A stretch of DNA of 64,000 nucleotides, from NCBI GenBank assembly GCA_022842935.1, contig JALHOP010000019.1, positions 1 to 64,000 of the forward strand, in the 5' to 3' direction. Source of the stretch: Myxococcota bacterium (GTDB lineage: Bacteria > Myxococcota > XYA12-FULL-58-9 > JALHOP01). The position numbers were made by a program, and so were the translations under genes. A model generated the notes under the pieces. It searched no databases. It saw only the letters and a program-made list of their open reading frames with translations, and was not told where the DNA came from. Shown here one piece after another: positions 1-64,000 of the stretch; the stretch's first letter is position 1; each line of letters begins with the position of its first letter.

Positions 1-48
1 GGCGGGCGTGGCGGCGGCGGTGGTGGCCGCGGCGGCGATCGCTGGTAG
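1..48 (+). CDS. C-terminal tail of a Gly/Arg-rich protein (partial)
   Basis: Reading from base 1 in frame 1 gives a 15-residue tail made almost only of Gly and Arg, ending in Asp-Arg-Trp before the TAG at 46-48. Such RGG-type tails are typical of small bacterial RRM (glycine-rich, cold-inducible) RNA-binding proteins. The folded part lies outside the window, so the family is an inference. A strong plus-strand terminator begins eight bases after the stop, which supports a real gene end here. Low-complexity GC-rich sequence can also give this pattern by chance. Confidence 0.45.
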   Translation, partial: GGRGGGGGGRGGDRW

Positions 49-55
49 TGGCGAT

Positions 56-80
56 GCGAGCAGCTTCGGCTGCTCGCTTT
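56..80 (+). terminator. Rho-independent terminator with UUCG loop
   Basis: A perfect 9-bp stem (56-64 with 69-77) closes on the extra-stable tetraloop TTCG and is followed at once by TTT. It sits just after the stop of the partial plus-strand gene. Bases 81-175, up to the end of the minus-strand receiver gene, hold nothing I can identify. Confidence 0.75.
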
Positions 81-175
81 CCATAGGCGGGTCTGCCCGT
101 CACGACGCTCGCGTCGGTCGGAGGGGATCGACGCAGGTCAAACATTCGCGATGGCGCGGGATCGGGGAGCCTTCG

Positions 176-577
176 CTAGAGTCGTGTCGTCCGTAGACGC
201 GCGAGCGATAGCGCCATGCTTACCTGCGACTTCAGGTGCGCGGCATCGAAAGGCTTGGCCGAGATCCAAAGTACGTCGTCGGCGCCTACCGCGTTCTTGA
301 GCCCCTCTTCCTCGGGGTAGGCCGTGAGAAAGACGACAGGGCTTTTGATGCCCGAGGCCCTAAGCGCCGCGAGCAGCTCGGCTCCCGTGCGCCCGGGCAT
401 CCGGTAGTCCAGCAAGAACAGATCGGGTGGGCTCGCCTTGGCGGCGGCGAAGGCGGCGTCGGTGTTCGAGAACGTCTCGAGACGACACACGCCCTTTAAC
501 ACGCGTTGCAGCAGAGCCAGGATTGCCTCCTCGTCATCGACTGCGAAGACAACCGCATCAGAGAGAGGTTTCGTCAC
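176..577 (-). CDS. Single-domain response regulator (receiver domain only)
   Basis: The protein has 133 residues and is a stand-alone CheY-like receiver domain. The acidic pair is D14-D15, the phospho-acceptor is D57 in LLDYRMPG, the switch Thr is T85 in LTAY, and the conserved Lys is K108 in the sequence AKPF. There is no output domain, so it should act by protein contact, as a phosphate sink, or as a relay partner of a kinase encoded elsewhere. No kinase is adjacent. It is transcribed away from phaR, which starts 147 bases from its start on the other strand. Key residues are complete, so it should be phosphorylatable. Its partner and process cannot be told from the sequence. Confidence 0.9.
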   Translation of the reverse strand: MTKPLSDAVVFAVDDEEAILALLQRVLKGVCRLETFSNTDAAFAAAKASPPDLFLLDYRMPGRTGAELLAALRASGIKSPVVFLTAYPEEEGLKNAVGADDVLWISAKPFDAAHLKSQVSMALSLARLRTTRL

Positions 578-724
578 CGCCTTGACCTTCCTGACCGCTG
601 TTGTACCACCACGCAGAAAGTTTACACGCTGGCGACCGCTCGTCGAGGAGGTCGTCGTACCCGCCCCACACCGCGAGGCCGCCGATCGATGCGGTCGCGG
701 AATCTGTGATAAGCGACCATCAAC

Positions 725-1210
725 ATGTTGGTAAAGAAGTACGGGAACCGCCGCCTCTACGACACCGAGGCCAGCCGCTATGTCCGGCTCGACGAGATCG
801 CCGAGCGCATTCGCGCCGGTGCGGACGTCCGCGTCGAAGACGCGAAGAGCGGCGCGGATCTCACCGCGCCGACGCTCGCGCAGATCATCTTCGAGGACCG
901 CAACGCCGCGCGTCTGCTACCCGTGCCGCTTCTCTTGCAGCTCATTCGCATGGGCGATGCGCCGCTCGCGGACTTTCTCGGCCGATACCTTGGGTGGGCT
1001 TTCGACCTCTACATGCAGACGCGCAACGGCTTCGGCGGGTTCTACAACCCGTTTGCCGGGCTGCGGCCGCCACCCATGCCAGAACCTGTCGAGGTGCCAC
1101 GCGCTTCGGAAGCTTCCGCAGCGCCGGCCCGCGACGAGATCAAAGAGCTGCGGGCGGAGTTGGCTGAGCTGCGCCGCAGCATCAAGGGCAAGCGCTCACG
1201 ACGCGGCTAG
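725..1210 (+). CDS. phaR: PHA synthesis repressor PhaR
   Basis: The first 60 residues contain the hallmark KYGNRRLYDT of the PHB/PHA accumulation regulator DNA-binding domain, followed by the usual repeat-type accumulation segment. The C-terminal third is Pro-rich and then a short charged helix. Length (161 aa) suits the family. PhaR proteins bind both DNA and PHA granules and repress phasin genes until polymer is present. Here the gene lies directly upstream of a phasin gene, a CoA-transferase and phaC. A site matching the known PhaR consensus lies between phaR and the phasin (1390-1400). The start ATG has no strong ribosome-binding site. A TGC-rich patch (GCTGCAGC) follows the stop codon and may be a second weak site. 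Confidence 0.92.
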   Translation: MLVKKYGNRRLYDTEASRYVRLDEIAERIRAGADVRVEDAKSGADLTAPTLAQIIFEDRNAARLLPVPLLLQLIRMGDAPLADFLGRYLGWAFDLYMQTRNGFGGFYNPFAGLRPPPMPEPVEVPRASEASAAPARDEIKELRAELAELRRSIKGKRSRRG

Positions 1211-1244
1211 ATTGTTGCGCTGCAGCATCGACGCTTGACTCCTT

Positions 1245-1294
1245 AGGCCTCCCGGTGCGACAGGGACGACGCACTCAAACGCCTTGGGAGGCCT
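1245..1294. repeat. 9-bp inverted repeat between phaR and phasin gene
   Basis: AGGCCTCCC at 1245-1253 is repeated as its exact reverse complement at 1286-1294, with a 32-base loop. It could be a weak transcript hairpin after phaR or a two-site protein-binding element. There is no T-run, so a standard terminator is unlikely. Confidence 0.5.
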
Positions 1295-1387
1295 CGCAAT
1301 GGCTCGTAGGAACAGCTCCGGACAGATTCAGGCAGGAACGGCAGCCGGACGGCCAGTGCTGCCCGCTGCTGATGTAATGGTTGTTAA

Positions 1388-1402
1388 TGCTGCGTCGCAG
1401 CA
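1388..1402. promoter_or_regulatory. Probable PhaR operator
   Basis: TGCTGCGTCGCAGCA is a perfect palindrome with 7-bp arms around one base. Its core CTGC-GTC-GCAG (1390-1400) matches the CTGC-N3-GCAG consensus described for PhaR of Rhodobacter sphaeroides and fits the TGC-rich sites of Paracoccus PhaR. It lies 73-83 bases before the phasin start, about where an operator overlapping the promoter is expected. The pairing of site, phaR and phasin makes autoregulated granule control likely. Confidence 0.65.
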
Positions 1403-1472
1403 AAAAGTCATTGACCCCGTGCCTGCGGCTGTCGTACGAGGGGGACACCCGAGAGAACGGGAGGAGAAAAAG

Positions 1473-1742
1473 ATGGATCAAAAGGCGATGTTTTCGCAGA
1501 TGCAGCAATTCGGTGCGGATTGGCTCAAGGTGATGACCGATAGCGCGACCCGCATGGTTGAGCTTGCCGGTGTCGAGAAGCTCGAGAAGCAGGGCGTTGC
1601 CCGCGCGGTATCGGCCGTTGACGAGGCCAGCCGTCTCGCCAAGGAGGCGATCACCTCGTTCGAGCAGCTCAACCACCAGTGGCGCAAGGCCGCCACCGAG
1701 CTCACCCAGCGCACGCTTGACCTCATCACCCCAGCGCACTAA
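1473..1742 (+). CDS. Phasin-like PHA granule protein
   Basis: This 89-residue, fully helical amphipathic protein has no Cys and carries hydrophobic heptads, as small phasins do. Phasins coat PHA granules and control their size and number. The ATG at 1473 is chosen because a purine-rich site (GGGAGGAG) lies just upstream; the reading frame is open further upstream, but that extension has no ribosome site and no phasin character. A PhaR-type operator lies 73 bases upstream, and phaR precedes it. A weak hairpin follows the stop and may set lower expression of the downstream transferase and synthase. Sequence alone cannot place it in a named phasin subfamily; context carries the call. Confidence 0.8.
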   Translation: MDQKAMFSQMQQFGADWLKVMTDSATRMVELAGVEKLEKQGVARAVSAVDEASRLAKEAITSFEQLNHQWRKAATELTQRTLDLITPAH

Positions 1743-1765
1743 GTCGGCTCGTCGTACCGGCCGAC
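1743..1765 (+). terminator. Weak hairpin after the phasin gene
   Basis: GTCGGC (1743-1748) pairs with GCCGAC (1760-1765) across an 11-base loop right after the phasin stop. No T-run follows. It may act as a partial attenuator or 3'-stabilising hairpin so that the phasin message exceeds that of the downstream genes. This role is inferred. Confidence 0.3.
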
Positions 1766-1857
1766 ACGCGGCGGGGGCCTTGGCTCTAAGCAAGCCTTGG
1801 CCGACCCGCCGTTTTCGTTCCAACCCATCCGCGCCGGTCGCCGCAAGGGAGCCCGGG

Positions 1858-3834
1858 GTGGCATCGACGTCGGTGAGCAAGGTCGCGAGCCTCGATGAGG
1901 CAGTCGCGTTGGTCCAGCCGGGCAATACCCTGGCGACATCGGGGTTCGTAGGTATTGGCACGCCGGATGGCCTGCTTGACGCGCTAGCGCGTGCCTACGC
2001 GAAACACGGACGTCCCGGCGGGCTGTCGCTCGTCTTCGCGGCGGGGCAGGGCGACGGAAAGACGCGCGGCCTCAATCGCCTGGCTCTTCCAGGTTTGCTC
2101 AAGCGGGCGGTCGGCGGTCATTGGGGACTCATTCCCAAGATCGGCGCCATGGCGCTCGCCGGCGAAATCGAAGCCTACAATTTGCCCCAGGGAAGCATCT
2201 CACACCTTTATCGCGACATCGCCGCAGGCAAGCCCGGCACCCTGTCGCGCGTCGGCCTTGGTACGTTCGTCGATCCACGCAACGGCGGCGGCAAGGTCAA
2301 CGCGCGCTCTACCGAGGACCTCGTCGAGCTCGTGCAGATTCACGGCAAGGAGTGGTTGCTTTACAGGGCATTCCCAATCGACGTCGTGTTTCTGCGTGGC
2401 ACCACCGCCGACCCGCACGGCAACATCACCATGGAGCGCGAAGCTCTCACGCTCGACAACCTCGCCATGGCCATGGCTGCCAAGAACAGCGGTGGCGTCG
2501 TCATCGTCCAGGTTGAACGTCTCGCGCAGGCCGGGTCGCTGCCGGCTCGCAGCGTGAAGATCCCAGGAGCGCTGGTCGACTGCGTGGCGGTCGCCGAAGC
2601 CGAGTACCACGCCCAGACGTACTCGACGCCTTACAGTCCGGCCTTCTCGGGCGAGCTGCGTTTGCCGCTCGAGCGCGTCCCACCGCCCGCCATGGACGTA
2701 CGCAAGGTCGTTGGGCGCCGCGCCGCCTACGAGCTCGTTCCCGGATCGCTCATCAACCTTGGCATTGGCATGCCCGAGTCGGTGGCGGGCGTGGCTGCCG
2801 AGGAAGGGCTTCTGCCAGTTCTAACGCTCACCGCCGAACCCGGCATCATCGGAGGCTTGCCAGCGTCGGGCCTCGACTTTGGGGCTGCGGTAAACACCGA
2901 GGCGCTCGTGGACCAGAGCCAGCAGTTCGACTTCTACGATGGCGGAGGCCTCGACCAAGCCTACCTCGGCATGGCCCAGGTGGACGCGCTCGGAAACGTC
3001 AACGTCAGCCGCTTCGGCTCGACCTTCGCCGGATGCGGCGGGTTCATCAACATCAGCCAGAACGCTCGCAAGGTGGTGTTCGTGGGCACCTTCACCTGTG
3101 GCGGTTTGCGACTCGCGATCGGTGACGGCTGCCTACGCATTCTCGAAGAAGGCCGCACGCGCAAGTTCGTCAAAGCGGTGGAGCAGATCACCTTCAGTGG
3201 CAAGCAGGCGCGCGAGAGCGGTCACGAGACGATGGTCGTCACCGAGCGCGCGGTCTTTCGCCTCACGGACACGGGGCTGCGCCTCGAAGAGATTGCGCCC
3301 GGCGTCGATCTCGAGCGTGACGTCTTGGGGCAGATGGACTTCCGGCCGGAGATCAAGGAGCCGCTTCGCTTGATGGACGCGCGCATCTTTCACGCCGCGC
3401 CGATGGGGTTGCGCGCCTCGCTCGACGAGCGACCCATCGCGTCGCGGCTCGAGTTCGACACGCAGCAAGAGGTCCTCTTCATCAACTTCGCGGGCCTTAC
3501 CCTACGTAACGAAGACGACCTCAAGCGCATCGGCGAGGCCGTAGCCCAGGTCTGCGAGCCGCTCGGCCGACGTGTCCGTGCCGTCGTCGACTACGACGGC
3601 TTCAGCGTGCCGGCGCACCTCGCAGATGCCTATGCGATGCTCGTGGGTGAGCTAACCGAGCGCTACTACGAGCGCGTCACACGGTACACCTCGAGCGCTT
3701 TTCTTCGTCTGAAACTCGGCTCCTCGCTGCAAGCGCACCACGTGGCGCCCGAGCTGTTCGACACCCAGCGCCATGCGTTGGAATCTCTAAAGCGCCGACG
3801 TGAGTCGCGCCAGACACCTACGGGAAGCGAGTGA
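1858..3834 (+). CDS. Acyl-CoA:carboxylate CoA-transferase, YdiF/propionate CoA-transferase type
   Basis: The 658-residue protein fuses both class I CoA-transferase halves: an alpha half (about 1-270, with the typical GFVGIGTPDGLL segment) and a beta half (about 280-520). The catalytic Glu is E327 in TAEPGIIGG, which forms the glutamyl-CoA intermediate in this family. Enzymes of this kind move CoA between short acyl-CoAs and acetate, propionate or acetoacetate. About 130 extra residues follow the beta half and look like a separate small alpha/beta domain. The GTG at 1858 is chosen for its AAGGGAG site. The gene overlaps phaC by GTGA, so it is probably translationally coupled, and it likely supplies or balances acyl-CoA for polymer synthesis. 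Exact substrate is unknown. Confidence 0.87.
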   Translation: MASTSVSKVASLDEAVALVQPGNTLATSGFVGIGTPDGLLDALARAYAKHGRPGGLSLVFAAGQGDGKTRGLNRLALPGLLKRAVGGHWGLIPKIGAMALAGEIEAYNLPQGSISHLYRDIAAGKPGTLSRVGLGTFVDPRNGGGKVNARSTEDLVELVQIHGKEWLLYRAFPIDVVFLRGTTADPHGNITMEREALTLDNLAMAMAAKNSGGVVIVQVERLAQAGSLPARSVKIPGALVDCVAVAEAEYHAQTYSTPYSPAFSGELRLPLERVPPPAMDVRKVVGRRAAYELVPGSLINLGIGMPESVAGVAAEEGLLPVLTLTAEPGIIGGLPASGLDFGAAVNTEALVDQSQQFDFYDGGGLDQAYLGMAQVDALGNVNVSRFGSTFAGCGGFINISQNARKVVFVGTFTCGGLRLAIGDGCLRILEEGRTRKFVKAVEQITFSGKQARESGHETMVVTERAVFRLTDTGLRLEEIAPGVDLERDVLGQMDFRPEIKEPLRLMDARIFHAAPMGLRASLDERPIASRLEFDTQQEVLFINFAGLTLRNEDDLKRIGEAVAQVCEPLGRRVRAVVDYDGFSVPAHLADAYAMLVGELTERYYERVTRYTSSAFLRLKLGSSLQAHHVAPELFDTQRHALESLKRRRESRQTPTGSE

Positions 3835-5525
3835 AAAAGATGATGCGGGATGGATTGCGACGCGTAGCGGATGAAGTCCTCGATCGCGTGGACCCTGTTG
3901 GTTTCGGTAAGGCCCTCGCGAGTGAAGCAGCGGGGCTCGCCAAGCATCCGCTATCGACGACACGCGCGCTCATGCGCTGGACCAAGGGATCCGTGGCCGC
4001 TGCTCGCGTCAGCGCGGTGCGTGTGGTCGGCGCAAAAAAAGAAGGCCCAATGCGCGCGCCAGCAAAAGACCGTCGGTTCAACGACACCGCCTGGGAAGAG
4101 AACCCGTTTCTCTTCTGGCTTCTGCAACAGCACTTGTTGCGCGAGCGGCTCGCCCATGAGCTGCTCGACGCGGCCGACCTCGACGACGTGGCTGCGCGTA
4201 AGGCACGCCTCGCTGGGCAGCTCCTGGTCGACGCCGTCGCTCCCACGAATTTTCTGCTGACGAATCCCGCGGCGTTGCGACGTGCGTTCGATACGGGGGG
4301 CGTGAGTGCCCTCAGGGGCTTTCGTAAGTGGATGCAAGACGTTCGGATGCGCGATGGGTGGCCGCGTCTCGTGGACGCATCCGGCTTCGAGGTTGGCAAG
4401 AACCTCGCCGCGACGCCTGGAAAGGTCGTCTATCAGAATCGTGTGATGGAGCTCATCCAGTACAGCCCGAAGACTGAGTCGACTTTCGCGGTGCCTCTGC
4501 TGTGTAGTCCTCCGTTCATCAACAAGTACTACATCATGGATCTCGCTCCTGGACGCAGCTTCGTCGAGTGGGCGGTCGAGCATGGCCACACGACGTTCTG
4601 TATCAGCTACAAGAACCCCGACCTCGCCATGCGTGACGTGAGCTTCACGGACTATCTCTTCGAAGGTCCGCTCGAGGCGCTGCGCGTCGTCAAGGAGATC
4701 ACTGGCGCGCCCAAGGTGAACGTGGCTGCGTTGTGTGCCGGTGGCACCCTTGCGTCGATGATGGCGGCGTATCTCGCCGCTACCGGGGACGACTCTCTGA
4801 ACTCGCTGACGCTCATGAATACGCTCGTCGACTTCAGTGAGCCCGGCCCGCTGGGCGCGTTCACCGATCGTCCAACGGTCGAACGTATGTTGCGGCGCGT
4901 GCGCCGTCGTGGCTTGCTCGAGGCTCACGAGATGGCGCGGACCTTCAACCTGCTGCGCGCCAATGATCTCCACTTCAACTACGTGAGCTCGACCTGGATG
5001 ATGGGCGACGAACCGCCTGCATTCGACCTGCTCGCGTGGAATGCCGATGGCACACGCATCCCATCAGCGGCGATCGACGAGTATCTGCGCAGCTGCTATC
5101 TGGACAATCTCCTCGCGCGTGATGCCATGGAGGTGCGCGGCAAGAAGCTGCGCCTCGAGGCCGCTCGACCCGACGCGTTCGTGGTGGGAGCGGTCGAAGA
5201 CCACATCACGCCCTGGACGTCCGTGTTCAAGACGGCGCACCGGCTGGGCGGCGAGACCCAGTTCGTTCTGAGCAGCTCGGGGCATATCGCCGGGGTGGTC
5301 AACCCGCCTAGCAAGAGCGCCGCGTACTGGATTCGTGAGGAGCTCGACGCGGCGCCCGAAGCCTGGCGTGCGGCCGCGACGCGTCACTCGGACACCTGGT
5401 GGAACGCGTGGGCCCAATGGATCGCCACACGCGCAGGCGATCGAACGACCGCGCCGGCCAAGATCGGCAGCAAGAAGCATCAGCCACTTGCCGATGCTCC
5501 AGGACCGTACGTCATGGAGCGCTGA
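3831..5525 (+). CDS. phaC: Poly(3-hydroxyalkanoate) synthase PhaC
   Basis: This 564-residue alpha/beta-hydrolase fold protein polymerises hydroxyacyl-CoA into PHA on the granule surface. The lipase-like box is ALCAGG with the nucleophile C302, replacing Ser as in PHA synthases. D457 (VEDHITPW) and H485 (SSGHIAGVVNPP) complete the triad. The region before residue 210 corresponds to the PhaC N-terminal domain but starts with a basic, divergent helix. Length is close to class I enzymes, and no phaE-like partner is nearby. The GTG start overlaps the TGA of the CoA-transferase. phaA and phaB are absent here, so monomer supply is either through that transferase or encoded elsewhere. Confidence 0.93.
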   Translation: MKKMMRDGLRRVADEVLDRVDPVGFGKALASEAAGLAKHPLSTTRALMRWTKGSVAAARVSAVRVVGAKKEGPMRAPAKDRRFNDTAWEENPFLFWLLQQHLLRERLAHELLDAADLDDVAARKARLAGQLLVDAVAPTNFLLTNPAALRRAFDTGGVSALRGFRKWMQDVRMRDGWPRLVDASGFEVGKNLAATPGKVVYQNRVMELIQYSPKTESTFAVPLLCSPPFINKYYIMDLAPGRSFVEWAVEHGHTTFCISYKNPDLAMRDVSFTDYLFEGPLEALRVVKEITGAPKVNVAALCAGGTLASMMAAYLAATGDDSLNSLTLMNTLVDFSEPGPLGAFTDRPTVERMLRRVRRRGLLEAHEMARTFNLLRANDLHFNYVSSTWMMGDEPPAFDLLAWNADGTRIPSAAIDEYLRSCYLDNLLARDAMEVRGKKLRLEAARPDAFVVGAVEDHITPWTSVFKTAHRLGGETQFVLSSSGHIAGVVNPPSKSAAYWIREELDAAPEAWRAAATRHSDTWWNAWAQWIATRAGDRTTAPAKIGSKKHQPLADAPGPYVMER

Positions 5526-5675
5526 GTCTAGGAACGGCTGGGTCTTGGCGCTGGTCGCTTGGTTGATGAGAGCGGGCAGAACGACTTTAGTCCAGGTGCG
5601 GTCAGGGAAGGGCGCCCCGGACGGAGCTGGCAGCCAAACTCGCCTCGAGCCTGGTCGTCGCCTTACAATGCAGCA

Positions 5676-6197
5676 ATGCTCGCGGTGGCCCTCGTTGTCT
5701 CCATCGTTGGGGTGCACTACGAGCATCCTCAGCACCACTTCGTCGTGGAGCTGCCGAATGCTTGGCAGCCGGTCGACCAGCAGGAGGACCAAGCCGGTGT
5801 CGTCTTTCAGCGCAACACGAACGATCGGCTTACCCTTTGCACGATCCGCGCGGTGCCGGTTGCGGGCGCCACCTTGCAGGACTTCGTGCTGGCAATCGCA
5901 GCGGCGAGCCAGGGCGAGCCCGGCTATCGGAGCGTCGCGTCCGGTCCGACGACGCTCGGTGGCGCGGCCGGATACCGACGACGTTTTACCCTGTTCATTG
6001 ACCCCGATGGGCAGTTCTCCAAGACCGTCGAAGAACGAGTCGCCGTCGTCGACGGCATTGGCTACGTTGTGCGGGTCGAGGGGTTCACGCTCTGGTTCAA
6101 TCGACGCGCGCGCGACGTCGCCCAGATCTTCGAGACGTTCTCAATCCGCCGACCTGGGGCCTCGACTTCGCGTCGTACGCAGCCATGTCCGTTCTAG
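5676..6197 (+). CDS. Small secreted protein, PsbP/DcrB-like fold
   Basis: The 173-residue product begins with a short hydrophobic stretch (about residues 1-13) that resembles a signal peptide, then reads HYEHPQHHFVVELPNAWQ, a pattern like the start of PsbP/DcrB-type domains (peptide enters with a Tyr-x-x-Pro beta strand and a P-x-x-W motif). The rest alternates strands and one helix ending near IFETFSI, typical for that fold. The ATG at 5676 is preferred over the upstream open frame because it puts the hydrophobic stretch at the N terminus. No clear ribosome site is seen. Function unknown; probably periplasmic or surface associated. It stands alone between phaC and a lipase-like gene. Confidence 0.68.
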   Translation: MLAVALVVSIVGVHYEHPQHHFVVELPNAWQPVDQQEDQAGVVFQRNTNDRLTLCTIRAVPVAGATLQDFVLAIAAASQGEPGYRSVASGPTTLGGAAGYRRRFTLFIDPDGQFSKTVEERVAVVDGIGYVVRVEGFTLWFNRRARDVAQIFETFSIRRPGASTSRRTQPCPF

Positions 6198-6236
6198 CGG
6201 TTAAACGCGCTTGAATCAGATCATCGAGGCATTACC

Positions 6237-6255
6237 CTGTCTGCTTGACAGACAG
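6237..6255 (+). terminator. 7-bp hairpin after the secreted-protein gene
   Basis: CTGTCTG (6237-6243) and CAGACAG (6249-6255) form a perfect stem around a 5-base loop, 40 bases after the stop. There is no T-run, so it may instead be an operator for the following hydrolase gene. Confidence 0.4.
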
Positions 6256-6338
6256 AACCGTAGACCCCGTCATCCCGGCATGAGGCCGTCGCGCTCAGTC
6301 TTAACGAAAATCGTGGCACTGCACGTGACCACGCCGCG

Positions 6339-7535
6339 GTGCCGGCTTTGACCACATCACCTCGCTACATCGACCAGCTCCGCGGCCTTGCCAGGCTCGC
6401 GGTAACCGCTACGTCCGGGGTCACGAGCGTCGTGGAAGACGTGCACGCGGCCATCGCGGGCGGTCCGTTGGTCTTGGGGCAGCCGCTCGCGCGACCAGTT
6501 CGCGCGCTCTTGCCCTTGATCTATGGGCGCGTCCGCGGAGTCGCTGGTGTCGTGGGGACGAGCATCGACGTGGTCCTCGCGTCGCTTGACCAACTGGTGG
6601 GCGAGAACGCGCCGAGCGCCGAAGTCGATGCCGTCGTTTCGGCGTTGAATGGCGTCGTGGGTGACTATCTCGAGAGCACAGGCAATCCGCTAGCCATCGC
6701 GATGGGTCTCGTCTACCGCGGGCGCGTCTTGAAGCTCGACGACCTGGCGCCCGAATTGCCCGCGGCTACCGACAAGGCACTCGTGCTCGTCCACGGCTCC
6801 TCCATGAACGACCGCCAGTGGCACCGCGGCGGCCACGACCATGGCGCCGCGCTCGCGCGCGACCTCGGCTACACGCCGATCTACGTGCGCTACAATAGCG
6901 GACTTCACATCTCAGTGAATGGGCGCGTCTTGTCATCTTTGCTCGAGAAGCTTGTTCTTGCGTGGCCGGGTCCGCTTCGCGAGCTCGCCTTGCTCGGGCA
7001 TAGCATGGGCGGTCTCGTCGCCCGGAGCGCCTGTCATGTGGGGTCTAGCGAAGGGAGTCGCTGGATGAAGGCGCTCTGTCGCTTGGCGTGCCTTGGCTCA
7101 CCGCATCACGGCGCGCCGCTCGAGCGTGGCGGCAATCTCGTCGACCTTCTCCTGCGGGTGAGCCACTACAGCGCGCCACTCGCGCGTCTTGGACAGATCC
7201 GTAGCGCGGGTGTCACCGATCTGCGTTACGGCAACGTGGTGGACGAAGATTGGAGCCGGCACGAGCGCTTTGGGTTCCCCGGCGACGTGCGACGGCCGGT
7301 CGAGCTGCCGGCAGACGTCGCTTGTTTCGCCGTCGCCGGGAGCCTGTCCAAAGTCATGGCGCGGACCCTACGTAGCGACGGCATCGTGCCCGTTGCGAGC
7401 GCGCTCGGGCGCCATGCCCGCGACGACATGACGCTGAAGTTTCCGTTGGAACATCAATGGGTCGCGTTGGGAACTGGCCATGTCGAGTTGCTCAGTAGCC
7501 AGAGCGTCTATGAGCGCCTACGCGGCTGGTTCTAG
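6339..7535 (+). CDS. Alpha/beta hydrolase, triacylglycerol-lipase/PGAP1-like esterase
   Basis: The 398-residue protein has an oxyanion segment VLVHGSSMND near residue 150, the nucleophile elbow GHSMGG with S222, a likely acid D347 (SDGIVP), and H381 (GTGHVELL), so the Ser-Asp-His triad is complete and in order. Such enzymes hydrolyse lipid or other carboxyl esters. The first 130 residues are helical and specific to this subgroup. No signal peptide is evident. The GTG at 6339 is taken as the start but has no clear ribosome site; TTG at 6348 is an alternative. Proximity to the PHA genes raises the possibility of polyester or lipid hydrolysis, but the substrate cannot be told. Confidence 0.85.
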   Translation: MPALTTSPRYIDQLRGLARLAVTATSGVTSVVEDVHAAIAGGPLVLGQPLARPVRALLPLIYGRVRGVAGVVGTSIDVVLASLDQLVGENAPSAEVDAVVSALNGVVGDYLESTGNPLAIAMGLVYRGRVLKLDDLAPELPAATDKALVLVHGSSMNDRQWHRGGHDHGAALARDLGYTPIYVRYNSGLHISVNGRVLSSLLEKLVLAWPGPLRELALLGHSMGGLVARSACHVGSSEGSRWMKALCRLACLGSPHHGAPLERGGNLVDLLLRVSHYSAPLARLGQIRSAGVTDLRYGNVVDEDWSRHERFGFPGDVRRPVELPADVACFAVAGSLSKVMARTLRSDGIVPVASALGRHARDDMTLKFPLEHQWVALGTGHVELLSSQSVYERLRGWF

Positions 7536-7545
7536 GCGACTGCGG

Positions 7546-9309
7546 TCAATCGCGCGCCGAGCGGCGACGTGTCCCAGCGCAGTCCTGACACGAGCGCCCG
7601 TTGCCGTGATTGTGCACCAGACGCGCTGCAACAGGCTCGCGACCACCATCGACGAAACCATACACAGCAAGAGCGCGGCGCGTGCGTGCCGTGAGATCGG
7701 TGACGATGAGGTCGAAGTGGTGTTCTTCGCCGGTCGCGTGGTGTTGCTGTAGGCCGAAGCTGCGCGAGTTGGCGACCACCCAGCGGCGGGTACCTGTGCC
7801 ATAGTCGGGCAGGTCGACGGCACGCCCGTTCTGGTGATTCGAGTATCCGGCAGGTGCCGCCAAGCGCCCTTTGCTGCGACGCAGGCTCGCTTGCTCTCGG
7901 TGCGAGCGAAAGCCGGAGCCGGGAAGGGGAAGCGCCGGGTTCGTTAGTCGCATCGCTGTGTAAGTGAGGGCGGCGCGCGTCTCGAGGAAACGCTCGCGTG
8001 GGCGACCCGTGTCGGCGTCGGGAGATTCACCCATCGAGCGCACCACCATCGCGAAACGTTGGCCAGAGTTGTAGCCGTGCACGACGAGGCCACCACGCAG
8101 GTTCTCGGGCAAGCGTTGAATCATTGCCGCAGCTTGCGGCGAGCGAAGAGCCGCGAGGGTCTGTGCGTTGATCTGGCCGTTCGCGGGTAGGCCCGGACCC
8201 CGCACCATCCAGTTGTGCAGGCGTTGGAAGTCCGCGATCGCGGCTTCGGTCATTGGACCGAGCTTGCCGTCGGCGGGGTTGTCGACGCGGCTGCGTGGGT
8301 CAGCGCCTTGGGTGAACGTGTAGCCTAGCTCCATGAGGCGGGTCTGCACCTCACGGATGACCTCTTCGTCGCCCGGCTGCGTCGGTCCGTCAGCGCGTAT
8401 AGCGCGCTGGCCGAGGGGGTTAGCTGCGATGGCGGACTCGACGTTCTGGCGCCAGGGCTCCTGCATGGCCTCGGCGGAGCGTCGCGCGTTCCGCAACGCG
8501 TCGCCGATGCGTGGTCCGAGCGCCGCGGGGTCGCCGAGGTCGGCGCCGGTGTGGCGCTCGTAGGTCTCGCTAAACCGCCGCATGGCCTCCATGGTGCCAG
8601 CGTCAAAGTCGGGCCCTTCGCTCACGTCGTAGCCCAAGCCACGGAGGATGTCTTTGGCGCGCGTCCGGTGCTCGCGGTCGGCGTCTGTCCCACGGCCAGC
8701 TCGGAGCGTGGGGCGACCGAGCTGCTCGTCGCTCACACCTGGTTCGATGAGGGTTTCGGCGGCGCGCGCCGCGCTCGCGATTGCATCGAGCGTGCGCTGG
8801 TCGAGCTCGCCGTCCTGCGGCATCGGAGCAAACGTTCGGTCGTTGTGGGCCTGCCCCTGGAAGTCGAGCACCGCACGGTACGTGGTGTCGTCGAAGGTAC
8901 CCGGGGTCACGTTCGGTGCGGGCTTGCCCGGGCGGGCTTCGAAGAAGCCGAGGCGTCGCAGGTCGGCCTGCAGCGAAGCGATGCGCGGGCCCGCGGCGCC
9001 GATGCGGATCCCAGTGCCAGCCGGACGCGCAACCACTTCGGCGGCAACTGGCTCGGCGGCAGCGACGACAGCCATGGGGCTGAACACGGGAGCGCGGGGC
9101 TCGACCCGCGCCGGTGCGACGGGGACGACCTCGGCGCGCCTCGGGGTGTCTCGCCACTTCCAATCCCACGGTAGGATGGAGTCGTTGAAGAAGTTGGCGA
9201 GGCCACTGCGGGCTGGCTGACGCCGGGGTGTAGCGACGGGCTCGTCGGCATCGCGGACCGGCTGACCGCGCGGAGCGGCTCCAGGGGCAGTACGCAGCTC
9301 TTCACCCAT
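7546..9309 (-). CDS. Peptidoglycan-binding protein with VanY-type M15 peptidase domain
   Basis: The 587-residue protein has a Pro/Arg-rich disordered start (about 1-110), then three peptidoglycan-binding-type repeats (about 115-185, 215-260 and 325-385, each with a leucine-rich helix and a GxxDxxTxxAVxxFQ-like end), and a D-Ala-D-Ala carboxypeptidase/endopeptidase domain of family M15 (about 410-570). Zinc ligands are H492 (SNHQNGRAVDL), D499 and H531 in EEHHF; E528 is the likely base. The Trp usual before the last His is replaced by His530. It should cut cell-wall peptides. No Sec or Tat signal is visible, which is odd for a wall enzyme. The gene runs convergent to the hydrolase with only ten bases between. 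About 180 bases to the next minus-strand gene hold nothing clear. Confidence 0.85.
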   Translation of the reverse strand: MGEELRTAPGAAPRGQPVRDADEPVATPRRQPARSGLANFFNDSILPWDWKWRDTPRRAEVVPVAPARVEPRAPVFSPMAVVAAAEPVAAEVVARPAGTGIRIGAAGPRIASLQADLRRLGFFEARPGKPAPNVTPGTFDDTTYRAVLDFQGQAHNDRTFAPMPQDGELDQRTLDAIASAARAAETLIEPGVSDEQLGRPTLRAGRGTDADREHRTRAKDILRGLGYDVSEGPDFDAGTMEAMRRFSETYERHTGADLGDPAALGPRIGDALRNARRSAEAMQEPWRQNVESAIAANPLGQRAIRADGPTQPGDEEVIREVQTRLMELGYTFTQGADPRSRVDNPADGKLGPMTEAAIADFQRLHNWMVRGPGLPANGQINAQTLAALRSPQAAAMIQRLPENLRGGLVVHGYNSGQRFAMVVRSMGESPDADTGRPRERFLETRAALTYTAMRLTNPALPLPGSGFRSHREQASLRRSKGRLAAPAGYSNHQNGRAVDLPDYGTGTRRWVVANSRSFGLQQHHATGEEHHFDLIVTDLTARTRRALAVYGFVDGGREPVAARLVHNHGNGRSCQDCAGTRRRSARD

Positions 9310-9490
9310 GACAACTCGGCCTCTTTCGGGTGGACGGGGGCGGCAAGGGTCGCCGCTGGGCGCAAACTGCCCAGTTATCTGAAGTTATCGGCGTCGCTCT
9401 GGCAGTGTTGCGTGAAAAAGTGCAGCTCGTTGAGCGTGATCGGGGTGCTGGGCTCAAGAAGGCATGATGGGGTGGGGCGACCGATAGACG

Positions 9491-10723
9491 TCAGAACGAC
9501 GGCGCCGACGCAGCATTTGGTGACCCGAAACCGCGCTGTTCGACGTGTTCGCGTGAAGCGATCATGGGGCCCGCCGGATGAAAGAACGTGTCAACGAGGA
9601 GCTCGCGGCCATCCAGAGTGACCAGGTTGTAGGCGTGCCCGAATGGCTCGATGAGGGTCTCGATGCGCACTTCGATACCGGCGCTCGCGATGAGTTTGCG
9701 CGTCAGTTCTGACGCGTGACGACAGACGAGTCCGCGCTCTCGACCTTCTTCGGAATGCGTGTAAGCGTGAACGAGCCGTGCGGCGCCCTCGACCAACGCA
9801 CGCGGGTCGGTCGTGCTCGCACGCAACGCATCGAACTCTGCCTGCATCGGCTGGGGTACCAGCACCTGGTCTTCGAGGACGTCCATCGCCGAGCTCAATC
9901 CATCGACGGGGAAGGTCTCGAGCACGAACCCAGTTGTTCCGTTCTTGAGGCGGTCCCAGCCGTTCGTGTCGGAATCGGTGGTCGAACGATGGCCCTTGAG
10001 CGCGGCGTATTCGCGGGCGTACTGCGCATACCGCGTCGCGACGTCCTCCGGGCTGCGATTCGGAAACGTGAGATCGCGTTCGATCTCGCCGACGTGAAGA
10101 CGCGCGGCATCGATCAACGGCAGCGCTCGCGGCGACACAGCACGACCATCGAGCGCGGCCAGCTGATCCTTGAGGCGGTTGAGCTGCGCGACCACGTCGT
10201 CGTTGCGCCCTCCCGCAAGGGCCTCGAGCGCCTGGTCGGTGACGCCGAGCATCGCAGCGATAGACGCCTCGTTTTCGCTCCCGCTACTTCGGAGTCGAGC
10301 TTGCGCGAGAACCCACTGGATCGCGGTGAGCCGCGAGGCAATCGCATCGCGCACCCGCGGATGGGCGTCGAGCACCTGCGTCGGCGAAAGCGTCGTGGGG
10401 GCGAGCGTCACCTCACGGGAAACACCGAGCCCAACACGCTGCCCGCTCGGTTTGGCGAGCTCGAGCCCCGGTTTGCCGACGTCGCGCACTGCCGCGCCGA
10501 GCGGTGCAGTGGCGATCGATGACGACTCGCCGCTGCGCGGGTTGGTTGGCGCGAAAGGCGCCGTATCGTCGGCGCTCGGAGCTGGGCTGACAGCGGACGC
10601 TCCCTTGACGCCTTGAACCATCGAGGGAGACGTTACGTTGCGGCAGTCCAGTTGACAAGCCGTGGCTGTCGACGGGAGCGCGTCGCTAGCGACGGCTGTC
10701 AAGGGTTCCCCCGACGTGACCAT
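9491..10723 (-). CDS. Transglutaminase-like protein with disordered N terminus
   Basis: The 410-residue protein starts with about 100 Ser/Ala/Pro-rich, probably disordered residues, continues through a helical middle (about 110-260), and ends with a papain-fold transglutaminase-like core: C334 in GLVCRHAS, H363 in FGHAYNLV and D378 in LLVDTFF, a Cys-His-Asp order and spacing that suits the family. It may be a peptidase, amidase or cross-linking enzyme; the residues do not tell which. ATG at 10723 is chosen because GGAG lies six bases upstream; an in-frame GTG at 10741 is an alternative. No signal peptide is seen. It may be co-transcribed with the M15 gene downstream. Confidence 0.7.
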   Translation of the reverse strand: MVTSGEPLTAVASDALPSTATACQLDCRNVTSPSMVQGVKGASAVSPAPSADDTAPFAPTNPRSGESSSIATAPLGAAVRDVGKPGLELAKPSGQRVGLGVSREVTLAPTTLSPTQVLDAHPRVRDAIASRLTAIQWVLAQARLRSSGSENEASIAAMLGVTDQALEALAGGRNDDVVAQLNRLKDQLAALDGRAVSPRALPLIDAARLHVGEIERDLTFPNRSPEDVATRYAQYAREYAALKGHRSTTDSDTNGWDRLKNGTTGFVLETFPVDGLSSAMDVLEDQVLVPQPMQAEFDALRASTTDPRALVEGAARLVHAYTHSEEGRERGLVCRHASELTRKLIASAGIEVRIETLIEPFGHAYNLVTLDGRELLVDTFFHPAGPMIASREHVEQRGFGSPNAASAPSF

Positions 10724-11235
10724 CGCGCGCGCTCCGTCCACGGTCGCTTAACGCGAGCGACCGGTGGAGACCCCGCCGGCCGCTGGGGCGAGGCCCTCGG
10801 TCACCTGTCGCGTCACCACGCGGGCTCGTGCGCTGCCGCGCGGCTCGGAGCCGTCGATCATCCTCGAGCCGTCGACACCCCGTGGGGCGGACCCGCCGCT
10901 TGCGGGGCACGACTCGAAGGCCGGCATGCAGGGGATAGACGGCGGGAAAAATGAATCGAGTGTTGGGCCCATGGGACGTTACCTTTCCGTGTGTGGCGGC
11001 AATGGAGAAGGTTCGGTACGCGGTGCACGAGAGTTGTCCCTTCGTCCGTTGGGCGCGGTGCACGCCTGGCGCTCGAAGAACGATCCTTGTCACTCTGCGC
11101 ATGCCGGTCGCGTCGCACGACACGGAGCTGCGAAGGCGACGCTTCAGGGAGGAATCCCGTCAGCATCTGTCGCGTCGCGATAGCGGACGCAGGGAGAGCT
11201 TTGTGCTGGCGAGCATGAACCGCTACGGTACAGCC
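10724..11235. other. Intergenic region without a supported gene
   Basis: This 512-base gap separates two divergent genes. The short open frames on either strand have no ribosome sites, start in odd places and lack protein-like composition. It presumably contains the promoters of both neighbours, but I see no clear -35/-10 pair, palindrome or structured RNA. Confidence 0.5.
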
Positions 11236-12084
11236 ATGGACTCATCGAATCCTTACGAGGCGCCGCAGGCCGAGCTCCGAGGCGTGAGCGCCGGCAGCGA
11301 GGGGGAGCTCGCCAACGCCGTCGCTCCGTTCGTTGCTTCCTATCGTCATCTGCGCATCTTGGCCGTGCTGTGCGGCTTGGGCGCGCTCGCGAGTAGCTGT
11401 GGCATGGTCGCGACACGTGCGAGTACGCCCGTGCCCACAGGACAACTCGTCGCGATGTTTGCAGTCATCACTGGTGGGTACTTGGTGGCGGCAGTCCTCT
11501 TCTTTCGGATGGCTGGCATCATGCGCGCCCTCGTCAAGGAGCCGACCCTGGTGAAGGTCGCAGCCGTGCTTAATCGCCTGACGCAGACGTGGGTGGTTGG
11601 TCTCGGCGTTCTCATCTTCATGTTCGCTGGCTCGTGGGCGCAGCGGCTCACCACGGCGAGCGCGGTCACGCCGGCGCTCTGGACGCTCGATCCACAGGAG
11701 GGCGTCGTGGGCGCTGCCGTGAGACTTCGGCGCGTCCTGGTCGTTGTCGTCGTCGCTGCCGTGCTCATCATGATCGCGGGGGTCGGTGGCGTATTCCTGA
11801 CGTCGGCGCCGCCGACGCCGGGGGTGAGCCAGGGCATGTTGAGAGCCATCACGCTAGGGAGCGGCATCGTGCAACTTGCGCTGCTCTGGCTCGTCTGGAG
11901 GCAAGTCCCAGCGCTCGAGGGCTTCATCGCGCGTCCGAGTGCTGCGAGCTTGAAGGCGGTCGCGACAGCCCACGCCGTGATCTGGCGCGTCGTGGTTTGG
12001 GGAATCGGCCTGATCTTCTTGCTCGGCGTGGTGGCCGCGGTAGCCCTGCCAATTCTCTTCACCGGACCAAGGCTCGCACCTTAG
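11236..12084 (+). CDS. Six-span membrane protein starting NPYEAP
   Basis: The 282-residue product begins MDSSNPYEAPQAEL, a start shared by many membrane proteins of unknown function in myxobacteria and planctomycetes. Hydrophobic segments lie at about 40-62, 72-98, 113-135, 167-187, 207-225 and 250-275, which gives six likely transmembrane helices. No catalytic motif is visible. The ATG at 11236 is preferred over upstream in-frame starts because it puts the NPYEAP motif at the N terminus. The gene converges on the next one with a 15-base gap. Function unknown. Confidence 0.75.
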   Translation: MDSSNPYEAPQAELRGVSAGSEGELANAVAPFVASYRHLRILAVLCGLGALASSCGMVATRASTPVPTGQLVAMFAVITGGYLVAAVLFFRMAGIMRALVKEPTLVKVAAVLNRLTQTWVVGLGVLIFMFAGSWAQRLTTASAVTPALWTLDPQEGVVGAAVRLRRVLVVVVVAAVLIMIAGVGGVFLTSAPPTPGVSQGMLRAITLGSGIVQLALLWLVWRQVPALEGFIARPSAASLKAVATAHAVIWRVVVWGIGLIFLLGVVAAVALPILFTGPRLAP

Positions 12085-12099
12085 CACGCGGCACCGCTG

Positions 12100-12612
12100 C
12101 TACGCGTGGCGGCCGCCGCTCACGCGGGGAAGATCGCCGGGCAGAGCCTCGAACAACGCCGCTTCGATGTCGCTATAGCGGTCCGTGTACGCTGTGTACT
12201 GGGTCACGAGATCGTTTACCACGTGTCGGCACGTCTCTTCGGAGTTGCCCGGCAATCGTGTGCGCAGCGTCCGCATGAGTGAGGTCGAGGAGGCTCCGAG
12301 GCGTTCGAGAGCCGCGCGGGCCAGGCGCAGGGCGTCGTGGATACTCTCTGTGGTCGCGCAGATGGCGCCGTAGAGTTGGGACTTGCGTTCGATCACCAGC
12401 AAGTGGGCATCGACGTCGAGCAGGCGTTTACCGTCCATGTCGGCCGGGGCTGCACGCTCACTCACGAGGCCGCGAAGGAACAGCAGGCCGGCAGCGGCGC
12501 GTTGGAGCTCCGCGTCACATCGCGCCGCATGCCGGCGCGCCTCGAATGCAACATCAGCGGCTCGCGGCAACGCACGAGCAAGAGCAGTCAGGGAGGGGGG
12601 AGCCGATGCCAT
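12100..12612 (-). CDS. Helical protein of unknown function
   Basis: This 170-residue, Ala/Arg/Leu-rich protein is predicted by eye to be nearly all helix, with few Gly or Pro outside the ends. I recognise no domain. The ATG at 12612 is chosen because GGAGAG lies upstream at a suitable distance; the open frame upstream of it has random-looking, Arg-rich composition. It diverges from the STAS protein gene across about 260 bases, so the two may share a regulatory region and perhaps a process. A role as a small scaffold or adaptor for the neighbouring coiled-coil system is only a guess. Confidence 0.65.
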   Translation of the reverse strand: MASAPPSLTALARALPRAADVAFEARRHAARCDAELQRAAAGLLFLRGLVSERAAPADMDGKRLLDVDAHLLVIERKSQLYGAICATTESIHDALRLARAALERLGASSTSLMRTLRTRLPGNSEETCRHVVNDLVTQYTAYTDRYSDIEAALFEALPGDLPRVSGGRHA

Positions 12613-12871
12613 CGAACGCTCTCCGTAGTCCAGAGAAAGGCCGAATTTCCGTCTCGAGGTTGTTATCGGCAGACGAACGGTTCTGTGTGCGTTGGGCCAA
12701 CCTGACGTTACGGCAGGCCGACCCATCCGCGCGTCGACGTCGGCCAGATTCGGAAAGGGTTGGGCGCCGGACCGGGCCGACACCGCGGGCTGGGGTCCGA
12801 CCAACCGGCCCGTGCCGTCCCGCCGGTACATTTACCAGCGACCACCCGGCATCCTGGCTATAACTCGGGGG

Positions 12872-14047
12872 ATGCCCCAGGACCTGCGCATTGACCGCAG
12901 CGATGCCGGAACGTTTTTGAGGGTGGAGGTGTCTGGCACGCTCAATGAGGCGCTCGCCCCGGAGCACCTCGCCGACCTCGGGGATGGACGTCCGATCCGC
13001 ATCGACCTCGAGAAGGTTTCGCGCATCACGTCCTTTGGAGTACGGCAGTGGGTGCGCGGCCTTGAAGCGCTGCGTCAACGGTGCGGTGGGGTCGTCCTCG
13101 AGCGCTGCTCCTACGCCTGCGTTTCGCAGCTCAATCTCATCGCCACGTTCTCTGCCGATGCGTTGGTCGCGTCGGTCATGGCGCCACTTCGGTGTGAGGC
13201 GTGCGAGCACGAAAAGCTGATCGTCGTCGATGTGACCAAGGGCCCGCCGGGTTCGCTCGAGCAGCCCTGCGCAAAGTGCGGTGCCAAGGCCGACCTCGAG
13301 GAAGACCCCGAAACGTACTTCGCTTTCGCGAAGGGCCAGCTCGCCAACGGCCGCTCCGCGCTTTTCCAGAAGCTTCAGGCCGAGCAGAGCAACGACGGAC
13401 AAGCCTCAGTCCATGTGGACGGCGATACCAAGGCCAAGCAGGACGCGGCAGCCCTTGCTCAGCACGATGCCGAGGCTCGCGCAAAGGTGGAGGCGGACGC
13501 TAGGGCCAAGCAGGACGCGGCAGCCCTTGCTCAGCGCGATGCCGAGGCTCGCGCAAAGGTGGAGGCGGACGCCAAGGAGATGCAGGACGCCGCAGCCCGT
13601 GCTCAGCGCGATGCCGAGGCTCGCGAGAAGGTCGAGGCGGAGGCCAAAGCCAAGCGGGAAGCGGACGCCGAAGCGAGTGCCAAGCGTGATGAGGAGAAGA
13701 AGGCCAAGGCAGCGTCCGAAACCCAACAGAAGACGCAAGGCGGTGGGCTCGCGATTCCCCCACCCCCGCCCGCGGATGGTGGCTTCGATCAGTTCGAGGC
13801 GACGACCGTCCACTTCATCGAGGACGTCGCGGAGTACATGGCGCTGCCCGAGGCGCCGGCTAACGTCGAGGTAGTGGCAAGCTCCGAGACGGGCGTCGCA
13901 GCCGAGGATACGACGGCACCACGCCCCATCGCGGGCTGGTGGGCACCACGCGAAGGGGAGGGGTGGTGGAGTCGGCGCACCATCGCAATTGCCGTGGCGT
14001 CGTTCGTGCTCGGGATCCTCGTTGGCTTCTTGGTTGCTCGCCTTTAG
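12872..14047 (+). CDS. Membrane-anchored STAS, zinc-ribbon and coiled-coil protein
   Basis: The 391-residue protein starts with a STAS (anti-sigma-antagonist) domain, about 1-105. The helix-start motif reads ITSFGV, with S54 at the position of the phosphorylated Ser of SpoIIAA/RsbV-type proteins, although the usual Asp before it is Thr. Next come two Cys pairs (CEAC and CAKC, about 110-140) that form a likely zinc ribbon, three 24-residue Ala/Glu/Lys repeats inside a longer coiled coil (about 180-285), a Pro-rich linker and a single C-terminal membrane helix (about 367-388). The catalytic partner expected for a STAS domain is a RsbW-like kinase; the convergent gene 13 bases away ends in exactly such a domain. 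ATG at 12872 follows a G-rich site. Confidence 0.82.
   Translation: MPQDLRIDRSDAGTFLRVEVSGTLNEALAPEHLADLGDGRPIRIDLEKVSRITSFGVRQWVRGLEALRQRCGGVVLERCSYACVSQLNLIATFSADALVASVMAPLRCEACEHEKLIVVDVTKGPPGSLEQPCAKCGAKADLEEDPETYFAFAKGQLANGRSALFQKLQAEQSNDGQASVHVDGDTKAKQDAAALAQHDAEARAKVEADARAKQDAAALAQRDAEARAKVEADAKEMQDAAARAQRDAEAREKVEAEAKAKREADAEASAKRDEEKKAKAASETQQKTQGGGLAIPPPPPADGGFDQFEATTVHFIEDVAEYMALPEAPANVEVVASSETGVAAEDTTAPRPIAGWWAPREGEGWWSRRTIAIAVASFVLGILVGFLVARL
13430..13645 (+). repeat. Three tandem 72-bp units inside the STAS protein gene
   Basis: Units at 13430-13501, 13502-13573 and 13574-13645 are in frame and encode 24-residue coiled-coil repeats. The first two are nearly identical at the DNA level; the third has diverged. 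The near identity points to recent expansion, so copy number may vary between strains and change the length of the rod. Confidence 0.9.
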
Positions 14048-14060
14048 GCGCCCGCGACTC

Positions 14061-17000
14061 TCAGCCCGTGCGCTCGTGAATCACGAAACTTGGCGCTGAA
14101 CGCGTGAACTCGCGGCGCGACTGGGTCAGATCGCGGGCGACGATGACCTCGGTCGACCGACCCTTGGCTATGTTGAGCGCGACGAAGCTCGCCTTCTGCA
14201 ACATCATGAACATACCGACGCCCGCGCCCCCGCCACTCTCTGCGAGCTGAGGACCTCCCTCGCCAAAACTGCGCCCGATGGACTCGACGATGCGCTCGGC
14301 GGAGAGAGTTCCGTATTCGTCGCGGACTGCGAGCACCAAGGTCGTGGCATCGGCGCCGAACGTCATCGTGACCGCGCGTCGCGACCGAACATCGATCGAG
14401 CGGTCCTTGTCGCTGTTGGGGCGCACACCGTTTTCGACAGGCGCGTGATAGAGGGCGTTGGTGAAGAGCTCGTCGAAGATCTCAGCGATCTCATCGATGA
14501 TGTGCTCTCTTACTCCGGCGCTTGCGCAGAAGTCGTCGAGCAAACCGATGAACTCTGCTTTTTGCGACGACTCCGTAGTGGCGTGGACGCTGTGCCGTGC
14601 GCCATGGAGCAGGAAATCGTGGACTGTCAGCGCTCTACCAGACAACGCCTTGATCAGGGTGGGCATGATCGAGGCGCGGGGTGTCTCAGCGTTGCCGATG
14701 ACGAAGCGCGCCCCATCGACGAGCGGATTGACGGCGAGGCTCTTCCGCGACCCGGCCCACAGACGAAGGCGCGGTATGCCCGCGCGATTGGGTTCGGTAT
14801 CTGGCAGCAAGAGCTCCGCCTGTTTTGGCCAGTGCTTGCGGACGAAGGCAATCGTGCTTGTGTCCGCGATGGCGAGCTGACTCGGGAGGACCAACGACAC
14901 CTGCGTGGGCTCGACCGCAGACTCCGCTTCCACCTCTCGTCGTTTGGCGTCATCTGCGAACTCGCGTTCCCGCGCGACGATGGCCTCTTGCTGACGGGCC
15001 GCCGCCTCCTCGCGTTCGCGCAGCTCCGCGAGCATCTGGGTTCGCTTCTCGTCGAGCTCTCTGGCGACCTCTTGGCGCTTGGCCTCGAGGTCGCGCTCGC
15101 CAAGGAGCAGACGCTCGTGTTCGTCCCGCAGACGCTCCTCCTCGTTGGCAATGCGCGTCCTGCGCGCCTCGAACTGCTCGGCGAGCTCTGCTTCGCGACT
15201 CGCGAACTCGGCCTCGCGCGCCCTCTGCTCGGCCTCGAGCTTAGCGTGTGCGGCCTCGATTTCCCGACGTAGGGCCTCGCGCTCGCGCTCGTATTCCTCT
15301 TCGCGTCGGGCCTGCTCTTCGTCGAGCTTCTTGGCGGCTGCCTCGGTCTCGGCAAGACGTGCCTGCGCCTTCTCTTCGAGTCGACGGTACTCGGCGCGTC
15401 GCTCCTCTGTCTCCCTGTCGAGCTCGCTACGCTTCTCCTGCAAGACCTCTTCTTTGCTGCGTGCGTCGTCTTCGAAGTCCGCGCGCATCCGATCGAGCTC
15501 TTCGCGGAGCGAGCGCTCCCGCTGCTCGATGCTAGCTTCGCGCTCCTGCAGACGCTGCTCGCCCTCTTGAATCGTGTCGCGAAGCTCGTCGAGACGACGG
15601 TGCTCGCGCTCGAGGGCATCACGCACCTCGGCCTCACGCATCGCCATTTCGCGCTGCTTGGCCTGCGTGTCGTCGGCGAGGCGTCGTTGAGCCGTGGCGA
15701 GCTCGCCACGGACTTTGGCCTGCTCTTCGGCTAGCTCAGCCTCACGCTGTCGGAAGCCCGCGAGCAGCTCGTATTGGGCTTTTTCGAACTCGCGCTGCAG
15801 AGCCGATTCCCTGGCCTTCTGATCGGCTTGCCATGCCTTACGCTCTTCTTCGCTCGCGGCACTGCGGGCGCTGAACTCGCGTTGGAGCTCGGCGTTCTTG
15901 CGTTCGAGCTCATCGCGCAGCGCCTTGTCGCGCTCAGCGAGCTGCTGCTCGCGTGCCTTTGACTCGGTGGACTGCTGCTGTTCGTCCGCGCGGAGCTTCC
16001 GGACACGTTCTTGCAACTCGGTTTCTTGGGCGGACAGCTGGGCTTCGATGGTGGCGCGTTCGCGCTGTAGCTCGTCTTCGACTTCTTTCCGTCGCTGCGC
16101 GATGGTTCCCTCGGCGCGCGACAGCTCTTCCTGTTGGGCTTCTAGCTCGCGGCGTCGTTCTTCGATGGCACGCGCTGCCTCTTCTTCGGTGCGTCGCAGC
16201 TCGGCCTCTTTACTGGCGAGCTCGGCGTTGGCTTTGGCGTGCTGAACCTCGAGCTCTTTCTGTCCCGCCTCGAGGACACGTTTGAGCTCGGCCTCGCGTC
16301 GCTGCAGCTCCGCCTCGGCGCTTTTGCGCTCCTGCTCGATGCGTCGGGTGGCCTCTTGAGCCGCCTTACGCTTGAGCTCCATCGCCGCCTGCTTTTCCTC
16401 GTACTCTCGTTCTTGCGCCGCAGCGGCTTCGCTCAAGCGCTGCTTGTCTGCCTCGAGTTGCTGCTCTCGCGCCTTGACCTCGGCGTCGAACTGTCTGCGT
16501 TTCTCGTTTAGCTCGCGTACGGCAGCTTGTTGTTGTGTCTCGAGCTCTTTTCGACTTCTGCGTAGCTCCTTCTCGCTGTCGGCGATAGCGGCTTCTCGAG
16601 CCTCGAGCTTGTTTTGCTGCGTTGCTAGATCTTGCCTTGCTTTTGCGAGCTCAGCTTCACGCTTCTTGAACTCCTGTTCGCGTTTCTGTTGTTGCGCCTC
16701 GATGCGTTGTTGGGCCTTCTTGGCGGCTTCCCAGCGCTCGCGCGACTTCTCCGCGCGTTCCAGCTGCTCTTGCTCGAGCTTCTGCGCGCGCGCCTCGAGG
16801 GCTGCGGACGTCGCTTTGGCGGCGGCTTCCTGCTCTTCGTTGCGCTTTTCGACCTCGACCTCGCGCTCGAGGAGCCTAGCTTCCCGCTCGGCTCCAATCT
16901 GTTCGAGCTCAGCGAGCTGCGCCTTGTGCGCTGCGACCAAAGAACGGGTGCGCTCACGCTCAGCCTCGAGCTGTTTCTGCAGCTGTTCGACCTTTGCTTG

Positions 17001-18623
17001 GGCGGCGCTCGCCAATCCATCGGCCTCGACGCGCATCGCCTGGAGGGCCTCTTCGAAGTCGTTACGCTCGGTGTCTAGTCGCTTCTGGGCTGCCTTGAGG
17101 GCTTTACCGAGCTCGGCCTCGCGCTCGCCGTGCTCGGCAATCAGCTTCGCGCGCGCAGCTTCGGCGGCGGTGGCGGCCGCGCTTGCGGACTTCTTCTCGG
17201 CAACGCGTTCGTCCTCGAGGCGCTTTCGCTCTGCGATGAGCTCCTTTTCGCGCTTCTTGTTGGCTTCGAGGGACGCCGAAGCGGCGCTCATCTTTGCTGC
17301 ATGCTCGCGCTCGAGCCTTTCACGCGCCTCTTCGATCTCGTCTTCCGCTTTGCGCTGCTTGGCCTGCTGAGCGGCGACCTGCTCCTTGTGCTTGGCTTGC
17401 TCGCTCTCGAGCTTTGCACGCCCCTCGGCGACACGCTCTAGCGCGGCGTCTGCGGTCGATTGAGCCCGTCGTGCCGCGGCTTCGCGCTCCGCGAAAGTGG
17501 CTTCGGTTTCCGCTTGTTCACGCTTGAGCTTGCGGCGCTCGATTGCGAGGGCTTTCTTCTCCTCCTCGGCCGCGGCCTCTTGAGCATCGGCGAGACGCTT
17601 TATCTCCGACCGCTCGAGCTCGGCCCTCTCCTCGAGGGCCCGGTGGCTCTCCTCGAGAGCCTGCTCGCGCTCAGCGACTGCCTCTTCTGCCGCCTCGAGC
17701 TTCCGGGCGCGTTGCTCGAGCTTCTTCTTCTCGGCGTCAACGGCGGCGAGCGCTTCCCGTAAGGTCTCCTCGGCATCCTTGGCGCGTTTGACGAGCTCAC
17801 GGCGTTCGGCCTCGGCGGCCTTTTGCTGACGCTCGAGCTCCTCGGCCTGGGCGCGGGCGATTTCGTCGACGGCCCGCTTGCTCTCGATGAGGAACTTCTT
17901 CCACGGCTCGCTTCGTTCGGACAGACCCGAGCGCTCGAGGTGTTCGATCGCTTGCTCGTACAGATCGACGTCGTTTCGCGCCCGCGCTTGATCGACCAGA
18001 TGTTCCGCGATCCTCCCGTGGGCCATTGGGTGCTCGGGCTCCACCTTGAGGATGCGCTGGTAGCAGTCGACTGCCGCGGTGAGCTTTCCACGACTCACAG
18101 CGATGTCGGCGAGCTCCTCGAGAGCACGGACGTTCGTCGCTCGCACCTTCAGGTTGGCGGTGACTCGGTTCTCCAGCTCGTCGAGTACGAGCGACGCAAT
18201 CGCGGCGCGGCGCTCGACGTCGTTGGCGTCGAACTCGATCCCGTAACCTTTGTCACTTCCCCGCGTGTCGACGCGAACGATCGTGCCCCGGACCGGCAGC
18301 GGCTGCTTGCCGGTGGCTTCGATGGTCAGGTCAAGCACATCCCCTTTCTTGAAAGGATCGCTGGCTCTCAAGAAAAGGCCATGAGGGCCGAGGTCCTTCG
18401 TGAAGGCCCAACGTGGCTTGCCGCCAGCGGTGTAGTTGACGCGGCGGGTTGCGCGCAGGCGGGGATGTTGGCGCTTATCGTCCCCGGTCGCGTCGACGCG
18501 CGGCCTCCCCATGAAGGCTTGCTTGCCGGAGCCTCCACGCGGCTTCGCATCGCCACCCTCCGCAGCCGCGGGGCTCGCGCTAGACTTCGCGTTTTTCGTC
18601 GTCGGAGCGGTCGTCGTGGACAT
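14061..18623 (-). CDS. Giant PilZ / coiled-coil / RsbW-type ATPase signalling protein
   Basis: The 1520-residue protein has a disordered start, a PilZ domain (about 45-150), a TPR-like helical stretch (about 160-235), roughly 1000 residues of near-continuous Ala/Glu/Arg/Lys coiled coil (about 250-1250), a short alpha/beta segment (about 1255-1370), and a C-terminal GHKL ATPase of the anti-sigma-kinase type: DELFTNALYH (N box, near 1384-1393), RDEYG (near 1435) and GGGAGVGMFM (near 1464). The PilZ arginines R51 and R55 are present; the second motif is DLGPHG instead of the usual D/N-x-S-x-x-G, so c-di-GMP binding is uncertain. It should phosphorylate or bind a STAS partner; the convergent STAS gene is the obvious candidate. 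ATG at 18623 has an AAGGA site. No membrane helix. Confidence 0.87.
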   Translation of the reverse strand: MSTTTAPTTKNAKSSASPAAAEGGDAKPRGGSGKQAFMGRPRVDATGDDKRQHPRLRATRRVNYTAGGKPRWAFTKDLGPHGLFLRASDPFKKGDVLDLTIEATGKQPLPVRGTIVRVDTRGSDKGYGIEFDANDVERRAAIASLVLDELENRVTANLKVRATNVRALEELADIAVSRGKLTAAVDCYQRILKVEPEHPMAHGRIAEHLVDQARARNDVDLYEQAIEHLERSGLSERSEPWKKFLIESKRAVDEIARAQAEELERQQKAAEAERRELVKRAKDAEETLREALAAVDAEKKKLEQRARKLEAAEEAVAEREQALEESHRALEERAELERSEIKRLADAQEAAAEEEKKALAIERRKLKREQAETEATFAEREAAARRAQSTADAALERVAEGRAKLESEQAKHKEQVAAQQAKQRKAEDEIEEARERLEREHAAKMSAASASLEANKKREKELIAERKRLEDERVAEKKSASAAATAAEAARAKLIAEHGEREAELGKALKAAQKRLDTERNDFEEALQAMRVEADGLASAAQAKVEQLQKQLEAERERTRSLVAAHKAQLAELEQIGAEREARLLEREVEVEKRNEEQEAAAKATSAALEARAQKLEQEQLERAEKSRERWEAAKKAQQRIEAQQQKREQEFKKREAELAKARQDLATQQNKLEAREAAIADSEKELRRSRKELETQQQAAVRELNEKRRQFDAEVKAREQQLEADKQRLSEAAAAQEREYEEKQAAMELKRKAAQEATRRIEQERKSAEAELQRREAELKRVLEAGQKELEVQHAKANAELASKEAELRRTEEEAARAIEERRRELEAQQEELSRAEGTIAQRRKEVEDELQRERATIEAQLSAQETELQERVRKLRADEQQQSTESKAREQQLAERDKALRDELERKNAELQREFSARSAASEEERKAWQADQKARESALQREFEKAQYELLAGFRQREAELAEEQAKVRGELATAQRRLADDTQAKQREMAMREAEVRDALEREHRRLDELRDTIQEGEQRLQEREASIEQRERSLREELDRMRADFEDDARSKEEVLQEKRSELDRETEERRAEYRRLEEKAQARLAETEAAAKKLDEEQARREEEYEREREALRREIEAAHAKLEAEQRAREAEFASREAELAEQFEARRTRIANEEERLRDEHERLLLGERDLEAKRQEVARELDEKRTQMLAELREREEAAARQQEAIVAREREFADDAKRREVEAESAVEPTQVSLVLPSQLAIADTSTIAFVRKHWPKQAELLLPDTEPNRAGIPRLRLWAGSRKSLAVNPLVDGARFVIGNAETPRASIMPTLIKALSGRALTVHDFLLHGARHSVHATTESSQKAEFIGLLDDFCASAGVREHIIDEIAEIFDELFTNALYHAPVENGVRPNSDKDRSIDVRSRRAVTMTFGADATTLVLAVRDEYGTLSAERIVESIGRSFGEGGPQLAESGGGAGVGMFMMLQKASFVALNIAKGRSTEVIVARDLTQSRREFTRSAPSFVIHERTG

Positions 18624-18777
18624 CGCAGGTCCTTACGGCCCCTGAGGATGGCACGCCTTGTCCCGGGATGCGACGAAAACCGCCTCCCCGGTCGCGCTTG
18701 TCCGACCCCGACCGGGTCATCCCAGAGATTGCACAACTGTGACGAAAGGCCAGTCAGTCTTGCTTCACATTGGCCGC

Positions 18778-19437
18778 ATGAATCTCCCCGCCGTTCGCAA
18801 GGTCAAGCCGCGTTTGCGCGGGGTTTCACACCAGATCGCATTCGTTGCGTCGCTCTTCGCTGGCGCCATGCTCATTGCCGCCACGCCCGCAGGGCTGATG
18901 CGCTTCTCTGTGTCGGTGTTTGCCACGTCGCTCGCCTGGCTACTGGGCGTGAGCGCGCTCTACCACCGACCCATGTGGCGCCAGGACATCCGGGCCTGGC
19001 TCAAACGACTCGACCACGCGTCGATCTTCTTGCTCATCGCTGGCACCTACACGCCGTTTTGTTTGCTGGTATTGCCACCGGCTTCGGGCCACGTGCTTTT
19101 GACCTTCGTCTGGAGCGGGGCGGCGCTTGGCATCATCATGGCACTGCTCTGGCCACATCGGCCGCGGGCCTTCTCTGCGGCGGTCTACGTTGGCCTTGGC
19201 GTGTCTGCTTTAGCCTACATAGGGCCGATTTTCCGGGCACTCGACGGCACGAGCTTCGCCTTCTTTGCGCTGGGCGGGGTGTTCTACATTGTTGGGGCAG
19301 TCATCTACGCGCGTCGCTGGCCCAACCCGAACCCCGAAGTCTTTGGCTACCACGAGCTATTCCACGCCTTCGTCGTCGTCGCCTGCGCGATGCACTTCGC
19401 AGCCATCGTTCGCGTGGTGTACGGCGTGTCGCCCTGA
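18778..19437 (+). CDS. Hemolysin III / PAQR family membrane protein
   Basis: The 219-residue protein has seven likely transmembrane helices and the family signatures: GVSALYHR after helix 2, RLDHASIFLLIAGTYTP in helix 3, and FGYHELFHAFVV near the end, giving the conserved Ser, His and Asp residues of the metal-dependent PAQR/alkaline-ceramidase superfamily. Bacterial members are inner-membrane proteins of unclear function, sometimes linked to membrane lipid control or hemolysis. The ATG at 18778 fits the family length; no strong ribosome site is visible. It diverges from the giant PilZ gene. Confidence 0.9.
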   Translation: MNLPAVRKVKPRLRGVSHQIAFVASLFAGAMLIAATPAGLMRFSVSVFATSLAWLLGVSALYHRPMWRQDIRAWLKRLDHASIFLLIAGTYTPFCLLVLPPASGHVLLTFVWSGAALGIIMALLWPHRPRAFSAAVYVGLGVSALAYIGPIFRALDGTSFAFFALGGVFYIVGAVIYARRWPNPNPEVFGYHELFHAFVVVACAMHFAAIVRVVYGVSP

Positions 19438-19483
19438 CGCTGGACGCTGGAGCTCCCGCCCGGCGCGGTGTTTCACCTTTTTT

Positions 19484-19520
19484 GGCGGCGCCCGGACACA
19501 CAGCCGGGCCTTTCGCCGCC
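19484..19520 (+). terminator. Two-part hairpin after the hemolysin-III gene
   Basis: GCCCGG (19490-19495) pairs with CCGGGC (19504-19509), followed by CTTT. The outer arms GGCGGCG (19484-19490) and CGCCGCC (19514-19520) can pair as an alternative. It lies about 50 bases after the stop. Confidence 0.5.
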
Positions 19521-19551
19521 GCCGAATTCACGCTATCGCTCCGGCCCTGTG

Positions 19552-20622
19552 ATGTTCGCTACACTTTCGCTCGCCGCCTACCTGGGCTCGACCCTTACCT
19601 TTCCGGATGGCCGTGTCCTTGACGTGGACGTGAGCTGCGATCCGGCATCGGTGATCGTACTCGAGGATATCGCTTATGCCGCTTGCGACGCGGAGGGCGT
19701 GCTAGCCGTTGACGTCAAGGAGGCGCCGCGAGTTCTCGGCCTGCATCGGCTCGAAGGGCGCGTCAGCGGTCTGCATGTGAGCGGGGGCCGGGTCTGGGCA
19801 GAGGTGACGCGCGTCGAAGCGTATCCGCTCGAACGAACACTCGCGCTTGCGCCCGCCCCAAGTGAGGTGCCAACACAACCGCGCGAGACCGCAGCCGCCG
19901 ATGTCGCCGCTCCCGCCACGCCAAGCCGGTTTTTCCCGCCCCGCCAGGGTGGGGTCGGCTCCGTGGCCCTGACCGCCCGTCCGCTCTTGCCGCTCGGCAC
20001 GATCGGCGCTGGCGTGATCGCGCACGCAAGCACGTCGTATCACTTCGAGCGTCCCATCGAAGTCGGCCTCGTCGTCGAGCCACTCGCGGGCGCCCTCACC
20101 AACGACCGCAACGTTGGCAGTGTCGGCGTCACTGGGTTCGTCGCCTACGACCACGCCTATTTCGCGCTCGGCCTCGGTCTCGGTGTCACCTCGCTCAGCG
20201 AGGTCGTCTTCGACGGAGACGGTCTTCCCACGAGCCAGGACCGGGCGCTCTTGATTGCACAACTCGCCCGCATTGGGGCTCTCGACGGTCTGCACCTCGT
20301 CGTGCGCAACAGCTTCGCCGTCATCGAGGACGAGTTCGACTACAACGGCACGGTTGTGCGCCTGCAAGTGCCCGTTAGCGACAGCATCAGCGTGTTTGGG
20401 GGCGGCGGTGGCGCTCAAGGCTTCGCCTTCGGTGAGCTGGGCGTGCGCTTCCGCGCCCTTGGCTCCGGCGCGGCGGACACACTTTTCGTCGACCTCAGCG
20501 CCGGCGGTGGCCGTGTGGACGGCACCATTGATGTCGATGACTGCGGCTTGGGGGTCCCCTGCCGGTCGACAGACAGCTATGGCGGACCGCTAGTTGGCGT
20601 CGGGCTGGAGTACCGCCTCTGA
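19552..20622 (+). CDS. Secreted protein with C-terminal beta-barrel-like region
   Basis: The 356-residue product starts with a short hydrophobic leader (about 1-16) and a small beta domain with a VLDVDVSCDPASVIVLEDIAYAA-type repeat reminiscent of LVIVD propeller blades (only a fragment). After an Ala/Pro linker (about 100-140), about 200 residues alternate Gly, aromatic and charged residues in strands and end in LEYRL, with the terminal aromatic pattern of outer-membrane beta barrels. It probably sits in the outer membrane or periplasm. ATG at 19552 gives the best leader; GTG at 19549 precedes it. No enzyme motif seen. Confidence 0.65.
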   Translation: MFATLSLAAYLGSTLTFPDGRVLDVDVSCDPASVIVLEDIAYAACDAEGVLAVDVKEAPRVLGLHRLEGRVSGLHVSGGRVWAEVTRVEAYPLERTLALAPAPSEVPTQPRETAAADVAAPATPSRFFPPRQGGVGSVALTARPLLPLGTIGAGVIAHASTSYHFERPIEVGLVVEPLAGALTNDRNVGSVGVTGFVAYDHAYFALGLGLGVTSLSEVVFDGDGLPTSQDRALLIAQLARIGALDGLHLVVRNSFAVIEDEFDYNGTVVRLQVPVSDSISVFGGGGGAQGFAFGELGVRFRALGSGAADTLFVDLSAGGGRVDGTIDVDDCGLGVPCRSTDSYGGPLVGVGLEYRL

Positions 20623-20660
20623 GGCTCGAAATCTGGCGATCTGTTGTCGCGCGCTCGCGG

Positions 20661-21119
20661 ATGAACCCGCGATTGACTGCCCGAGCTGGACCACGCCCGC
20701 GGAATCCACTATCGAGCGGCGTGCGCTCTTGGTGTCAAGTCTGCTCGCTCGTCGTCGCCTGTGCCGTGCTCGCCGCGTGCGCCTCGGCGGGTCAGACGCT
20801 CGGCTACAAGAGGGCGACCTCGGCACGCGAGAAAGCAGCCTCGGTGCTTGCCAAGGCCGAGGAGCCGTACGGCCATCACGCAGACGCGGTTCTCGACCTC
20901 ATCAACGAGGTCGACGCGGGCTATTCGCAGGCGCAATCGCATAGCAACAACCGGGCTTCGAAGCAGTGGTTGCAGGTCAAGGACGAGCTACAAAAGTTTG
21001 CTGCCGACTGGCACCAACGCGAAGCGCTGAGCGGACCGTACCTCCAGCAGCGCGTCAAGATCATCCTCGGACACCTCGACGCCATCATCGCCGACGAAGC
21101 CGCCAAGAAGGCCCCCTAA
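20661..21119 (+). CDS. Small lipoprotein, helical
   Basis: The 152-residue protein has a basic start, a hydrophobic stretch and the lipobox VLAAC near residue 40, so it is a probable lipoprotein. The rest is helical and hydrophilic, with paired Gln/Lys heptads. The long n-region before the lipobox suggests the true start may be a later in-frame codon. Function unknown. A hairpin that overlaps the stop codon separates it from the convergent DUF885 gene. Confidence 0.7.
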   Translation: MNPRLTARAGPRPRNPLSSGVRSWCQVCSLVVACAVLAACASAGQTLGYKRATSAREKAASVLAKAEEPYGHHADAVLDLINEVDAGYSQAQSHSNNRASKQWLQVKDELQKFAADWHQREALSGPYLQQRVKIILGHLDAIIADEAAKKAP

Positions 21120-21146
21120 CCCCAGTGCTCGGAGCGGCGGGGTTAG
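21116..21146. terminator. Bidirectional hairpin between convergent genes
   Basis: CTAACCCC (21116-21123), which includes the stop of the lipoprotein gene, pairs with GGGGTTAG (21139-21146) over a 15-base loop. A second, imperfect pairing with the downstream TAGGGGGGC is possible. The position between two convergent stops supports a terminator role. Confidence 0.6.
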
Positions 21147-21171
21147 AGCGGCTTCTGCTAGGGGGGCTTTG

Positions 21172-23049
21172 TCAGGCACGCGTCGCCGCGATCCAGTCGT
21201 CAACGAGCCGCTCGAGGACCGATAGCGGCATCGCGCCGTTGCTCAGCACGACGTCATGGAATTTTTTGATGTCGAAGCGGTCACCGAGCTCGGCCTGCGC
21301 TTTTGCGCGCAGTGTTCGGATGACCTCGCGGCCGAGCATGTATGCCGTTGCCTGACCAGGCCATACGCAATACCGGTCCACTTCGGTGACGACACTTGCT
21401 CGGTCACTCCCCAGCGTGTCGGTCATGTATTTGATGGCTTGGTCGCGCGTCCATCCCTTCGCGTGAATTCCCGTGTCGACCACGAGCCGCGCGGCCCGAA
21501 ACGTCGCTGCCTTCAAGTACCCGAGGCGACCAGTGGGGTCATCGTTGTAGAGACCAAGCTCGTCCGCGACTCCCTCTGCGTAGAGCGCCCAGCCTTCGAT
21601 GTAACCGGAGAAGCCAAGCAGCGCGGAGCGGGCGAAGGGCAGGCTGCTGCTCTCCTGAGCGACCGCGATCTGGAAGTGGTGGCCCGGGTTCCCCTCGTGA
21701 TGCGTGAGCGTTGGCAGGTCGAACTTCGGCCAGCTCTTGGTGTCGCGAAGGTTGATGTAGTAGGCGCCCGGCCGCGACCCGTCGAGGGCTGGCGATTGAT
21801 AGTAGCCGCCGGGCGAACCCTGTTCGATCTCCAACGGCACCCGCTTGATCTGCAACGCCGCCCTCGGGAGCGTACTAAAGACATTGGGCAAGAGTGCGTT
21901 CACCTTCGTGACGTGGGCATTGAGGTCGGCAATGAGCTGCGCTTTGCCTTCGTCGGTGTTCGGATAGAGCTGCGCCTTTTCTTGCCCGAGCGCGCGGATT
22001 CGCTGTGCAACGCTTCCTTTTCGTTTTCCGAGCGAGGCGAGGAGAGCGTCCATTTCAGCGGTGTTCTTGGCCACGAGGTCGAGTCCGATTTGGTGGATCT
22101 CATCGGGGGTTCGCGTCGTGGTATTCCACGAACGCAGCGCCGCGGCGTAGAGCTCCGGACCCTTGGGGAGCTTTCCGACACCAGCGTCGGGCTTCGCTAG
22201 CTTACGCAACTTGGTGAGCGCGTCGATCTGGCGCTTGTAGGCAGGCACGATGTCGTCCGCCGCGATGGTCTCCGCGCGCGCCGTCACTGCAGCCACATCG
22301 ACACCTTCGACCAAGGCGGCGCGCCGTTTCAGGGACTGTACGACTGATTGATCGGCTGGCTTCTTCGCCGCGACAGGCTCGAGCTGCGCGAGGATGCCAT
22401 CAACGACGAACCTTGGCGGCACGACGCCAGAGCGGGCGTCATCGCCGAGGCGTGTCGTCTCCTCATCGAGCATTCGCGCGAAGCCCTTCAGGCGTGCCAA
22501 ATAGTCTTCGACGTCCCGCGCGCTTCGGATTGGGTGCTGACTGTCGAGAAAGTCGGGCATTTGGGCCCATGCGCCGCTCAGTTGTGTGATGGCGTAGGGG
22601 ATGAGGATACCCATGCCGTAGTAACCGTAACCGAACGCACTGTTGGCGACGTCCGCTGAGGCAGACGTTTTGATGACGTCATATGTGACGCGCTCGCTAG
22701 GTGTGAGTTGCTCGCGGTCGATGCTCTCGAACGATTGTAGGAGACTACGCGAAATAGCGACGACACGATCCATGCCGGCGCGGGATAAATCGGAAACGCG
22801 GTCGCTATAGCGGCCGCCGGCGCGCTCTTCGGCTACCGCAAGGCTCGTCGCGGTCTCGGGTGACTCTCGCAGCACCGCCGTCGTCCACTCTTCGACCAAG
22901 CGATTGAAGCGCTCGCTCGTGGAGCTCGTGGCAGGCGCCTTCGTGGTGGGTGGCGTCTCGGCGGTCGGCGTGGTCGCGGGCGCTTTGCCTTCGTTGGGGT
23001 GACCGCAGCCTGACACCAGAAGCAAAAGGAACCACGCTCGATTTCGCAT
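21172..23049 (-). CDS. DUF885 family lipoprotein, putative metallopeptidase
   Basis: The 625-residue protein has a lipoprotein signal (LLLLVSGC) and the DUF885 core with HHEGNPGHHF at about 450-458: H451, E452 and H457 or H458 fit a zinc-peptidase motif of the HExxxxH kind noted for this family. DUF885 proteins are common in myxobacteria and are thought to be secreted peptidases, though few have been tested. The Thr/Pro/Ala-rich segment after the lipobox is a linker to the surface. ATG at 23049 has AGGACG upstream. It stands alone, convergent with the small lipoprotein gene. Confidence 0.88.
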   Translation of the reverse strand: MRNRAWFLLLLVSGCGHPNEGKAPATTPTAETPPTTKAPATSSTSERFNRLVEEWTTAVLRESPETATSLAVAEERAGGRYSDRVSDLSRAGMDRVVAISRSLLQSFESIDREQLTPSERVTYDVIKTSASADVANSAFGYGYYGMGILIPYAITQLSGAWAQMPDFLDSQHPIRSARDVEDYLARLKGFARMLDEETTRLGDDARSGVVPPRFVVDGILAQLEPVAAKKPADQSVVQSLKRRAALVEGVDVAAVTARAETIAADDIVPAYKRQIDALTKLRKLAKPDAGVGKLPKGPELYAAALRSWNTTTRTPDEIHQIGLDLVAKNTAEMDALLASLGKRKGSVAQRIRALGQEKAQLYPNTDEGKAQLIADLNAHVTKVNALLPNVFSTLPRAALQIKRVPLEIEQGSPGGYYQSPALDGSRPGAYYINLRDTKSWPKFDLPTLTHHEGNPGHHFQIAVAQESSSLPFARSALLGFSGYIEGWALYAEGVADELGLYNDDPTGRLGYLKAATFRAARLVVDTGIHAKGWTRDQAIKYMTDTLGSDRASVVTEVDRYCVWPGQATAYMLGREVIRTLRAKAQAELGDRFDIKKFHDVVLSNGAMPLSVLERLVDDWIAATRA

Positions 23050-23148
23050 GCGGCGTCCTTAGCATGGACAGGCGGAGGCGTCAGGGGCGTACCCCCTCAT
23101 GGCGACCGACGCCGCGTCGACCCCGAACCGCGCGAGCGTGCGACTAGC

Positions 23149-23889
23149 TTAGCTAGCTTGACCCGTCGCGCCTAGCGCGTTTAGGGCCCGCCGGTCGACC
23201 TCGTGTTCGAGCCGCGCCTCGTCCGCGAAGTCCATTTGTGCGGCGCCAAGCGCGAAGATGTCCAGGGCCTCTAGGACACGCACGCCCGCGAACTCGTTGT
23301 GGGCTGACGCAATCGCCGCGTTGGCGACGACGGACGCCTCGACCGGACGCGCGATGGCTGGAAGAATCCGCTTTAGGGGACGTAGGAGGCCAAGCGCGGC
23401 GCTCTCGGTAAGGCGGCGCTCCGCGCGTTCACCGTCGAGCAGGCTGGGCCGCAGGAAACGCGCGCGGGGAAAGTCGAGCGCCGCGATCTCGCGCTCGAGC
23501 TGACCCTTCATGCGGGGGTAGAACAGGCGGCTGTCGGGATTGGCCCCGGCCGAGGAGATGAGGACGAAGGTTGGGACGCGATGTTTGCGGGCGGCCGTCG
23601 CGAACGCGAGCTGATAGTCGTGGTCGACCTCCCACTGTGCGGTTTTGGCCCCGGCTGCTCGGCGTGTCGTACCAAGCGCGCTGAACGCGACGTCGCCGTG
23701 TACCAAGTGTGTCCACGTTGTCGGGTCCCATAGGTCGACGACATGTTCGACGAGCTTGCGATGGGGCCGGCCCGTGCGGCGCCGGCCTAGGCAGAGGACA
23801 CGCGTCCACAGGGGGTCCGCGAGCAAGGCGTCGACAATCCCAGAGCCGACGAGGCCCGTAGCGCCGAGAATGACAGCTTGGTGGTTCAT
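23149..23889 (-). CDS. NAD(P)-binding Rossmann protein, YwnB/NmrA-like
   Basis: The 246-residue protein opens with ILGATGLVGSGIVDALL, the GxxGxxG dinucleotide site of atypical short-chain dehydrogenases. FVLISSAGA and the later FYPRMKGQLE supply the usual Ser and a Lys at the YxxxK position with Tyr also present (Y-P-R-M-K), so reductase activity is possible. It resembles nucleoside-diphosphate-sugar epimerase-like proteins of about 210-240 residues such as yeast Fmp52 and bacterial YwnB. ATG at 23889 fits the fold start; the upstream open frame has no such character. Substrate unknown. Confidence 0.83.
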   Translation of the reverse strand: MNHQAVILGATGLVGSGIVDALLADPLWTRVLCLGRRRTGRPHRKLVEHVVDLWDPTTWTHLVHGDVAFSALGTTRRAAGAKTAQWEVDHDYQLAFATAARKHRVPTFVLISSAGANPDSRLFYPRMKGQLEREIAALDFPRARFLRPSLLDGERAERRLTESAALGLLRPLKRILPAIARPVEASVVANAAIASAHNEFAGVRVLEALDIFALGAAQMDFADEARLEHEVDRRALNALGATGQAS

Positions 23890-24180
23890 TGACGGGATCG
23901 TTGTCGACGGAGGAAACCGATTCGTTGCGTTGGGGCAGGCGATCCGCGCGAGACACCGCGTCGGTCCGCACGTCGGACCCGGGGAGCCGCGGGTCAGTTG
24001 ACGCGTTACAGCATGCCTCGAACGCTTCCGAAACGTGACCAGAGAGGGCGGTGCGAGGCCATAACTGGACGCACCCACATGTGCTCTCCGGAGCCAAGGC
24101 CTTGAAAACTCAACTGGCGGTGCTGTCGCATCGTTCTTGCAACGACGTCTTCGGTTGGTTCACGCCCGAGGAGTCAGCCC

Positions 24181-24666
24181 GTGCATCTCATGGTCGATAC
24201 CGCCACACACCGCCGCGCCTACCAACAGCGACGCCTCATCTTCTCATGGGGGTCGTTCTACGCCGGGGTTGGCGTCGCGCTTGGCATGATGCTGATCGCC
24301 TACAAGGCGCTACCGCACGAGAGTCTAACGGCACGTTCGCACGACACGCAGCACGCATCGAGCCGAGCGGGCGAGGGCGCGCGCGGCGGATACGAGCAGG
24401 TCCCACTAACGGGTGCGCTAACCGCGTCGTCACTCGTCCTCGCCATCGAGGCCACGTCGCCAAAAGCAAGCCATCGGGGCGCAAGCGTTGCTCTCGAACA
24501 CCTGCGGTGGCGTGGCGCTGCGCCGACCAACGGTCTTGACCGGGAGTATGCCGCTCTCGCCGTCATGGAACTCATGGACAAGACGCGCGCTGAAGCTGAA
24601 TCGATGGTTGCGTCGTGGGCCGCTATGGCGGACAAGGGCGCGCCTTACCCTCGCGTCAATCGCTAG
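24181..24666 (+). CDS. Single-span membrane protein, unknown
   Basis: The 161-residue product has one clear transmembrane helix (about 22-42) near the N terminus and a soluble remainder with a small helical domain at 120-155. GTG at 24181 is chosen because GAGGAG lies seven bases upstream; ATG at 24190 is the alternative. I recognise no family. It is convergent with the HD-domain gene. Two copies of AAATCATGCAC lie in tandem just after the stop. Confidence 0.6.
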   Translation: MHLMVDTATHRRAYQQRRLIFSWGSFYAGVGVALGMMLIAYKALPHESLTARSHDTQHASSRAGEGARGGYEQVPLTGALTASSLVLAIEATSPKASHRGASVALEHLRWRGAAPTNGLDREYAALAVMELMDKTRAEAESMVASWAAMADKGAPYPRVNR

Positions 24667-24717
24667 TCGAATCATGCACAAATCATGCACAGCTGGGACG
24701 CTGGCCGGCGCGAGACG

Positions 24718-25692
24718 TCACATTCCACCCAGGAACGCACGATTCAGCCACCCGAGTATTCCGCGTGGCCGATAGCGCGGGCTTGCTAGTAAGCCTCGAA
24801 GATTCTCGCGCGCTTGCTCTTCGTATCGGTTGATGAAGTGCTGGGTTTGGAAGATGTTTGGGCGCTTCAACATGCTTTCGATGAAACGCGTTCGGCCGAA
24901 CACATAGCGACTCCATGGAATCGCGGCGTACTCTTCCGCGATAGCGTAGTCGTAGTCCATGAAGCGAAGGGGCTCGCGGCCGAGGATGGCCAGGTCGATA
25001 TCGGCCACCAGCGCGGCTGTGCTGGTTGTGTGCATCGTGCCACTCGTATGTGCTGTAGCGCTCACGCATTCTGCTGCTTCCTCGGCAGCGGTTCCAAGCC
25101 CAAGAAGCCGCCCGTCGGCGCGCAGCAGCTCGGCGCTACGCTCTTCGTTGTCGCTTGCGCCGGGGACGTAAACAGCGTCGTGGTACCAGAGTGCGAGCTC
25201 CGCGACGTCCGCTGTGCCTCGGGGTGCGCCGGCGGCGTCGACCTCGCGGAGGCAATCGTTGAGGTGCTCGAGGTTGTGGTAGCTGCGCTCGCCGCTCGAC
25301 CAAGCTCCGACGAGTCGCGTGAAGACCTCGCTTACCGGTTTTCCGCCCAGTCGCGCGACGAGCGCGGAGAAGCGCGCCGCCTCGCGGACCTGGTCCCATG
25401 GCGCTTGGCCAGCCCGCCAAATGCGGAAGATGCGCTCCGTCGTCGAGCCCATGGCAGCGATCACCTTGAGGTTATCGAATCCCGGCATCGCGCCCTGCAT
25501 GGTTATTAGGTCTTGCGCGTTGACCAGTGAGCCTGGGAGCTCGACCACGCTCGCCCTGGCGGCGAAGACCCAGAACAGGTCGTCCTGGAAGGGGCCATCC
25601 GAGGTGGTGCGAATCGCGACCTCTCGAACGTCGTTCCAGGGAATCAGTGTCTCGCCCGTACGAATGCCCGTGTCATCAATGAGGTTCATCAT
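24718..25692 (-). CDS. HD-superfamily phosphohydrolase-like protein with N-terminal beta domain
   Basis: The 324-residue protein has about 110 N-terminal residues that look like a PH-like or YcxB-like beta domain (strand-rich, LIPWNDVREVAI, ending in a helix), then a predicted metal-dependent HD domain (about 125-310) of the COG4339 type: RSYHNLEHL, ALWYHDAVY and DNEERSA carry the metal-binding His and Asp residues, followed by a late DIDLAILG. COG4339 proteins are untested phosphohydrolases. The N-terminal domain is unusual for the family. The start at 25692 (two adjacent ATGs) is set by the divergent TetR gene; the frame continues into it but is unlikely to be used. The shared gap holds a palindrome, so this gene is probably the TetR target. 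Confidence 0.75.
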   Translation of the reverse strand: MMNLIDDTGIRTGETLIPWNDVREVAIRTTSDGPFQDDLFWVFAARASVVELPGSLVNAQDLITMQGAMPGFDNLKVIAAMGSTTERIFRIWRAGQAPWDQVREAARFSALVARLGGKPVSEVFTRLVGAWSSGERSYHNLEHLNDCLREVDAAGAPRGTADVAELALWYHDAVYVPGASDNEERSAELLRADGRLLGLGTAAEEAAECVSATAHTSGTMHTTSTAALVADIDLAILGREPLRFMDYDYAIAEEYAAIPWSRYVFGRTRFIESMLKRPNIFQTQHFINRYEEQARENLRGLLASPRYRPRGILGWLNRAFLGGM

Positions 25693-25714
25693 GAGACGAT
25701 GGTGCGCGCCATAA

Positions 25715-25732
25715 ATTGGGTATACAACCAAT
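25715..25732. promoter_or_regulatory. Palindrome in the HD/TetR divergent region
   Basis: ATTGG (25715-25719) and CCAAT (25728-25732) flank GTATACAA, whose first six bases are themselves palindromic. The site lies two bases before the tetR ATG and about 23 bases upstream of the HD gene, so a bound TetR dimer could block both. TetR operators are typically 15-20 bp palindromes placed like this. Confidence 0.6.
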
Positions 25733-25734
25733 CT

Positions 25735-26286
25735 ATGGGACGACCGAACCTTAGGGAGCAGCGACGAGCGGAAATTGTCGAAGGTTTCGCGCGGGTGCTC
25801 GCGCAACACGGGTACGCGGGGTCTACGATTAACGCGATCGCGGACGAGACAGGTGTTGCACCAGGCCTTGTTCATCACTATTTCGCGAACAAAGCGGAGC
25901 TCCTCGATGGCTTGATCGCCATGCTCAGTGAGCGCTTCGCAAGGCGTGTGCGCGACAGTAACAGCCTCGACCCTTTGACCGCTTACATCGACGCCGCGCT
26001 GCGCCTCGATGGCGGTCCCGATACGGTGGCCGCGCGGTGTTGGGTTGGGGTACTCGCAGAAGCCGTGCGCGAACCGGCGTTGTTCGCACGCGTCCGCAAG
26101 CTTGTGGACGCAGAGCTCGACGTCCTTCAGCGGCGCTCGGGCGGCAGGCTGTCAGAGAAAGATGCGGGAGCGGTCCTCGCGTTCATCGTCGGCGCCCTGG
26201 TTCTAGGTGCCTTCGCGCCTCGCAAGACGGCGGGCTTTGCGGCGCCCGCGCTGCGTACTTTGGTTGATGCTCTTCACAAAACTTGA
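25735..26286 (+). CDS. TetR/BetI-type transcriptional repressor
   Basis: The 183-residue protein has the TetR N-terminal helix-turn-helix (about 10-55: STINAIADETGVAPGLVHHYF, shown in part, with the typical Tyr-Phe end), followed by a helical ligand-binding domain close to BetI in pattern (ARCWVGVLAEAV, about 95-110). ATG at 25735 (MGRPNLREQR) is the standard family start. An 18-bp palindrome lies two bases upstream, which suggests autoregulation and control of the divergent HD-domain gene. Ligand unknown. Confidence 0.9.
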   Translation: MGRPNLREQRRAEIVEGFARVLAQHGYAGSTINAIADETGVAPGLVHHYFANKAELLDGLIAMLSERFARRVRDSNSLDPLTAYIDAALRLDGGPDTVAARCWVGVLAEAVREPALFARVRKLVDAELDVLQRRSGGRLSEKDAGAVLAFIVGALVLGAFAPRKTAGFAAPALRTLVDALHKT

Positions 26287-26306
26287 GCGGCCAACTGGGT
26301 CGGCGG

Positions 26307-26744
26307 TCAAGCAGTGCCGCGTGGTTGCGCCACCGATGGGAGCAGCGCGCCAGGCACGCCGTGGCGCGCGGTGTAATCCTCGATGGCCTCCTGCACCGCG
26401 CGCCTGAACGCCAAGGGAGCGCCGATGGAAGGGAACGACTCACGCGTTCCTCCGCTGCCGATGAGTGTAATCGTGCCGCTGTTGAACATACGGCCCAGCA
26501 GGGACTGATCGACGCCGACAGACTCGACCTTGACGAGGTTGAGCTCGAGGGTCTTCCGGGTCAGCACGCCGGTCTTCATGATGACGCGACGGTCCGTTAC
26601 GGCGAACTCGGATGTGGCGCGTCGGATCCAAGGCGCCACGAACAGCGTCAACAAACCCGCAAGCGACAGAAACACCGACCAGTGCAAGCGGGCTCGGTGG
26701 GTGACCTTCTCATCGCGGAGCAGAACTTCGTCGACGTAGCTCAT
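26307..26744 (-). CDS. PH-domain (bPH2-type) membrane protein
   Basis: The 145-residue protein starts with a single transmembrane stretch (about 22-40, SVFLSLAGLLTLFV) and then a bacterial pleckstrin-homology domain with the diagnostic FAVTDRRVIMKTGVLTRKT and LVKVESVGVDQSLLGRMFNSG. Members of this family (YdbS/YvbH-like) are membrane-associated, of unclear role. ATG at 26744 has a GAGG site. It is convergent with tetR and follows the large EF-hand gene only 50 bases away on the other side, with no coupling visible. Confidence 0.88.
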   Translation of the reverse strand: MSYVDEVLLRDEKVTHRARLHWSVFLSLAGLLTLFVAPWIRRATSEFAVTDRRVIMKTGVLTRKTLELNLVKVESVGVDQSLLGRMFNSGTITLIGSGGTRESFPSIGAPLAFRRAVQEAIEDYTARHGVPGALLPSVAQPRGTA

Positions 26745-26793
26745 GGGCCTCTATTTGAACTACGCCGTGATCGCGAGCGCAATGGGCGACTGG

Positions 26794-28812
26794 TCATTCC
26801 GCGATGGCGGCGGTTGTCCCTTTGGCCCGGTATTCACGGACCAGCTCGAGGAATGCCCGGGCCTGATCATTGCCCCCATAACCCTCCTCTTGCTCGAGGA
26901 AGTCGATGACGGCCCGCGGTGGAATGGGAGGCAGGCCGAAGTGCGCGAGAAAGCCGACCATGCCTTTGTTGCCGCGCTTGGCGTAAACTCCGAGGAACTG
27001 AACCGACGTGGCTCCCATGGCGATGGCACGCATGCGATCGAGCTCCGTCAGCCTGCCGCTCTTCTGGCGGATGATCTCCATCACCACGTGAGCGGTGAGA
27101 ATGCCCGCGTACTCTTCGTCGCGCCGGTTGGTGTAAGCGGGGTTGAATTGGACGTGCCAGTGCGTGGGGGTCTTGCCATCGACGCTCGGGTTGCCGTTGG
27201 GTATGACGCGCACCACCTCGCCGGGACGCGGGTCGGGGATAGGGCCTGAGGCGACGATGTGATCCGCGAACTTGCGCCCGAGGTGGGACCTGCTTCTGCC
27301 CAGATCGACCTCGTGGTCGTGGTGGTAGAAGAGCGCGGTGTTTGCGCTCTCCACAGCGTTCAAAACCTTACTGGCATTGCGGCGGTGATAAACGTCGAAG
27401 TGTACGTCCGCGTGATCGCCTTCGTCGTTGTCGGCGCGGTTGTCGTTATCGAGATCTGCGTGCTGGCGGAGCTTACGGAACTCGCTACGCGAGAAGTAGG
27501 CGGCCTTGCCGACGCGCGAACGCACCCAAGCGAGTGACTCGCCGCGAACGATTCCTTCGAAGATCACGTCCAAAATCGGCTTGGCGTTGACGAAGATCGG
27601 TAGCAGCGAGCCAATGACCATGGCGTCGCGATGGCGATCGATGAGCTCATCGTAGTTCTGGATGGTTCGGCAGCCGTCCTGCACGATGAGCTTCGGAACA
27701 CGCGGTCGCGCCTTGGGACTATTGGTGATGGACTGCGTTCCGTTGCCCCCGAGCTGCCAGTGCCCGTCGTAGACGAGGACGTGGAGCTTCGGATCATTGA
27801 TCTTGGCGTAGAGGTTGTCCTCGCCTTGGGTGACCTCGACTTGAACCTTTAGCGGTGCCTTGGCGCCGCTCGGGTCCTTGATGACGCGCTCATAAACGCG
27901 GCGCGTGTCCTTGTCGTTCTTCGAGAGTAGGCGGAAGCCGCGGCTTCGGTAGTAGCCGACCACGCGACGCCAGAACTCCGGGTGAACGATCTCGCTGACA
28001 CGAAGTGGCTTCGTGCGGTTTTCCGTCCAGGCGTCGACGGGGAAGCGCGAGCGGACCGTGACCTCGATGAGCTCGAGCAAAGCGTACCGCTGCGGTGCAT
28101 CGAGGACCGCCTCGAAGCGGTCGGCGGCCAGGGCGATGTAGAACTCACGCATGGCGTCGTTCTGGAGCCGCGACAGGCCCCAGAGCACACGGTCGACGAC
28201 CAAGCTCTTCAGGCTGGAATCGCACACCCGCCCAAGGGCAATCATGAGGGCCATCGCTCCGGAGAACAACGCGTCCTTGTCGCGTGTCGGATTGCCCGTC
28301 GTGGCCGTATCGAGAGCTGCGGTGAGCTCCGAGCAGAGTCGCTTCTGCTGGCCCTTGGGAATGGCTTTTTTATTGAGCGCGGAGCTTAGCTCGCCTGCGA
28401 GGTCCATGGCGCGCGCGCTGGCTTCGAGACCCTCCGGACGCGCCCCGTCCAACGTGATCGAGCCCCGTGGCGAGATTGCTACCTGCCGGCCCTTGGCATC
28501 CTGGCCGAGGACGATCGGGCGAGCGCCGGCAACGGGTGTTTCAGCGACGAGCTCCCTCGGCTCGAGCCGAAAGATTCGCGTCTCGGCCACTTGGCGCGGT
28601 GGAGCCTCAACGAAGCGCAGGAGCTCCTTTCCCGAGCGTGGCACCAATCCGAAGACGTCACGCACGGTCTCCCGGAGCACGGGATTGCGACCCAGACGCC
28701 TCGCTGTCTTGACGGCCTCGCTCGAGCTGATGCCGCCACTGCCATCGCGGTCGATGCGGACGTAGAGATCGGTAGCGCGCTGGTTGAGAACGGTTCGCGA
28801 ATAGGCAACCAT
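26794..28812 (-). CDS. EF-hand protein with possible clan-CD (caspase-like) core
   Basis: The 672-residue protein has a perfect EF-hand loop near its start (DRDGSGGISSSE, D21-E32), a helical middle, and an alpha/beta region where a hydrophobic strand leads to YDGH with H351 (KLHVLVYDGHWQLGG) and a second to DGC with C381 (KLIVQDGCRT). This His/Cys layout resembles caspase, gingipain and CHAT peptidases, although the usual His-Gly order is Gly-His here. A His/Asp-rich stretch follows (about 470-500). No signal peptide. I chose ATG at 28812; TTG at 28875 would add 21 residues. Neither has a clear ribosome site. The whole protein is otherwise unknown to me; the peptidase idea is tentative. Confidence 0.65.
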   Translation of the reverse strand: MVAYSRTVLNQRATDLYVRIDRDGSGGISSSEAVKTARRLGRNPVLRETVRDVFGLVPRSGKELLRFVEAPPRQVAETRIFRLEPRELVAETPVAGARPIVLGQDAKGRQVAISPRGSITLDGARPEGLEASARAMDLAGELSSALNKKAIPKGQQKRLCSELTAALDTATTGNPTRDKDALFSGAMALMIALGRVCDSSLKSLVVDRVLWGLSRLQNDAMREFYIALAADRFEAVLDAPQRYALLELIEVTVRSRFPVDAWTENRTKPLRVSEIVHPEFWRRVVGYYRSRGFRLLSKNDKDTRRVYERVIKDPSGAKAPLKVQVEVTQGEDNLYAKINDPKLHVLVYDGHWQLGGNGTQSITNSPKARPRVPKLIVQDGCRTIQNYDELIDRHRDAMVIGSLLPIFVNAKPILDVIFEGIVRGESLAWVRSRVGKAAYFSRSEFRKLRQHADLDNDNRADNDEGDHADVHFDVYHRRNASKVLNAVESANTALFYHHDHEVDLGRSRSHLGRKFADHIVASGPIPDPRPGEVVRVIPNGNPSVDGKTPTHWHVQFNPAYTNRRDEEYAGILTAHVVMEIIRQKSGRLTELDRMRAIAMGATSVQFLGVYAKRGNKGMVGFLAHFGLPPIPPRAVIDFLEQEEGYGGNDQARAFLELVREYRAKGTTAAIAE

Positions 28813-29072
28813 GGTTTTCGCTGGGATGGGGTCGACGGCCGAAGCTTGCTGTTCCGCGCGTGGATGCGCAGGCAAACTGGTGACCGCTTTTGGGGGGACT
28901 GCGATATTTCGGCGAAAGCGCCCCTGCGGTTGTCCTCAAAACGCCGTGACTCAGCGTCATGAAATGCCTGGCGCGGAACGGGGCCAGTGTGGAGGTGCCG
29001 GAGATCGTGGCCCAATTTGGGCAATTGACCGTCATCGCGGTCACGCCCAGGTTGTTCCTCAGGGGGAACATC

Positions 29073-29270
29073 ATGGCGATGCAGCCACAAAATCCGCAGA
29101 AGCAGGGAAGTAAAGAGGACAATCAGGGCAACCGTGACCAGGCTCAAAGGAGCCCAGGCCGTGACCAGTCGGCCGGCGACACACGGACGCAGGGCCGGCA
29201 GCCTACGACGCGTGAGGAGGACGAGCAGCGTCGCGACGAGGAGCGCATCGGCTCGAAGGATGACGAGTAG
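29073..29270 (+). CDS. Small, very hydrophilic disordered protein
   Basis: The 65-residue product is made almost only of Gln, Asp, Glu, Arg, Lys, Gly and Ser, with no hydrophobic core, and resembles small stress or hydrophilin-like proteins. ATG at 29073 is chosen because AGGGGGA lies five bases upstream; MAMQPQNPQKQ begins the protein. An 11-bp hairpin follows the stop, which supports a real monocistronic gene. Function unknown. Confidence 0.65.
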   Translation: MAMQPQNPQKQGSKEDNQGNRDQAQRSPGRDQSAGDTRTQGRQPTTREEDEQRRDEERIGSKDDE

Positions 29271-29284
29271 CTCAATGGAGCCAC

Positions 29285-29321
29285 GGGGAGCGCGCGCCGC
29301 TTGGGTGAGTGCGCGCTCCCC
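29285..29321 (+). terminator. Strong 11-bp hairpin
   Basis: GGGGAGCGCGC (29285-29295) and GCGCGCTCCCC (29311-29321) are exact reverse complements around 15 bases, fourteen bases after the small-protein stop. No T-run follows, as is common in high-GC genomes. Confidence 0.6.
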
Positions 29322-29435
29322 TGTGCTGCTCGGCTGGTGTCCGGCCGACGTCGCGTGTGCCACGAGGTCGCCGCAACACGCGGTCACTCGCCTCGATAAC
29401 TGCACGGCACCAATCCGGTCCTGGAGTTGCCGCCA

Positions 29436-30104
29436 ATGACAGTCGAATCCACCGCGCGCCTTGCTCTCGTGTCGACTCGGGGCAGCAGGGGTGTGACCGG
29501 CTTGGCCCGTATCGCGGGAGCGACCAGCCGCGACCCCGGTCAGGCCGTGACGCTGACCCTCGAGCGCACGAGTGCCACTGAAGCGATTCTCGCGGGCGGG
29601 GTCAGCAAGTGGGACAACGGACGTACGGCCCTGAAGATGACGCGCAGCGGGCGTCAGGTCACGATCACCGGCACCATCGGATTCGAGCCGATGTTCAGGA
29701 CCGTTGAGCTACGCATCGAACAGCAGACCTTCGACCGGTCAATCGTCACGGGTCAGCTCTGCGGCCGGGATTTGAACCTAACCATCGCGCGAGCCGCTGG
29801 GCTGACCACCATCGTAGGCAAGCTCGGCGCCTACGAGCAGTCGTCGATTGGCAGCGTCAATCTCTCTGTCCGCGATCATGGTGACATTCGGCTCATCGAG
29901 GGCTCGACGAGTCGACAGTCGGAGGGACGCGTGAAGCTCGAGCAAGTGCGCGACGGCGATACGTGGAAGACGACGGGCAGGCTTGGTGGCTGGGACGTCA
30001 CTGAGCTATCCCACCCCGCGACCATGCGCGATCTCGAGCTCTTCGACACGACGTTGCTCATTGTGTTGACCCAGGCAGTGCGGCGGTGGATTCAGAAGAT
30101 CTAG
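29436..30104 (+). CDS. Beta-rich protein, unknown
   Basis: The 222-residue protein alternates short strands with Thr, Val and Gly (for example VTITGTIG and LTTIVGKLG) and has no helix-rich part, so it is probably a beta-sandwich or beta-helix-like fold. There is no signal peptide or catalytic motif I recognise. ATG at 29436 has GGAG nine bases upstream; TTG at 29427 is an alternative. Three bases separate its stop from the next gene, so the two are likely co-transcribed. Confidence 0.6.
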   Translation: MTVESTARLALVSTRGSRGVTGLARIAGATSRDPGQAVTLTLERTSATEAILAGGVSKWDNGRTALKMTRSGRQVTITGTIGFEPMFRTVELRIEQQTFDRSIVTGQLCGRDLNLTIARAAGLTTIVGKLGAYEQSSIGSVNLSVRDHGDIRLIEGSTSRQSEGRVKLEQVRDGDTWKTTGRLGGWDVTELSHPATMRDLELFDTTLLIVLTQAVRRWIQKI

Positions 30105-30107
30105 AGC

Positions 30108-30524
30108 ATGACGCACGCGGCGGAGTTCCCCAGCTTCCACATCGACGAGTCAGCAGCGCCCTTAATCCTCGTCACTTTCCCGGACGTCGCGACGGTCGAG
30201 GAAATCCCCGCGCTCTTCGAGGCATACCGACGCATCGCCGCACAACATCCGCGCGTCGCTTGGGTCGTCGATCTGCGCCGGTTCAATCCAATCCTGGCCC
30301 CGGCCAAGGCGCGACGTGCCTTTGCCGACAACTTCGAGCAGAGCCGCGCCATCATCGAGTCGTCCGCAGTGTGCGAGGCGCGCGTCATCGAATCCGCGAT
30401 TATGCGCGGCGTCGTGACGGCGCTCGATTGGCTCATCGGGCACAAGTATCCACGCCGCACCTTCGCCACCCTTATCGCGGCGAAGGACTGGGCGCGGACG
30501 ATGTTGGGCCCCTCCGCGCGCTGA
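30108..30524 (+). CDS. STAS/SpoIIAA-like small protein
   Basis: The 138-residue protein reads as alternating strand and helix: ILVTFPDVATVEEIPALFEA, then VAWVVDLRRFNP, then helix, then VCEARVIESA and a C-terminal helix. The core V-V-D-L-R is like the central strand of STAS and SpoIIAA-like (DUF3478) domains. No phosphorylatable Ser is obvious at the usual site. The start follows the previous stop by three bases. A similar architecture occurs at 37905-38342. Such proteins may bind lipids, nucleotides or signalling partners; no function is known here. Confidence 0.55.
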   Translation: MTHAAEFPSFHIDESAAPLILVTFPDVATVEEIPALFEAYRRIAAQHPRVAWVVDLRRFNPILAPAKARRAFADNFEQSRAIIESSAVCEARVIESAIMRGVVTALDWLIGHKYPRRTFATLIAAKDWARTMLGPSAR

Positions 30525-30527
30525 CGT

Positions 30528-31286
30528 TCAGCTCTTGGCGCACGAAGCTGGCGCGGTACCCTTGGCCTTTAGCAAGTCGCACAGACCCTTGCGCTGGTCA
30601 GGCTGTGCCTTGTCCGCTGCGGCGGCCACGGCGGGCTGGAGGTCGGCCCCGCACGTGTCGTTGACGAGCTTGGTCAGCTCATCTCTCCACACGTCCCCTT
30701 CGCCAGCGGTTTCGATGACCGCGTTGTGCAGTGCTCCGTCCTTGCATGCGACCCCTGGCTGGCGCTGCGCTGCTTCGACGTAAAGCGGGATCGTCGTCGA
30801 CTCGACCAAAAGATTGCTCACCATCTTCGCCGCTGCCAGCGGAAGCTCCGCGGTCTCGGGATCGTCGGCGACGAACTTCTTCAGAGACTGCAGCCACGGA
30901 TCATCGTATCCGCTATGGCGGTAGTCGCTGTAGGTAGCCTTGTACGCTTTGATGCCCACCTCCATGCGCTTCTCGCGGTAGACCTTGGACTTGCCGATGG
31001 TCGGGTACTGCTGCTTCACGCCGTCTAGCGTCGCCAGGGTGCCGTCGAGCCGGTACTCCTCAGGCTTGATGGCGTCCATGAGGTGAACGACAGCCTTCTC
31101 GCCAAGCGCTTGCCACTCTTCGTCGCGCTCTGTGGGCTCGACGGTGCCGAGACGCGTGTAGAGCTCTTGCCAAGCCTCTTGCTTCTCGAGGGCCTTGAGC
31201 TGAGCCATTTCTTTGGACGACTGCTTTTGCGTGCCGGCGCAACCGGCCGCGAGGGTGAAAGCTACGACACACGAAATCTTACGCAT
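30528..31286 (-). CDS. Lipoprotein, helical, unknown
   Basis: The 252-residue product carries a lipoprotein signal (FTLAAGC) near residue 15. The mature part is helical and charged, with scattered Trp and several Cys, including one three residues from the C terminus. It resembles other small myxobacterial lipoproteins of unknown role. ATG at 31286 fits the signal best; an open frame continues upstream without one. It is convergent with the STAS-like gene, with only three bases between. Confidence 0.72.
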   Translation of the reverse strand: MRKISCVVAFTLAAGCAGTQKQSSKEMAQLKALEKQEAWQELYTRLGTVEPTERDEEWQALGEKAVVHLMDAIKPEEYRLDGTLATLDGVKQQYPTIGKSKVYREKRMEVGIKAYKATYSDYRHSGYDDPWLQSLKKFVADDPETAELPLAAAKMVSNLLVESTTIPLYVEAAQRQPGVACKDGALHNAVIETAGEGDVWRDELTKLVNDTCGADLQPAVAAAADKAQPDQRKGLCDLLKAKGTAPASCAKS

Positions 31287-31428
31287 GCGCCACCGTACAA
31301 CGTGATCGGGAGTCGATGCCAAGCCCTGCGCGCGATCAAGGGCTAGGGTACGGCCGAGCGCGTGTCGCATGGCTCGCTAGACGCCTCGACAATACCTCGG
31401 CGCGGACAGCGAGGTACCTGGGTACGCT

Positions 31429-31950
31429 CTAGCGTCGGAACCATCCGGCGACGGTTCTTCTCACCTCCGCGCTGAGGTTGCGAACCGCCTTGACCAGTGG
31501 AAACGCCTTCACTGCGTCCATGATCGCGGTCTTCCACGGCACCCACCAAGCGTACAGGCGGCTGAACCACGGGATCTGTAGGAGCTGGGGTTTCGTCACG
31601 TGGAAGAGGCGGGCGACGACTGCGGTTCCGACGAGCTTGGCGCCGACGATGACGCCGACGCCGGCGATTGGATGCCCGAGCGCTATGAGCTTCAGTGCGC
31701 CAAGCTTCACTGGCAAGAGCGCTGCTGCTGGTGTCGCGTAGGTGAAGAGAGCGCCGTAGGGGGGCAGGCCCGCGATGAATCGTTCGATGGCCTTGAGCGG
31801 ACTGTGCCGGACAAGCCAACCAAGCGCGCGCTGCAGCGGCTCCCAGCCCCACTCTTCGAAGAGAACGATGGGCGCGAGGAGGACCTGAGCAAGAATACGA
31901 AACGGCGTGGTCCATCGTCGCTTTCGCGGAGTGCTTTCATGCCTGCCCAT
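31429..31950 (-). CDS. Membrane protein of unknown function
   Basis: The 173-residue protein has likely membrane-inserting helices at about 20-38, 65-85 and 90-110, several Trp/Pro residues at their ends, and a basic C terminus (TVAGWFRR). I recognise no family. ATG at 31950 gives the protein its basic, TM-ready start. It is transcribed away from the GreA-like gene's partner region and is not clearly part of an operon. Confidence 0.6.
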   Translation of the reverse strand: MGRHESTPRKRRWTTPFRILAQVLLAPIVLFEEWGWEPLQRALGWLVRHSPLKAIERFIAGLPPYGALFTYATPAAALLPVKLGALKLIALGHPIAGVGVIVGAKLVGTAVVARLFHVTKPQLLQIPWFSRLYAWWVPWKTAIMDAVKAFPLVKAVRNLSAEVRRTVAGWFRR

Positions 31951-32109
31951 GAATGCCGATGGTATGCGGAACGCTAGGCTCGAGCCAGGAAGGCCGCAAG
32001 AATCGGTGCGGTCTTGCTGGCGCGTGAGCACGCCCCACTCGGAGTGTTCGGCGAGAACGCTTCGGCCTCGAGCGATGGAGCGCCGTGGTGATACTCGAGA
32101 GGTACAGTG

Positions 32110-32592
32110 CTACTCGACCGCGATGATGGCGAGGTCTTCTTCTCGGTCGCCTCTTTGGACGGCAAGTTCGTCCCCTGCGTAGGCGCCAACGAGGGCTTCC
32201 CCGAGGGGCGATGACGGCGTCACGATATCGATGGTCTCGGCATCGACCGTGACGCGCTGGCCACCCCCACCCGGAGCGATGAACACCCGACGCCTCCCGC
32301 GCGCGTCCGCGATGCTTACGAGCGCGGACAGCGCGACGGCGTCGGTGGGGGCAAAGGCCATAAGGGACATGGCGGCGACGTGTGCGCGCTCGGTCTCGAG
32401 GGCCTGGACACGCATGGCCTGACCGCGGGCGATGTACGACATCTCCGTCGAGCGCATGTCCTTGTCACTCTCCGCGCGATTTTCCTCGTGCGTGGCCGCC
32501 TCTTGCGAGGACTTCTGGGCATCGACGAGCGTCGCATGGGTTCTGTCCAACGCCGCGAGAATGCGCCTCTTGATCTCGGCCTTGTCGACCAT
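32110..32592 (-). CDS. GreA/GreB-like transcription factor
   Basis: The 160-residue protein has the Gre-factor build: an N-terminal helical coiled coil (about 1-85) and a C-terminal FKBP-like domain with TPSSPLGEALVGAYAGDEL (about 128-147), the signature that contacts the secondary channel of RNA polymerase. True GreA has two acidic residues at the coil tip for transcript cleavage; here the tip region contains several Glu and Asp residues (EENRAESDKD), so activity is possible. Length equals GreA. It may be a paralogue such as Gfh1 or Rnk-like factors. AGGT lies before the ATG. Confidence 0.85.
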   Translation of the reverse strand: MVDKAEIKRRILAALDRTHATLVDAQKSSQEAATHEENRAESDKDMRSTEMSYIARGQAMRVQALETERAHVAAMSLMAFAPTDAVALSALVSIADARGRRRVFIAPGGGGQRVTVDAETIDIVTPSSPLGEALVGAYAGDELAVQRGDREEDLAIIAVE

Positions 32593-32621
32593 GGGACCTC
32601 ATTTGCTACAAGCGCCCCCCG

Positions 32622-34175
32622 ATGTCGACATTTGCCCGAGCCGCCACCACGGCGCCATCGCTCCCGCTGTCATGCGAGCGAGCTCGTTCTCTGACTCTCG
32701 TTGCCACCCTTGCCGCGACCGTGCTGCCGCTGTGGACGGTCCGCTACATCCCAGGGACTGACCTTCCGAGCCACCTCGCCATCGCGAACATCCTCGCCAA
32801 GCTCGTGACGGGCGACCCGCTGGCGGCGCAGTACTACGCCATCAACATTCAGCCGTTTCCTTGCTACCTCGTGTACGTCGTGCTCTCGCCCCTCGTCGCG
32901 CTCTGTGGTCCGTTCATCGCGGCGAAGCTCTTCTGTAGCGGAGTCGCTGCGGCGACGGTCGTTGCGTCCGACCGCCTCTTTCGCGCGCTTGCGGCACCTT
33001 GGTGGGCCGGTTCGGCAGGTGTCTTTCTGGCCTACGGAATGATCTTCTTCTGGGGCTTTCTTCCGACTCTCGTCGGTGTACCGGTCTTTCTGTTTGGGCT
33101 CGCGCAGTTGGTGGCCGTCGCCCGCGGTGACAAGCAGTCCGCGGCTCCAGGGGCGCTTCTCGGTCTGCTACTCATGCTCACGCACATCGCGTTGGCCATC
33201 CCCTGGGCGTGCGCGCTCGTCGCTATGTTGATGACTGGGGAGCGACGCGTGTTGCGAGCAAGTCTCGTAGTTGGCGCCACGAGTTTACTGCCGGCGGTCC
33301 CCATGCTCGTGACCCGCATGCTCGCGCAGCCCGCAGCCTACGCCTTCAGCGTGCAGTACGAGGACCTCGCGACCTTCGGGCGGCAGCTGGTGGCACAGTT
33401 CGGAGTCTTCGATCGCGGTCTTGGCCTTGCCTCCCATGTCGCTTTTGTCGTGGGGGCGGCGCTCTTCGCGCTCTTGCAGACACGTCGCGGCGCCGTCGGA
33501 GCTCCAGTACTCCGCATGATGACTGCCTTCGCGGTGCTGAGCATCCTTGCTTACGTCGCCACGCCCATGGCGATGGAAGCTGGCGGTGACTTCATCTGGG
33601 CCTTCAACGTCCGTCTCTTCTTCGTGGCCGAGGTTGGTGTGCTTGCGCTCTGCACCGTGGACCGGGACCGGGCGCCGCGCCGACGCGACCTCGTGCAGCC
33701 GCTGCTCATCTGCGCCCACGTTGTCGCGATGCTCACGTTCTTCGCGCGATATGATCGCGAGGTACGTACCGCCGAGCCCGTACTCGCGGCCATCCCCGAG
33801 GGCGCCCGGCTCGCGGTCGCTTCGAGAGACGGCCGCTTTGGCGAGGCTTGGCCGCCTCAGCTCCTGCATATCCATGGCTATTATCTCGCCGCGCGCGCTG
33901 GTTACGATGGCGCCGTTTTCTCGGGTCAACACATCCCAATTCGTGCCCGCAACCCGTCTTGCCGCGGCAATATGGAAGCGCCGCAAAGAACCGGCTGCGA
34001 GTATCTCTTCGCAGAGGGTCGCTCGGTGGAGAAGGCGGTGGCGATGTGTGTCCCGGTGGTGGTTTCCGGGGCTTTTGCGCTTGTCCGCGATTGCGTTGAA
34101 CCTCGCGGTGGTCCGCAAGAGCAGGCCCACGACGTCGACACGACGGCCGCGGTCATCGACGCCGTTGGGTTATGA
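32622..34175 (+). CDS. Multi-pass membrane protein, possible glycosyltransferase-C type
   Basis: The 517-residue protein has about ten transmembrane helices in its first 400 residues and a soluble C-terminal part of about 120 residues. The pattern (short loops, acidic-aromatic first loop near WTVRYIPGTDLPSH) is like PMT/GT-C sugar transferases, in which a loop acid after helix 1 is catalytic; D47 is a candidate. I cannot confirm the family. The gene is divergent from the GreA-like gene 29 bases away. Confidence 0.6.
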   Translation: MSTFARAATTAPSLPLSCERARSLTLVATLAATVLPLWTVRYIPGTDLPSHLAIANILAKLVTGDPLAAQYYAINIQPFPCYLVYVVLSPLVALCGPFIAAKLFCSGVAAATVVASDRLFRALAAPWWAGSAGVFLAYGMIFFWGFLPTLVGVPVFLFGLAQLVAVARGDKQSAAPGALLGLLLMLTHIALAIPWACALVAMLMTGERRVLRASLVVGATSLLPAVPMLVTRMLAQPAAYAFSVQYEDLATFGRQLVAQFGVFDRGLGLASHVAFVVGAALFALLQTRRGAVGAPVLRMMTAFAVLSILAYVATPMAMEAGGDFIWAFNVRLFFVAEVGVLALCTVDRDRAPRRRDLVQPLLICAHVVAMLTFFARYDREVRTAEPVLAAIPEGARLAVASRDGRFGEAWPPQLLHIHGYYLAARAGYDGAVFSGQHIPIRARNPSCRGNMEAPQRTGCEYLFAEGRSVEKAVAMCVPVVVSGAFALVRDCVEPRGGPQEQAHDVDTTAAVIDAVGL

Positions 34176-34526
34176 CCTACCGTGCATCTCCTCGGCGGCT
34201 AGCGACTCGGCGAGGGCCATGGCGCTCGCGGGTAGACGCGTGCCGACCACGCTGCCAATCATGGTGAGCTCGGGTGAGCTCGTCATGACTTCGAGCAGCT
34301 CCATGGCATAGTAGAAAAGACCATCGGGGGTGCGGCCGTAGTGCCGCCCTCGCCGAGCTTGTCCCCGAGAGAGCGCGAGTGTCGCGACCCCGACGCGAAT
34401 GTTTCGCTCGTGCTCCGCGTCGTGAAAAGGGAAGAGCGGTCCTTCTTGCCTTGGCTTTTCCCATCTTCTTCTGCTGCAGCTCGGTGGCGCGACGACGCGA
34501 CCGTACAAGGGCGCGGGCGGGTCCAC
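34170..34526 (-). pseudogene. Probable Ser/Thr protein kinase remnant
   Basis: A 118-residue minus-strand frame contains YGRTPDGLFYYAMELLE, a near match to the strand-hinge segment of myxobacterial Ser/Thr kinases (YGRTxDGxFYYxMEYL). It is followed at once by MTSSPELTMIGSVVGT, which resembles the activation loop (TxTGSVVGTPxYMAPE) but without the catalytic HRD and DFG segments between. The N and C lobes are absent. It therefore looks like an internally deleted kinase fragment. It overlaps the end of the membrane-protein gene by six bases. Chance resemblance is possible. Confidence 0.4.
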
Positions 34527-34557
34527 CGAAGGTTCTGCAGGTGGTATGCCAGTGACG

Positions 34558-35223
34558 CTACGGCCAGGTCGCGCGGAGCATCATCGCGTTCGTCACGAAG
34601 CCGTCGAGGTCATGAACCTTCAAGCGCCGAGGGTGTTCGATCAACACCTGGTCGCCGACGCTCTCGACCGTGAACCGCTGGTCCTTCAAGCGAACGAGCG
34701 CGTCGCGTAGCTTTGGGTTCATGAAGCGACGCAGCGCGCCTTCGTCGGCTGCGGTTTGCAGCACGTAGGCCTCGGAGAACGCGCGGTCTTCGGGGAAGTT
34801 GATGTCTTGGCCGCCGAAGAGCTTACCCAGACCATCGAAGAGTGCGAGCTGGCGGCGCAAGAAGAAAGGCGGCGCGCCGCGCCCCGGTGTCCGCAGCAGA
34901 CACAGCGAGCAGCGGTGGACACGCTTGTGCTTGCCGCTACCAATCACGTAGCGGAAGTCACAGAGGACGATCTCAACGTCGTTGAGCATGCCGCGGATGA
35001 CGTTGGTAACGCTCTGGCCGCGTCCGCGCGACCAGATTTTGAACGCAACTCCCCCCAACACCGTCGTGTCCGCTTCGGCGAACTCGAAGCGGCGGCCCCC
35101 TGCGTAGGCCCGCATGGCTTCCGTTCGCTTCTTCTCCCAGACACGTCCGAGAGCGACGAAGCCAACGGCGATTGCCACGAACAGTACGATGACGGTGCCA
35201 GGGCTCAAAACCGCGTCGAGCAT
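34558..35223 (-). CDS. Membrane-anchored protein, unknown
   Basis: The 221-residue protein has an N-terminal transmembrane helix (about 8-28) and a soluble alpha/beta remainder containing FEFAEADTTVLGGVAFKI, strands around CDFRYVIGSGKHKRVHRCSLC and a Cys pair. The layout is like DUF3137-type proteins of uncertain function. No catalytic motif is visible. ATG at 35223 fits the membrane helix. Confidence 0.65.
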   Translation of the reverse strand: MLDAVLSPGTVIVLFVAIAVGFVALGRVWEKKRTEAMRAYAGGRRFEFAEADTTVLGGVAFKIWSRGRGQSVTNVIRGMLNDVEIVLCDFRYVIGSGKHKRVHRCSLCLLRTPGRGAPPFFLRRQLALFDGLGKLFGGQDINFPEDRAFSEAYVLQTAADEGALRRFMNPKLRDALVRLKDQRFTVESVGDQVLIEHPRRLKVHDLDGFVTNAMMLRATWP

Positions 35224-35342
35224 GACGCTTCCGTTGCCTGGGCGTGCGCGCCCGAGTCAAGCGTGGTGGTTGCGTTGGGTCGGGTCTCGGAGCGCCAGCG
35301 CCTGGGACGTGGGTCCCCGGCGTTCGTGCTTTCCTTCGGTGG

Positions 35343-37769
35343 TCACTCCGCGGAGTGGACGGTCTCGTCGACGCCTGCCGTTTCGACCGCGACCGACGCG
35401 GTGATGTCCACGAGCGTCATGGGGACTTCGGTGCGCGCCACATTGGGGGTCACCGTCGCGCTTACTAGCGGCACATCGAGGGAGATCCCGCTCGTCGAGC
35501 TTATGGCTGCGGGTGGCACCAAATCGACGTCCCCGGTGCGCGTGAGCTTCGACACCCAGACACGCTGCGATGCGCCGAAGCCGCCACTCGTTACGGTGAC
35601 GGCATAGCCGCCATCGCGCGTCGCAATCAGCGGACGCCCTCCGGCTACGGTCGACAGCTCGTAGACGTTGTCGTCCCCGGAGGTGCGCATCGTGTTGGTG
35701 GTGGTGCCGCGCAAGAGAAGAAGGTCGCTATCGCTTGCCCCGAGCGCTTCGGTAACTTCGCCCAGGAAAATGGGAATGCCACCCGTGCTCATCGCCGCTG
35801 CGTTCAGAGTGTTGTACTCAGCGACGGCGCTCGAACGGTAGATCGTACTATTGATCGCGGAGCCGTCGGCGTTCAGGTTGGCACGCCACGCCGCGAAGAA
35901 GCCCACTGCGTTGTCGGTAGGAAGCTCGTAGCCGCCGTACGACACGCCGACAACCACGAAGCCCGCGGGTGACTCGACGAGATCGTACGCGTCGGTACTT
36001 GCGTCGAGAATGACACCACCCTCGTCGTCGCCGTTGTCGTCGTATCGTTGGGTGATTGCGCTCGCCCAAAGTGGAACCCCGTCCGCGCCGACGCGTACGA
36101 TGCGCGCGGTGTTCGCGTCCCCGCCGACGAGCATGACGTCCCCGGCCGAAAGTCGCCGTACCGTACGGACCTCATCTCCTCCGTAGGTCGATGACCAGAG
36201 CACGGCACCTTGGGGGCTCACCCGCATTGCCCAGCTCAAGGGGGTCGCGATCGGTCCTCCAATCCCACCGACGACGACGGAGCCATCCGCTAAAGCGTCC
36301 ATCCCCAGCGCTCCCGCGGTGAGCCCTTCACTCGTATCGAAACGGCGTGCGGACGTCAGGTTCCCCGCGAGGTCGACGCGTAAGAGCGCGCCGCGTGTCG
36401 CGATCATGAAGCCGCCAGGAACTTCGGCGGCGGAGACCAAAGAGCCGGATGCTGAGGCGTAGGCGCGTTGCCACAGGAGCGTCCCCTCAGCGTCCAGGCG
36501 CAGCAGCCAGAACGCGGCGTTCGATGCCGTGACGCCTGCGAAGGTCGCACTCGCGGCGGCCAGGAGATAGCCGCCGCTCGATACCTCGACAATGGCGCGG
36601 CTTTCCTCGCCAGCGCTGCCGGAGCGTCCGAAACTCTTGGACCAAGTCTGCACGTTCTGCGGTGGCAGAGACGCGTCGGCGCAGCTGTCGTAGGAGGTGA
36701 GGACGGTTGAGTCGTCGAAGAGGTTTGCCTCGATGTCGCCGAAGAGCTGGAGACCCACGTCGACCTCCGCCCCGCCACGAAGCTCCCAGTCCACACACAG
36801 CGGAGGGCCGCCGAGAGCGGCATCGAGCTTTAGTGTTCCTTGAGCTTCCGCATATGGGCCGACGGCTCCATAGAGCAACACTTCAAAGCGAGGACCCGCG
36901 GCGGCTTCAAGCGCGATGTTACCTTGAAAGCTCGGCGTGTCCGCTGTCGCGTTGCCTTCTTCGGTCGCCTCGCCGCCCAGCTTGCCGTCGATATAGCCAG
37001 CGCGGGCCCTAACGCTTGCATCTTGAAGAACCGATGCGGCGAAGCCCGCGGTGACCGAACCACCGAGCTCGACCTCGATGACGACCTGAGGCGTCAGGAC
37101 GACAGGGACGCTACCCACGGTGATGATGATCGGCGTGAACGGGATGGTGGCGACCGTGAAGTCCTCCCGCTCGGAGACCGAACCTTCCCCGACGATTTCG
37201 GCGCGGAAACTCTCGCTGGCCCCAACCTCCAAGCTGAGCTCCTCGAGGGTGAAGCTCGCGAGGTCGAAATCGAGATTGAAGTCGAGCTCGGGTGCCACGG
37301 CAACCTCGCCACTAATGTTGATGCGGCCCGCATCGCCTGAGAGCTCGAAGTCGAATGGGAAGCTCACGCCGGACGTCACCTGGGGCTGGGCGGAGAGTAG
37401 CGCTCCGGGGTTCTGTGGCATGACGAGGTCACGCCGGACCTCGAAGTGCAGCTCTTGGAATGCCTCGTTGATGGTTGCCGCGCGCGTCGCGACCCTTACG
37501 CCGGCGTTCTCCGCCGCAACGGACAAGACGTAGCGCATGGCCCCAAGCGGAGTTTGAGGCCCCACGGTGAACACGAGCACGGACTGCGCGTCGACCGACT
37601 CGAGCTGAGCGGTCATACCGCTGAAGACGAGGTCGCCAGCGTCGGTGACTTCAGAGAGGAGGGCGTGTGTGGCGCCGTCGACCAACATTGCGTTGGGCGC
37701 GAGCTTGGCGTCGTCCTCGGAGCAGGCGAGAGCGCTGAGCAGCGCGGCAACGACCAAAGACCTTTGCAT
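35343..37769 (-). CDS. Large beta-propeller lipoprotein
   Basis: The 808-residue protein has a lipoprotein signal (ALLSALAC, lipobox near residue 17), a beta-sandwich-like N-terminal half (about 20-370), then five or six propeller-like repeats (about 375-720) with the pattern WLLRLDAEGTLLWQRAY and RVSPQGAVLWSSTYGG, as in outer-membrane lipoproteins built from 40-60-residue blades. No enzyme signature is visible. ATG at 37769 is chosen because it puts the lipobox at the usual distance; GTG at 37778 is the alternative. Role unknown, probably surface binding. It may be divergent from the STAS-like gene across about 135 bases. Confidence 0.75.
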   Translation of the reverse strand: MQRSLVVAALLSALACSEDDAKLAPNAMLVDGATHALLSEVTDAGDLVFSGMTAQLESVDAQSVLVFTVGPQTPLGAMRYVLSVAAENAGVRVATRAATINEAFQELHFEVRRDLVMPQNPGALLSAQPQVTSGVSFPFDFELSGDAGRINISGEVAVAPELDFNLDFDLASFTLEELSLEVGASESFRAEIVGEGSVSEREDFTVATIPFTPIIITVGSVPVVLTPQVVIEVELGGSVTAGFAASVLQDASVRARAGYIDGKLGGEATEEGNATADTPSFQGNIALEAAAGPRFEVLLYGAVGPYAEAQGTLKLDAALGGPPLCVDWELRGGAEVDVGLQLFGDIEANLFDDSTVLTSYDSCADASLPPQNVQTWSKSFGRSGSAGEESRAIVEVSSGGYLLAAASATFAGVTASNAAFWLLRLDAEGTLLWQRAYASASGSLVSAAEVPGGFMIATRGALLRVDLAGNLTSARRFDTSEGLTAGALGMDALADGSVVVGGIGGPIATPLSWAMRVSPQGAVLWSSTYGGDEVRTVRRLSAGDVMLVGGDANTARIVRVGADGVPLWASAITQRYDDNGDDEGGVILDASTDAYDLVESPAGFVVVGVSYGGYELPTDNAVGFFAAWRANLNADGSAINSTIYRSSAVAEYNTLNAAAMSTGGIPIFLGEVTEALGASDSDLLLLRGTTTNTMRTSGDDNVYELSTVAGGRPLIATRDGGYAVTVTSGGFGASQRVWVSKLTRTGDVDLVPPAAISSTSGISLDVPLVSATVTPNVARTEVPMTLVDITASVAVETAGVDETVHSAE

Positions 37770-37904
37770 GCAGCGCACATGCCATGCGTCACGTCCAAGG
37801 TCGAGCAGAGAGGATGCGGGCGAGCGCGTCAGGCCACGCGCGCGCTTTGGGCGCGTCGACGCACTTGGCTCGGGTCATTCATCGTGCGAGGCTCGTAGGC
37901 GCTA

Positions 37905-38342
37905 ATGTTGGGCCACGCCTATGACGAAGCCGGTCTGTCGCTGGTCGCGATGTTGCTAGGCCGTGCCGAGCAGGTCGATTACGCCAAGCTCGTTTCGGTC
38001 ATTCATGCGTTCGGCGACCTGGCGCAACGCCGCACCGACCGCGACGCACATATCCTCATGTACGTTGGGAACAGCGGTCCGCCGAGCAGCAACCACCGGC
38101 GAGCCATCGCGGGCGGCGCCGACCGTTTCTCGCGCGTGCGCTTCGCCTTTGTGTCTGAGTCGACGATTGCGCGTGGAGTCAACATGGCCATTCAGCTGCT
38201 CGCTCCGGCGCGCGCGGGCGTCGTCCGTACGACTCACGCGAGCATTGACGATGCGCTGTTGTGGTTCGAGTCGCAGGTGACTGGTAGCAGCGCCTTGATG
38301 CGCTCGCTCGTCGAGCGGGCGCGCGCGGGAGGCGCCGGTTGA
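37905..38342 (+). CDS. STAS/SpoIIAA-like small protein
   Basis: The 145-residue protein has the same build as the product of 30108-30524: helix KLVSVIHAFGDLAQ, strand AHILMYVGN, a middle FSRVRFAFVSES strand and a C-terminal helix IDDALLWFESQV. It lacks a clear phosphorylation Ser. The pair suggests a small local family of STAS-like proteins. ATG at 37905 is used; no strong ribosome site is visible. Function unknown. Confidence 0.55.
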   Translation: MLGHAYDEAGLSLVAMLLGRAEQVDYAKLVSVIHAFGDLAQRRTDRDAHILMYVGNSGPPSSNHRRAIAGGADRFSRVRFAFVSESTIARGVNMAIQLLAPARAGVVRTTHASIDDALLWFESQVTGSSALMRSLVERARAGGAG

Positions 38343-38404
38343 GGCGACTTCGCCTTCGGTCGCGCCGAGAGACCACGGAGTCCAGCTGGATAGCTCGTTG
38401 CGCG

Positions 38405-40246
38405 TTAGGCGGCCGGATGCGCGTACATCGACTCGATCAACACTGCGTGCTTCTGCGCAACGACGTGTCGTTTGACCTTCAGCGACGCTGTAAGCTCGCC
38501 GCCGTCCACCGTGAACGGACTCGGCGATACCCGAAACGTCTTGATGTGCTCGAATGACGCGAGGCCCGCGTTGGTCTCCGCGACCAGCGCTCGCAAGATG
38601 TCGGTGATGCGTGGGTGCGTCGGATCCGCCGGAACACCTTCGCGTTCGGCTAGCTCGGCGAGCATCTCCGCATCGAGAGCAAACAGCGCGGTACAGTAGT
38701 TGCGTCCCTCTCCCAGCACGACCGCCTCCTGGACGATCGGATGTCGCTTGAGCTGCGCTTCGATCTTGAGCGGCGCGACGAATTTTCCTCCACTCGTCTT
38801 GAGCAGCTCTTTCTTTCTCCCGGTGATGCGGACGAAGCCCGCCGAGTCAATCGAGCCGAGGTCTCCCGTATGAAACCACCCGTCGTCATCGAAGGCCGCC
38901 GCCGTTGCGTCCGGGCGATTGAGGTAGCCCCGCGAGATATTCGGGCCGCGTGCGAGCAACTCGCCGTCAGGCGCCACTTTCAGCTCGCATCGGCGGAACG
39001 GGCGTCCAACCGTGCCCGCTCGCGCGTTGTCTTTACGATTGACCGTCAAGCCGGGGCACGTCTCCGTCAGCCCGTAGGCCTCAAGAAGGGGCAGGCCCAG
39101 AGCCAAGAAGAAATCCTGAACATCGGTGCGAAGCGCCGCAGCTCCCGAGAGCAAAGTGGACGCCCGATCGAGACCCAGCCGTGCGCGCAGCTTTGCCAGA
39201 ACAAGACGGTCTGCGAGTCGACGCTGAGCCTTCAATGACAGAGGCACGGCGCGACCAGCCGCGCGGCATGAGGCGACGCGATGACCGACGTCCAACGCCC
39301 ACTTCAGAATCCTTCGTCGAACGCCTTGCTCGCTCTCGATTGCGCTCGTGATCTTCGCCATCATTTTTTCGAAGACACGTGGGGCAGCCGGGAAGAACCC
39401 GGGCCGGGATGCAAGTAGATCCGCGGCGAGCGTTGGAACCGATGACATGACCAAGGGCGCCCCAAAGAACGGGCCCGCAAGCTCCACCATGCGTCCGAAC
39501 GAGTGCGCGGCGGGGAGGAACAGAAACAACCCGTGCCTGAGGACGTCGTCATCCATGAGCCCTGCGTCACTGACGTCTTCGAGCATCGCCAGCATGTTGT
39601 CGTGCGTCTGGATGACTGCCTTGGGTGCACCGGTGGTTCCCGACGTATACGTGAAGGTCGCCACGTGCTCGCGTCGCACGAGGGACGCGCGCCGGCGCGC
39701 CTCGTGTTCCACGTTCGCTTGTTCGTCCCGCCCTCGGGCCATGAGCGTTTCGAGGCTCTCCCAGTCGTCATCGGGAGCAAGACCCGCCGGATGGATGACC
39801 ACGACCTTCGCCCGGACGCGGAGCTGACTCGGCGCGTAATGCCGATCGAAAAACGTAAAACCCCGGCGAAAGGCGCGCACTTTGTCGAGCTGATTACCAT
39901 CGTCGACGACGATGAGTTGCGTCTCTGTATCGACGTGCATGTAGCCAACTTCTTCTGCGAGCAAGCTTGCGTAAATCGGGACAGTCTTCAGGCCGACGCC
40001 GAGCGCCGCGAAGTCGACGAGGCAAGACTCCATGGTGGTGCCCCCGACGATTGAAATACAGGCGCCATCATCGAGTGGGGCGGAGGTGAGCAGTCCTGCG
40101 GCGATAGCTTCGATGCGCGGGAGTATCTCCGCCCACGTGACGTCGACGTACGCATCGTGGCGTCGCACGCGGAACGCGACGCGCTGCGGCGACCGACGCG
40201 CACGGTCGACGACCATCTGGGAGAGAGACGGGTGTTGATCAGTCAC
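38405..40246 (-). CDS. AMP-forming long-chain acyl-CoA ligase family
   Basis: The 613-residue protein has the ATP/AMP-binding motif TSGTTGAPKAV (about 201-211), an adenylate-site segment YGLTETCP near 385, and the hinge region WFHTGDLG with RITGRKKELLKTSGGKFVAP near 460-490, typical of long-chain fatty acyl-CoA synthetases (FadD/FAA type). It should activate fatty acids to acyl-CoA for degradation, lipid synthesis or PHA precursor supply. GTG at 40246 is chosen for the AAAGGGAAA site five bases before it. It diverges from the AraC-type regulator, the likely controller. Confidence 0.92.
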   Translation of the reverse strand: MTDQHPSLSQMVVDRARRSPQRVAFRVRRHDAYVDVTWAEILPRIEAIAAGLLTSAPLDDGACISIVGGTTMESCLVDFAALGVGLKTVPIYASLLAEEVGYMHVDTETQLIVVDDGNQLDKVRAFRRGFTFFDRHYAPSQLRVRAKVVVIHPAGLAPDDDWESLETLMARGRDEQANVEHEARRRASLVRREHVATFTYTSGTTGAPKAVIQTHDNMLAMLEDVSDAGLMDDDVLRHGLFLFLPAAHSFGRMVELAGPFFGAPLVMSSVPTLAADLLASRPGFFPAAPRVFEKMMAKITSAIESEQGVRRRILKWALDVGHRVASCRAAGRAVPLSLKAQRRLADRLVLAKLRARLGLDRASTLLSGAAALRTDVQDFFLALGLPLLEAYGLTETCPGLTVNRKDNARAGTVGRPFRRCELKVAPDGELLARGPNISRGYLNRPDATAAAFDDDGWFHTGDLGSIDSAGFVRITGRKKELLKTSGGKFVAPLKIEAQLKRHPIVQEAVVLGEGRNYCTALFALDAEMLAELAEREGVPADPTHPRITDILRALVAETNAGLASFEHIKTFRVSPSPFTVDGGELTASLKVKRHVVAQKHAVLIESMYAHPAA

Positions 40247-40260
40247 GGTGATTTCCCTTT

Positions 40261-40280
40261 CGCGCCCCGGGGGAGGCGCG
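40261..40280. repeat. Inverted repeat between ligase and araC-type gene
   Basis: CGCGCC (40261-40266) and GGCGCG (40275-40280) flank eight G/C-rich bases in the 73-base divergent gap. It could be an operator for the regulator, but GC-rich chance pairing is possible. Confidence 0.35.
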
Positions 40281-40319
40281 TCGAGCAAATCTACGTGCGG
40301 GTGGCGGCCGCATGCTTGT

Positions 40320-41048
40320 ATGTTTCTGCACATGCAGAGCCACTTGATGCTGGGCGGAGGGAGAGCACTCTACGTGGGTCGCTTTCAGCGGTTGCCCATG
40401 CATCGTTTCGCTGCCAATGCGGTTCTCGTGGGTCTCGATGACGGGTTCGAGCTCCTCGACGTCAACGGTGGTCTCGAATATCACGAAGCGGCTTTCGTGC
40501 GTGGCTGGCAGTGGCATGCCCTCGACTTTCATGGCGGACGGGCAGCCGTGCTGTTTCTCGAGCCTGGCGCAGCGCTCAGCGGTCGCGTCGACGCTTCAAG
40601 GCTTCGCGCCGCAGTCGGGAGCGCGCTTGCCTCGGGACGACGCGAACCGTGGCATGAGCTATTCCACAACGCCCTTAACCTTGGGCCAAGCCCGCTCGTG
40701 CTCAGCGCTCGCGTCGCGCGCATCGCAGCGCTGCTCTCCGGAGCGGAGGACGTACCCTCCGATGCGGCGGGGGTGGCACGGCGGCTGAGGGTCTCCACCT
40801 CACTCGTCGAACATCGATTCAGTGAACAAGTCGGCGTGCCGATCGGCGCCTTCCGCGCGTGGCATCGCATGCTCGGAGCGACTGCGCTGGCTGTCAGGGG
40901 GCAAAGCCTGACCCAGGTCGCGCATGCGGCGGGGTTCTGTGACTCTGCCCATTTCTCGCGACAGTTTCACAGAATGTTCGGGTTGCCGCCGTCCAAGGTC
41001 TTCACCCACGGCCTCGTAGGGAATGTCGTTCACATCGCGAGCCGCTAA
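40320..41048 (+). CDS. AraC-family transcriptional regulator
   Basis: The 242-residue protein ends in the AraC-type double helix-turn-helix (about 160-235): RLRVSTSLVEHRFSEQVG, then SLTQVAHAAGFCDSAHFSRQ and FHRMFGLPPSK. The first 140 residues form a cupin-like sensing domain with scattered His. It is divergent from the acyl-CoA ligase gene with a palindrome between, so it probably controls the ligase and itself. The start is uncertain: ATG at 40320, 40332 and 40347 are all possible and none has a good ribosome site. Confidence 0.87.
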   Translation: MFLHMQSHLMLGGGRALYVGRFQRLPMHRFAANAVLVGLDDGFELLDVNGGLEYHEAAFVRGWQWHALDFHGGRAAVLFLEPGAALSGRVDASRLRAAVGSALASGRREPWHELFHNALNLGPSPLVLSARVARIAALLSGAEDVPSDAAGVARRLRVSTSLVEHRFSEQVGVPIGAFRAWHRMLGATALAVRGQSLTQVAHAAGFCDSAHFSRQFHRMFGLPPSKVFTHGLVGNVVHIASR

Positions 41049-41094
41049 AGTAGATCGTGCGGAAGCCTATTGCGCGAGCGAACGGACGACCTCT

Positions 41095-41532
41095 CTAGCT
41101 CCTGCGTCCGGACATGGCTTCATATTCGGCCGCGACGCGTCCAGGCGTGCGGACGTCCATCACCATCGTGAGGATGATGACCCCGGCAACCGCGATGCCG
41201 CGCAAGGGTACTCCGCCAAAATGGACATAGAAGGCCGCCATGAACACACCGGCTTCGCGGATGGCGAGGCTTACCAGGACTGGTGTCAGCGACTGTCGCA
41301 GGTAGTTCTCGAGTGTGTCGGGCCGCGACATCTTGGCTCGCATGAGCCGACCCATCGCAGGGCCGACGATGCCGAGCACCGCCGCACCGCCGAGGAACAT
41401 GAAGACCATATCGGGCTGCATGGGCTGGACGGGAATCATGTAGACCAAGAGCGCGAAGGCCATGGCGGCGCCCAAGGGCAGGGCGAGCGAAACGATGAGT
41501 TGCGTCGAGGCGACGGGGGGTGTGTTTTGCAT
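41095..41532 (-). CDS. Four-helix membrane protein, unknown
   Basis: The 145-residue protein has hydrophobic helices at about 15-36, 43-60, 80-100 and 105-125. No motif is recognised. ATG at 41532 is chosen because GGAG lies five bases upstream; GTG at 41538 is the alternative. It faces the next gene divergently across 49 bases. Confidence 0.62.
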   Translation of the reverse strand: MQNTPPVASTQLIVSLALPLGAAMAFALLVYMIPVQPMQPDMVFMFLGGAAVLGIVGPAMGRLMRAKMSRPDTLENYLRQSLTPVLVSLAIREAGVFMAAFYVHFGGVPLRGIAVAGVIILTMVMDVRTPGRVAAEYEAMSGRRS

Positions 41533-41581
41533 CGTCACTCCATTGCTACACGGAGTCAGCGGGTCGTGCTAACTCCTCCAT

Positions 41582-42034
41582 ATGGCAAAACCATGGCCGC
41601 CCCCAGGATACCCTGTCCTCGAAGGCTTTCAGGAGCTAACCGAAGAGTGGGCTCTGACGCTCCCCGAGCCCATGGCGCGACGGGTCGAAGATGAGAACCT
41701 CGTGTTCTGGCGCCCAGGCTTCACCGTCTGGATCGCCGCTTGGGGTGAAGGCGAAGAGGGGCAGTCCCGCCAGCGCCGCCTCAAAGGCTTGAAGCGCGAA
41801 ATGGATCCCGATGGACGCGTCGTGCTGAACAAAGACGATGGCGATGTTGCGTACTTCGCCTATCGCCTCCGGGACGTTGGTCCGGAGGGACACGTCGAGA
41901 GCCTGAACGCTTTCGCCGTCAGTGATGTCGGACACTTGCAGATGAGCATCTACTTCGATGACACCGGCGACGAGGCGAAGGCTCTTGCGCTCGTCGACAG
42001 CGTGCGTTTCGCCGGCAGCGAGCCCGGCGCGTAG
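41582..42034 (+). CDS. Small soluble protein, unknown
   Basis: The 150-residue protein is acidic and strand-rich in the middle (VFWRPGFTVWIAAWG, YFAYRL, SLNAFAV, LQMSIYFDD) and ends in a helix with ALVDSVRF, a pattern like T6SS-immunity or SMI1-type folds but not diagnostic. No signal or catalytic residues seen. A perfect hairpin follows the stop. Confidence 0.6.
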   Translation: MAKPWPPPGYPVLEGFQELTEEWALTLPEPMARRVEDENLVFWRPGFTVWIAAWGEGEEGQSRQRRLKGLKREMDPDGRVVLNKDDGDVAYFAYRLRDVGPEGHVESLNAFAVSDVGHLQMSIYFDDTGDEAKALALVDSVRFAGSEPGA

Positions 42035-42082
42035 ACTCGGGTCGCTGGCATCGCGGCGAAGACCGTCTGTCTGTCGCGACAT

Positions 42083-42114
42083 GGACGACGGCCATGTGGG
42101 CACAGCCGTCGTCC
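42083..42114. terminator. 10-bp hairpin between convergent genes
   Basis: GGACGACGGC (42083-42092) and GCCGTCGTCC (42105-42114) form a perfect stem around a 12-base loop between the stops of two convergent genes. It can serve both directions; no T-run is present. Confidence 0.6.
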
Positions 42115-42125
42115 GCCAGAGCGGT

Positions 42126-42410
42126 CTACAGTTGCGATTCGCCTAAGTCTTCACTCGAATGCGATTGTGCCCAGCGCGTACTCAGGTCTCCCGAGTGCGC
42201 GCGGACACGTTCGCCGAAGTTGCGGACTTGCTCGACGACATTGCTTTGTACGGCGCGGCCTCGTTCGGTCTGCAAGAACCGATAGGCCGCGTAGCCAATC
42301 CCCGCGAGGCCGAGCACGCTGCCGATTTTGCTTCCGCCCATCATGCCGGTGGCGGCGCGACGGCGGAGAAGACGACGTCTACCGCGGAAAAGTGGATCAA
42401 AAGCTCCCAT
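42126..42410 (-). CDS. Small basic membrane protein, unknown
   Basis: The 94-residue product has an Arg-rich start, one transmembrane stretch (about 27-45, KIGSVLGLAGIGYAAYRFL) and an acidic, Ser-rich C terminus. ATG at 42410 is chosen because a perfect GGAGGG lies four bases before it; an upstream frame has no ribosome site. It looks like a small envelope-stress or YtxH-like protein. Function unknown. Confidence 0.65.
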   Translation of the reverse strand: MGAFDPLFRGRRRLLRRRAATGMMGGSKIGSVLGLAGIGYAAYRFLQTERGRAVQSNVVEQVRNFGERVRAHSGDLSTRWAQSHSSEDLGESQL

Positions 42411-42554
42411 GTAACCCTCCAGTTTGCGAAGGGCTCTGCAAACATCGCGCCGACCCGAAGACTCGCGAGCCCGCGATTTGGCTGTCACCATGATGCGGTG
42501 TGCCACACTCGCGTGGACGGGTGCGCGTTTTGCCTCGCTCGCGTCGGATCTCGG

Positions 42555-42908
42555 TCACTGCGTCCCTGCCAGCGCGACTAGCCAGGCCGCCGCGACAAGT
42601 AGCGCGTTGCCGGCGACCATGAGCCGCGGCGAGAGCAACAGGTCGCGTGCGTAGACCAGCTCGAGCGTATTCATCGTGACGAGGAGAACCGTCTGAGCCG
42701 CCGCGCAAGCGACAGGCGCTATGGCGGACGCGACCCAGATGCCCATGGCCACTTCGCCGGCGCCGATCAGGAATGTGAGCGGCGCGGTTCGCGGTCCCAA
42801 GATGCGCTCGACGATTCTCTCGTGCCGCGGAACCAGCCTCAGCAGCTTGAAGGCAAGCCCGAAGGTCGCCCAGACGGCCGCGATACCGTAGCGCAGCACG
42901 TCCGTCAT
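42555..42908 (-). CDS. DoxX-like membrane protein
   Basis: The 117-residue protein has four hydrophobic helices and the DoxX-type pattern: GRxxxAxxWxxxGLxxK near the start (YGIAAVWATFGLAFKLL) and FLIGAGEVAMGIWVASA. DoxX-like proteins are small membrane proteins linked to quinone or redox stress. Its ATG overlaps the stop of the next upstream gene by ATGA, so translation is coupled. Confidence 0.75.
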   Translation of the reverse strand: MTDVLRYGIAAVWATFGLAFKLLRLVPRHERIVERILGPRTAPLTFLIGAGEVAMGIWVASAIAPVACAAAQTVLLVTMNTLELVYARDLLLSPRLMVAGNALLVAAAWLVALAGTQ

Positions 42909-43303
42909 GTCTGGCTGGCGTCGCCTAGGTCGAAGCGACCCTCACCCGCCGCTGCGCCGTCGAAGGTCACCCGGTAGTCGAGCGGCGCGTCGGGTGGCGC
43001 GGAAAGGATGAGGCGCACCGGTCCGGTGAACCAATCGTCCTGGCCGCGTGCGAAGTGGACGCTGCCGACGAGCTCCACCGCGTCGGGCTCGAGCAGACGA
43101 GCGCTTTCGAGGGCGATGCCGTCGAACCAATACTTCGAAGCGGGCCACTCAGGCTCGCGCGTGAGCAGAGCACCGAGGAAGCGCGAGCAGAGCTCGCCAA
43201 AAGACTCCTGGGCGCCATCGAGAGTGGCTTCAGTGCCGCGAAACGCGCGTACTTGTTCCCAGCAGCGGTGCGCGAGCCAGTCCTTGTCGTGTCCATGTCG
43301 CAT
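42905..43303 (-). CDS. Small soluble protein, unknown, coupled to DoxX-like gene
   Basis: The 132-residue protein is Trp-rich, with a helical first half (LGALLTREPEWPASKYW) and strands near the end (PVRLILSAPPD). It has no recognised domain. ATG at 43303 follows a GGAG; the frame upstream reads through the previous gene's end and is unlikely to be used. It overlaps the DoxX-like gene by ATGA and lies 13 bases after the next upstream gene, so the three genes probably form one transcript. Confidence 0.62.
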   Translation of the reverse strand: MRHGHDKDWLAHRCWEQVRAFRGTEATLDGAQESFGELCSRFLGALLTREPEWPASKYWFDGIALESARLLEPDAVELVGSVHFARGQDDWFTGPVRLILSAPPDAPLDYRVTFDGAAAGEGRFDLGDASQT

Positions 43304-43316
43304 GGCGTGCGCTCCG

Positions 43317-44057
43317 CTATTGACGACGATCGGTGAGGATCTTGTCGATGAGTCTGAGGATGCCTTGCTCGTGCCACTGGCGCGCCGCGTGGCCCCGATC
43401 TGAGCCAAGCTCCGTCGTTTTTATTATGCGTTGCTCGACGCTCGCTTCAAGCTCGACTTTCAGGGCTCGCAGCTCGTCGGAGGGCAGAGACTTCAAAGTT
43501 TCGACGTTCGGGAGACTCTTGTGCGCCTTGCCTGTGTCATCGACTGCGACTTGGACACTGCCGAGCGGGTCGCGCCGAATGCTGCGCGACTCGATGGGGC
43601 GCACCGCGTTCGCTGTCGCGGCCGTCGCTATAGCGGCGCCGGCAGCTGCGCTGGCGACCGCGGTAGATTGTGTGGCAGCCGCTACTCCTCCCCGTAGCGC
43701 CGCGAGACTGCCAACGCCGAGGCGTGCGACACCAACTCCAGAGAGCAGCCCGACGACGGCAACCTCGATACGAGCGGCGGTGCGGGCGTTGACGTATTCC
43801 GCCTCGTATCCGAACATGGGACCAGCGTTGATGCCGATGGCGCCGTGCAACGCTCCGGCGACGATGTTCAGGTGTGCGCGGAAGGCGTCGTGGAGTGGAC
43901 TACGCGCTTGTCGCTCCCGCGCGCGAAGCTCGTCGAGGCTGGTCGGCGTGTGCAACGAGCTCGATGCAGGTGGCGCCGCTGGAGGTGGAACGTCGAGGCA
44001 GACACGCGGGAGGGGGAGGGAAGCCACGGCGGGTTTCGCGAGGGTCACGCTTTTCAT
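43317..44057 (-). CDS. Ala-rich protein with charged C-terminal domain, possible toxin-like
   Basis: The 246-residue protein starts with a Pro-rich segment, has a long Ala/Val/Gly-rich stretch (about 75-165) that could be membrane-associated, and ends in about 65 charged residues (SLPNVETLKSLPSDELRAL, then RIIKTTELGSDRGHAARQWH, quoted in part). Conserved-looking His and Arg residues in the end domain recall short polymorphic-toxin C-terminal modules, but I cannot name one. ATG at 44057 is preferred over an upstream start ten residues earlier. The next gene downstream has no immunity signature. Function unknown. Confidence 0.6.
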   Translation of the reverse strand: MKSVTLAKPAVASLPLPRVCLDVPPPAAPPASSSLHTPTSLDELRARERQARSPLHDAFRAHLNIVAGALHGAIGINAGPMFGYEAEYVNARTAARIEVAVVGLLSGVGVARLGVGSLAALRGGVAAATQSTAVASAAAGAAIATAATANAVRPIESRSIRRDPLGSVQVAVDDTGKAHKSLPNVETLKSLPSDELRALKVELEASVEQRIIKTTELGSDRGHAARQWHEQGILRLIDKILTDRRQ

Positions 44058-44230
44058 GAGCGCCTGGTTCTGCAGCGCGCGTGCCACCCCCGTTCATGCC
44101 GAAAGTCCTCGTGAATGCGGCTGGCCTCGCGGGTTCGCCATGCACTCTGCGACATGTCTGTAGCAACTCGCGACGCTCTCTCTCTCGCCTCGCATGCGGA
44201 GTGAGGCAAGCGGTCAGTGCGAGCAGTACC

Positions 44231-44542
44231 TCAGAACTTCCGCGACAATACCCAGACGACCACCGTGCTTAGCACTGCCAGCATCGCTGGCATCGCGAGG
44301 CCGATGCGATCTTTGCCGCGCACGCGCGCGCGATAGAACAGCACCATCGCGACTGCAAAGCCGCCATTCACCGCCAGGGAGAACACCAGGTCTGCGCCGC
44401 CGGGCGCGGCGGTCATGAAGAGGATCACCGTCGTCGCGATAAAGCCTACGAGCGTCAGCATGAACCACAGCTTGCGCTGGGCTTCTTGCCGCATGATGTG
44501 ACCGACCATTTCGTCGGTGTCGCGGCGTTCGGCGATTGCCAT
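44231..44542 (-). CDS. Small two-to-three-helix membrane protein
   Basis: The 103-residue protein has hydrophobic helices at about 28-45, 54-70 and 82-98, with a soluble acidic start. ATG at 44542 has AGGAGGG right upstream. No family is recognised. It lies 56 bases from the PQQ dehydrogenase gene on the same strand and may be its downstream partner. Confidence 0.65.
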   Translation of the reverse strand: MAIAERRDTDEMVGHIMRQEAQRKLWFMLTLVGFIATTVILFMTAAPGGADLVFSLAVNGGFAVAMVLFYRARVRGKDRIGLAMPAMLAVLSTVVVWVLSRKF

Positions 44543-44598
44543 GGGACCCTCCTCTTGCCGCAAGGGTTACACCATGGCGCCTGAACGCAACAGCGGAA

Positions 44599-45756
44599 TC
44601 AACCCGCCGCGCGGTCAGGGGTAAGACGGATGACTGCTCCATCGTCGTCATCGTCGGTCAGCAGGATGATGGACCCGTCGGGCGCCTGGGCGACCGCGCG
44701 GACACGTGCGTCCAGTCCGATGCGCTCCTCGGCTGTGATCTTGTCACCGTCTAGCGTCAGTCGGATCACCGCTTCAGCGGACAAACCGCCAATCAAGAGA
44801 TTGCCGCGCCATTTCGGGAACAGGTCCCCGGTGTAAAACATCATGCCGGAGGGCGAAATCACGGGGTTCCAATACCTGGCTGGCTGCTCGAATTCGGGCC
44901 GTGTGGGCGGGTCGGGGATGTCGCGGAAGTCGTAGTGCCGGCCCCAACTCACCAGGGGCCAACCGTAGTTCTTTCCGGCCTTGATGATGTTGAGCTCATC
45001 GCCGCCACGGGGGCCGAACTCGTGCGCCCACAGCACGCCCGTGCCGGGCTGAAAAGCCGCGCCCTGAACATTGCGATGGCCATAGGTCCAGATCTCGGGC
45101 CGCGCGTCCTTCTTGCCGACGAAGGGGTTGTCGCGCGGAACGGAGCCGTCCGGTTCGATACGAACGATGGCGCCAAAGGTCGTGCGCACGTCTTGGGCGG
45201 GGTCGAACTTGAAACGCTCACCAAGCGTGACGAAGAGCTTGCCGTCGCGGTCGAACAGTAGACGCGAACCCCAGTGATTCGGACCGTCGACCTTGGGCGT
45301 TTGGCGAAAAATCACGGCGAGGTTCTCGAGTGCGTCGCCCTCTACGGAGAGCCTGGCGCGCGCAACAGCGGTCGAGGCGCCGCCCTCGCCGGCTTCGGAG
45401 AAGGAAAGATAGACGAGACGGTCCGTTTTGAAAGACGGACTGAGAGCCACGTCAAGAAGACCTGCTTGGCCAGAGACCACGACCGTCGGAACCCCGCGCA
45501 GAGGCGGGCTGACCCGGCCTGCGGCATCGATGAGGCGTAGCCGTCCGGGGCGCTCGGTGACCAGCATCCGGCCGTCTGGTAGAAAAGCGACTCCCCACGG
45601 ATGCGCGAGCTTTTCAGCGACGCGTGTCGCGCGAATTGGACCTGCCTCGGTCTTGATGGTGCGCTCGGTCGCTGCTGAAAGAGGCGTGCACCAAAGCGCG
45701 CTGGCGAGCGCGTAGGTGGTCCATGTTCGCCGAGCTCGCGGTAAACGCTTCATCAT
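44599..45756 (-). CDS. PQQ-dependent aldose sugar dehydrogenase, Sec-exported
   Basis: The 385-residue protein has a clear signal peptide (basic start, hydrophobic core, LSA cleavage near residue 28) and the six-bladed propeller of soluble aldose dehydrogenases. It shows LAHPWGVAFLPDGRMLVTER, GPNHWGSRLLFDRDGKL (with the PQQ-site His), GHRNVQGAAF (with the conserved Arg) and GWPLVSWG. It should oxidise sugars in the periplasm. No pqq synthesis genes are seen here. It is a distant relative of the two leaderless dehydrogenases at 48.6-53.5 kb, which makes their lack of signal more striking. AGGAG precedes the double ATG at 45756. Confidence 0.92.
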   Translation of the reverse strand: MMKRLPRARRTWTTYALASALWCTPLSAATERTIKTEAGPIRATRVAEKLAHPWGVAFLPDGRMLVTERPGRLRLIDAAGRVSPPLRGVPTVVVSGQAGLLDVALSPSFKTDRLVYLSFSEAGEGGASTAVARARLSVEGDALENLAVIFRQTPKVDGPNHWGSRLLFDRDGKLFVTLGERFKFDPAQDVRTTFGAIVRIEPDGSVPRDNPFVGKKDARPEIWTYGHRNVQGAAFQPGTGVLWAHEFGPRGGDELNIIKAGKNYGWPLVSWGRHYDFRDIPDPPTRPEFEQPARYWNPVISPSGMMFYTGDLFPKWRGNLLIGGLSAEAVIRLTLDGDKITAEERIGLDARVRAVAQAPDGSIILLTDDDDDGAVIRLTPDRAAG

Positions 45757-45852
45757 GCGTCGCTCCTGTCGTCTTGAGCTAGGGCAGCGCCCGGCCGTGA
45801 GCAAGGGGCGAAAGCAAGACGTCTGTCGCGCGCTCGGTCTCGCCCCTCGGAC

Positions 45853-47010
45853 TCAAGCCTTGAGGAGGTAGCGACGCGCAGGAATCTCGACGTGGCGATA
45901 GGCAACGAGCGAAGCGACGACCGCAGTCAGGAGAAATGCGAGGGTGAACCAACCGCTGTTGTCTCCGTTGTCCGTGAGGCGTCGTGCCAGCGCGCCCGCA
46001 GCCATGAAGAGCGGGATATGCAAGATGTAGAGCGAATAACTCGCCTCACCCAACGTAACGAGCCGCCGCCGCTGTAAGGGCCTCGACACTGGTGTCGTCG
46101 TCGCGAGGCCAAGCACGAGCGCGGCGAACGCTGGTGCAAGCAACCCATTGTGCAAGAGCACGTAGGGGATGTGGTCCGCAAAAGCGAGCATGGCTCCGAG
46201 GGCGGCGAGTGCGCCCGTCGTGAGCAAGACGCCCGCCCGCGTCGTGCGCAACGCTGGTACATCGAGGTACGCTCGCGCCATGCACATGCCGAGTAGGAAC
46301 TCGGCGAAACGCGCGACCGGGTGGTAGCGCAAGAGATTCACCCAGGTGGCGCTTGCTTCGAAGTCTGGGCTGCCCAGGCCGTCGGGATTGAGCCGCAGGT
46401 AAGCCAGGGGCAGGGCAATCGCGACGATAATCGCGCTTGCTGCGGTTAGCCAGGCGCGCACCATCGAACCGCGCAGCAAGACAGGTAACAGCAGCGGAAA
46501 GCAGAAGTAGAAGAACGCCTCCGTCGATAGGGACCAAGCAGGCGGATTCCAGGTCAACGCTGCTGCGGGGACGTGCGCCTGCAGTAGACTCACTGTGAGG
46601 ATTGCGTCGCGCACCCCTCGGGCCGCCCCTCCGTGTCCGCTCATGACCGCTTTGGCGTAGAAAGGCAGCGCCACCAGCAGCGCCACCATGTACATGGGAT
46701 AGATGCGGGCAAAGCGCGCCTTGTAGAACACACCAAGACGCAGACCGGCACGCATCGGCGACCAGTAGGTGTAGGTAAGAATGAACCCCGACAGGATGAA
46801 GAAGAACGCTACAGCGATGTAGCCAGTCGACGCGAAGGTTCGCAGCGGGGAGGGGAGCCAGGTCGACCAGCTCGTGCAGTGGAACAGAAGCACCTGGAAG
46901 GCGGCGAAGAAACGCGCAGCCGTAAGGGCAGGCAGGTGGGCGCGCGATGTCCGTGGGGCGTCGACGGCCAGCCGCTCGACGGTATCGAGTCGGATCGGCG
47001 CGGAAGTCAT
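45853..47010 (-). CDS. Acyltransferase family 3 membrane protein (OafA/YrhL-like)
   Basis: The 385-residue protein has about ten transmembrane helices and the start typical of membrane acyltransferases (LPALTAARFFAAFQVLLFHC, ending in the catalytic His). RFAEFLLGMCMARAY and GEASYSLYILHIPL are family landmarks. Such enzymes O-acetylate or acylate surface glycans, lipids or antibiotics. ATG at 47010 fits the family. It is convergent or divergent with no operon partner. Overlapping open frames on the other strand are shadows. Confidence 0.9.
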   Translation of the reverse strand: MTSAPIRLDTVERLAVDAPRTSRAHLPALTAARFFAAFQVLLFHCTSWSTWLPSPLRTFASTGYIAVAFFFILSGFILTYTYWSPMRAGLRLGVFYKARFARIYPMYMVALLVALPFYAKAVMSGHGGAARGVRDAILTVSLLQAHVPAAALTWNPPAWSLSTEAFFYFCFPLLLPVLLRGSMVRAWLTAASAIIVAIALPLAYLRLNPDGLGSPDFEASATWVNLLRYHPVARFAEFLLGMCMARAYLDVPALRTTRAGVLLTTGALAALGAMLAFADHIPYVLLHNGLLAPAFAALVLGLATTTPVSRPLQRRRLVTLGEASYSLYILHIPLFMAAGALARRLTDNGDNSGWFTLAFLLTAVVASLVAYRHVEIPARRYLLKA

Positions 47011-47192
47011 GGCGGTCTTTTACCAGACCAGCGACGGAAGACGAGATGTCCGGGCCGCCCGCGTCAGAAAATGTCGCGGGCGGCGCCAGCGATGTGTCGT
47101 CAGTATCTCTTGTTGGCAACGCCCCAGCGCATATGAGGGTGAACCCGCGGTGGCGCGGCGCAGCGGTGTGTGTCAGACCTTCATCGAGGGCC

Positions 47193-47738
47193 GTGCACAT
47201 CGTTTCACCCGCGTTGCTCATCGCTGGCTTGGCAGTGGCAGGACACATCGATGGCCGTGGTCCGCAGCCGCATTTCGTCTTCGGGGTGGGGGCGGGCTAC
47301 GGGGTTGTCGATACGACGATTCCCTGCCAGCGCGTGCAGCTGACCGTGGACGGACGCCTCGTAGAGAACGACTGCAGCTCTGGCTTCTCCGGCGTCTCCT
47401 TGGGCCTTGGCGCTGCGCTCATGTGGGGACGGACGCACCGCATGGGCCTGCGGCTCGATGGTGTGATGATCAATACCTCGACCGGCGGCCGCGGCGGGCT
47501 CGCCGATGCGTTGCTCGTCTATCGCTGGCATGGGCCTGTGATCCTCGAGGGGGGGGCGGGCGCTGGTTACACCGTCGCGCAGAACGTCGACGGCGATCGA
47601 CGCGGCTTGAACGTGGCGTTACATGGTCTCGTCGGCTTACCGATTAGTCGGCACGTGGCCGCGACGCTCCGGCTTGCCGGCGCGATCGGTGGCATGAACA
47701 CCTTCGTCTCGGGTATCGGGCTCGAATGGTCGTTCTAA
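47193..47738 (+). CDS. Outer-membrane beta-barrel-like protein
   Basis: The 181-residue protein has a hydrophobic leader (IVSPALLIAGLAVAG) and then eight or so Gly/aromatic strands (HFVFGVGAGYGVV to GIGLEWSF), ending in Phe as outer-membrane barrels do. GTG at 47193 is chosen because GAGG lies four bases upstream and the leader then sits at the N terminus; ATG at 47133 gives a longer basic start. Its stop overlaps the ChaN-like gene start (TAATG), so the two are translated together. Confidence 0.68.
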   Translation: MHIVSPALLIAGLAVAGHIDGRGPQPHFVFGVGAGYGVVDTTIPCQRVQLTVDGRLVENDCSSGFSGVSLGLGAALMWGRTHRMGLRLDGVMINTSTGGRGGLADALLVYRWHGPVILEGGAGAGYTVAQNVDGDRRGLNVALHGLVGLPISRHVAATLRLAGAIGGMNTFVSGIGLEWSF

Positions 47739-48607
47739 TGCGTCGGTGGTGTCTCTTCGTTTTTTCGTTAGTCGCCTGCACGCCTGCCCCGAAGGCACCC
47801 GTGGTCGCTGCTCCGCCTGGCGAAAGTATCGCCCTGCGCGGCGAAGGCGTGGGTCCTGAGTCCGTTTTAGCGGCGGCGCTGAGGTCTCGCTTCGTGCTCC
47901 TCGGAGAGCTTCATGACAACCCCCGGCACCACGCTTTGCAGGTCGAAGTCTTGGCGGCGCTGGTCGCTTCCGGACGCCGGCCCGCGCTCGTCTTCGAGAT
48001 GCTCGATGTCGACCAGACGCCCACGGTTCTCCAGCAGCGCGACCCCGTGAGCTTCGGTGAGGCGGTGGCCTGGGAGAAGCGCGGCTGGCCCAGCTACGCC
48101 ATGTACGAGCCCCTGGTCCGCATCGCCATGGCAAACGGGCTTCCTATCGTCGCCGGCAATATCGGGCGCGAGGCCCTGATGGCGGCGAGTAAGCAGCAAA
48201 AGACCGCTGCAGCCTTCGGCTTTAGTGTGTCGCTCGATGTGGAGGGCCGCTCCATCATCGAGGACAACGTGCGCAAGGGTCACTGCGGTTACGCGGACGA
48301 AGACTCGGTGAAGGTCATGGCGCTCGCTCAGGAGCTGCGTGACGCGCATCTCGCCCAACGCCTGCTCGCCTCGGCGACGCGTCACGGTGCCGTGCTCATC
48401 GCGGGAGGCGAACATGCCAATCGGGTGCACGGCGCTGGCTTCCACGCCGCGCATGCCCCGGGCGTGTCGTCGGACCAGGTGCTCTCCATCGGTTTCGTCG
48501 AGCCGGGCGGCTCGACGGCCGGCTATGACGTCGTATGGACGACCCCAGCAATCGAGCGCCCCGATCCGTGTATAGCCTTTAAAGAGAAGCTCGAGCGGCT
48601 GCGCTAG
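47738..48607 (+). CDS. ChaN-like lipoprotein, possible haem or iron binding
   Basis: The 289-residue protein has a lipoprotein signal (FSLVAC) and the ChaN/DUF399 core: VLLGELHDNPRHHALQ (about 42-57), FEMLD, and a C-terminal GGEHANRVHG. In Campylobacter ChaN this fold binds haem as a dimer and aids iron uptake; the family also resembles TraB/EreA-type hydrolases, in which the GE and HDN residues could be catalytic. ATG at 47738 overlaps the previous stop. Its partner, a barrel-like protein, would suit an outer-membrane location. Confidence 0.86.
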   Translation: MRRWCLFVFSLVACTPAPKAPVVAAPPGESIALRGEGVGPESVLAAALRSRFVLLGELHDNPRHHALQVEVLAALVASGRRPALVFEMLDVDQTPTVLQQRDPVSFGEAVAWEKRGWPSYAMYEPLVRIAMANGLPIVAGNIGREALMAASKQQKTAAAFGFSVSLDVEGRSIIEDNVRKGHCGYADEDSVKVMALAQELRDAHLAQRLLASATRHGAVLIAGGEHANRVHGAGFHAAHAPGVSSDQVLSIGFVEPGGSTAGYDVVWTTPAIERPDPCIAFKEKLERLR

Positions 48608-48610
48608 CGC

Positions 48611-50716
48611 TCAGCGCGCGGTACTCGGGACGATCCGCAAGATCTGATCGTCGCCGCGGCCAGGCTCGCCGCGGCCATCATGGTTACTCGTCGTGACGTA
48701 CAGATAGCCATCGGGGCCCTGCACGACGTTGCGAATGCGCCCGTAGACGTCGCGAAACAACACAGTCTGGTTGCGGACGCGATTGTGCTCGTCGAGCTCG
48801 AACATCTGGATGCCGCGGGCTGCGCCCGGGCCGAAGCCGAGCATCGCCATGAAGTAACGGTCGCGCCACTGCGGGATCTTGCCGCTGCTCGAGAAGGCGC
48901 CGCCGGAGGGTGCCCAGCTCGGGGTGCGGCCCGCGTGTGCGAGTGGCGCGGTGTACGGCGGACGGTGGGAGTCTCCCTGCACCTCGGGCCACCCGTAGTT
49001 GCTGCCGGGCCGAATCAGATTGATCTCGTCTTGTGACGACCCGCCGAGCTCGCTCGCGATGAGCTCGCCCCGGCTGTTCCACGCCAAGCCCTGGGGATTG
49101 CGGTGGCCGTAGCTCCAGATGCGCGCATCGGCATCGGACCGGCCGACGAAAGGATTGTCTGTCGGCGCCGTGCCGTCCGTGTTGACGCGCAAGATCTTGC
49201 CGCCCAGCGAGCGCAGGTCCTGGGCGCTCGCCGAACGCGCGGCGTCGCCGGTTGTGATGTAGAGCTTGCCGTCGGGGCCGAAAGCGATGCGTCCGCCATT
49301 GTGGATGCCCGAGGCGGGGATACCCGAGACGATGGCGGTCTCTCGGCCCGCGTTGGGGCCGGAGAGTGGCACGCGCACGACGCGGTTTTCAGTCGCGCCA
49401 GGTGTTGTGTAATAGAGGTAGGCGAGGTTGTTGCTGGCGAAGCCCGGGTCGAGTGCGATGCCTAACAGCCCGCCCTCACCGCCGCCGACGGGGATCGTCA
49501 GCACTGGCTGCGCTTGCACGACCCCGTCGCGGATCACCCGCACGCGGCCGCCTCTCTCGGTGAAATAGACGTCTCCGTTGGGCGCGAAGGCCATACCCCA
49601 GGGCACGCGCAGATCGGTCGCGAGGGTTTGCACGGTGACCCCGAGCTGGTTCATGCGCTCGGAGCTCTGGACGTTGATCGGGAGGGCGTCGGCCGGCCAA
49701 GCATTGACCGGCGGGTCGAACGAGGAGCCCGACATATAGGCCTCGTAGTCCGCCGCGTTCGTGGCGCGCATGCGCAGCAAGGCGTCGGTGCGCTCGTGAA
49801 CCCGGTCGCCTGGCGCTGCGTGATGGTGGTGGTGGTGGCCGGTGGCTTGCCGCCAGGCGTGGCCCTCGGGTGTCCTCGCCCAGGCGCGGCCGTTTTCGCT
49901 GGTCAGCCACGTCTCGACGATGTTGTCGATGTGACGGTGCCACAGCCAGAAGACGGGATCTTCGGGGGCTCGGCGGCTCCACATGAGGCCACCCACCGCA
50001 GCGTGCCCCGCGCCATGGTAGCCGAGATTGTCGGGCGGGCCGCTGCCGAAGGCACGGCCCAGCTCGTCGAGGCTCTTGAAGTCGCCGAGGCGCGTGTAGC
50101 CGAAGATCGGAGCGCGCTCGGTCCCGCCCTCTGTCGTGAGCCAGGAGGGTGTGCGCACGTTCGGTGACGTCGAGAAGCGCTCGACATTGCCGAGCTGCGG
50201 CGGAACGACCTCGTTTGGCCGCCATTCGGCGAGTGGCACGAGGTCGAGATCGCGCCCAGAAGCACGGATGAAGCGCTCCATGTCGACGATCATTTCGTGA
50301 TGCATTTGTAGAAACGCCGTGCCGGAGCCCGGGCCCCGCGTCCCGCCGGCGCCGTTCACTTCGTGCCAGGCTGCGTGATGCGCGAGCAGCGTGTCGTTCT
50401 GCTGCAGGTACTCGCGGACCCGCGCCGCGAAGCGCTCATACTGTCGCGGCGTCCATGTTGGACGCGATGGCGGAGCGTCTGGGCGCCCCGACGATGTAGC
50501 GACGGTCGGCGCCAGGCTCTGCGATCGGGCACGCGCCGGGGCGATCGCTTCTTGCGCAACGAGCCGAGGCCGCGCTTCACCGAGAAAGGTCGGCGGAACG
50601 CGGCGCTCGGGATCGGAGGTGCATATGTCTTCCGGACGAAACGGCGGCAACGCCGGTTCGCTCGGACTGCTGGTGAGGCCGAGGCGGGCAAAGAGACGGT
50701 TGACCGCCTCGACCAT
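48611..50716 (-). CDS. Tyrosinase-like domain fused to PQQ-type sugar dehydrogenase
   Basis: The 701-residue protein has a disordered start (about 1-85), a tyrosinase-like di-copper domain (about 90-290), a linker with a natural run of six His (294-299), and a PQQ-type propeller (about 345-700). The CuB ligands fit exactly: H234, H238 and H260 with EDPVFWLWH and D264. For CuA, H114 and H139 fit the first and third positions by spacing, but the middle ligand is not at the usual place (H118 or H140 may replace it). The propeller has GIHNGGRIAFGPDG and GHRNPQGLAW. No signal peptide. The two halves could couple phenol oxidation with sugar oxidation. It starts four bases after the upstream gene stop. 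Confidence 0.82.
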   Translation of the reverse strand: MVEAVNRLFARLGLTSSPSEPALPPFRPEDICTSDPERRVPPTFLGEARPRLVAQEAIAPARARSQSLAPTVATSSGRPDAPPSRPTWTPRQYERFAARVREYLQQNDTLLAHHAAWHEVNGAGGTRGPGSGTAFLQMHHEMIVDMERFIRASGRDLDLVPLAEWRPNEVVPPQLGNVERFSTSPNVRTPSWLTTEGGTERAPIFGYTRLGDFKSLDELGRAFGSGPPDNLGYHGAGHAAVGGLMWSRRAPEDPVFWLWHRHIDNIVETWLTSENGRAWARTPEGHAWRQATGHHHHHHAAPGDRVHERTDALLRMRATNAADYEAYMSGSSFDPPVNAWPADALPINVQSSERMNQLGVTVQTLATDLRVPWGMAFAPNGDVYFTERGGRVRVIRDGVVQAQPVLTIPVGGGEGGLLGIALDPGFASNNLAYLYYTTPGATENRVVRVPLSGPNAGRETAIVSGIPASGIHNGGRIAFGPDGKLYITTGDAARSASAQDLRSLGGKILRVNTDGTAPTDNPFVGRSDADARIWSYGHRNPQGLAWNSRGELIASELGGSSQDEINLIRPGSNYGWPEVQGDSHRPPYTAPLAHAGRTPSWAPSGGAFSSSGKIPQWRDRYFMAMLGFGPGAARGIQMFELDEHNRVRNQTVLFRDVYGRIRNVVQGPDGYLYVTTSNHDGRGEPGRGDDQILRIVPSTAR

Positions 50717-50720
50717 CGGG

Positions 50721-52118
50721 TTACTGCCCCGGAGTCGCGGCCGGCGCGGGCGCGTCGGCGTTGATGGACATCACACGGTTGGTACCGTCGGTGTTACGCT
50801 GCATGTAGACCACGCGCAGCGTGCCGTCCGGGTCGCTGGCGAACGACGGGAACCAGGCGAGGTTGCCCGGGCCAGCGTTGGTGGCGCGACGAACCGTGTT
50901 GTCACGGATGTTGTAGAGATAAATGTCGGCGGTGCCTCGGCGCAGGAGCTCCTGGAACGCCGGGTCGTCCGCCGAAGCGAACCCGTAATGAGCAAAGTCC
51001 GCTGGGGTCGCAGCATGGTGATAGGCGAGGTAGTCGCCGCCCATCTTTGGCTTGCCGCCGCGCAGACCTGACACGAGACGCACCGGGCTGAGCTCGACCG
51101 CGCCGCTGTCGCTGCGGCGGACGCTGTAGATGCCATAGCCGAGCTGGCTGTTGGGATTCGCGGGATCGACGAGCTGCGACACCATGTGCCGGCCGTCGTG
51201 CGAGGTCTGCCATCCGCTGTGGAACGGCGTCGCGATGGTTTGGGTGTTGCGGTCGCCGCCGGTCGCGAGACCCTGGAGCGAGTGCACACGAACGCTCGCG
51301 GTGGGCGAGCCGCTGACGCGGGGGTCACGCGTGCTGGGCGCTGGATCGCCGGTCCAGAGATGGCCGTCGACCGCGATACCGTCACGGTCGCTGCCCGCGA
51401 CGTCTTGGTAGAGCGCAAGCGAGGTGACGCGCTGCACGCCGCCGGGGATTTCGCCGGTCACGTTCTCCGGGGGATTGTTGCGCAGCCAGTCCATGCCGAC
51501 GCGCCACGTGCCGCCGCCCTGGAAGTAGAGCGCGTCATCGCCAAACGTTGGGTCGTAGGAGCCCTGGCGAAAGTGGACCGCGTTGGTCTGACCGGGGCGC
51601 AAGTCGACGAGCGAGACGCCGCGGTTGCTGCCCACGGCGAACATCTCGCCATTCGGCGACACGCGACCCCAATACGAGGTGCTGGTGATGCCATTGGTCG
51701 CCAGATTTCGCAGCTCGGTGCCGGGCTGCGCGGCGCCGAAGACGGGCTGCGCAGGCTGCGCCGTCGCGATGATGTCGGCGGTGAGGCCGGGGAGGGTGGT
51801 CGCGAGCGCCGCGTCACGGCGGGTCTGCTCGAGGTTGCGGTCGATGATCTGGGTGGTCGAGGGCAGCGACAAGCCCGGACCGAAGGCGGGGCGGCGGGGC
51901 AGCGACATGTCGCGACGGCGGTCGCCGACTGCCTGCTCGAGCATACCGAGATCGATCTCGCTGAAGCGGTCCCGGTCGCCGTCGATGACGTTGGCGCGAC
52001 CGAGGGCCTCGTCGAACTCGCCCGGCTCGACACCGGCGCCGACTGCTTCGTCGCGCATGGCGCGAACGCGATCACGGACTACATTGCTGTCGAAGGACAA
52101 TTGGTCAATGGCCGACAC
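50721..52118 (-). CDS. Beta-propeller protein with EF-hand-like start (copy 2)
   Basis: The 465-residue protein has a helical first 60 residues with the EF-hand-like loop D46-G-D48-R-D50 (helix EALGRAN before it; position 12 is Leu rather than Glu), a linker, and a propeller (about 130-450) with TolB/WD40-type blades such as YWGRVSPNGEMFAVGSNRG and ADIYLYNIRDNTVRRAT. It is a clear paralogue of the product of 53490-54863. No signal peptide or catalytic motif. GTG at 52118 is chosen for AGGAG six bases upstream. It ends four bases before the tyrosinase-PQQ gene, so the two are coupled. Confidence 0.78.
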   Translation of the reverse strand: MSAIDQLSFDSNVVRDRVRAMRDEAVGAGVEPGEFDEALGRANVIDGDRDRFSEIDLGMLEQAVGDRRRDMSLPRRPAFGPGLSLPSTTQIIDRNLEQTRRDAALATTLPGLTADIIATAQPAQPVFGAAQPGTELRNLATNGITSTSYWGRVSPNGEMFAVGSNRGVSLVDLRPGQTNAVHFRQGSYDPTFGDDALYFQGGGTWRVGMDWLRNNPPENVTGEIPGGVQRVTSLALYQDVAGSDRDGIAVDGHLWTGDPAPSTRDPRVSGSPTASVRVHSLQGLATGGDRNTQTIATPFHSGWQTSHDGRHMVSQLVDPANPNSQLGYGIYSVRRSDSGAVELSPVRLVSGLRGGKPKMGGDYLAYHHAATPADFAHYGFASADDPAFQELLRRGTADIYLYNIRDNTVRRATNAGPGNLAWFPSFASDPDGTLRVVYMQRNTDGTNRVMSINADAPAPAATPGQ

Positions 52119-52149
52119 GGGACACTCCTGTGGATTCTATTGAATGGAA

Positions 52150-53490
52150 TTAGTTGGAACGCTCGAGAGGCACGATGCGGAGGATGCGGTCGCCTTCTGG
52201 AATGCGCGGCCCACGCCCGTCGTAGTTGCTCGTGGTCATGTAGAGATATCCGTCTGGACCCTGGCTCACGCTGCGCACGCGACCGAAGTCGTCGCGGAAG
52301 AGCACTTGCTGGCGGCGCACGACGTTGTTTTCGTCGATCTCGAAACGCTGGACGCCGCGGGCGGCGCCGGCGCCGAAGCCGAGCATCGACATGAAGTAGT
52401 TGCCGCGCCACTGGGGGATGCGGTCGCTCGTCAAAAATGTGCTGCCAGAGGGCGCCCAGCTCGGGTTACGGCCAGCGTGCGCGAGTGGCGCCGTGAACGG
52501 CGGCCGGTGATTGTCGCCCTCGGCGGTCGGCCAACCATAGTTGGCACCCGGCCGGATGAGGTTGATCTCGTCGTTCGACGACGCGCCGAATTCGCTCGCC
52601 ACCAGGTCGCCGCGCTCGTTCCAACCAAGGCCCTGGGGGTTGCGGTGACCGTACGACCAGATGCGCGCGTCGGCATCGGGTTGGCCCGCGAACGGGTTGT
52701 CGCTTGGCGCCGTGCCGTCGGGATTGACGCGGAGGATTTTGCCCGAGAGCGCCGTCAGGCTCTGCGAGTTCTGGGCACGAGCCGCGTCACCAGTCGTAAT
52801 GTACAGCTTGCCGTCGGGCCCAAAGGCGATGCGTCCGCCGTTGTGATTGCTCGACGCGGGGATGCCGCCGACGATGACGGTCTCGGGGCCAGCGGTGCGG
52901 CCGTCGGCGCCGAGCGTCACGCGAACCACGCGGTTTTCACGGTTACCCGGCAACGTGTAGTAAAGGTAGGCGTTGCGGTTCTGCGCGAAGTTCGGGTCGA
53001 GCGCCATGCCGAGGAGGCCACCTTCGCCGCCGCCGACCTGGATGTTCATCACCGGCTCGGGTTGCACCACGCCATCGCGGATCAAGCGGACGCGGCCGGG
53101 ACGCTCTGTGAAGTACACGTCGCCGTTGGGGGCGTAAGCCATGCTCCACACGGTGTTGAGGCCGCTCGCGAGCGTCTGAACGCTGACGCCAAGCTCGGGG
53201 TATGCCCGACTGCTCTGCACGTTGATTGGCAAGGCGCCCTGTGGTGTCGTCGCATCGGCCGCGATTGTTTGATTGCTATCGCGGACGCTGCGGCTTGGCG
53301 GTTCCTGCAGACCAAGCGAGGCGGCCGGACGCTGCATCACGGGCAGCCACTTGGGAGCCGGGGCACTGGCGACCGAACCGGGGGCGTAGGGCGGAGTCGG
53401 CAGGTAGGGGCCAGGTCCACCGGGGACCTGGTCGTCCGAGAAACGGGATAGGGCGACGCTGCTGGTCGTTGGATCAATGGCAGAGGTCAT
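52150..53490 (-). CDS. PQQ-type sugar dehydrogenase without signal peptide (copy 1)
   Basis: The 446-residue protein has a Pro/Ser-rich start (about 1-85), then LPINVQSS, the same boundary motif as in the tyrosinase fusion, and a propeller with SSNHNGGRIAFGPDG, GHRNPQGLGW and NYGWPTAEGD. These carry the His and Arg expected at the PQQ site of soluble glucose/aldose dehydrogenases. More than half of the propeller is identical by eye to that of the fusion protein. Unlike the enzyme at 44599-45756, it has no leader peptide. Its ATG overlaps the previous stop by ATGA, so it is coupled to the beta-propeller gene. Confidence 0.88.
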   Translation of the reverse strand: MTSAIDPTTSSVALSRFSDDQVPGGPGPYLPTPPYAPGSVASAPAPKWLPVMQRPAASLGLQEPPSRSVRDSNQTIAADATTPQGALPINVQSSRAYPELGVSVQTLASGLNTVWSMAYAPNGDVYFTERPGRVRLIRDGVVQPEPVMNIQVGGGEGGLLGMALDPNFAQNRNAYLYYTLPGNRENRVVRVTLGADGRTAGPETVIVGGIPASSNHNGGRIAFGPDGKLYITTGDAARAQNSQSLTALSGKILRVNPDGTAPSDNPFAGQPDADARIWSYGHRNPQGLGWNERGDLVASEFGASSNDEINLIRPGANYGWPTAEGDNHRPPFTAPLAHAGRNPSWAPSGSTFLTSDRIPQWRGNYFMSMLGFGAGAARGVQRFEIDENNVVRRQQVLFRDDFGRVRSVSQGPDGYLYMTTSNYDGRGPRIPEGDRILRIVPLERSN

Positions 53491-54863
53491 CAGTTCACCG
53501 GAGCCGACATGACGCGGCGCGAGCCGTCGGCGTTGAGTTGCAGGTAGTGGACGCGGTAGTTGCCTTGCGCGTCCTGGCTAAACGACGGGAACCACGCGAG
53601 GTTGCCGGCGCCGGCGTTGGTCGCCCGTCGCACGGTGTTGTCGCGCATGTTGTAGACGTAGATGTCGGCGGTTCCTTGGCGCAGGAGGTCCTGGAATGCC
53701 GGGTCGTCCGCCGAAGCGAACCCGTACGATGCGAAGTCTTCCGCCGTCACAGCATGATGAAACGCGACGTAGTCGCCCGCCATCTTGGGCTTGCCGCCGC
53801 GCAGGCCTGAAACGACCCGCACGGGGGTGAGGTCGACCTCTCCGCTATCGCGGCGTGACACGCTATAGATGGCGTAGCCGACCTGCTCGTTCGTTGCGTC
53901 GGGGTTTGCGATCTGGGCCACGACATGGCGACCGTCGTTGGAAAGCTGGAACCCACTGTGGAACGGCGTCGACACTGTCTGCACGTTTTGAGTGCCGACT
54001 CCCTGGAGCGCGTCCAAGTGGTGGAAACGCACGCTCGCGGTCTTCGAGCCCGTGACGCGTGGGTCGCGTCTGCTCGGCCCCGAATCGCCAGTCCACAGGT
54101 GACCATCGAGCGCGATTCCGCGAGCGCCATCGCTGGCAACGTCCTGATAGAGCGCGAGCGAGCCGATGCGTTGGACGTGACCAGGCACCTCGCCCGTTAC
54201 TTCTTCCGGAGGGTTGTTGCGCAGCCAGTCGAGTGAAGCCCGCCACGTGCCGCCGCCCTGGAAAATCAGTGCGTCGCTGGTGAACGTCGGGTCAAACGAG
54301 CCCTGGCGGAAGTGGACGGCATTGGCCTGGCCTGGGCGAATGTCGAAGGCGCTGACGCCTCGGTTGCTGCCGATCGCGAACACCGTTCCATCGGGAGAAA
54401 CGCGTCCCCAGTAGGTCGTTCGCGTGACGCCGTTTGTCGCGAGCAGCCGGTGTTCGGTCGCTGCGGGCGGCGCACTGTGGACGGGCTCGGCGGGGAGCGC
54501 CCCGCGCACGAGATCGGGCGACAGGCCACTGCCGGACTGCTGCGCGGTGGCGGCTGCTCGCCGCTCCGTCTCGAGATTTTCCTCGAGCTTCTGCGCCACG
54601 CTCGGACGGGGCGCCTGCGGGGCAAATCCGGCGCGCGGCGGGCGCAGGGCGATGGCGTGGCGGGTGTCGTGCACCGCCTGCTCGAGCTGACCCAGGTCGG
54701 CGTCGCTGAAGACATCACGGTCGCCGTCGAGCTGATTGGCGCGGCCGAGGGCCTCCTCGAATTCCCCCTCCGTGACACCGGCTTGCAGGGCTTCCTCGCG
54801 CATGGCCGCTACGCGGGCCCGAACGCCAGGATTGTCGAAACCAACCTGAAGCTGTGAAGACAC
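53490..54863 (-). CDS. Beta-propeller protein with EF-hand-like start (copy 1)
   Basis: The 457-residue protein has the EF-hand-like loop D46-G-D48-R-D50-V-F-S at 46-57, then a propeller with YWGRVSPDGTVFAIGSNRG and ADIYVYNMRDNTVRRAT. It matches the product of 50721-52118 along its whole length, with identical positions for the EF-hand-like loop. No signal peptide is visible. GTG at 54863 is chosen for GAGAGG five bases before it. It is the first gene of the four-gene block. The role is unknown; it may be a calcium-bound chaperone or partner of the dehydrogenase that follows. Confidence 0.78.
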   Translation of the reverse strand: MSSQLQVGFDNPGVRARVAAMREEALQAGVTEGEFEEALGRANQLDGDRDVFSDADLGQLEQAVHDTRHAIALRPPRAGFAPQAPRPSVAQKLEENLETERRAAATAQQSGSGLSPDLVRGALPAEPVHSAPPAATEHRLLATNGVTRTTYWGRVSPDGTVFAIGSNRGVSAFDIRPGQANAVHFRQGSFDPTFTSDALIFQGGGTWRASLDWLRNNPPEEVTGEVPGHVQRIGSLALYQDVASDGARGIALDGHLWTGDSGPSRRDPRVTGSKTASVRFHHLDALQGVGTQNVQTVSTPFHSGFQLSNDGRHVVAQIANPDATNEQVGYAIYSVSRRDSGEVDLTPVRVVSGLRGGKPKMAGDYVAFHHAVTAEDFASYGFASADDPAFQDLLRQGTADIYVYNMRDNTVRRATNAGAGNLAWFPSFSQDAQGNYRVHYLQLNADGSRRVMSAPVN

Positions 54864-55139
54864 GTGAACCTCTCGGGGTCAGAGCTTGCTGCGGCGTGGA
54901 ACTGAACTGAGGGCCAACGGCGGATGGGGATGAGCCACTAGCGGGTCAAGTCATCGGCAGGCGTTACGCGTTCGTCGCGCAATTGTGACGATTCCTGGGT
55001 GTGCCTCGGGCGGCGCGGCGAGCAGGCCAGCCGGGGGGCAGGGATCGCGCTTCCGGCGCACCAGCAGGCGTCGCCAAGCCGATGATAGGGGCCGGTGCCA
55101 TTTCTTCAACCTTGGCGCCATTTCTCGCGGAGTCCGCTC

Positions 55140-55682
55140 ATGCAGCCAGTCGAATGTATCCAGAGCACCGCTGTCTCGGTCGCGCAGGCGACCCCCGCCA
55201 CGGGTTCAGCCTCGGCCGGACGCACGCCTGGGTTCGCGCGCGTCAAAGAGATTCTCGACGGCGCGATCGCGACCTGGCGTAAGGACCAGCAGCGTGAGCC
55301 CCACCTCGAGGTCCACGGACCTCGCTTTCGCTGGAACACCCGTGACGAGCTCGTGAATGGGGTTGTCGAGCTGGGAGACATGCGCTTCCCGCTCATCGAC
55401 GAAACGCTCCGCGGTAACGGACGCGCCGAAGAGACTTTCCTCATCCAGTATCTGCGACGCGATGGCGACATGTTCGTACGTATGCCGTCGGGTGGTCCCT
55501 ATCTGCCTGACGATCAGATCGACGAGATCGCGCGCTGGATCGACGCGGGCTGCCCCGAGCTCGCCCCAGGTCAGCAGAGCTCGTTGCGCGCGCCGGACGT
55601 AAGCCGCGCTCTCGCTTTCGCGCAGCGTTACGGGCGCCCGGCGAACGGCGCCGCTTTGCAACTTGCCGCGCCGCGCGTCTAG
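55140..55682 (+). CDS. Protein with cytochrome-like WIDAGCP end, no haem site
   Basis: The 180-residue protein has a short disordered start, a middle alpha/beta part (LEVHGPRFRW, LGDMRFPLID), and a C-terminal MPSGGPYLPDDQIDEIARWI plus DAGCP motif. That motif resembles the end of planctomycete-type cytochrome-c domains (MPPGGPxLSxxEIxxIxxWIDAG), but no CxxCH haem site exists in the protein. ATG at 55140 has GGAG seven bases upstream. It is divergent from the dehydrogenase block and convergent with the M13 peptidase. It may be a helper of the oxidases or a domain that lost its haem. Confidence 0.7.
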   Translation: MQPVECIQSTAVSVAQATPATGSASAGRTPGFARVKEILDGAIATWRKDQQREPHLEVHGPRFRWNTRDELVNGVVELGDMRFPLIDETLRGNGRAEETFLIQYLRRDGDMFVRMPSGGPYLPDDQIDEIARWIDAGCPELAPGQQSSLRAPDVSRALAFAQRYGRPANGAALQLAAPRV

Positions 55683-55897
55683 ACGGGATCTCCGGAAGGT
55701 CTCGAAACTCTAAGGATTTCGCAGACCCCCCGGCCGGGTCGCGCGGCGTGCCCGGGTGCACGATCAAATTGGGGCTCTGGCGCGAAGCTCGCGCGAGGTC
55801 TTTCCTTGCGAGTTCCTTGGATTGGGCGCTCTTGTGCGACCGCGAGGCTTTCGCTCCGGGCACGGCGGAGCCCGAGCGACCGGCGTTACCGATGGCC

Positions 55898-58132
55898 CTA
55901 CCAGACCTGCAAGCGCTGCTCGGGCGGCAAATACATCGCGTCACCCGGCTCGACACCGAAGGCGCCGTACCAGGCGTCGATGTTGCGGACAGCGCCCGCC
56001 CGCACCATGCCCGGTGAGTGCGGGTCGGTCGCGAGCAAGTTGCGTAGCGCCTTCTCGCGGTACTTGGTGCGCCACACCTGTGCAAAGCCCAGGAAAAATC
56101 GTTGGCCGCCCGTCGTGCCGTCGACGATCGGCGCCGGCTTCCCCTTGAGCGACGCGCGGTAGGCGTCGTACGCCAAGCTGATGCCAGCAATGTCGCCGAT
56201 GTTCTCGCCGAGGGTCAGCTCGCCGTTCACCTTCACGCCTGGGAGCGGCTCGAACTGGCTGTACTGCGCAACGATCTTGTCGGTGATCGCCTTGAAGTTC
56301 TTCACGTCGGACGGCAACCACCAGTCGACGAGCCGGCCCTCCGCATCGTATTTGCGCCCTTGATCGTCGAAGTGGTGGCCGATCTCGTGCCCGATGACCG
56401 CGCCGATGGCGCCGTAGTTGACCGCCTCGTCGGCGTTTGGGTCGAAGAAGGGCGGCTGTAGAATCGCTGCCGGGAAGCAGATGACGTTCACGCTCGGGTC
56501 CGCGTAAGCGTTGACCGTCATCGGGGTCATGAACCACTCGTTGCGGTCGATGGGCGAGCCGAGCTTTGCGAGGTTGCGCTGATGCTCGAACTCTGCAGCA
56601 CGATGAAGGTTCGCGTAGGCTTGGCCGGGCTCGATTGCGAGCGCGCTGTAGTCGCGCCACTTGTCTGGATAGCCGATCATCGCTTGGAACGATGCGAGCT
56701 TCTCCTTCGCCTTCTTCTTAGTCTCGGCCGCCATCCATGGCACCTCGTCGATGCGGGCATCCATGGCGCTGGTGACATTTTTTACTAGCTGCTCCATCCG
56801 AGCCTTGGTCTCTGGCGGGAAGTACTTCGCCACGTAGACCTTGGCGATGACGTCAGCGAGCGCACCGCTCGTCAGGGCGACGCCGCGTTTCCAGCGCTCA
56901 CCCTGCTCAGGCTTGCCGGCGAGCGTCTTTCCGGAGAACGCGAAGTCCTCGTCGACGAAGGCTTTGGAGAGGAGCGGCGCTGCACCCTTGATGACGTGGA
57001 ACGTGAGGTAGTCACGCCAGATCTCGGGTGATTCGCTGCCGATGAGTTTCGCCATGCCCGTGATGGCGGACGGTTGGCCAACGATGAAGCTTCTCTCTTT
57101 GCCGACACCGACGCCGCCAAGGAACGCATCCCAGTCGACGCCTGGCGCGAGCTTGTCGAAGTCGGCGCGTGACCACTTGTTGTACGTCTTCTCAGCGTCG
57201 CGCGAGTCGACGTTGGTCCAGTGCACCTCGGCCATCTTGTGTTCGAGGGCGTAGATGCGCTCCGCCTTTTCCTTCGCGTCGGGGACGCCAGCTAGCTCGA
57301 GCATGGCGGCGATGTGCTGCTTGTATTTGCCCTGCAGCTCGGCGCTGCGTTCGTCCTTCTGCAGATAGAAATCACGGTCCGGGAGGCCCAGGCCCCCCTG
57401 CGAGAAGGCTGCAATGTACGCCTGTGGGTTCTTGCTGTCGGGGCCGATGTACATGCCGAACGGCTGCGTCGTGCCCGTGCGGGCGAGCTGAGCCATGACG
57501 CGGGAGACGTCGGCCGCGCTCTTCACGCCGGCGACGAGCTCGAGCGCCGGTTGAACGGGCTTCACACCCAAGGCTTCGATGGCCTTGGTGTCCATGAAGC
57601 TGGTGTAGAGGTCGCGCACTTTGCGCTGCTCGCTGCCCTCGGGCGCCTCGCCAGTCGCCATCGCTTCGACGATCTCGCGGGTGCGCTTGCTCGATAGGTC
57701 CCGTAGCTTGATGAACGCGCCGTAGGAGTTCGCGTCAGCGGGGATCTGGGTGTTGTCGAGAGCGACACCGTTGGCGTGGCGATTGAAGTCGTCACCGGCC
57801 TTTACGGCGAGGTCCATCCCGTCGGTATCGAAGCCCCACTTGCCGATGGCGGGCTTCTTGGGCGGGTCGGCGGTCAAGGCGACGCGTGCGCCTAGAAGCG
57901 CGAGCTGACCGGCCTGCGGGCGCCCAAGCGCGGCGTCGACACCAGGGGCTGGGTGACTCGCTTCGTGCGCGAACGTGGGGTCAGGAAACCAGCGGCTGTG
58001 CGAGCTCTGCTTGGCGGCGCTGTGGTCGTAGAAGTGGCGGCTCACAGCCTGCTGGAGGCCGCCGCCCTGGATAGGGGCTTCGGGTGCGTAGTGACGATGG
58101 GGATGGCGTGTCGAGGAAAGGCGAGCGTCCAT
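55898..58132 (-). CDS. M13-family metallopeptidase (PepO/neprilysin-like)
   Basis: The 744-residue protein has a disordered His-rich start (about 1-95) and the M13 fold: VIGHEIGHHFDDQG with H582, E583 and H586, then GENIGDIAG with E643 and D647, which complete the zinc site. NAYADPSVNVICFPAAILQP is another family signature. M13 peptidases cut short peptides outside the cell, yet no signal peptide is present. The usual C-terminal CxxW reads RLQVW, without Cys. ATG at 58132 follows GAGGAG. About 215 bases separate its end from the convergent gene and contain GC-rich inverted patches but no clear terminator. Confidence 0.92.
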   Translation of the reverse strand: MDARLSSTRHPHRHYAPEAPIQGGGLQQAVSRHFYDHSAAKQSSHSRWFPDPTFAHEASHPAPGVDAALGRPQAGQLALLGARVALTADPPKKPAIGKWGFDTDGMDLAVKAGDDFNRHANGVALDNTQIPADANSYGAFIKLRDLSSKRTREIVEAMATGEAPEGSEQRKVRDLYTSFMDTKAIEALGVKPVQPALELVAGVKSAADVSRVMAQLARTGTTQPFGMYIGPDSKNPQAYIAAFSQGGLGLPDRDFYLQKDERSAELQGKYKQHIAAMLELAGVPDAKEKAERIYALEHKMAEVHWTNVDSRDAEKTYNKWSRADFDKLAPGVDWDAFLGGVGVGKERSFIVGQPSAITGMAKLIGSESPEIWRDYLTFHVIKGAAPLLSKAFVDEDFAFSGKTLAGKPEQGERWKRGVALTSGALADVIAKVYVAKYFPPETKARMEQLVKNVTSAMDARIDEVPWMAAETKKKAKEKLASFQAMIGYPDKWRDYSALAIEPGQAYANLHRAAEFEHQRNLAKLGSPIDRNEWFMTPMTVNAYADPSVNVICFPAAILQPPFFDPNADEAVNYGAIGAVIGHEIGHHFDDQGRKYDAEGRLVDWWLPSDVKNFKAITDKIVAQYSQFEPLPGVKVNGELTLGENIGDIAGISLAYDAYRASLKGKPAPIVDGTTGGQRFFLGFAQVWRTKYREKALRNLLATDPHSPGMVRAGAVRNIDAWYGAFGVEPGDAMYLPPEQRLQVW

Positions 58133-58272
58133 GGGAGATCTCCTCGCCGGAGTACGTCGGCGCCGGGCGCTGAAAGTTTCGTGAAACCCGCCGTGGTGAG
58201 CGTTTGCCCTCTGCCGCTGCTGCGCTGCGACGTACGCAACGCCCCAGCCTATCCGTCGGACAATCTAGATCA

Positions 58273-58872
58273 GTGCTCATCCCCAAGCGCGACCCGATCC
58301 TTCCTGGACTCCAACGCAAGGTCGCTCTTTGCCTGGACTCGCTCGTCGGCCTCATCCAGCCGCACAAGCACGAAAGTGGTCCCTTCGCATCGAGCCGCGT
58401 CACCCATGAGCGGCCCTTCCTCGACGGTAGTGCCCGCCTCGGCGGCCTTACGGTGGGGGTGACGTTCTCTGAGCTCCACACCATTCGACCCAACAATGGT
58501 ATCGAGCTGATTCAGGTCGTCGACTTCCACGGCAACTCGAATATCGAGAGCGTGCTCTGGCGCAAGCCGCTGATGCGTGGTGCGCGTATCGAGCTGCAGG
58601 GGCCTGCTTTGAACACGCGGGTCACTGGCGGCGGGTTACCCATCGACCTGCGTCTCGTAGGAGTGGCGGTCACGGGGGACGCGGTCGACCGCAAAGCGCA
58701 TGAGGCGGTTTCGTACACGGCTGAGGCGAAGATTCATGCCTCGGACCTCGTGTTCCTGGTCGGTAGCGGCACAGCCGCGACCATCGCGGGAATGATGGGC
58801 ACGGGCCTGACCGGAACGGTCGCGCACTACGTGGTGCTCGGCTGTTCGTACGCGATACCGGTCGTGGACTAA
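58273..58872 (+). CDS. Beta-rich protein, unknown
   Basis: The 199-residue protein is rich in strands with Gly/Val/Leu and has a conspicuous SDLVFLVGSGTAATIAGMMG and SYAIPVV at its end. No signal peptide or recognised motif. GTG at 58273 is used, but the frame is open from 58204 and no ribosome site decides it. It sits between the M13 and M64 peptidase genes and converges with the latter. Confidence 0.5.
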   Translation: MLIPKRDPILPGLQRKVALCLDSLVGLIQPHKHESGPFASSRVTHERPFLDGSARLGGLTVGVTFSELHTIRPNNGIELIQVVDFHGNSNIESVLWRKPLMRGARIELQGPALNTRVTGGGLPIDLRLVGVAVTGDAVDRKAHEAVSYTAEAKIHASDLVFLVGSGTAATIAGMMGTGLTGTVAHYVVLGCSYAIPVVD

Positions 58873-58897
58873 GGTGCCCAGCGCGCTTCGCCAGGCG

Positions 58898-60559
58898 CTA
58901 GGCGATTTCGAACGCCGCCTCGTGGACGGTCCATGCGTCTTGCTTGGGGTCCTTCACCTCGTCCGAGACGAACCGGACGCGCAGCTTCCACTTGCCCACG
59001 TCGCCGGCTGCTGGCTGCCACTCACGCTTACCGGCGAGCTCGGGGCGCGCCTTACCGGCGGGGTCGATCCATTCGACCTGCAAGCGGTCATCAGCAAGGA
59101 CGAGCTTCGCACTCACCATGCTGCCGTTGCGCTCGACCGCATCGATGAGGCTCACCTCCTTGAGGAAGTTGCGCCACATGTTCTCCTGGCAGGCGGGGCA
59201 GAAGTGCGTGAGCTGCATGTCGCGCATCAGGCAGTCGGACTCGGTGGGCCGGAAGCCGCCACTACCGCCGTTCTGGCTGTAGCTCTGAAAAGCTCCGACG
59301 ACGCTCTTGTCGCTCGGAAAGCTCGGCGGCAAGCCATAGACGGCGAGGCGCGACAGGATGTTGTTGCCATCACCCGCGCGGTCTTTGAACGTGATGGTGT
59401 GGCGACCAGGCGTAAGCTCGAGCTTCACCTTGTAGAAGTTGCGGTCATAGTTGAACTTGCCGTCGTAGGCGACCGACTTGCCGTCGACGAGGAGCTCGAC
59501 GTCCTCTTTCTTGTCGAAGCCGAGGCTCGAGAAGTCGAGCAGAGTGCTCTTGGCGTTTTCTGGCACGGTGACGCTGGTCTGCCATTCGCCGCCCCCGAGG
59601 TTCTTCCACGGCGCAGAGATGTGCAGAAGCTTGGCCGCGTGCACTGGGGTCTGGCCCTTGACGAAGTGTTGCCAGGGTAGGTTGGTCGACGAGCTGCTGT
59701 GGTTGGCGCCGTCGTAGACCTGGCCGCCGTCGTACTCTTCGCCGACGCGGCCGAAGTTGTGGCCTAGCTCGTGGCGCAGCACCGTGGTGATGTTGAGGGG
59801 CGCCGAGGTGGTAATCGCGAAGGTGCCGCCAAGGCCGCCGTAGAACTTATCGTTGCCAACGAGGATCGGATAGTCGCTGTCGGGCGCGAGCTCGGTCGCG
59901 CGCTTGGCCGCCGCCGAGTTCCCGGGCATGACCGCCTGGCGGTGTTGTGGGTGGCGGTAGAGGCCGAGCGCTGTATTCTTCGAGCGGCCGTCGCCGATGC
60001 CGCTCTCCTTGGAGGGCACAAAGACAGCGTGCACGTTGAAGAGCGGCAAGTAGGACTTGAAGGTGTCGTTGCCAAAAAGCTCGTCGGTGATGCGTTTGGC
60101 GTCGAGGAAGAACTTGTCCTTCTCTGCCTCGGTGTAGCCGTCGCCAACGATCGTGAGGTCGATGCGGTTCTTCGATGGACCTTGCGCGACCAGCGTGCGC
60201 ACCTCCGAGCCTGGCCACGAAGGCGCTACGATCGCGTCGGTGCGGGGCGTCTCATCGAGGTAGATGCGCTGCAGCGGGGCGCCGGGCGCGAAGTCGATGA
60301 TGCGATCGAAGCCAGTCGTCTGGCCGAGAAGGGCGCGATCACGCACCTGGCGGTGGCCGACCACCTCGCCCTTGCCGTCGACGATGTCCGTTTTGACGGG
60401 CAGCCAGCTCGAGGGGTCCGCGACAACACTGAAACCCTTGCCGGCCTGCATGGGAGCAGTCGTCTTGACGGTGGGCTTCTTCGATGGGCGTAAGGCTTCG
60501 CCCGAGGGAGTGCCTCGAACGCCGGTGGCGCGGCGGGTCGAACGGGTCGTGGATGTCAT
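58898..60559 (-). CDS. M64-family (IgA-peptidase-like) metallopeptidase
   Basis: The 553-residue protein has a Thr/Lys-rich disordered start (about 1-40), then the M64 catalytic domain: IDLTIVGDGYTEAEKDKFF (about 122-140), and LRHELGHNFGRVGEEYDGG with H263, E264 and H267 and a likely third ligand in EEY/D. A beta domain of 150 residues follows, with FCPACQENMW near 440. Family M64 includes a Clostridium ramosum IgA protease and myxobacterial relatives. No signal peptide is evident. ATG at 60559 is used. It diverges from the 178-residue protein gene across 112 bases. Confidence 0.9.
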   Translation of the reverse strand: MTSTTRSTRRATGVRGTPSGEALRPSKKPTVKTTAPMQAGKGFSVVADPSSWLPVKTDIVDGKGEVVGHRQVRDRALLGQTTGFDRIIDFAPGAPLQRIYLDETPRTDAIVAPSWPGSEVRTLVAQGPSKNRIDLTIVGDGYTEAEKDKFFLDAKRITDELFGNDTFKSYLPLFNVHAVFVPSKESGIGDGRSKNTALGLYRHPQHRQAVMPGNSAAAKRATELAPDSDYPILVGNDKFYGGLGGTFAITTSAPLNITTVLRHELGHNFGRVGEEYDGGQVYDGANHSSSSTNLPWQHFVKGQTPVHAAKLLHISAPWKNLGGGEWQTSVTVPENAKSTLLDFSSLGFDKKEDVELLVDGKSVAYDGKFNYDRNFYKVKLELTPGRHTITFKDRAGDGNNILSRLAVYGLPPSFPSDKSVVGAFQSYSQNGGSGGFRPTESDCLMRDMQLTHFCPACQENMWRNFLKEVSLIDAVERNGSMVSAKLVLADDRLQVEWIDPAGKARPELAGKREWQPAAGDVGKWKLRVRFVSDEVKDPKQDAWTVHEAAFEIA

Positions 60560-60671
60560 GGGGGTCCGGGGGATGGGTGGCCCCGTGTATCGGCTATCCA
60601 GAACGGGTGTTGCTTGGCGCCGTTGCGCCGACTTTCCACCCGCGCCAGGATTGGGCTAAGCTCGCGTCGCT

Positions 60672-61208
60672 TTGGTCAAGTCTCCTCCAAATCCAAAGGC
60701 ACCGCCGCCGCTCAGCGACGACGATCTGCAGGCGTTGCAGGAGATCATCGAAGGCGACGGCCTGCCGCGTGAGCTAGGGCGTCGCGCCATCCGCGCCTGG
60801 CAAGGTGTGACCGGTGTGAAGGGCCGCGTAAACGAGCTGAGCGTGCTCAAGCAGGTGCCGCCGCAGCTCGCGCGCGTGATCCGAAGTGGTCAGTGGGGCA
60901 CGCTCGCCACAGTGCTCGAGAAGCTCGTCCCGAACCAAGGCGACTCCGAGGCCATGGACGATGCCACCAAGCAGGGACTCGAGCTCGTGCGTATGGCCGC
61001 GGAAGATTCGCGCAGCTCCGCGGTCGTCGTGCAGTCACACTACGCGCGTGTGAGCGAGACGCGGCGTGAAGAGGTCGTCCGCAAGACCGGACGGCCGATC
61101 CCGAAGATCCGCGACATGGATCAGAAGAGCCTGACCAGCGCGCCCGATGCCCTGCAGGCGGGCCTTGCTGGTCTTGCCAAGCCAAGCGGCGGCAAGAAAT
61201 CGCGCTGA
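60672..61208 (+). CDS. Helical protein of unknown function
   Basis: The 178-residue protein is mainly helical, with a Pro-rich start and Lys-rich end. It resembles small scaffold or nucleoid-type proteins, but I recognise no domain. The start TTG at 60672 is the first codon available after an in-frame stop at 60657-60659; no ATG or GTG lies close to it, so the start is uncertain. It is divergent from the M64 peptidase gene. Confidence 0.58.
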   Translation: MVKSPPNPKAPPPLSDDDLQALQEIIEGDGLPRELGRRAIRAWQGVTGVKGRVNELSVLKQVPPQLARVIRSGQWGTLATVLEKLVPNQGDSEAMDDATKQGLELVRMAAEDSRSSAVVVQSHYARVSETRREEVVRKTGRPIPKIRDMDQKSLTSAPDALQAGLAGLAKPSGGKKSR

Positions 61209-61254
61209 GGTGGCCGCGCTGGCGAGGCGCCGCCCTAAATGACACGATAGAGGC

Positions 61255-61722
61255 ATGTTCAAGCTCGACTCCGAGGACGAACTGCTCGCCGCCTTCCGCC
61301 CCAAAGACAGGGGCCAGGTCGAGCTCGGCCACGGGATGGTTTTTCCCCTCATCGTGCGCGGCTACACTGCCTGGGTGCACCCTTCGGGCGGCAAGGTCTT
61401 TCTGATCTTCGCTGCGGCTGGTGATGCTCCGACAGGCATCGTCTTCTCCACGAACGGCGCGGGACCGCAGGTGCCCAACATGTGCGACTGGTGCCACTCG
61501 AGCGGACCGGGTGTGCAGGCGGGGATGCTCACAGCAACCGTGAACGCCAAGAAGCTCGCTGGTGTTCACGTCTGTTACGACCTGAGCTGTCGCGACAAAC
61601 TCGAAGAAGAGGCCAACCGGCTGGGCAAGAGCGCCAAGCCTGCAATCGACCGGGTGGTCGCGCGCATGGGAAAGTTTGCGAGCGACGTCCTCAAGATCGA
61701 CCTGTCGGGCGTCGGTCGTTGA
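61255..61722 (+). CDS. FBP-domain (EF-G-binding, FusB-like) zinc-finger protein
   Basis: The 155-residue protein has a strand-rich first half and the treble-clef zinc finger of the FusB/EF-G-binding family: CDWC near residue 77-80 and CYDLSC near 104-109. In staphylococcal FusB this domain binds EF-G and frees it from stalled ribosomes, giving fusidic-acid resistance. Myxobacterial homologues are uncharacterised. ATG at 61255 has GAGG just upstream. Confidence 0.82.
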   Translation: MFKLDSEDELLAAFRPKDRGQVELGHGMVFPLIVRGYTAWVHPSGGKVFLIFAAAGDAPTGIVFSTNGAGPQVPNMCDWCHSSGPGVQAGMLTATVNAKKLAGVHVCYDLSCRDKLEEEANRLGKSAKPAIDRVVARMGKFASDVLKIDLSGVGR

Positions 61723-61758
61723 GGCAACTTTCGCCGTCACGCTGACGAAAACGCGGCC

Positions 61759-62088
61759 ATGGACGTCTCACGCCCCGGCCGCGCTGCGGCTATCAGTCCC
61801 CCCTCGGGCCAACTCTCGACCACGGTCACCGATAACCCCGCCCGAAGTCGGTTCGAGCTTGCGACCGGCGGCGAGCCCGCCATCGCGGGCTATGCTCGTC
61901 GCGGCAAGGTGCTCGAGCTCAATCACACCGTCGTGCCCGAGCGTTTTCGGGGCCAAGGTATCGCCGAGAAGCTCATTACCGGCGCGCTCCAGATCGTCCG
62001 CGAACGCGGCGAGAAGTTCATCCCGACGTGTTCATACGTGCGTGCGTACGTCGCCAAACATCCCGAGGTTCGCGACCTCTTGGCCTGA
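61759..62088 (+). CDS. GNAT-type acetyltransferase, YjdJ/Gtn-like
   Basis: The 109-residue protein matches the small COG2388 family: NHTVVPERFRGQGIAEKLI (about 53-71) carries the acetyl-CoA-binding Q/R-x-x-G-x-A/G loop, and FIPTCSYVRAYVAKHPE follows. These short GNATs lack the first strands of the standard fold and have unknown substrates. It follows the FBP-domain gene by 36 bases on the same strand and may be co-transcribed with it. The start at 61759 gives the usual length. Confidence 0.85.
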   Translation: MDVSRPGRAAAISPPSGQLSTTVTDNPARSRFELATGGEPAIAGYARRGKVLELNHTVVPERFRGQGIAEKLITGALQIVRERGEKFIPTCSYVRAYVAKHPEVRDLLA

Positions 62089-62176
62089 CTCCCCACAGTT
62101 CAGGAGCGTGGGCGCATCCAGCAGGGCTCAGCACGTTCGTACAGACGTGGGCTTTCGTCGCGACGGCGGGGCAAGG

Positions 62177-62836
62177 TCAAGCGTTCGGCGGACTGTCCGC
62201 CTTCAAGGTCTCGACGAAGCCGTCGGCGTGCTGGATGGCTGCTTCCATCTCTTCGATCAGCTTGGCGACGTCGGTCTCGATCCGTTGATGCTCGGTCTTT
62301 AGCGAACCGACCGCTTTAGCGTTCAGGTTGTGCTTCAAGAAAAGCACCTGGTCGTGGAACTTCGCAAGCACCGGATGCATGACCTTCTCTGCCTCGCGCA
62401 TCTGCTTCATGAAGGCGTCGTAGCGCTGGCGCGTCGCCTTCATCTGCTTTCCGCTCGCGGCGCGTAGCTCGGGGCTCTGGTACTGGCCGAGCTCGTCTTG
62501 CCACTCTTTGAAGAGGTCTTCGGCCACGCCTTGAACGTCGTTGATGCGCTTGGTCACCGCTTGGGCGCGTTCGCTGCTCTTGTCGTATTGGCCCTGCAGC
62601 TCGTCGTAGCGCTTCTCGAGCTCGCCGCCCTCGATGGTGACGACCGCGCGGAAGTGATCGAGCGCGCTCTTGAACTGCTCCTGCGCTTGCTTTTCCGCGT
62701 CGCGGGCGGATTCGACGCGCTTCACCATGATGTCGCGCTTCTGGACGCCGAGCTTGTCCCAGAAGCCGTAGTACGCGGTGTCGCAGCCAGTGACCGCGAG
62801 GTATGCGATGACGAGTAAGATGTAGCGCACACGCAT
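62177..62836 (-). CDS. DUF2959 family lipoprotein
   Basis: The 219-residue protein has a lipobox (LAVTGC) near residue 18 followed by TAYYGFWDKLGVQKRDIM, the signature start of DUF2959. The rest is a helical bundle rich in Gln/Lys/Glu. DUF2959 proteins are exported and of unknown function. The ATG at 62836 gives the right signal length; GTG at 62830 or 62842 are alternatives. It is divergent from the small protein gene across 56 bases. Confidence 0.85.
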   Translation of the reverse strand: MRVRYILLVIAYLAVTGCDTAYYGFWDKLGVQKRDIMVKRVESARDAEKQAQEQFKSALDHFRAVVTIEGGELEKRYDELQGQYDKSSERAQAVTKRINDVQGVAEDLFKEWQDELGQYQSPELRAASGKQMKATRQRYDAFMKQMREAEKVMHPVLAKFHDQVLFLKHNLNAKAVGSLKTEHQRIETDVAKLIEEMEAAIQHADGFVETLKADSPPNA

Positions 62837-62892
62837 CCTCACCGAAAAACTGTCAGACCCCTTGCTTACACTATGATGGAGGAGGTCTCGAG

Positions 62893-63180
62893 ATGACGCG
62901 ACATTCCGCTCTAGCTCATCGGCAAGAGGCGCGGACCCCGAGGCCACACCTGCGGGCATTCAAGCTGGTCCCCGGTGGGGCGGGTCGCCCTTTAGGATGC
63001 GACGTCACCGTCGTCTATGCAGATGCCTGCGTGCGCTTCGAAGTGCATCGGGAAACCATGCCCAACGGGCGTTGCTGCTGGTACGCCGTCGCGATTCATG
63101 GGGGCGAGCTCCACGATGTGCGACGTGCGACGCGGCGCTGGGAGGCACAGGCAATCTGCGAGGCGTGGCTCCCTCGGTAG
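62893..63180 (+). CDS. Small basic protein, unknown
   Basis: The 95-residue protein is Arg/His-rich at the start, has a short alpha/beta part with VTVVYADACVRFEVH and CCWYAVAIHGGELHDV, and five Cys. No family recognised. A near-perfect ribosome site (GGAGGAGGT) lies six bases before the ATG at 62893, which makes it a real gene despite its size. Confidence 0.65.
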   Translation: MTRHSALAHRQEARTPRPHLRAFKLVPGGAGRPLGCDVTVVYADACVRFEVHRETMPNGRCCWYAVAIHGGELHDVRRATRRWEAQAICEAWLPR

Positions 63181-63200
63181 CTTATTTAAGTGTTTCGATA

Positions 63201-63240
63201 GGCGCAGCCCGCGCATCGGAGCGACCGGGCTGCTGACGCC
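63201..63240 (+). terminator. Hairpin with bulge after the small protein gene
   Basis: GCAGCCC (63204-63210) pairs with GGGCTGC (63227-63233), and GGCG (63201-63204) can pair with CGCC (63237-63240) in part. It lies between convergent genes, so a two-way role is possible. No T-run. Confidence 0.45.
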
Positions 63241-63244
63241 ACCG

Positions 63245-63709
63245 CTAGGCGGCGAGCTTGCGGCAGCTCTGCTCACAGGCCACGCAGGCCTCGTAGCAGG
63301 CCTTGCACGCCAAGTGCATGCCGTGGCCCCAATGGTCCTTGTGCTCGAGGCAGGCCGCCGCGCAGGCTTTGCAGGCATCAGCGCAGATCGCTGCATGGCG
63401 CTTGGCAAGTTCGGATTTGCTCGCGGCGAGCGTCTGCATGGCGCGCGTCATCGCCAGCATCTCGTGCACCCGCCTGTTGCAGTTGGCCATCGATGTGTTG
63501 CCCTTGGCGAGCTCGTCCGTGCAATGGGCGACGCAAGCTTCACCAGTCCGCACGCACGCTGATGCTGTGTCGGCGACCTCTGCGAATGGATCTTTGGTGT
63601 CCTTGGGGGGCGCGGCCGCCGGAGCGGACTGCGCTTCGCGCATTGCGAACAAAGAAGCGGCAGCTACGGCTGCGCCGGTCGTGGTGATGAAGTCGCGACG
63701 CGTGCTCAT
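63245..63709 (-). CDS. Tat-exported Cys-rich four-helix protein (Csp1-like copper storage)
   Basis: The 154-residue protein has a twin-arginine signal (STRRDFITTTGAAVAAAS) and a mature helical part of about 110 residues with Cys spaced along all helices (ACVRTGEACVAHC, CADACKACAAAC, CKACYEACVACEQSC) plus His. This is the pattern of the four-helix-bundle copper-storage proteins Csp1 and DUF326 relatives, in which Cys line the core and bind many Cu(I) ions. Methylosinus Csp1 is Tat-exported and feeds copper to methane monooxygenase. Here it could supply the tyrosinase-like enzyme. ATG at 63709 follows GAGGAG. Confidence 0.87.
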   Translation of the reverse strand: MSTRRDFITTTGAAVAAASLFAMREAQSAPAAAPPKDTKDPFAEVADTASACVRTGEACVAHCTDELAKGNTSMANCNRRVHEMLAMTRAMQTLAASKSELAKRHAAICADACKACAAACLEHKDHWGHGMHLACKACYEACVACEQSCRKLAA

Positions 63710-63801
63710 CAAGGTCTCCTCGTTAGTCCACAAACCCATACTACTAGGGACGTGACTCCGCCCGTTTTTTCGCGCCGGTCGGGTCGCGGCCGCAGCTGTC
63801 G

Positions 63802-64000
63802 TCAGGGCGAAGGACTTTGCGTCGGGCCACGCAGGTGCCGGGCATAGTCGACAATGGGCTGGACGTGGGCGGCGTAGCTCGTCTGGTTGACGCGAACGCG
63901 CTTGCTCTTGGCGTCGAGGATGCGGATGGGCTGCTCGGCCTCGTAGTAGACCCGGGCCTCCTCGGAGCCGCTCCGGCGCAGGCTGAACAAGAGGTCTTCT
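63802..64000 (-). CDS. C-terminal part of an unknown protein (cut by window end)
   Basis: The minus-strand frame is open from the window edge to the stop at 63802 and gives about 65 residues: strand EEARVYYEAEQPIRILDAKS, then KRVRVNQTSYAAHVQPIVDY and a helix-like tail. No start codon can be assigned because the gene continues outside; an in-frame TTG at 63990 is probably internal. No family can be named. Confidence 0.5.
   Translation of the reverse strand, partial: EDLLFSLRRSGSEEARVYYEAEQPIRILDAKSKRVRVNQTSYAAHVQPIVDYARHLRGPTQSPSP

Follow-up and report, generated by a model that had tools for sequence, protein, structure and literature searches.

Two partner switches of Bacillus, SpoIIAA/SpoIIAB and RsbV/RsbW, resemble most closely a gene pair, P0001 and P0002, lying in the window analysed here (64,000 nucleotides of contig JALHOP010000019.1 from a Myxococcota bacterium). 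Both folds are common to these systems and to our pair, as are the catalytic E/N/D/G residues, a serine that opens the helix after a strand, and adjoining genes. Our pair differs in that the STAS protein P0001 adds a zinc ribbon and a membrane anchor, while the ATPase is the C-terminus of P0002, a 1520-aa PilZ-TPR-coiled-coil protein, and a sigma factor gene is absent nearby. The SiaABCD system of Pseudomonas aeruginosa likewise includes a switch kinase (SiaB, Z 11.0), a phospho-substrate (SiaC, Z 6.0) and a connection to c-di-GMP. In that system c-di-GMP is the output, SiaC activating the cyclase SiaD (PMC7647112, PMC8457831), whereas a PilZ domain carried by the kinase, as in P0002, implies that c-di-GMP is the input. 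LvrC of Leptospira (9qih; PMC13269768) also unites a sensor domain and an RsbW-like Bergerat domain in one chain, and the REC-like-ATPase paralogues at one related locus (L049) resemble it; LvrC, however, has a REC input and neither PilZ nor coiled coil, and a STAS partner is unmentioned in PMC13269768. Finally, the STAS-Ser/Thr kinase fusions of Sorangium combine STAS with eukaryote-like kinases, as do several loci paralogous to ours, but the passages of PMC2887360 consulted mention for them neither an ATPase partner nor a zinc ribbon nor a connection with PilZ. In the limited set of literature searched, we found no description of the kinase-STAS family presented below and nothing relevant on PilZ together with STAS, anti-sigma or GHKL.

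Results

Re-reading of the sequence confirmed both frames, both strands and the 13-bp gap (14048-14060) that separates the two stop codons. The features of the pair are as follows.

12872..14047, plus strand: P0001, 391 aa, with STAS domain, zinc ribbon, coiled-coil linker and C-terminal membrane anchor; putative antagonist or switch substrate
12872..13171, plus strand: STAS domain, P0001 residues 1-100 (model pLDDT 88; best Foldseek match RsbV)
13031..13033, plus strand: codon of Ser54, predicted phospho-acceptor in the motif ITSFGVRQW (serine conserved among STAS homologues)
13184..13291, plus strand: zinc ribbon C108xxC111 ... C133xxC136, residues 105-140 (cysteine conservation)
13428..13664, plus strand: 72-bp tandem repeat in the P0001 linker, coding for a 24-aa helical unit (orthologue without the repeat)
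13973..14044, plus strand: C-terminal transmembrane helix or tail anchor, residues 368-391 (from the sequence)
14061..18623, minus strand: P0002, 1520 aa, with PilZ, TPR, coiled coil and ATPase of SpoIIAB/RsbW fold
14070..14759, minus strand: GHKL ATPase or switch-kinase domain, residues ~1289-1518 (E1385, N1389, D1435, G1438, G1466/1468/1470)
14904..17873, minus strand: continuous coiled coil, P0002 residues 251-1240, about 990 residues (composition and periodicity)
18006..18128, minus strand: TPR-like segment, P0002 residues 166-206 (TPR_1 E 0.0012, below the cut-off)
18186..18479, minus strand: PilZ domain, P0002 residues 49-146 (motifs RQHPR and DLGPHG; Pfam E 1.9e-14)

The two genes are convergent, so that their co-expression is not assured; G004 repeats this order of ATPase and STAS genes. 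No PP2C gene adjoins P0001 or P0002, and the only strong SpoIIE match in this genome lies on a different contig.

As a single sequence, the ATPase domain of P0002 reaches HATPase_c_2 with an E-value of 0.002, under the Pfam cut-off. Its AlphaFold model superposes on SpoIIAB with Z 14.0 (131 residues, 2.2 A), followed by RsbW and UsfX (both Z 12.5) and SiaB (11.0), while histidine kinases stay below Z 8. The E and N of the N-box and the DxxG motif are present in 52/52 ATPase homologues, and GxGxG in 50 to 52 of them. We regard the domain as a predicted kinase, the GHKL residues being insufficient as sole proof of kinase activity. In the coil that precedes it, proline is absent before residue 1239, E, A and R make up 56% of the residues, and hydrophobic residues recur with a periodicity of 3.58 (power 25); the one full-length orthologue recovered shares these features. 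If helical throughout, the coil would be about 147 nm long. NCBIfam matches of P0002 to TolA and MSCRAMM were rejected as low-complexity coiled-coil matches.

The PilZ domain at the other end also matches TIGR02266 (E 3.4e-10). Its RxxxR motif is present as RQHPR and DxSxxG is altered to DLGPHG, with glycine for serine; the orthologue carries RRHQR and DLSADG, and the motifs are complete in nearly all linked PilZ domains. Since a distant scaffold homologue (L134) shows the same loss of serine, in DLGARG, the altered motif of P0002 may be tolerated, or it may mean weak or no binding of c-di-GMP. The TPR-like segment behind PilZ had been overlooked in the sequence-only reading; residues 147-250, in which it lies, are 59% identical to the orthologue.

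For the STAS domain of P0001, a single-sequence search yields only Pfam STAS_2 at E 0.018; searched with Foldseek, the model returns RsbV as top match (E 9.7e-5). In this model the helix after strand 42-52 has Ser54 at its N-terminus. Serine occupies the corresponding position in 57 of 71 STAS domains; of the 14 that lack it, 13 are second domains of tandems. P0001 is thus predicted to have an RsbV-like fold with serine at the phosphosite of partner-switching antagonists. The zinc-ribbon cysteines are kept in 67-69 of the 71 homologues and all four are invariant in a smaller alignment (A2). Human zinc-finger matches of the STAS-zinc-ribbon profile were discarded as generic matches to cysteine pairs. 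The coiled coil of P0001 is formed by the 72-bp tandem repeat, an observation that had also escaped the earlier reading.

That reading had described P0002 as PilZ, a coil of about 1000 residues and an RsbW/SpoIIAB-type ATPase, and P0001 as STAS with Ser54, zinc ribbon, coiled coil and membrane helix. Both descriptions are borne out, the former by the Pfam PilZ match, the periodicity of the coil and the SpoIIAB-like model, the latter by the RsbV-like model, the four cysteines and helix 368-391.

The kinase-STAS pair belongs to a widespread and apparently undescribed family of myxobacteria-like and Bdellovibrio-like bacteria. Among 195 genomes of the phylum, 77 encode the ATPase, 76 the STAS-zinc-ribbon protein and 71 both (24 genera with both, 25 with each), and in the second phylum, that of Bdellovibrio-like members, the ATPase occurs in 158/241 genomes. 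A STAS gene lies within 5 kb of the ATPase in 75 of 91 cases, at a median distance of 51 bp, and three loci (L080, L082, L089) encode ATPase-STAS fusions in a single chain. Tree distances of the two proteins correlate over 32 pairs (r 0.67; 0/5000 permutations). The pairing asserted from the sequence thus recurs in most genomes having both genes, and the ATP-binding residues, whose loss in homologues would have spoken against a kinase, are invariant in the 52 compared. SpoIIE is fused to the ATPase in one relative (L077) and adjoins the pair in four others (L055, L059, L119, L122). The combination of a P0002-type giant with a P0001-type partner is rare, being found in 2/195 genomes, the giant occurring at two loci only.

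Links to c-di-GMP recur among the relatives. The ATPase of P0002, its orthologue and four ATPase-PilZ fusions form one cluster (tree support 1.0), while the STAS domain of P0001 clusters with membrane-segment STAS proteins, three of them adjoining PilZ-TPR genes (support 0.89); one membrane segment is present in 5/5 members of this PilZ-linked STAS clade. At two loci (L084, L085) a GGDEF-PilZ-ATPase stands beside STAS; the 1799-aa frame of L085 overlaps a STAS gene in its first half, and the real protein was taken to be about 900 aa. A PilZ-STAS cluster (L062) includes REC-GGDEF and REC-EAL genes, and a REC-EAL gene adjoins ATPase-PilZ in L067.

Discussion

The folds, residues, linkage, tail anchor and PilZ-linked clades support the earlier proposal of a kinase/STAS partner-switching pair connected to both the membrane and c-di-GMP, and we consider it reasonably probable that P0001 and P0002 form a c-di-GMP-responsive, membrane-anchored partner switch. 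Our computations establish the domains, the conserved residues, the folds, the linkage, the fusions and the clades; that Ser54 is phosphorylated, that PilZ binds c-di-GMP, that coupling runs along the coil and that a third partner exists, probably not a sigma factor, are inferences. The ATPase of P0002, as a switch kinase of SpoIIAB/RsbW type, would bind the STAS domain of P0001 and phosphorylate Ser54, whose phosphorylation state would set the next binding partner of the STAS protein or of the kinase. The tail anchor would keep P0001 at the inner membrane, its STAS domain and zinc ribbon lying in the cytoplasm; binding to P0001 would fix one end of P0002 there, and the coil would hold PilZ and TPR, at the other end, at a distance of up to about 150 nm. 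Binding of c-di-GMP to PilZ would act through the coil and alter assembly or access to the kinase. A long-range reach through two coiled coils, as had been suggested, is weak, because the coil of P0001 is a tandem repeat missing in the orthologue; the conserved coil is that of P0002.

A membrane-anchored antagonist is unusual in sigma switches, and this counts against a classical arrangement in which the ATPase sequesters a sigma factor, STAS frees it, and PilZ and the coil merely localise the complex. We judge such an arrangement unlikely, even if SpoIIAB, RsbW and UsfX are the closest folds and the distant REC-ATPase LvrC has been proposed as an anti-sigma factor (PMC13269768). The genome has 30 sigma-70 region-2 matches, all of them on contigs other than the window's, and about 10 kb separate the paralogous operon from the nearest one; the idea of a role in sporulation, or with a sigma factor, consequently finds no support. 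The identified neighbours at related loci are instead histidine kinases, response regulators, Ser/Thr kinases, SpoIIE and GGDEF/EAL proteins. That the pair works as a scaffold free of phosphorylation, STAS being only a membrane receptor that tethers a cytoskeleton-like PilZ coiled-coil protein through docking of the latter's nucleotide-bound ATPase, appears quite improbable: the conserved coil of about 150 nm, the tail anchor and the ATPase-free PilZ-TPR-coiled-coil proteins would suit it, but the serine and all catalytic residues are strongly conserved in a domain-specific manner and SpoIIE phosphatases are linked to relatives.

Somewhat doubtful, yet to be taken seriously, is the view that PilZ has lost c-di-GMP binding in this genome and that another signal enters via the TPR or the stretch ahead of the ATPase. 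The serine missing from DLGPHG speaks for it, together with the other inputs of relatives (cNMP-binding domains, REC-like N-termini, Ser/Thr kinases); against it, RxxxR is retained, as are Asp and Gly in the second motif, full motifs are present in the orthologue and in nearly every linked PilZ domain, and GGDEF and EAL neighbours occur among relatives.

If the c-di-GMP-responsive switch is true, c-di-GMP would stand upstream of partner switching, in the opposite order to SiaABCD. A broader proposal, possible and put forward tentatively, is that the switch kinase is a direct target of cyclic nucleotides (through PilZ or GGDEF-PilZ, and through a cNMP-binding domain in Bdellovibrio-like genomes), that it acts on a membrane-anchored zinc-ribbon STAS protein and on a non-sigma target, and that the giant coil converts the c-di-GMP level into a cell-wide spatial signal. 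In both phyla there are organisms that move socially, undergo development or live as predators, which makes the family a testable candidate for a link between second messengers and such behaviours. A pair of two proteins is small enough for direct in vitro work.

As to the origin of the giant, PilZ-TPR-coiled-coil proteins of 712-1200 aa occur at loci without an ATPase or STAS match. P0002 therefore looks like a scaffold-kinase fusion, which probably arose when an older PilZ-TPR-coiled-coil scaffold was fused to a switch kinase.

Results

The two convergent genes that the sequence-only reading had described are borne out, with 13 bp between their stops:

12872-14047, + strand: P0001, 391 aa, STAS domain with Ser54, four-cysteine zinc ribbon, coiled coil and membrane anchor
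13428-13664: 72-bp tandem repeat, 3.3 copies, encoding a 24-aa helical repeat in P0001
14061-18623, - strand: P0002, 1520 aa, PilZ, TPR, giant coiled coil and C-terminal GHKL ATPase
7546-9309, elsewhere in the window: protein of 587 aa that has peptidoglycan-binding domains and ends in a carboxypeptidase-like region

In single-sequence Pfam searches the PilZ domain (E 1.9e-14) was the only one of the pair to exceed the cut-off; E values of 0.002 for the ATPase and 0.018 for the STAS domain fell short of it, and both domains were therefore checked through homologues and folds. The AlphaFold model of the ATPase (10-sequence alignment, pLDDT 86) matched SpoIIAB (Z 14.0, 2.2 A, 131 residues), then RsbW and UsfX (Z 12.5), LvrC (12.0) and SiaB (11.0), followed by histidine kinases at Z <8, and that of the STAS domain (5-sequence alignment, pLDDT 88) matched TM1442 (Z 9.3), a Haliangium antagonist (9.1) and RsbV (9.0). 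In SpoIIAB/SpoIIAA, the glutamate equivalent to that of our ATPase is the catalytic base and the serine equivalent to Ser54 the acceptor. E1385, N1389, D1435 and G1438 are identical in 52/52 ATPases, so that a loss of ATP-binding residues in homologues is not seen at these positions, and the serine is kept in 57 of 71 STAS domains. The other 14 comprise the second STAS of tandem proteins (12 cases), the second member of a split tandem (L064) and one single STAS domain (L097). Tandem proteins whose first STAS keeps the serine and whose second has lost it occur at loci L049, L052, L060, L065, L066, L079, L083, L090, L092 and L093.

Separate searches with the ATPase and the STAS-zinc-ribbon returned adjoining matches in many genomes of the phylum, which the relatives of the window's genome suggest is Myxococcota. 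Among 195 genomes, the ATPase (profile A1, built from 13 sequences) occurs in 77, the STAS-zinc-ribbon (profile A2, from 17) in 76 and both in 71, several of the ATPase-only genomes being fragmented drafts with partial matches; by genus, 25, 25 and 24 of 90, respectively. The neighbourhood recurs well beyond the window: a STAS match lies within 5 kb of 75/91 ATPase matches (median gap 51 bp), the convergent order being confined to the window and G004:C12, and three loci (L080, L082, L089) encode both domains in one chain. ATPase and STAS distances of 32 pairs correlate with an r of 0.67 that includes a contribution from shared species history (0/5000 permutations reach it; maximum 0.32).

A FastTree phylogeny of 52 ATPases groups the window with its orthologue L050, then with four ATPase-PilZ fusions of genome G006 (support 1.0). 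The tree of STAS domains places the window with L050, L051, L062 and L063 (support 0.89), each with one membrane segment; the STAS genes of the last three adjoin PilZ-TPR genes, and L062 also has REC-GGDEF (GGEEF motif) and REC-EAL genes. A REC-EAL gene accompanies ATPase-PilZ in L067, GGDEF-PilZ-ATPase is encoded beside STAS in L084 (degenerate GGDEF motif) and L085 (intact), L086 encodes STAS-STAS-kinase-PilZ, and the ATPase-PilZ of L096 originated outside the window's ATPase clade. The window's own genome (G000, 6.3 Mb) holds 37 PilZ matches.

Related loci bring in other partners. In L077 the ATPase carries a fused SpoIIE phosphatase domain, and in L055, L059, L119 and L122 such domains lie next to it behind HAMP sensors. 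Operons of ATPase and STAS, some led by a SpoIIE sensor, occur in L119, L122 and L124-L126, with a hybrid histidine kinase-receiver downstream in L122 and L125, which suggests a histidine kinase as target of the switch. Elsewhere two STAS-zinc-ribbons are joined to a Ser/Thr protein kinase alongside the ATPase, as in the second module copy of the window's genome (L049). Bdellovibrio-like genomes frequently carry the ATPase as a fusion with a cNMP-binding domain and with no STAS gene alongside; we found no described function for these fusions, some of which include a coiled-coil stretch.

L049 6921-12635 (G000:C12, ~22.9-28.6 kb): one run of STAS-STAS-Ser/Thr kinase, REC-like-ATPase, STAS, PAS histidine kinase and response regulator
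L111 5198-6628, L113 4239-6047, L118 5603-7333, L127 4240-5883: cNMP-binding-ATPase fusions
L134-L138, other genomes of the phylum (L138 ends at the contig edge): PilZ-TPR-giant-coiled-coil proteins without ATPase

The full PilZ-TPR-coil-ATPase arrangement is found in 2/195 genomes, the window's and G004:C12, whose contig matches JACRCV010000041. The two giants share 43-59% identity over PilZ and TPR, 41% over the coil and 46% at the C-terminus. Their coils share a 3.58-residue periodicity and are set apart by a single 32-residue indel plus six residues at the coil end; coil length is therefore nearly conserved, at ~147 nm if fully helical. The second coiled coil, that of P0001, had also been proposed to matter, but it consists of the tandem repeat, which the orthologue lacks, and is thus not a conserved feature. 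Four genomes of another family (f8) encode PilZ-TPR-coiled-coil proteins of 712-1200 aa without ATPase, and have no match to profile A1 or A2. P0002 is best read as such a scaffold fused to a switch kinase.

Discussion

The ATPase of P0002 and the STAS domain of P0001 show the testable features of partner-switching pairs, and the most likely reading is that c-di-GMP would modulate phosphorylation of the membrane-anchored STAS protein by a putative kinase, the signal presumably travelling along the coil. The coupling of PilZ to the ATPase-STAS switch is recurrent across loci, which argues for function. One caveat favours the rival view that the window's PilZ does not bind c-di-GMP: it carries DLGPHG where the motif is DxSxxG.

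A non-enzymatic tether is a further alternative to c-di-GMP-modulated phosphorylation. A sigma switch would be another, against which stands the window's contig, where no sigma factor was found; related loci suggest that the output may be a histidine kinase or a c-di-GMP enzyme.

As far as we found, partner-switching systems described in the literature lack such a zinc ribbon and membrane anchor and have no cyclic-nucleotide sensor attached to the kinase, and our search, incomplete in coverage, returned no paper linking PilZ with an RsbW-type kinase. In SiaABCD, c-di-GMP is the output (PMC7647112, PMC8457831), and LvrC is a REC-ATPase. STAS-kinase fusions are recorded in Sorangium (PMC2887360).

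Follow-up and report, generated by a model that had tools for sequence, protein, structure and literature searches.

A leaderless gene block in a Myxococcota genome, apparently a propeller and dehydrogenase pair duplicated once, with a tyrosinase-like domain on one copy

When two genes recur side by side in the same order, does the repetition reveal a partnership between their products, or does it record only that the pair was copied? The question is raised by a four-gene block in the genome of a Myxococcota bacterium related to the myxobacteria (6.28 Mb in 46 contigs), of which bases 1-64000 of one contig, hereafter the window, were analysed. The block lies on the minus strand and consists, in order, of the beta-propeller gene P1 (53490-54863, 457 aa), the dehydrogenase gene GA (52150-53490, 446 aa), a second propeller gene P2 (50721-52118, 465 aa) and GB (48611-50716, 701 aa), in which a tyrosinase-like domain is fused to a domain of the GSDH, or PQQ-dehydrogenase, type. 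All four are full-length open frames, and the gene order proposed in an earlier, sequence-only reading is confirmed at these coordinates. The spacings given there of 31 bases between GA and P2 and of 4 bases between P2 and GB also stand, whereas the supposed ATGA overlap between P1 and GA is really TGATG, an overlap of 1 base. An AGGAG-like ribosome-binding site precedes P2, and since no convincing terminator was found within the block, the four genes are likely co-transcribed as a single transcript. The 231-bp divergent intergenic region upstream of P1 (54864-55094) is the likely site of the operon promoter; a weak sigma-70-like sequence, a consensus match only, overlaps its edge (minus strand, 55109-55082). 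At the other end, a ChaN-like gene on the plus strand (47726-48607) converges with GB, and 3 bases separate the two. Base composition carries no signature of horizontal transfer, the GC content of the block (0.67-0.68) being barely above the window mean (0.65). The divergent ORF at 55095-55682 has no Pfam family and only one paralogue and weak short matches, and it was not linked to the block.

The dehydrogenases are the more readily classified of the products. The GSDH profile (PF07995, cut-off 25 bits) is matched over its whole length by both GA (297.9 bits, E 1.3e-88) and GB (296.2 bits, E 4.2e-88; domain at 48671-49609, minus strand). The two proteins are 72.0% identical across the GSDH part, and their homology begins at LPINVQSS (GA 87-94, GB 345-352), the common boundary that had been recognised from the sequence alone. 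Alignment with 3a9g, which with 2ism is the nearest solved relative, places the catalytic His of HNGGRI at GA 216 and GB 472 and the PQQ-contacting Arg-Asn of GHRNPQG at GA 281 and GB 537; the roles of these residues in the GSDH family have been described (PMC6881810). On the strength of family membership and the conserved residues, GA and GB would use PQQ and calcium in the oxidation of an aldose or an aldehyde. A search for pqqC gave no match in the genome, and as control genomes were equally silent this result is uninformative. Among 195 genomes of the phylum, the closest other protein is at most 47% identical to GA or GB, and the two group together in a tree in which the fork has moderate support (92/56). 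A third GSDH gene in the window, an ordinary one at 44599-45804 that is 36% identical, had been missed earlier.

The tyrosinase-like region of GB (residues ~97-271; 49904-50428, minus strand) is less easily read. It matches PF00264 (Tyrosinase) with 39.1 bits (cut-off 22.6, E 1.4e-9), yet the match covers profile positions 166-212 of 214 only, which is the C-terminal, CuB part. The CuB HxxxH...H is formed by His234, His238 and His260, and the candidate first and third ligands of CuA are His114 and His139; all five are invariant in three divergent homologs. Where the second CuA His would canonically lie, nine residues before His139, GB has Gly130; this spacing is that of His86 and His95 in vsTyr (PMC10526336). 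Because this His is not found where tyrosinases usually have it, the copper site is possibly altered or dead, and the domain could be a degenerate or substrate-binding module with no working type-3 copper site. That reading, which we regard as somewhat unlikely, draws on Gly130 and on the confinement of the PF00264 match to the CuB half, and is opposed by the invariance of the five His and by the occurrence of His118 and a Gly-rich insert NGAGGTRGPGSG in the closest tyrosinase-domain homolog as well. Taken together, these shared features make an HxxxH variant of CuA possible, in which His118 may replace the second His. This closest homolog, from another genome and 35% identical, is not fused to GSDH. 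The matches read from the phylum include no other tyrosinase-GSDH fusion, the domain has no match in a plasmid collection, and no paper was found that describes either such a fusion or the propeller family discussed below. A single-sequence AlphaFold2 model of the domain (pLDDT 38.6) was unusable.

P1 and P2 are 64.8% identical and thus paralogous, as previously proposed, and neither is matched by any Pfam or NCBIfam model. An AlphaFold2 model of P1 built with 33 relatives (mean pLDDT 75.6, mostly 80-95 in the propeller part) starts with a helical part, continues through a disordered linker and forms a beta-propeller at residues ~135-457, and its best structural matches by VIA-align are six-bladed propellers (best Z 16.4) and TolB (15.4), with rmsd of 3.1-3.5. 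The N-terminal domain (residues 1-72 of P1) bears an Asp-rich EF-hand-like loop (DGDRDVFSDADL) and is found, within the genome, only in P1, P2 and a third propeller, P3 (C5:113942-115300), which had escaped the earlier reading. P3 is about 64% identical to P1 (64.5%). Three ORFs lie around it, one hydrophobic, one matching M91 below the threshold and one M36/M4-like; the hydrophobic one has no similarity to the ORF at 43317-44087 in the window.

Searching 85,000 species with a profile yielded 50 named loci, nearly all myxobacterial (L030-L079), whose propeller domain is homologous to that of P1-P3 (tblastn down to 4e-27), with 26-33% identity over about 300 residues. A single-sequence scan of the genome contig collection gave no relative. 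The named collection was searched by way of two conserved peptide patterns, which may overlook relatives that are closer. Most of the 50 loci encode proteins of ~600 residues that combine a lipoprotein-type leader with one heme-c motif (CxxCH) and a propeller, and in 31 of the 50 a second heme-c protein is encoded next door; no convincing relative of this second protein was found in the window's genome (best E 0.27). By homology, P1-P3 are atypical members of this cytochrome-c/propeller lipoprotein family, a derived branch that has neither the lipobox nor the CxxCH motif that are the norm among their relatives.

The departures of this branch extend to the dehydrogenases. With leaders called from the best 12-residue hydrophobicity mean rather than by a trained predictor, P1-P3, GA and GB have no hydrophobic leader (at most 0.7), while one is present in all propeller homologs with a readable N-terminus (at least 1.78), in 17 of 17 near GSDH relatives read (at least 2.1) and in the products of four further GSDH genes of this organism (1.97-2.56). 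Cysteines are absent from P1, P2 and GA, with one in GB and two in P3, as against two to six, mostly three, in each homologous propeller domain. Thus, both partners changed alike, through loss of the leader and reduction of cysteines. With no leader, the products are predicted to act in the cytoplasm, or else outside the cell after leaderless release. Several enzymes of usually exported classes encoded nearby are also leaderless and have long, low-complexity N-termini, namely an M13 peptidase (55898-58132), an M64 peptidase (58898-60559) and a VanY-like protein (7546-9309). These genes strictly favour neither the cytoplasm nor the outside, although they make an outside location worth testing. 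It is conceivable, if unlikely, that the block belongs to a set of proteins which leave the cell without Sec or Tat, whether in vesicles, by lysis or through an injection apparatus, predation being one possible occasion, and that its redox enzymes meet their sugars and phenols outside the cell. Such release would suit the leaderless M13, M64 and VanY-like enzymes, the sub-threshold match of a gene adjoining P3 to the M91 'effector' family, and the closest tyrosinase-domain homolog, which also starts without an obvious leader; against it, neither a secretion machinery nor a signal common to these proteins was identified, and the N-terminal domain of P1 is confined within the genome to P1-P3.

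The sequence-only reading had argued that each propeller, being conserved beside a dehydrogenase, must work together with it, a claim that finds no support here. Propeller genes that stand without a dehydrogenase neighbour, which that reading had itself named as grounds for refutation, do occur. P3 has no GSDH gene anywhere on its contig, an adjacent GSDH gene occurs in none of the 50 family loci (in 2 of 50 the flank does contain one, either two genes off or on the opposite strand), and in 4 of 50 (L033, L055, L064 and L069) propellers stand in tandem pairs with no GSDH adjacent; the recurrent neighbour of the family is instead the heme-c protein. Where a contig end cuts a locus short, as happens in some of the 50, a missing neighbour is weak evidence, although the presence of the heme partner is unaffected. 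Nor was the two-gene propeller-GSDH unit found elsewhere in the 195 genomes of the phylum. That each propeller is an obligate partner of its own dehydrogenase, as subunit or chaperone, is therefore rather improbable: both copies do keep the propeller-dehydrogenase order with junctions of 1 and 4 bases, and the pair was duplicated as one, but neither P3 nor the family at large shows the pairing. As judged from gene context, the pairing is a local invention and no conserved partnership, and its two instances go back to one event that was copied a single time. Two adjacent pairs derived from one duplication are not independent evidence of partnership, which corrects a common inference from synteny.

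The claim that a two-gene unit was duplicated is supported, since GA and GB resemble one another (72%) more closely than they do anything else in the 195 genomes of the phylum (at most 47%) and silent divergence is equal for both pairs. A tree of the propellers with distant homologs leaves the branching order within P1-P3 open, and silent and polarised sites were therefore used. Divergence at four-fold sites is 0.489 between P1 and P2 and 0.507 between GA and GB (Fisher p = 0.83). It is higher between P3 and either P1 (0.589) or P2 (0.583; pooled, p = 0.04 against P1/P2), values to be read with the silent sites not far from saturation and dS near 1. Outgroup-polarised amino-acid sites favour P1+P2, weakly, with 14 against 8 for P1+P3 and 4 for P2+P3. 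Because the two pairs are equally diverged and the P3 pairs more so, a single tandem duplication of a [propeller + GSDH] pair, with P3 split off earlier, fits best, by a modest margin where P3 is concerned. Stepwise assembly, in which the two kinds of gene, propeller and dehydrogenase, underwent independent duplications and ended up alternating by chance or selection while gene conversion equalised their divergence, is very unlikely, for although P1 is as similar to P3 as to P2 in amino-acid sequence, the tree does not order the three, and propeller tandems without GSDH exist in other genomes, the silent divergences and, weakly, the polarised sites run against it. The proposal that one copy subsequently gained a copper domain is consistent with these data: the domain is present on GB only and in no examined GSDH relative, so that it was most simply acquired on the GB branch, with loss from GA after an earlier gain as the other possibility.

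These results can be assembled into a scheme for the block as a whole. Our best explanation, which we advance tentatively, is a co-transcribed four-gene redox module that arose from one tandem duplication of [propeller + GSDH] and in which the copper domain supplies quinones. The propeller ancestor would have been a lipoprotein of myxobacteria that carried a c-type cytochrome at its N-terminus, and the GSDH ancestor a lipoprotein dehydrogenase, both exported to the envelope; in this lineage both gene types would have lost leader and cysteines, and the propeller its heme domain too. With the heme domain and the heme partner gone, the module would lack the route by which electrons usually pass in the propeller family, if these components are a relay at all. 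GA may oxidise a sugar or aldehyde with PQQ/Ca2+, and GB may do likewise while carrying a type-3-copper-like domain which, if loaded with copper, could convert a phenol to an o-quinone with O2. The fused PQQ dehydrogenase could then reduce the quinone again as it oxidises sugar, such that the quinone would serve as diffusible acceptor and O2 as final acceptor with no cytochrome involved. P1 and P2 might act as non-catalytic scaffolds or binding discs in place of the lost heme relay. Quinone coupling appears the most economical role for the GB fusion. The bolder proposal that GB is a natural single-chain redox coupler, leaderless and derived from an envelope heme pathway, in which an HxxxH-type CuA site makes o-quinones and the PQQ dehydrogenase reduces them, is quite doubtful. 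Should the coupling prove real, GB would be a natural protein that joins a copper domain making quinones to a PQQ dehydrogenase reducing them. Such chemistry is otherwise known where the proteins are separate, as when a PQQ dehydrogenase drives a copper LPMO. Independently of this scheme, the analysis exposes a widespread, undescribed myxobacterial family, a heme-c and propeller lipoprotein usually encoded beside a second heme-c protein, of which one branch lost leader, heme and cysteines together.

Comparison with the closest known systems marks what each component shares with them and where it departs. The P1 fold resembles the TolB and WD40-like propellers (2hqs, 1crz; VIA-align Z about 15, rmsd 3.2-3.5), although no significant sequence match links these to the propellers here (best hmmsearch E 0.17). 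Nearest by homology are the propeller domains of the myxobacterial cytochrome-c/propeller lipoproteins (L030-L079), from which P1-P3 differ in their lack of lipobox and CxxCH, in the EF-hand-like N-terminus and, for P1 and P2, in the absence of any cysteine. GA and GB share with the GSDH family (3a9g/3a9h, 2ism, Acinetobacter sGDH-B and fungal AA12) the full domain, the catalytic His and the Arg-Asn motif; unlike these relatives they have no export leader, the Gly-Pro of the family's Ca-loop is Gly-Ala or Gly-Gly in them, and GB alone carries an N-terminal copper-type domain. With the bacterial tyrosinases (PF00264; vsTyr, PMC10526336; Streptomyces MelC2; o-aminophenol oxidases), GB has in common the CuB HxxxH...H and its flanks, but its CuA is H114-x3-H118...H139 with a Gly-rich insert rather than the H-x5-H-x8-H of vsTyr, and it is fused to GSDH and has no Tat or other leader. 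A further parallel is CcPDH (AA12), which likewise holds a GSDH-type PQQ dehydrogenase in a multidomain chain, together with cytochrome and CBM domains, and which feeds a copper enzyme, an LPMO, directly or via a diphenol/quinone mediator (PMC5960967); in GB the copper-type domain lies in the same chain, is of type 3 rather than an LPMO, and is accompanied by no cytochrome.

A third GSDH gene (window 44599-45804, minus strand) lies 2.8 kb from the gene for GB, the tyrosinase-like/GSDH fusion. Its 401-aa product, which shares 36% identity with both GB and the leaderless dehydrogenase GA and has a probable N-terminal signal, is probably an ordinary periplasmic Asd/YliI-type enzyme. Within GB, a natural HHHHHH run (residues 294-299; window 49820-49837, minus strand) stands C-terminal to the tyrosinase-like domain; this run, which could act as a metal binder, makes GB match His-tagged PDB entries spuriously.

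Enzymes of the M13 peptidase, M64 peptidase and PG-binding/VanY-like kinds are usually exported. The window's representatives, all on the minus strand (55898-58132, 58898-60559 and 7546-9309, respectively), lack a hydrophobic leader and have long, low-complexity N-termini. Another leaderless minus-strand ORF (9491-10741) matches no Pfam family; its C-terminal end has what may be a transglutaminase-like Cys-His-Asp pattern. The divergent plus-strand ORF beside the block (55095-55682), with a single paralogue at C7:69105-69461 in the same genome, ends in MPSGGPYLPDDQIDEIARWIDAGCPE, which resembles a cytochrome c C-terminus but is devoid of the heme motif. Adjoining the third propeller gene, on contig C5, is a minus-strand ORF (L016:9455-10366) whose match to PF14891 (Peptidase_M91, 'effector protein') falls below the threshold.

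In other genomes, the cytochrome-c/propeller gene is tandemly duplicated at L033, L055, L064 and L069, and its duplication is therefore recurrent without an adjacent GSDH gene. Family members of ~1200 residues at five further loci (L036, L043, L044, L049 and L050) contain three CxxCH motifs and are a longer, multi-heme version of the propeller family; the family's usual heme-protein neighbour accompanies four of the five.
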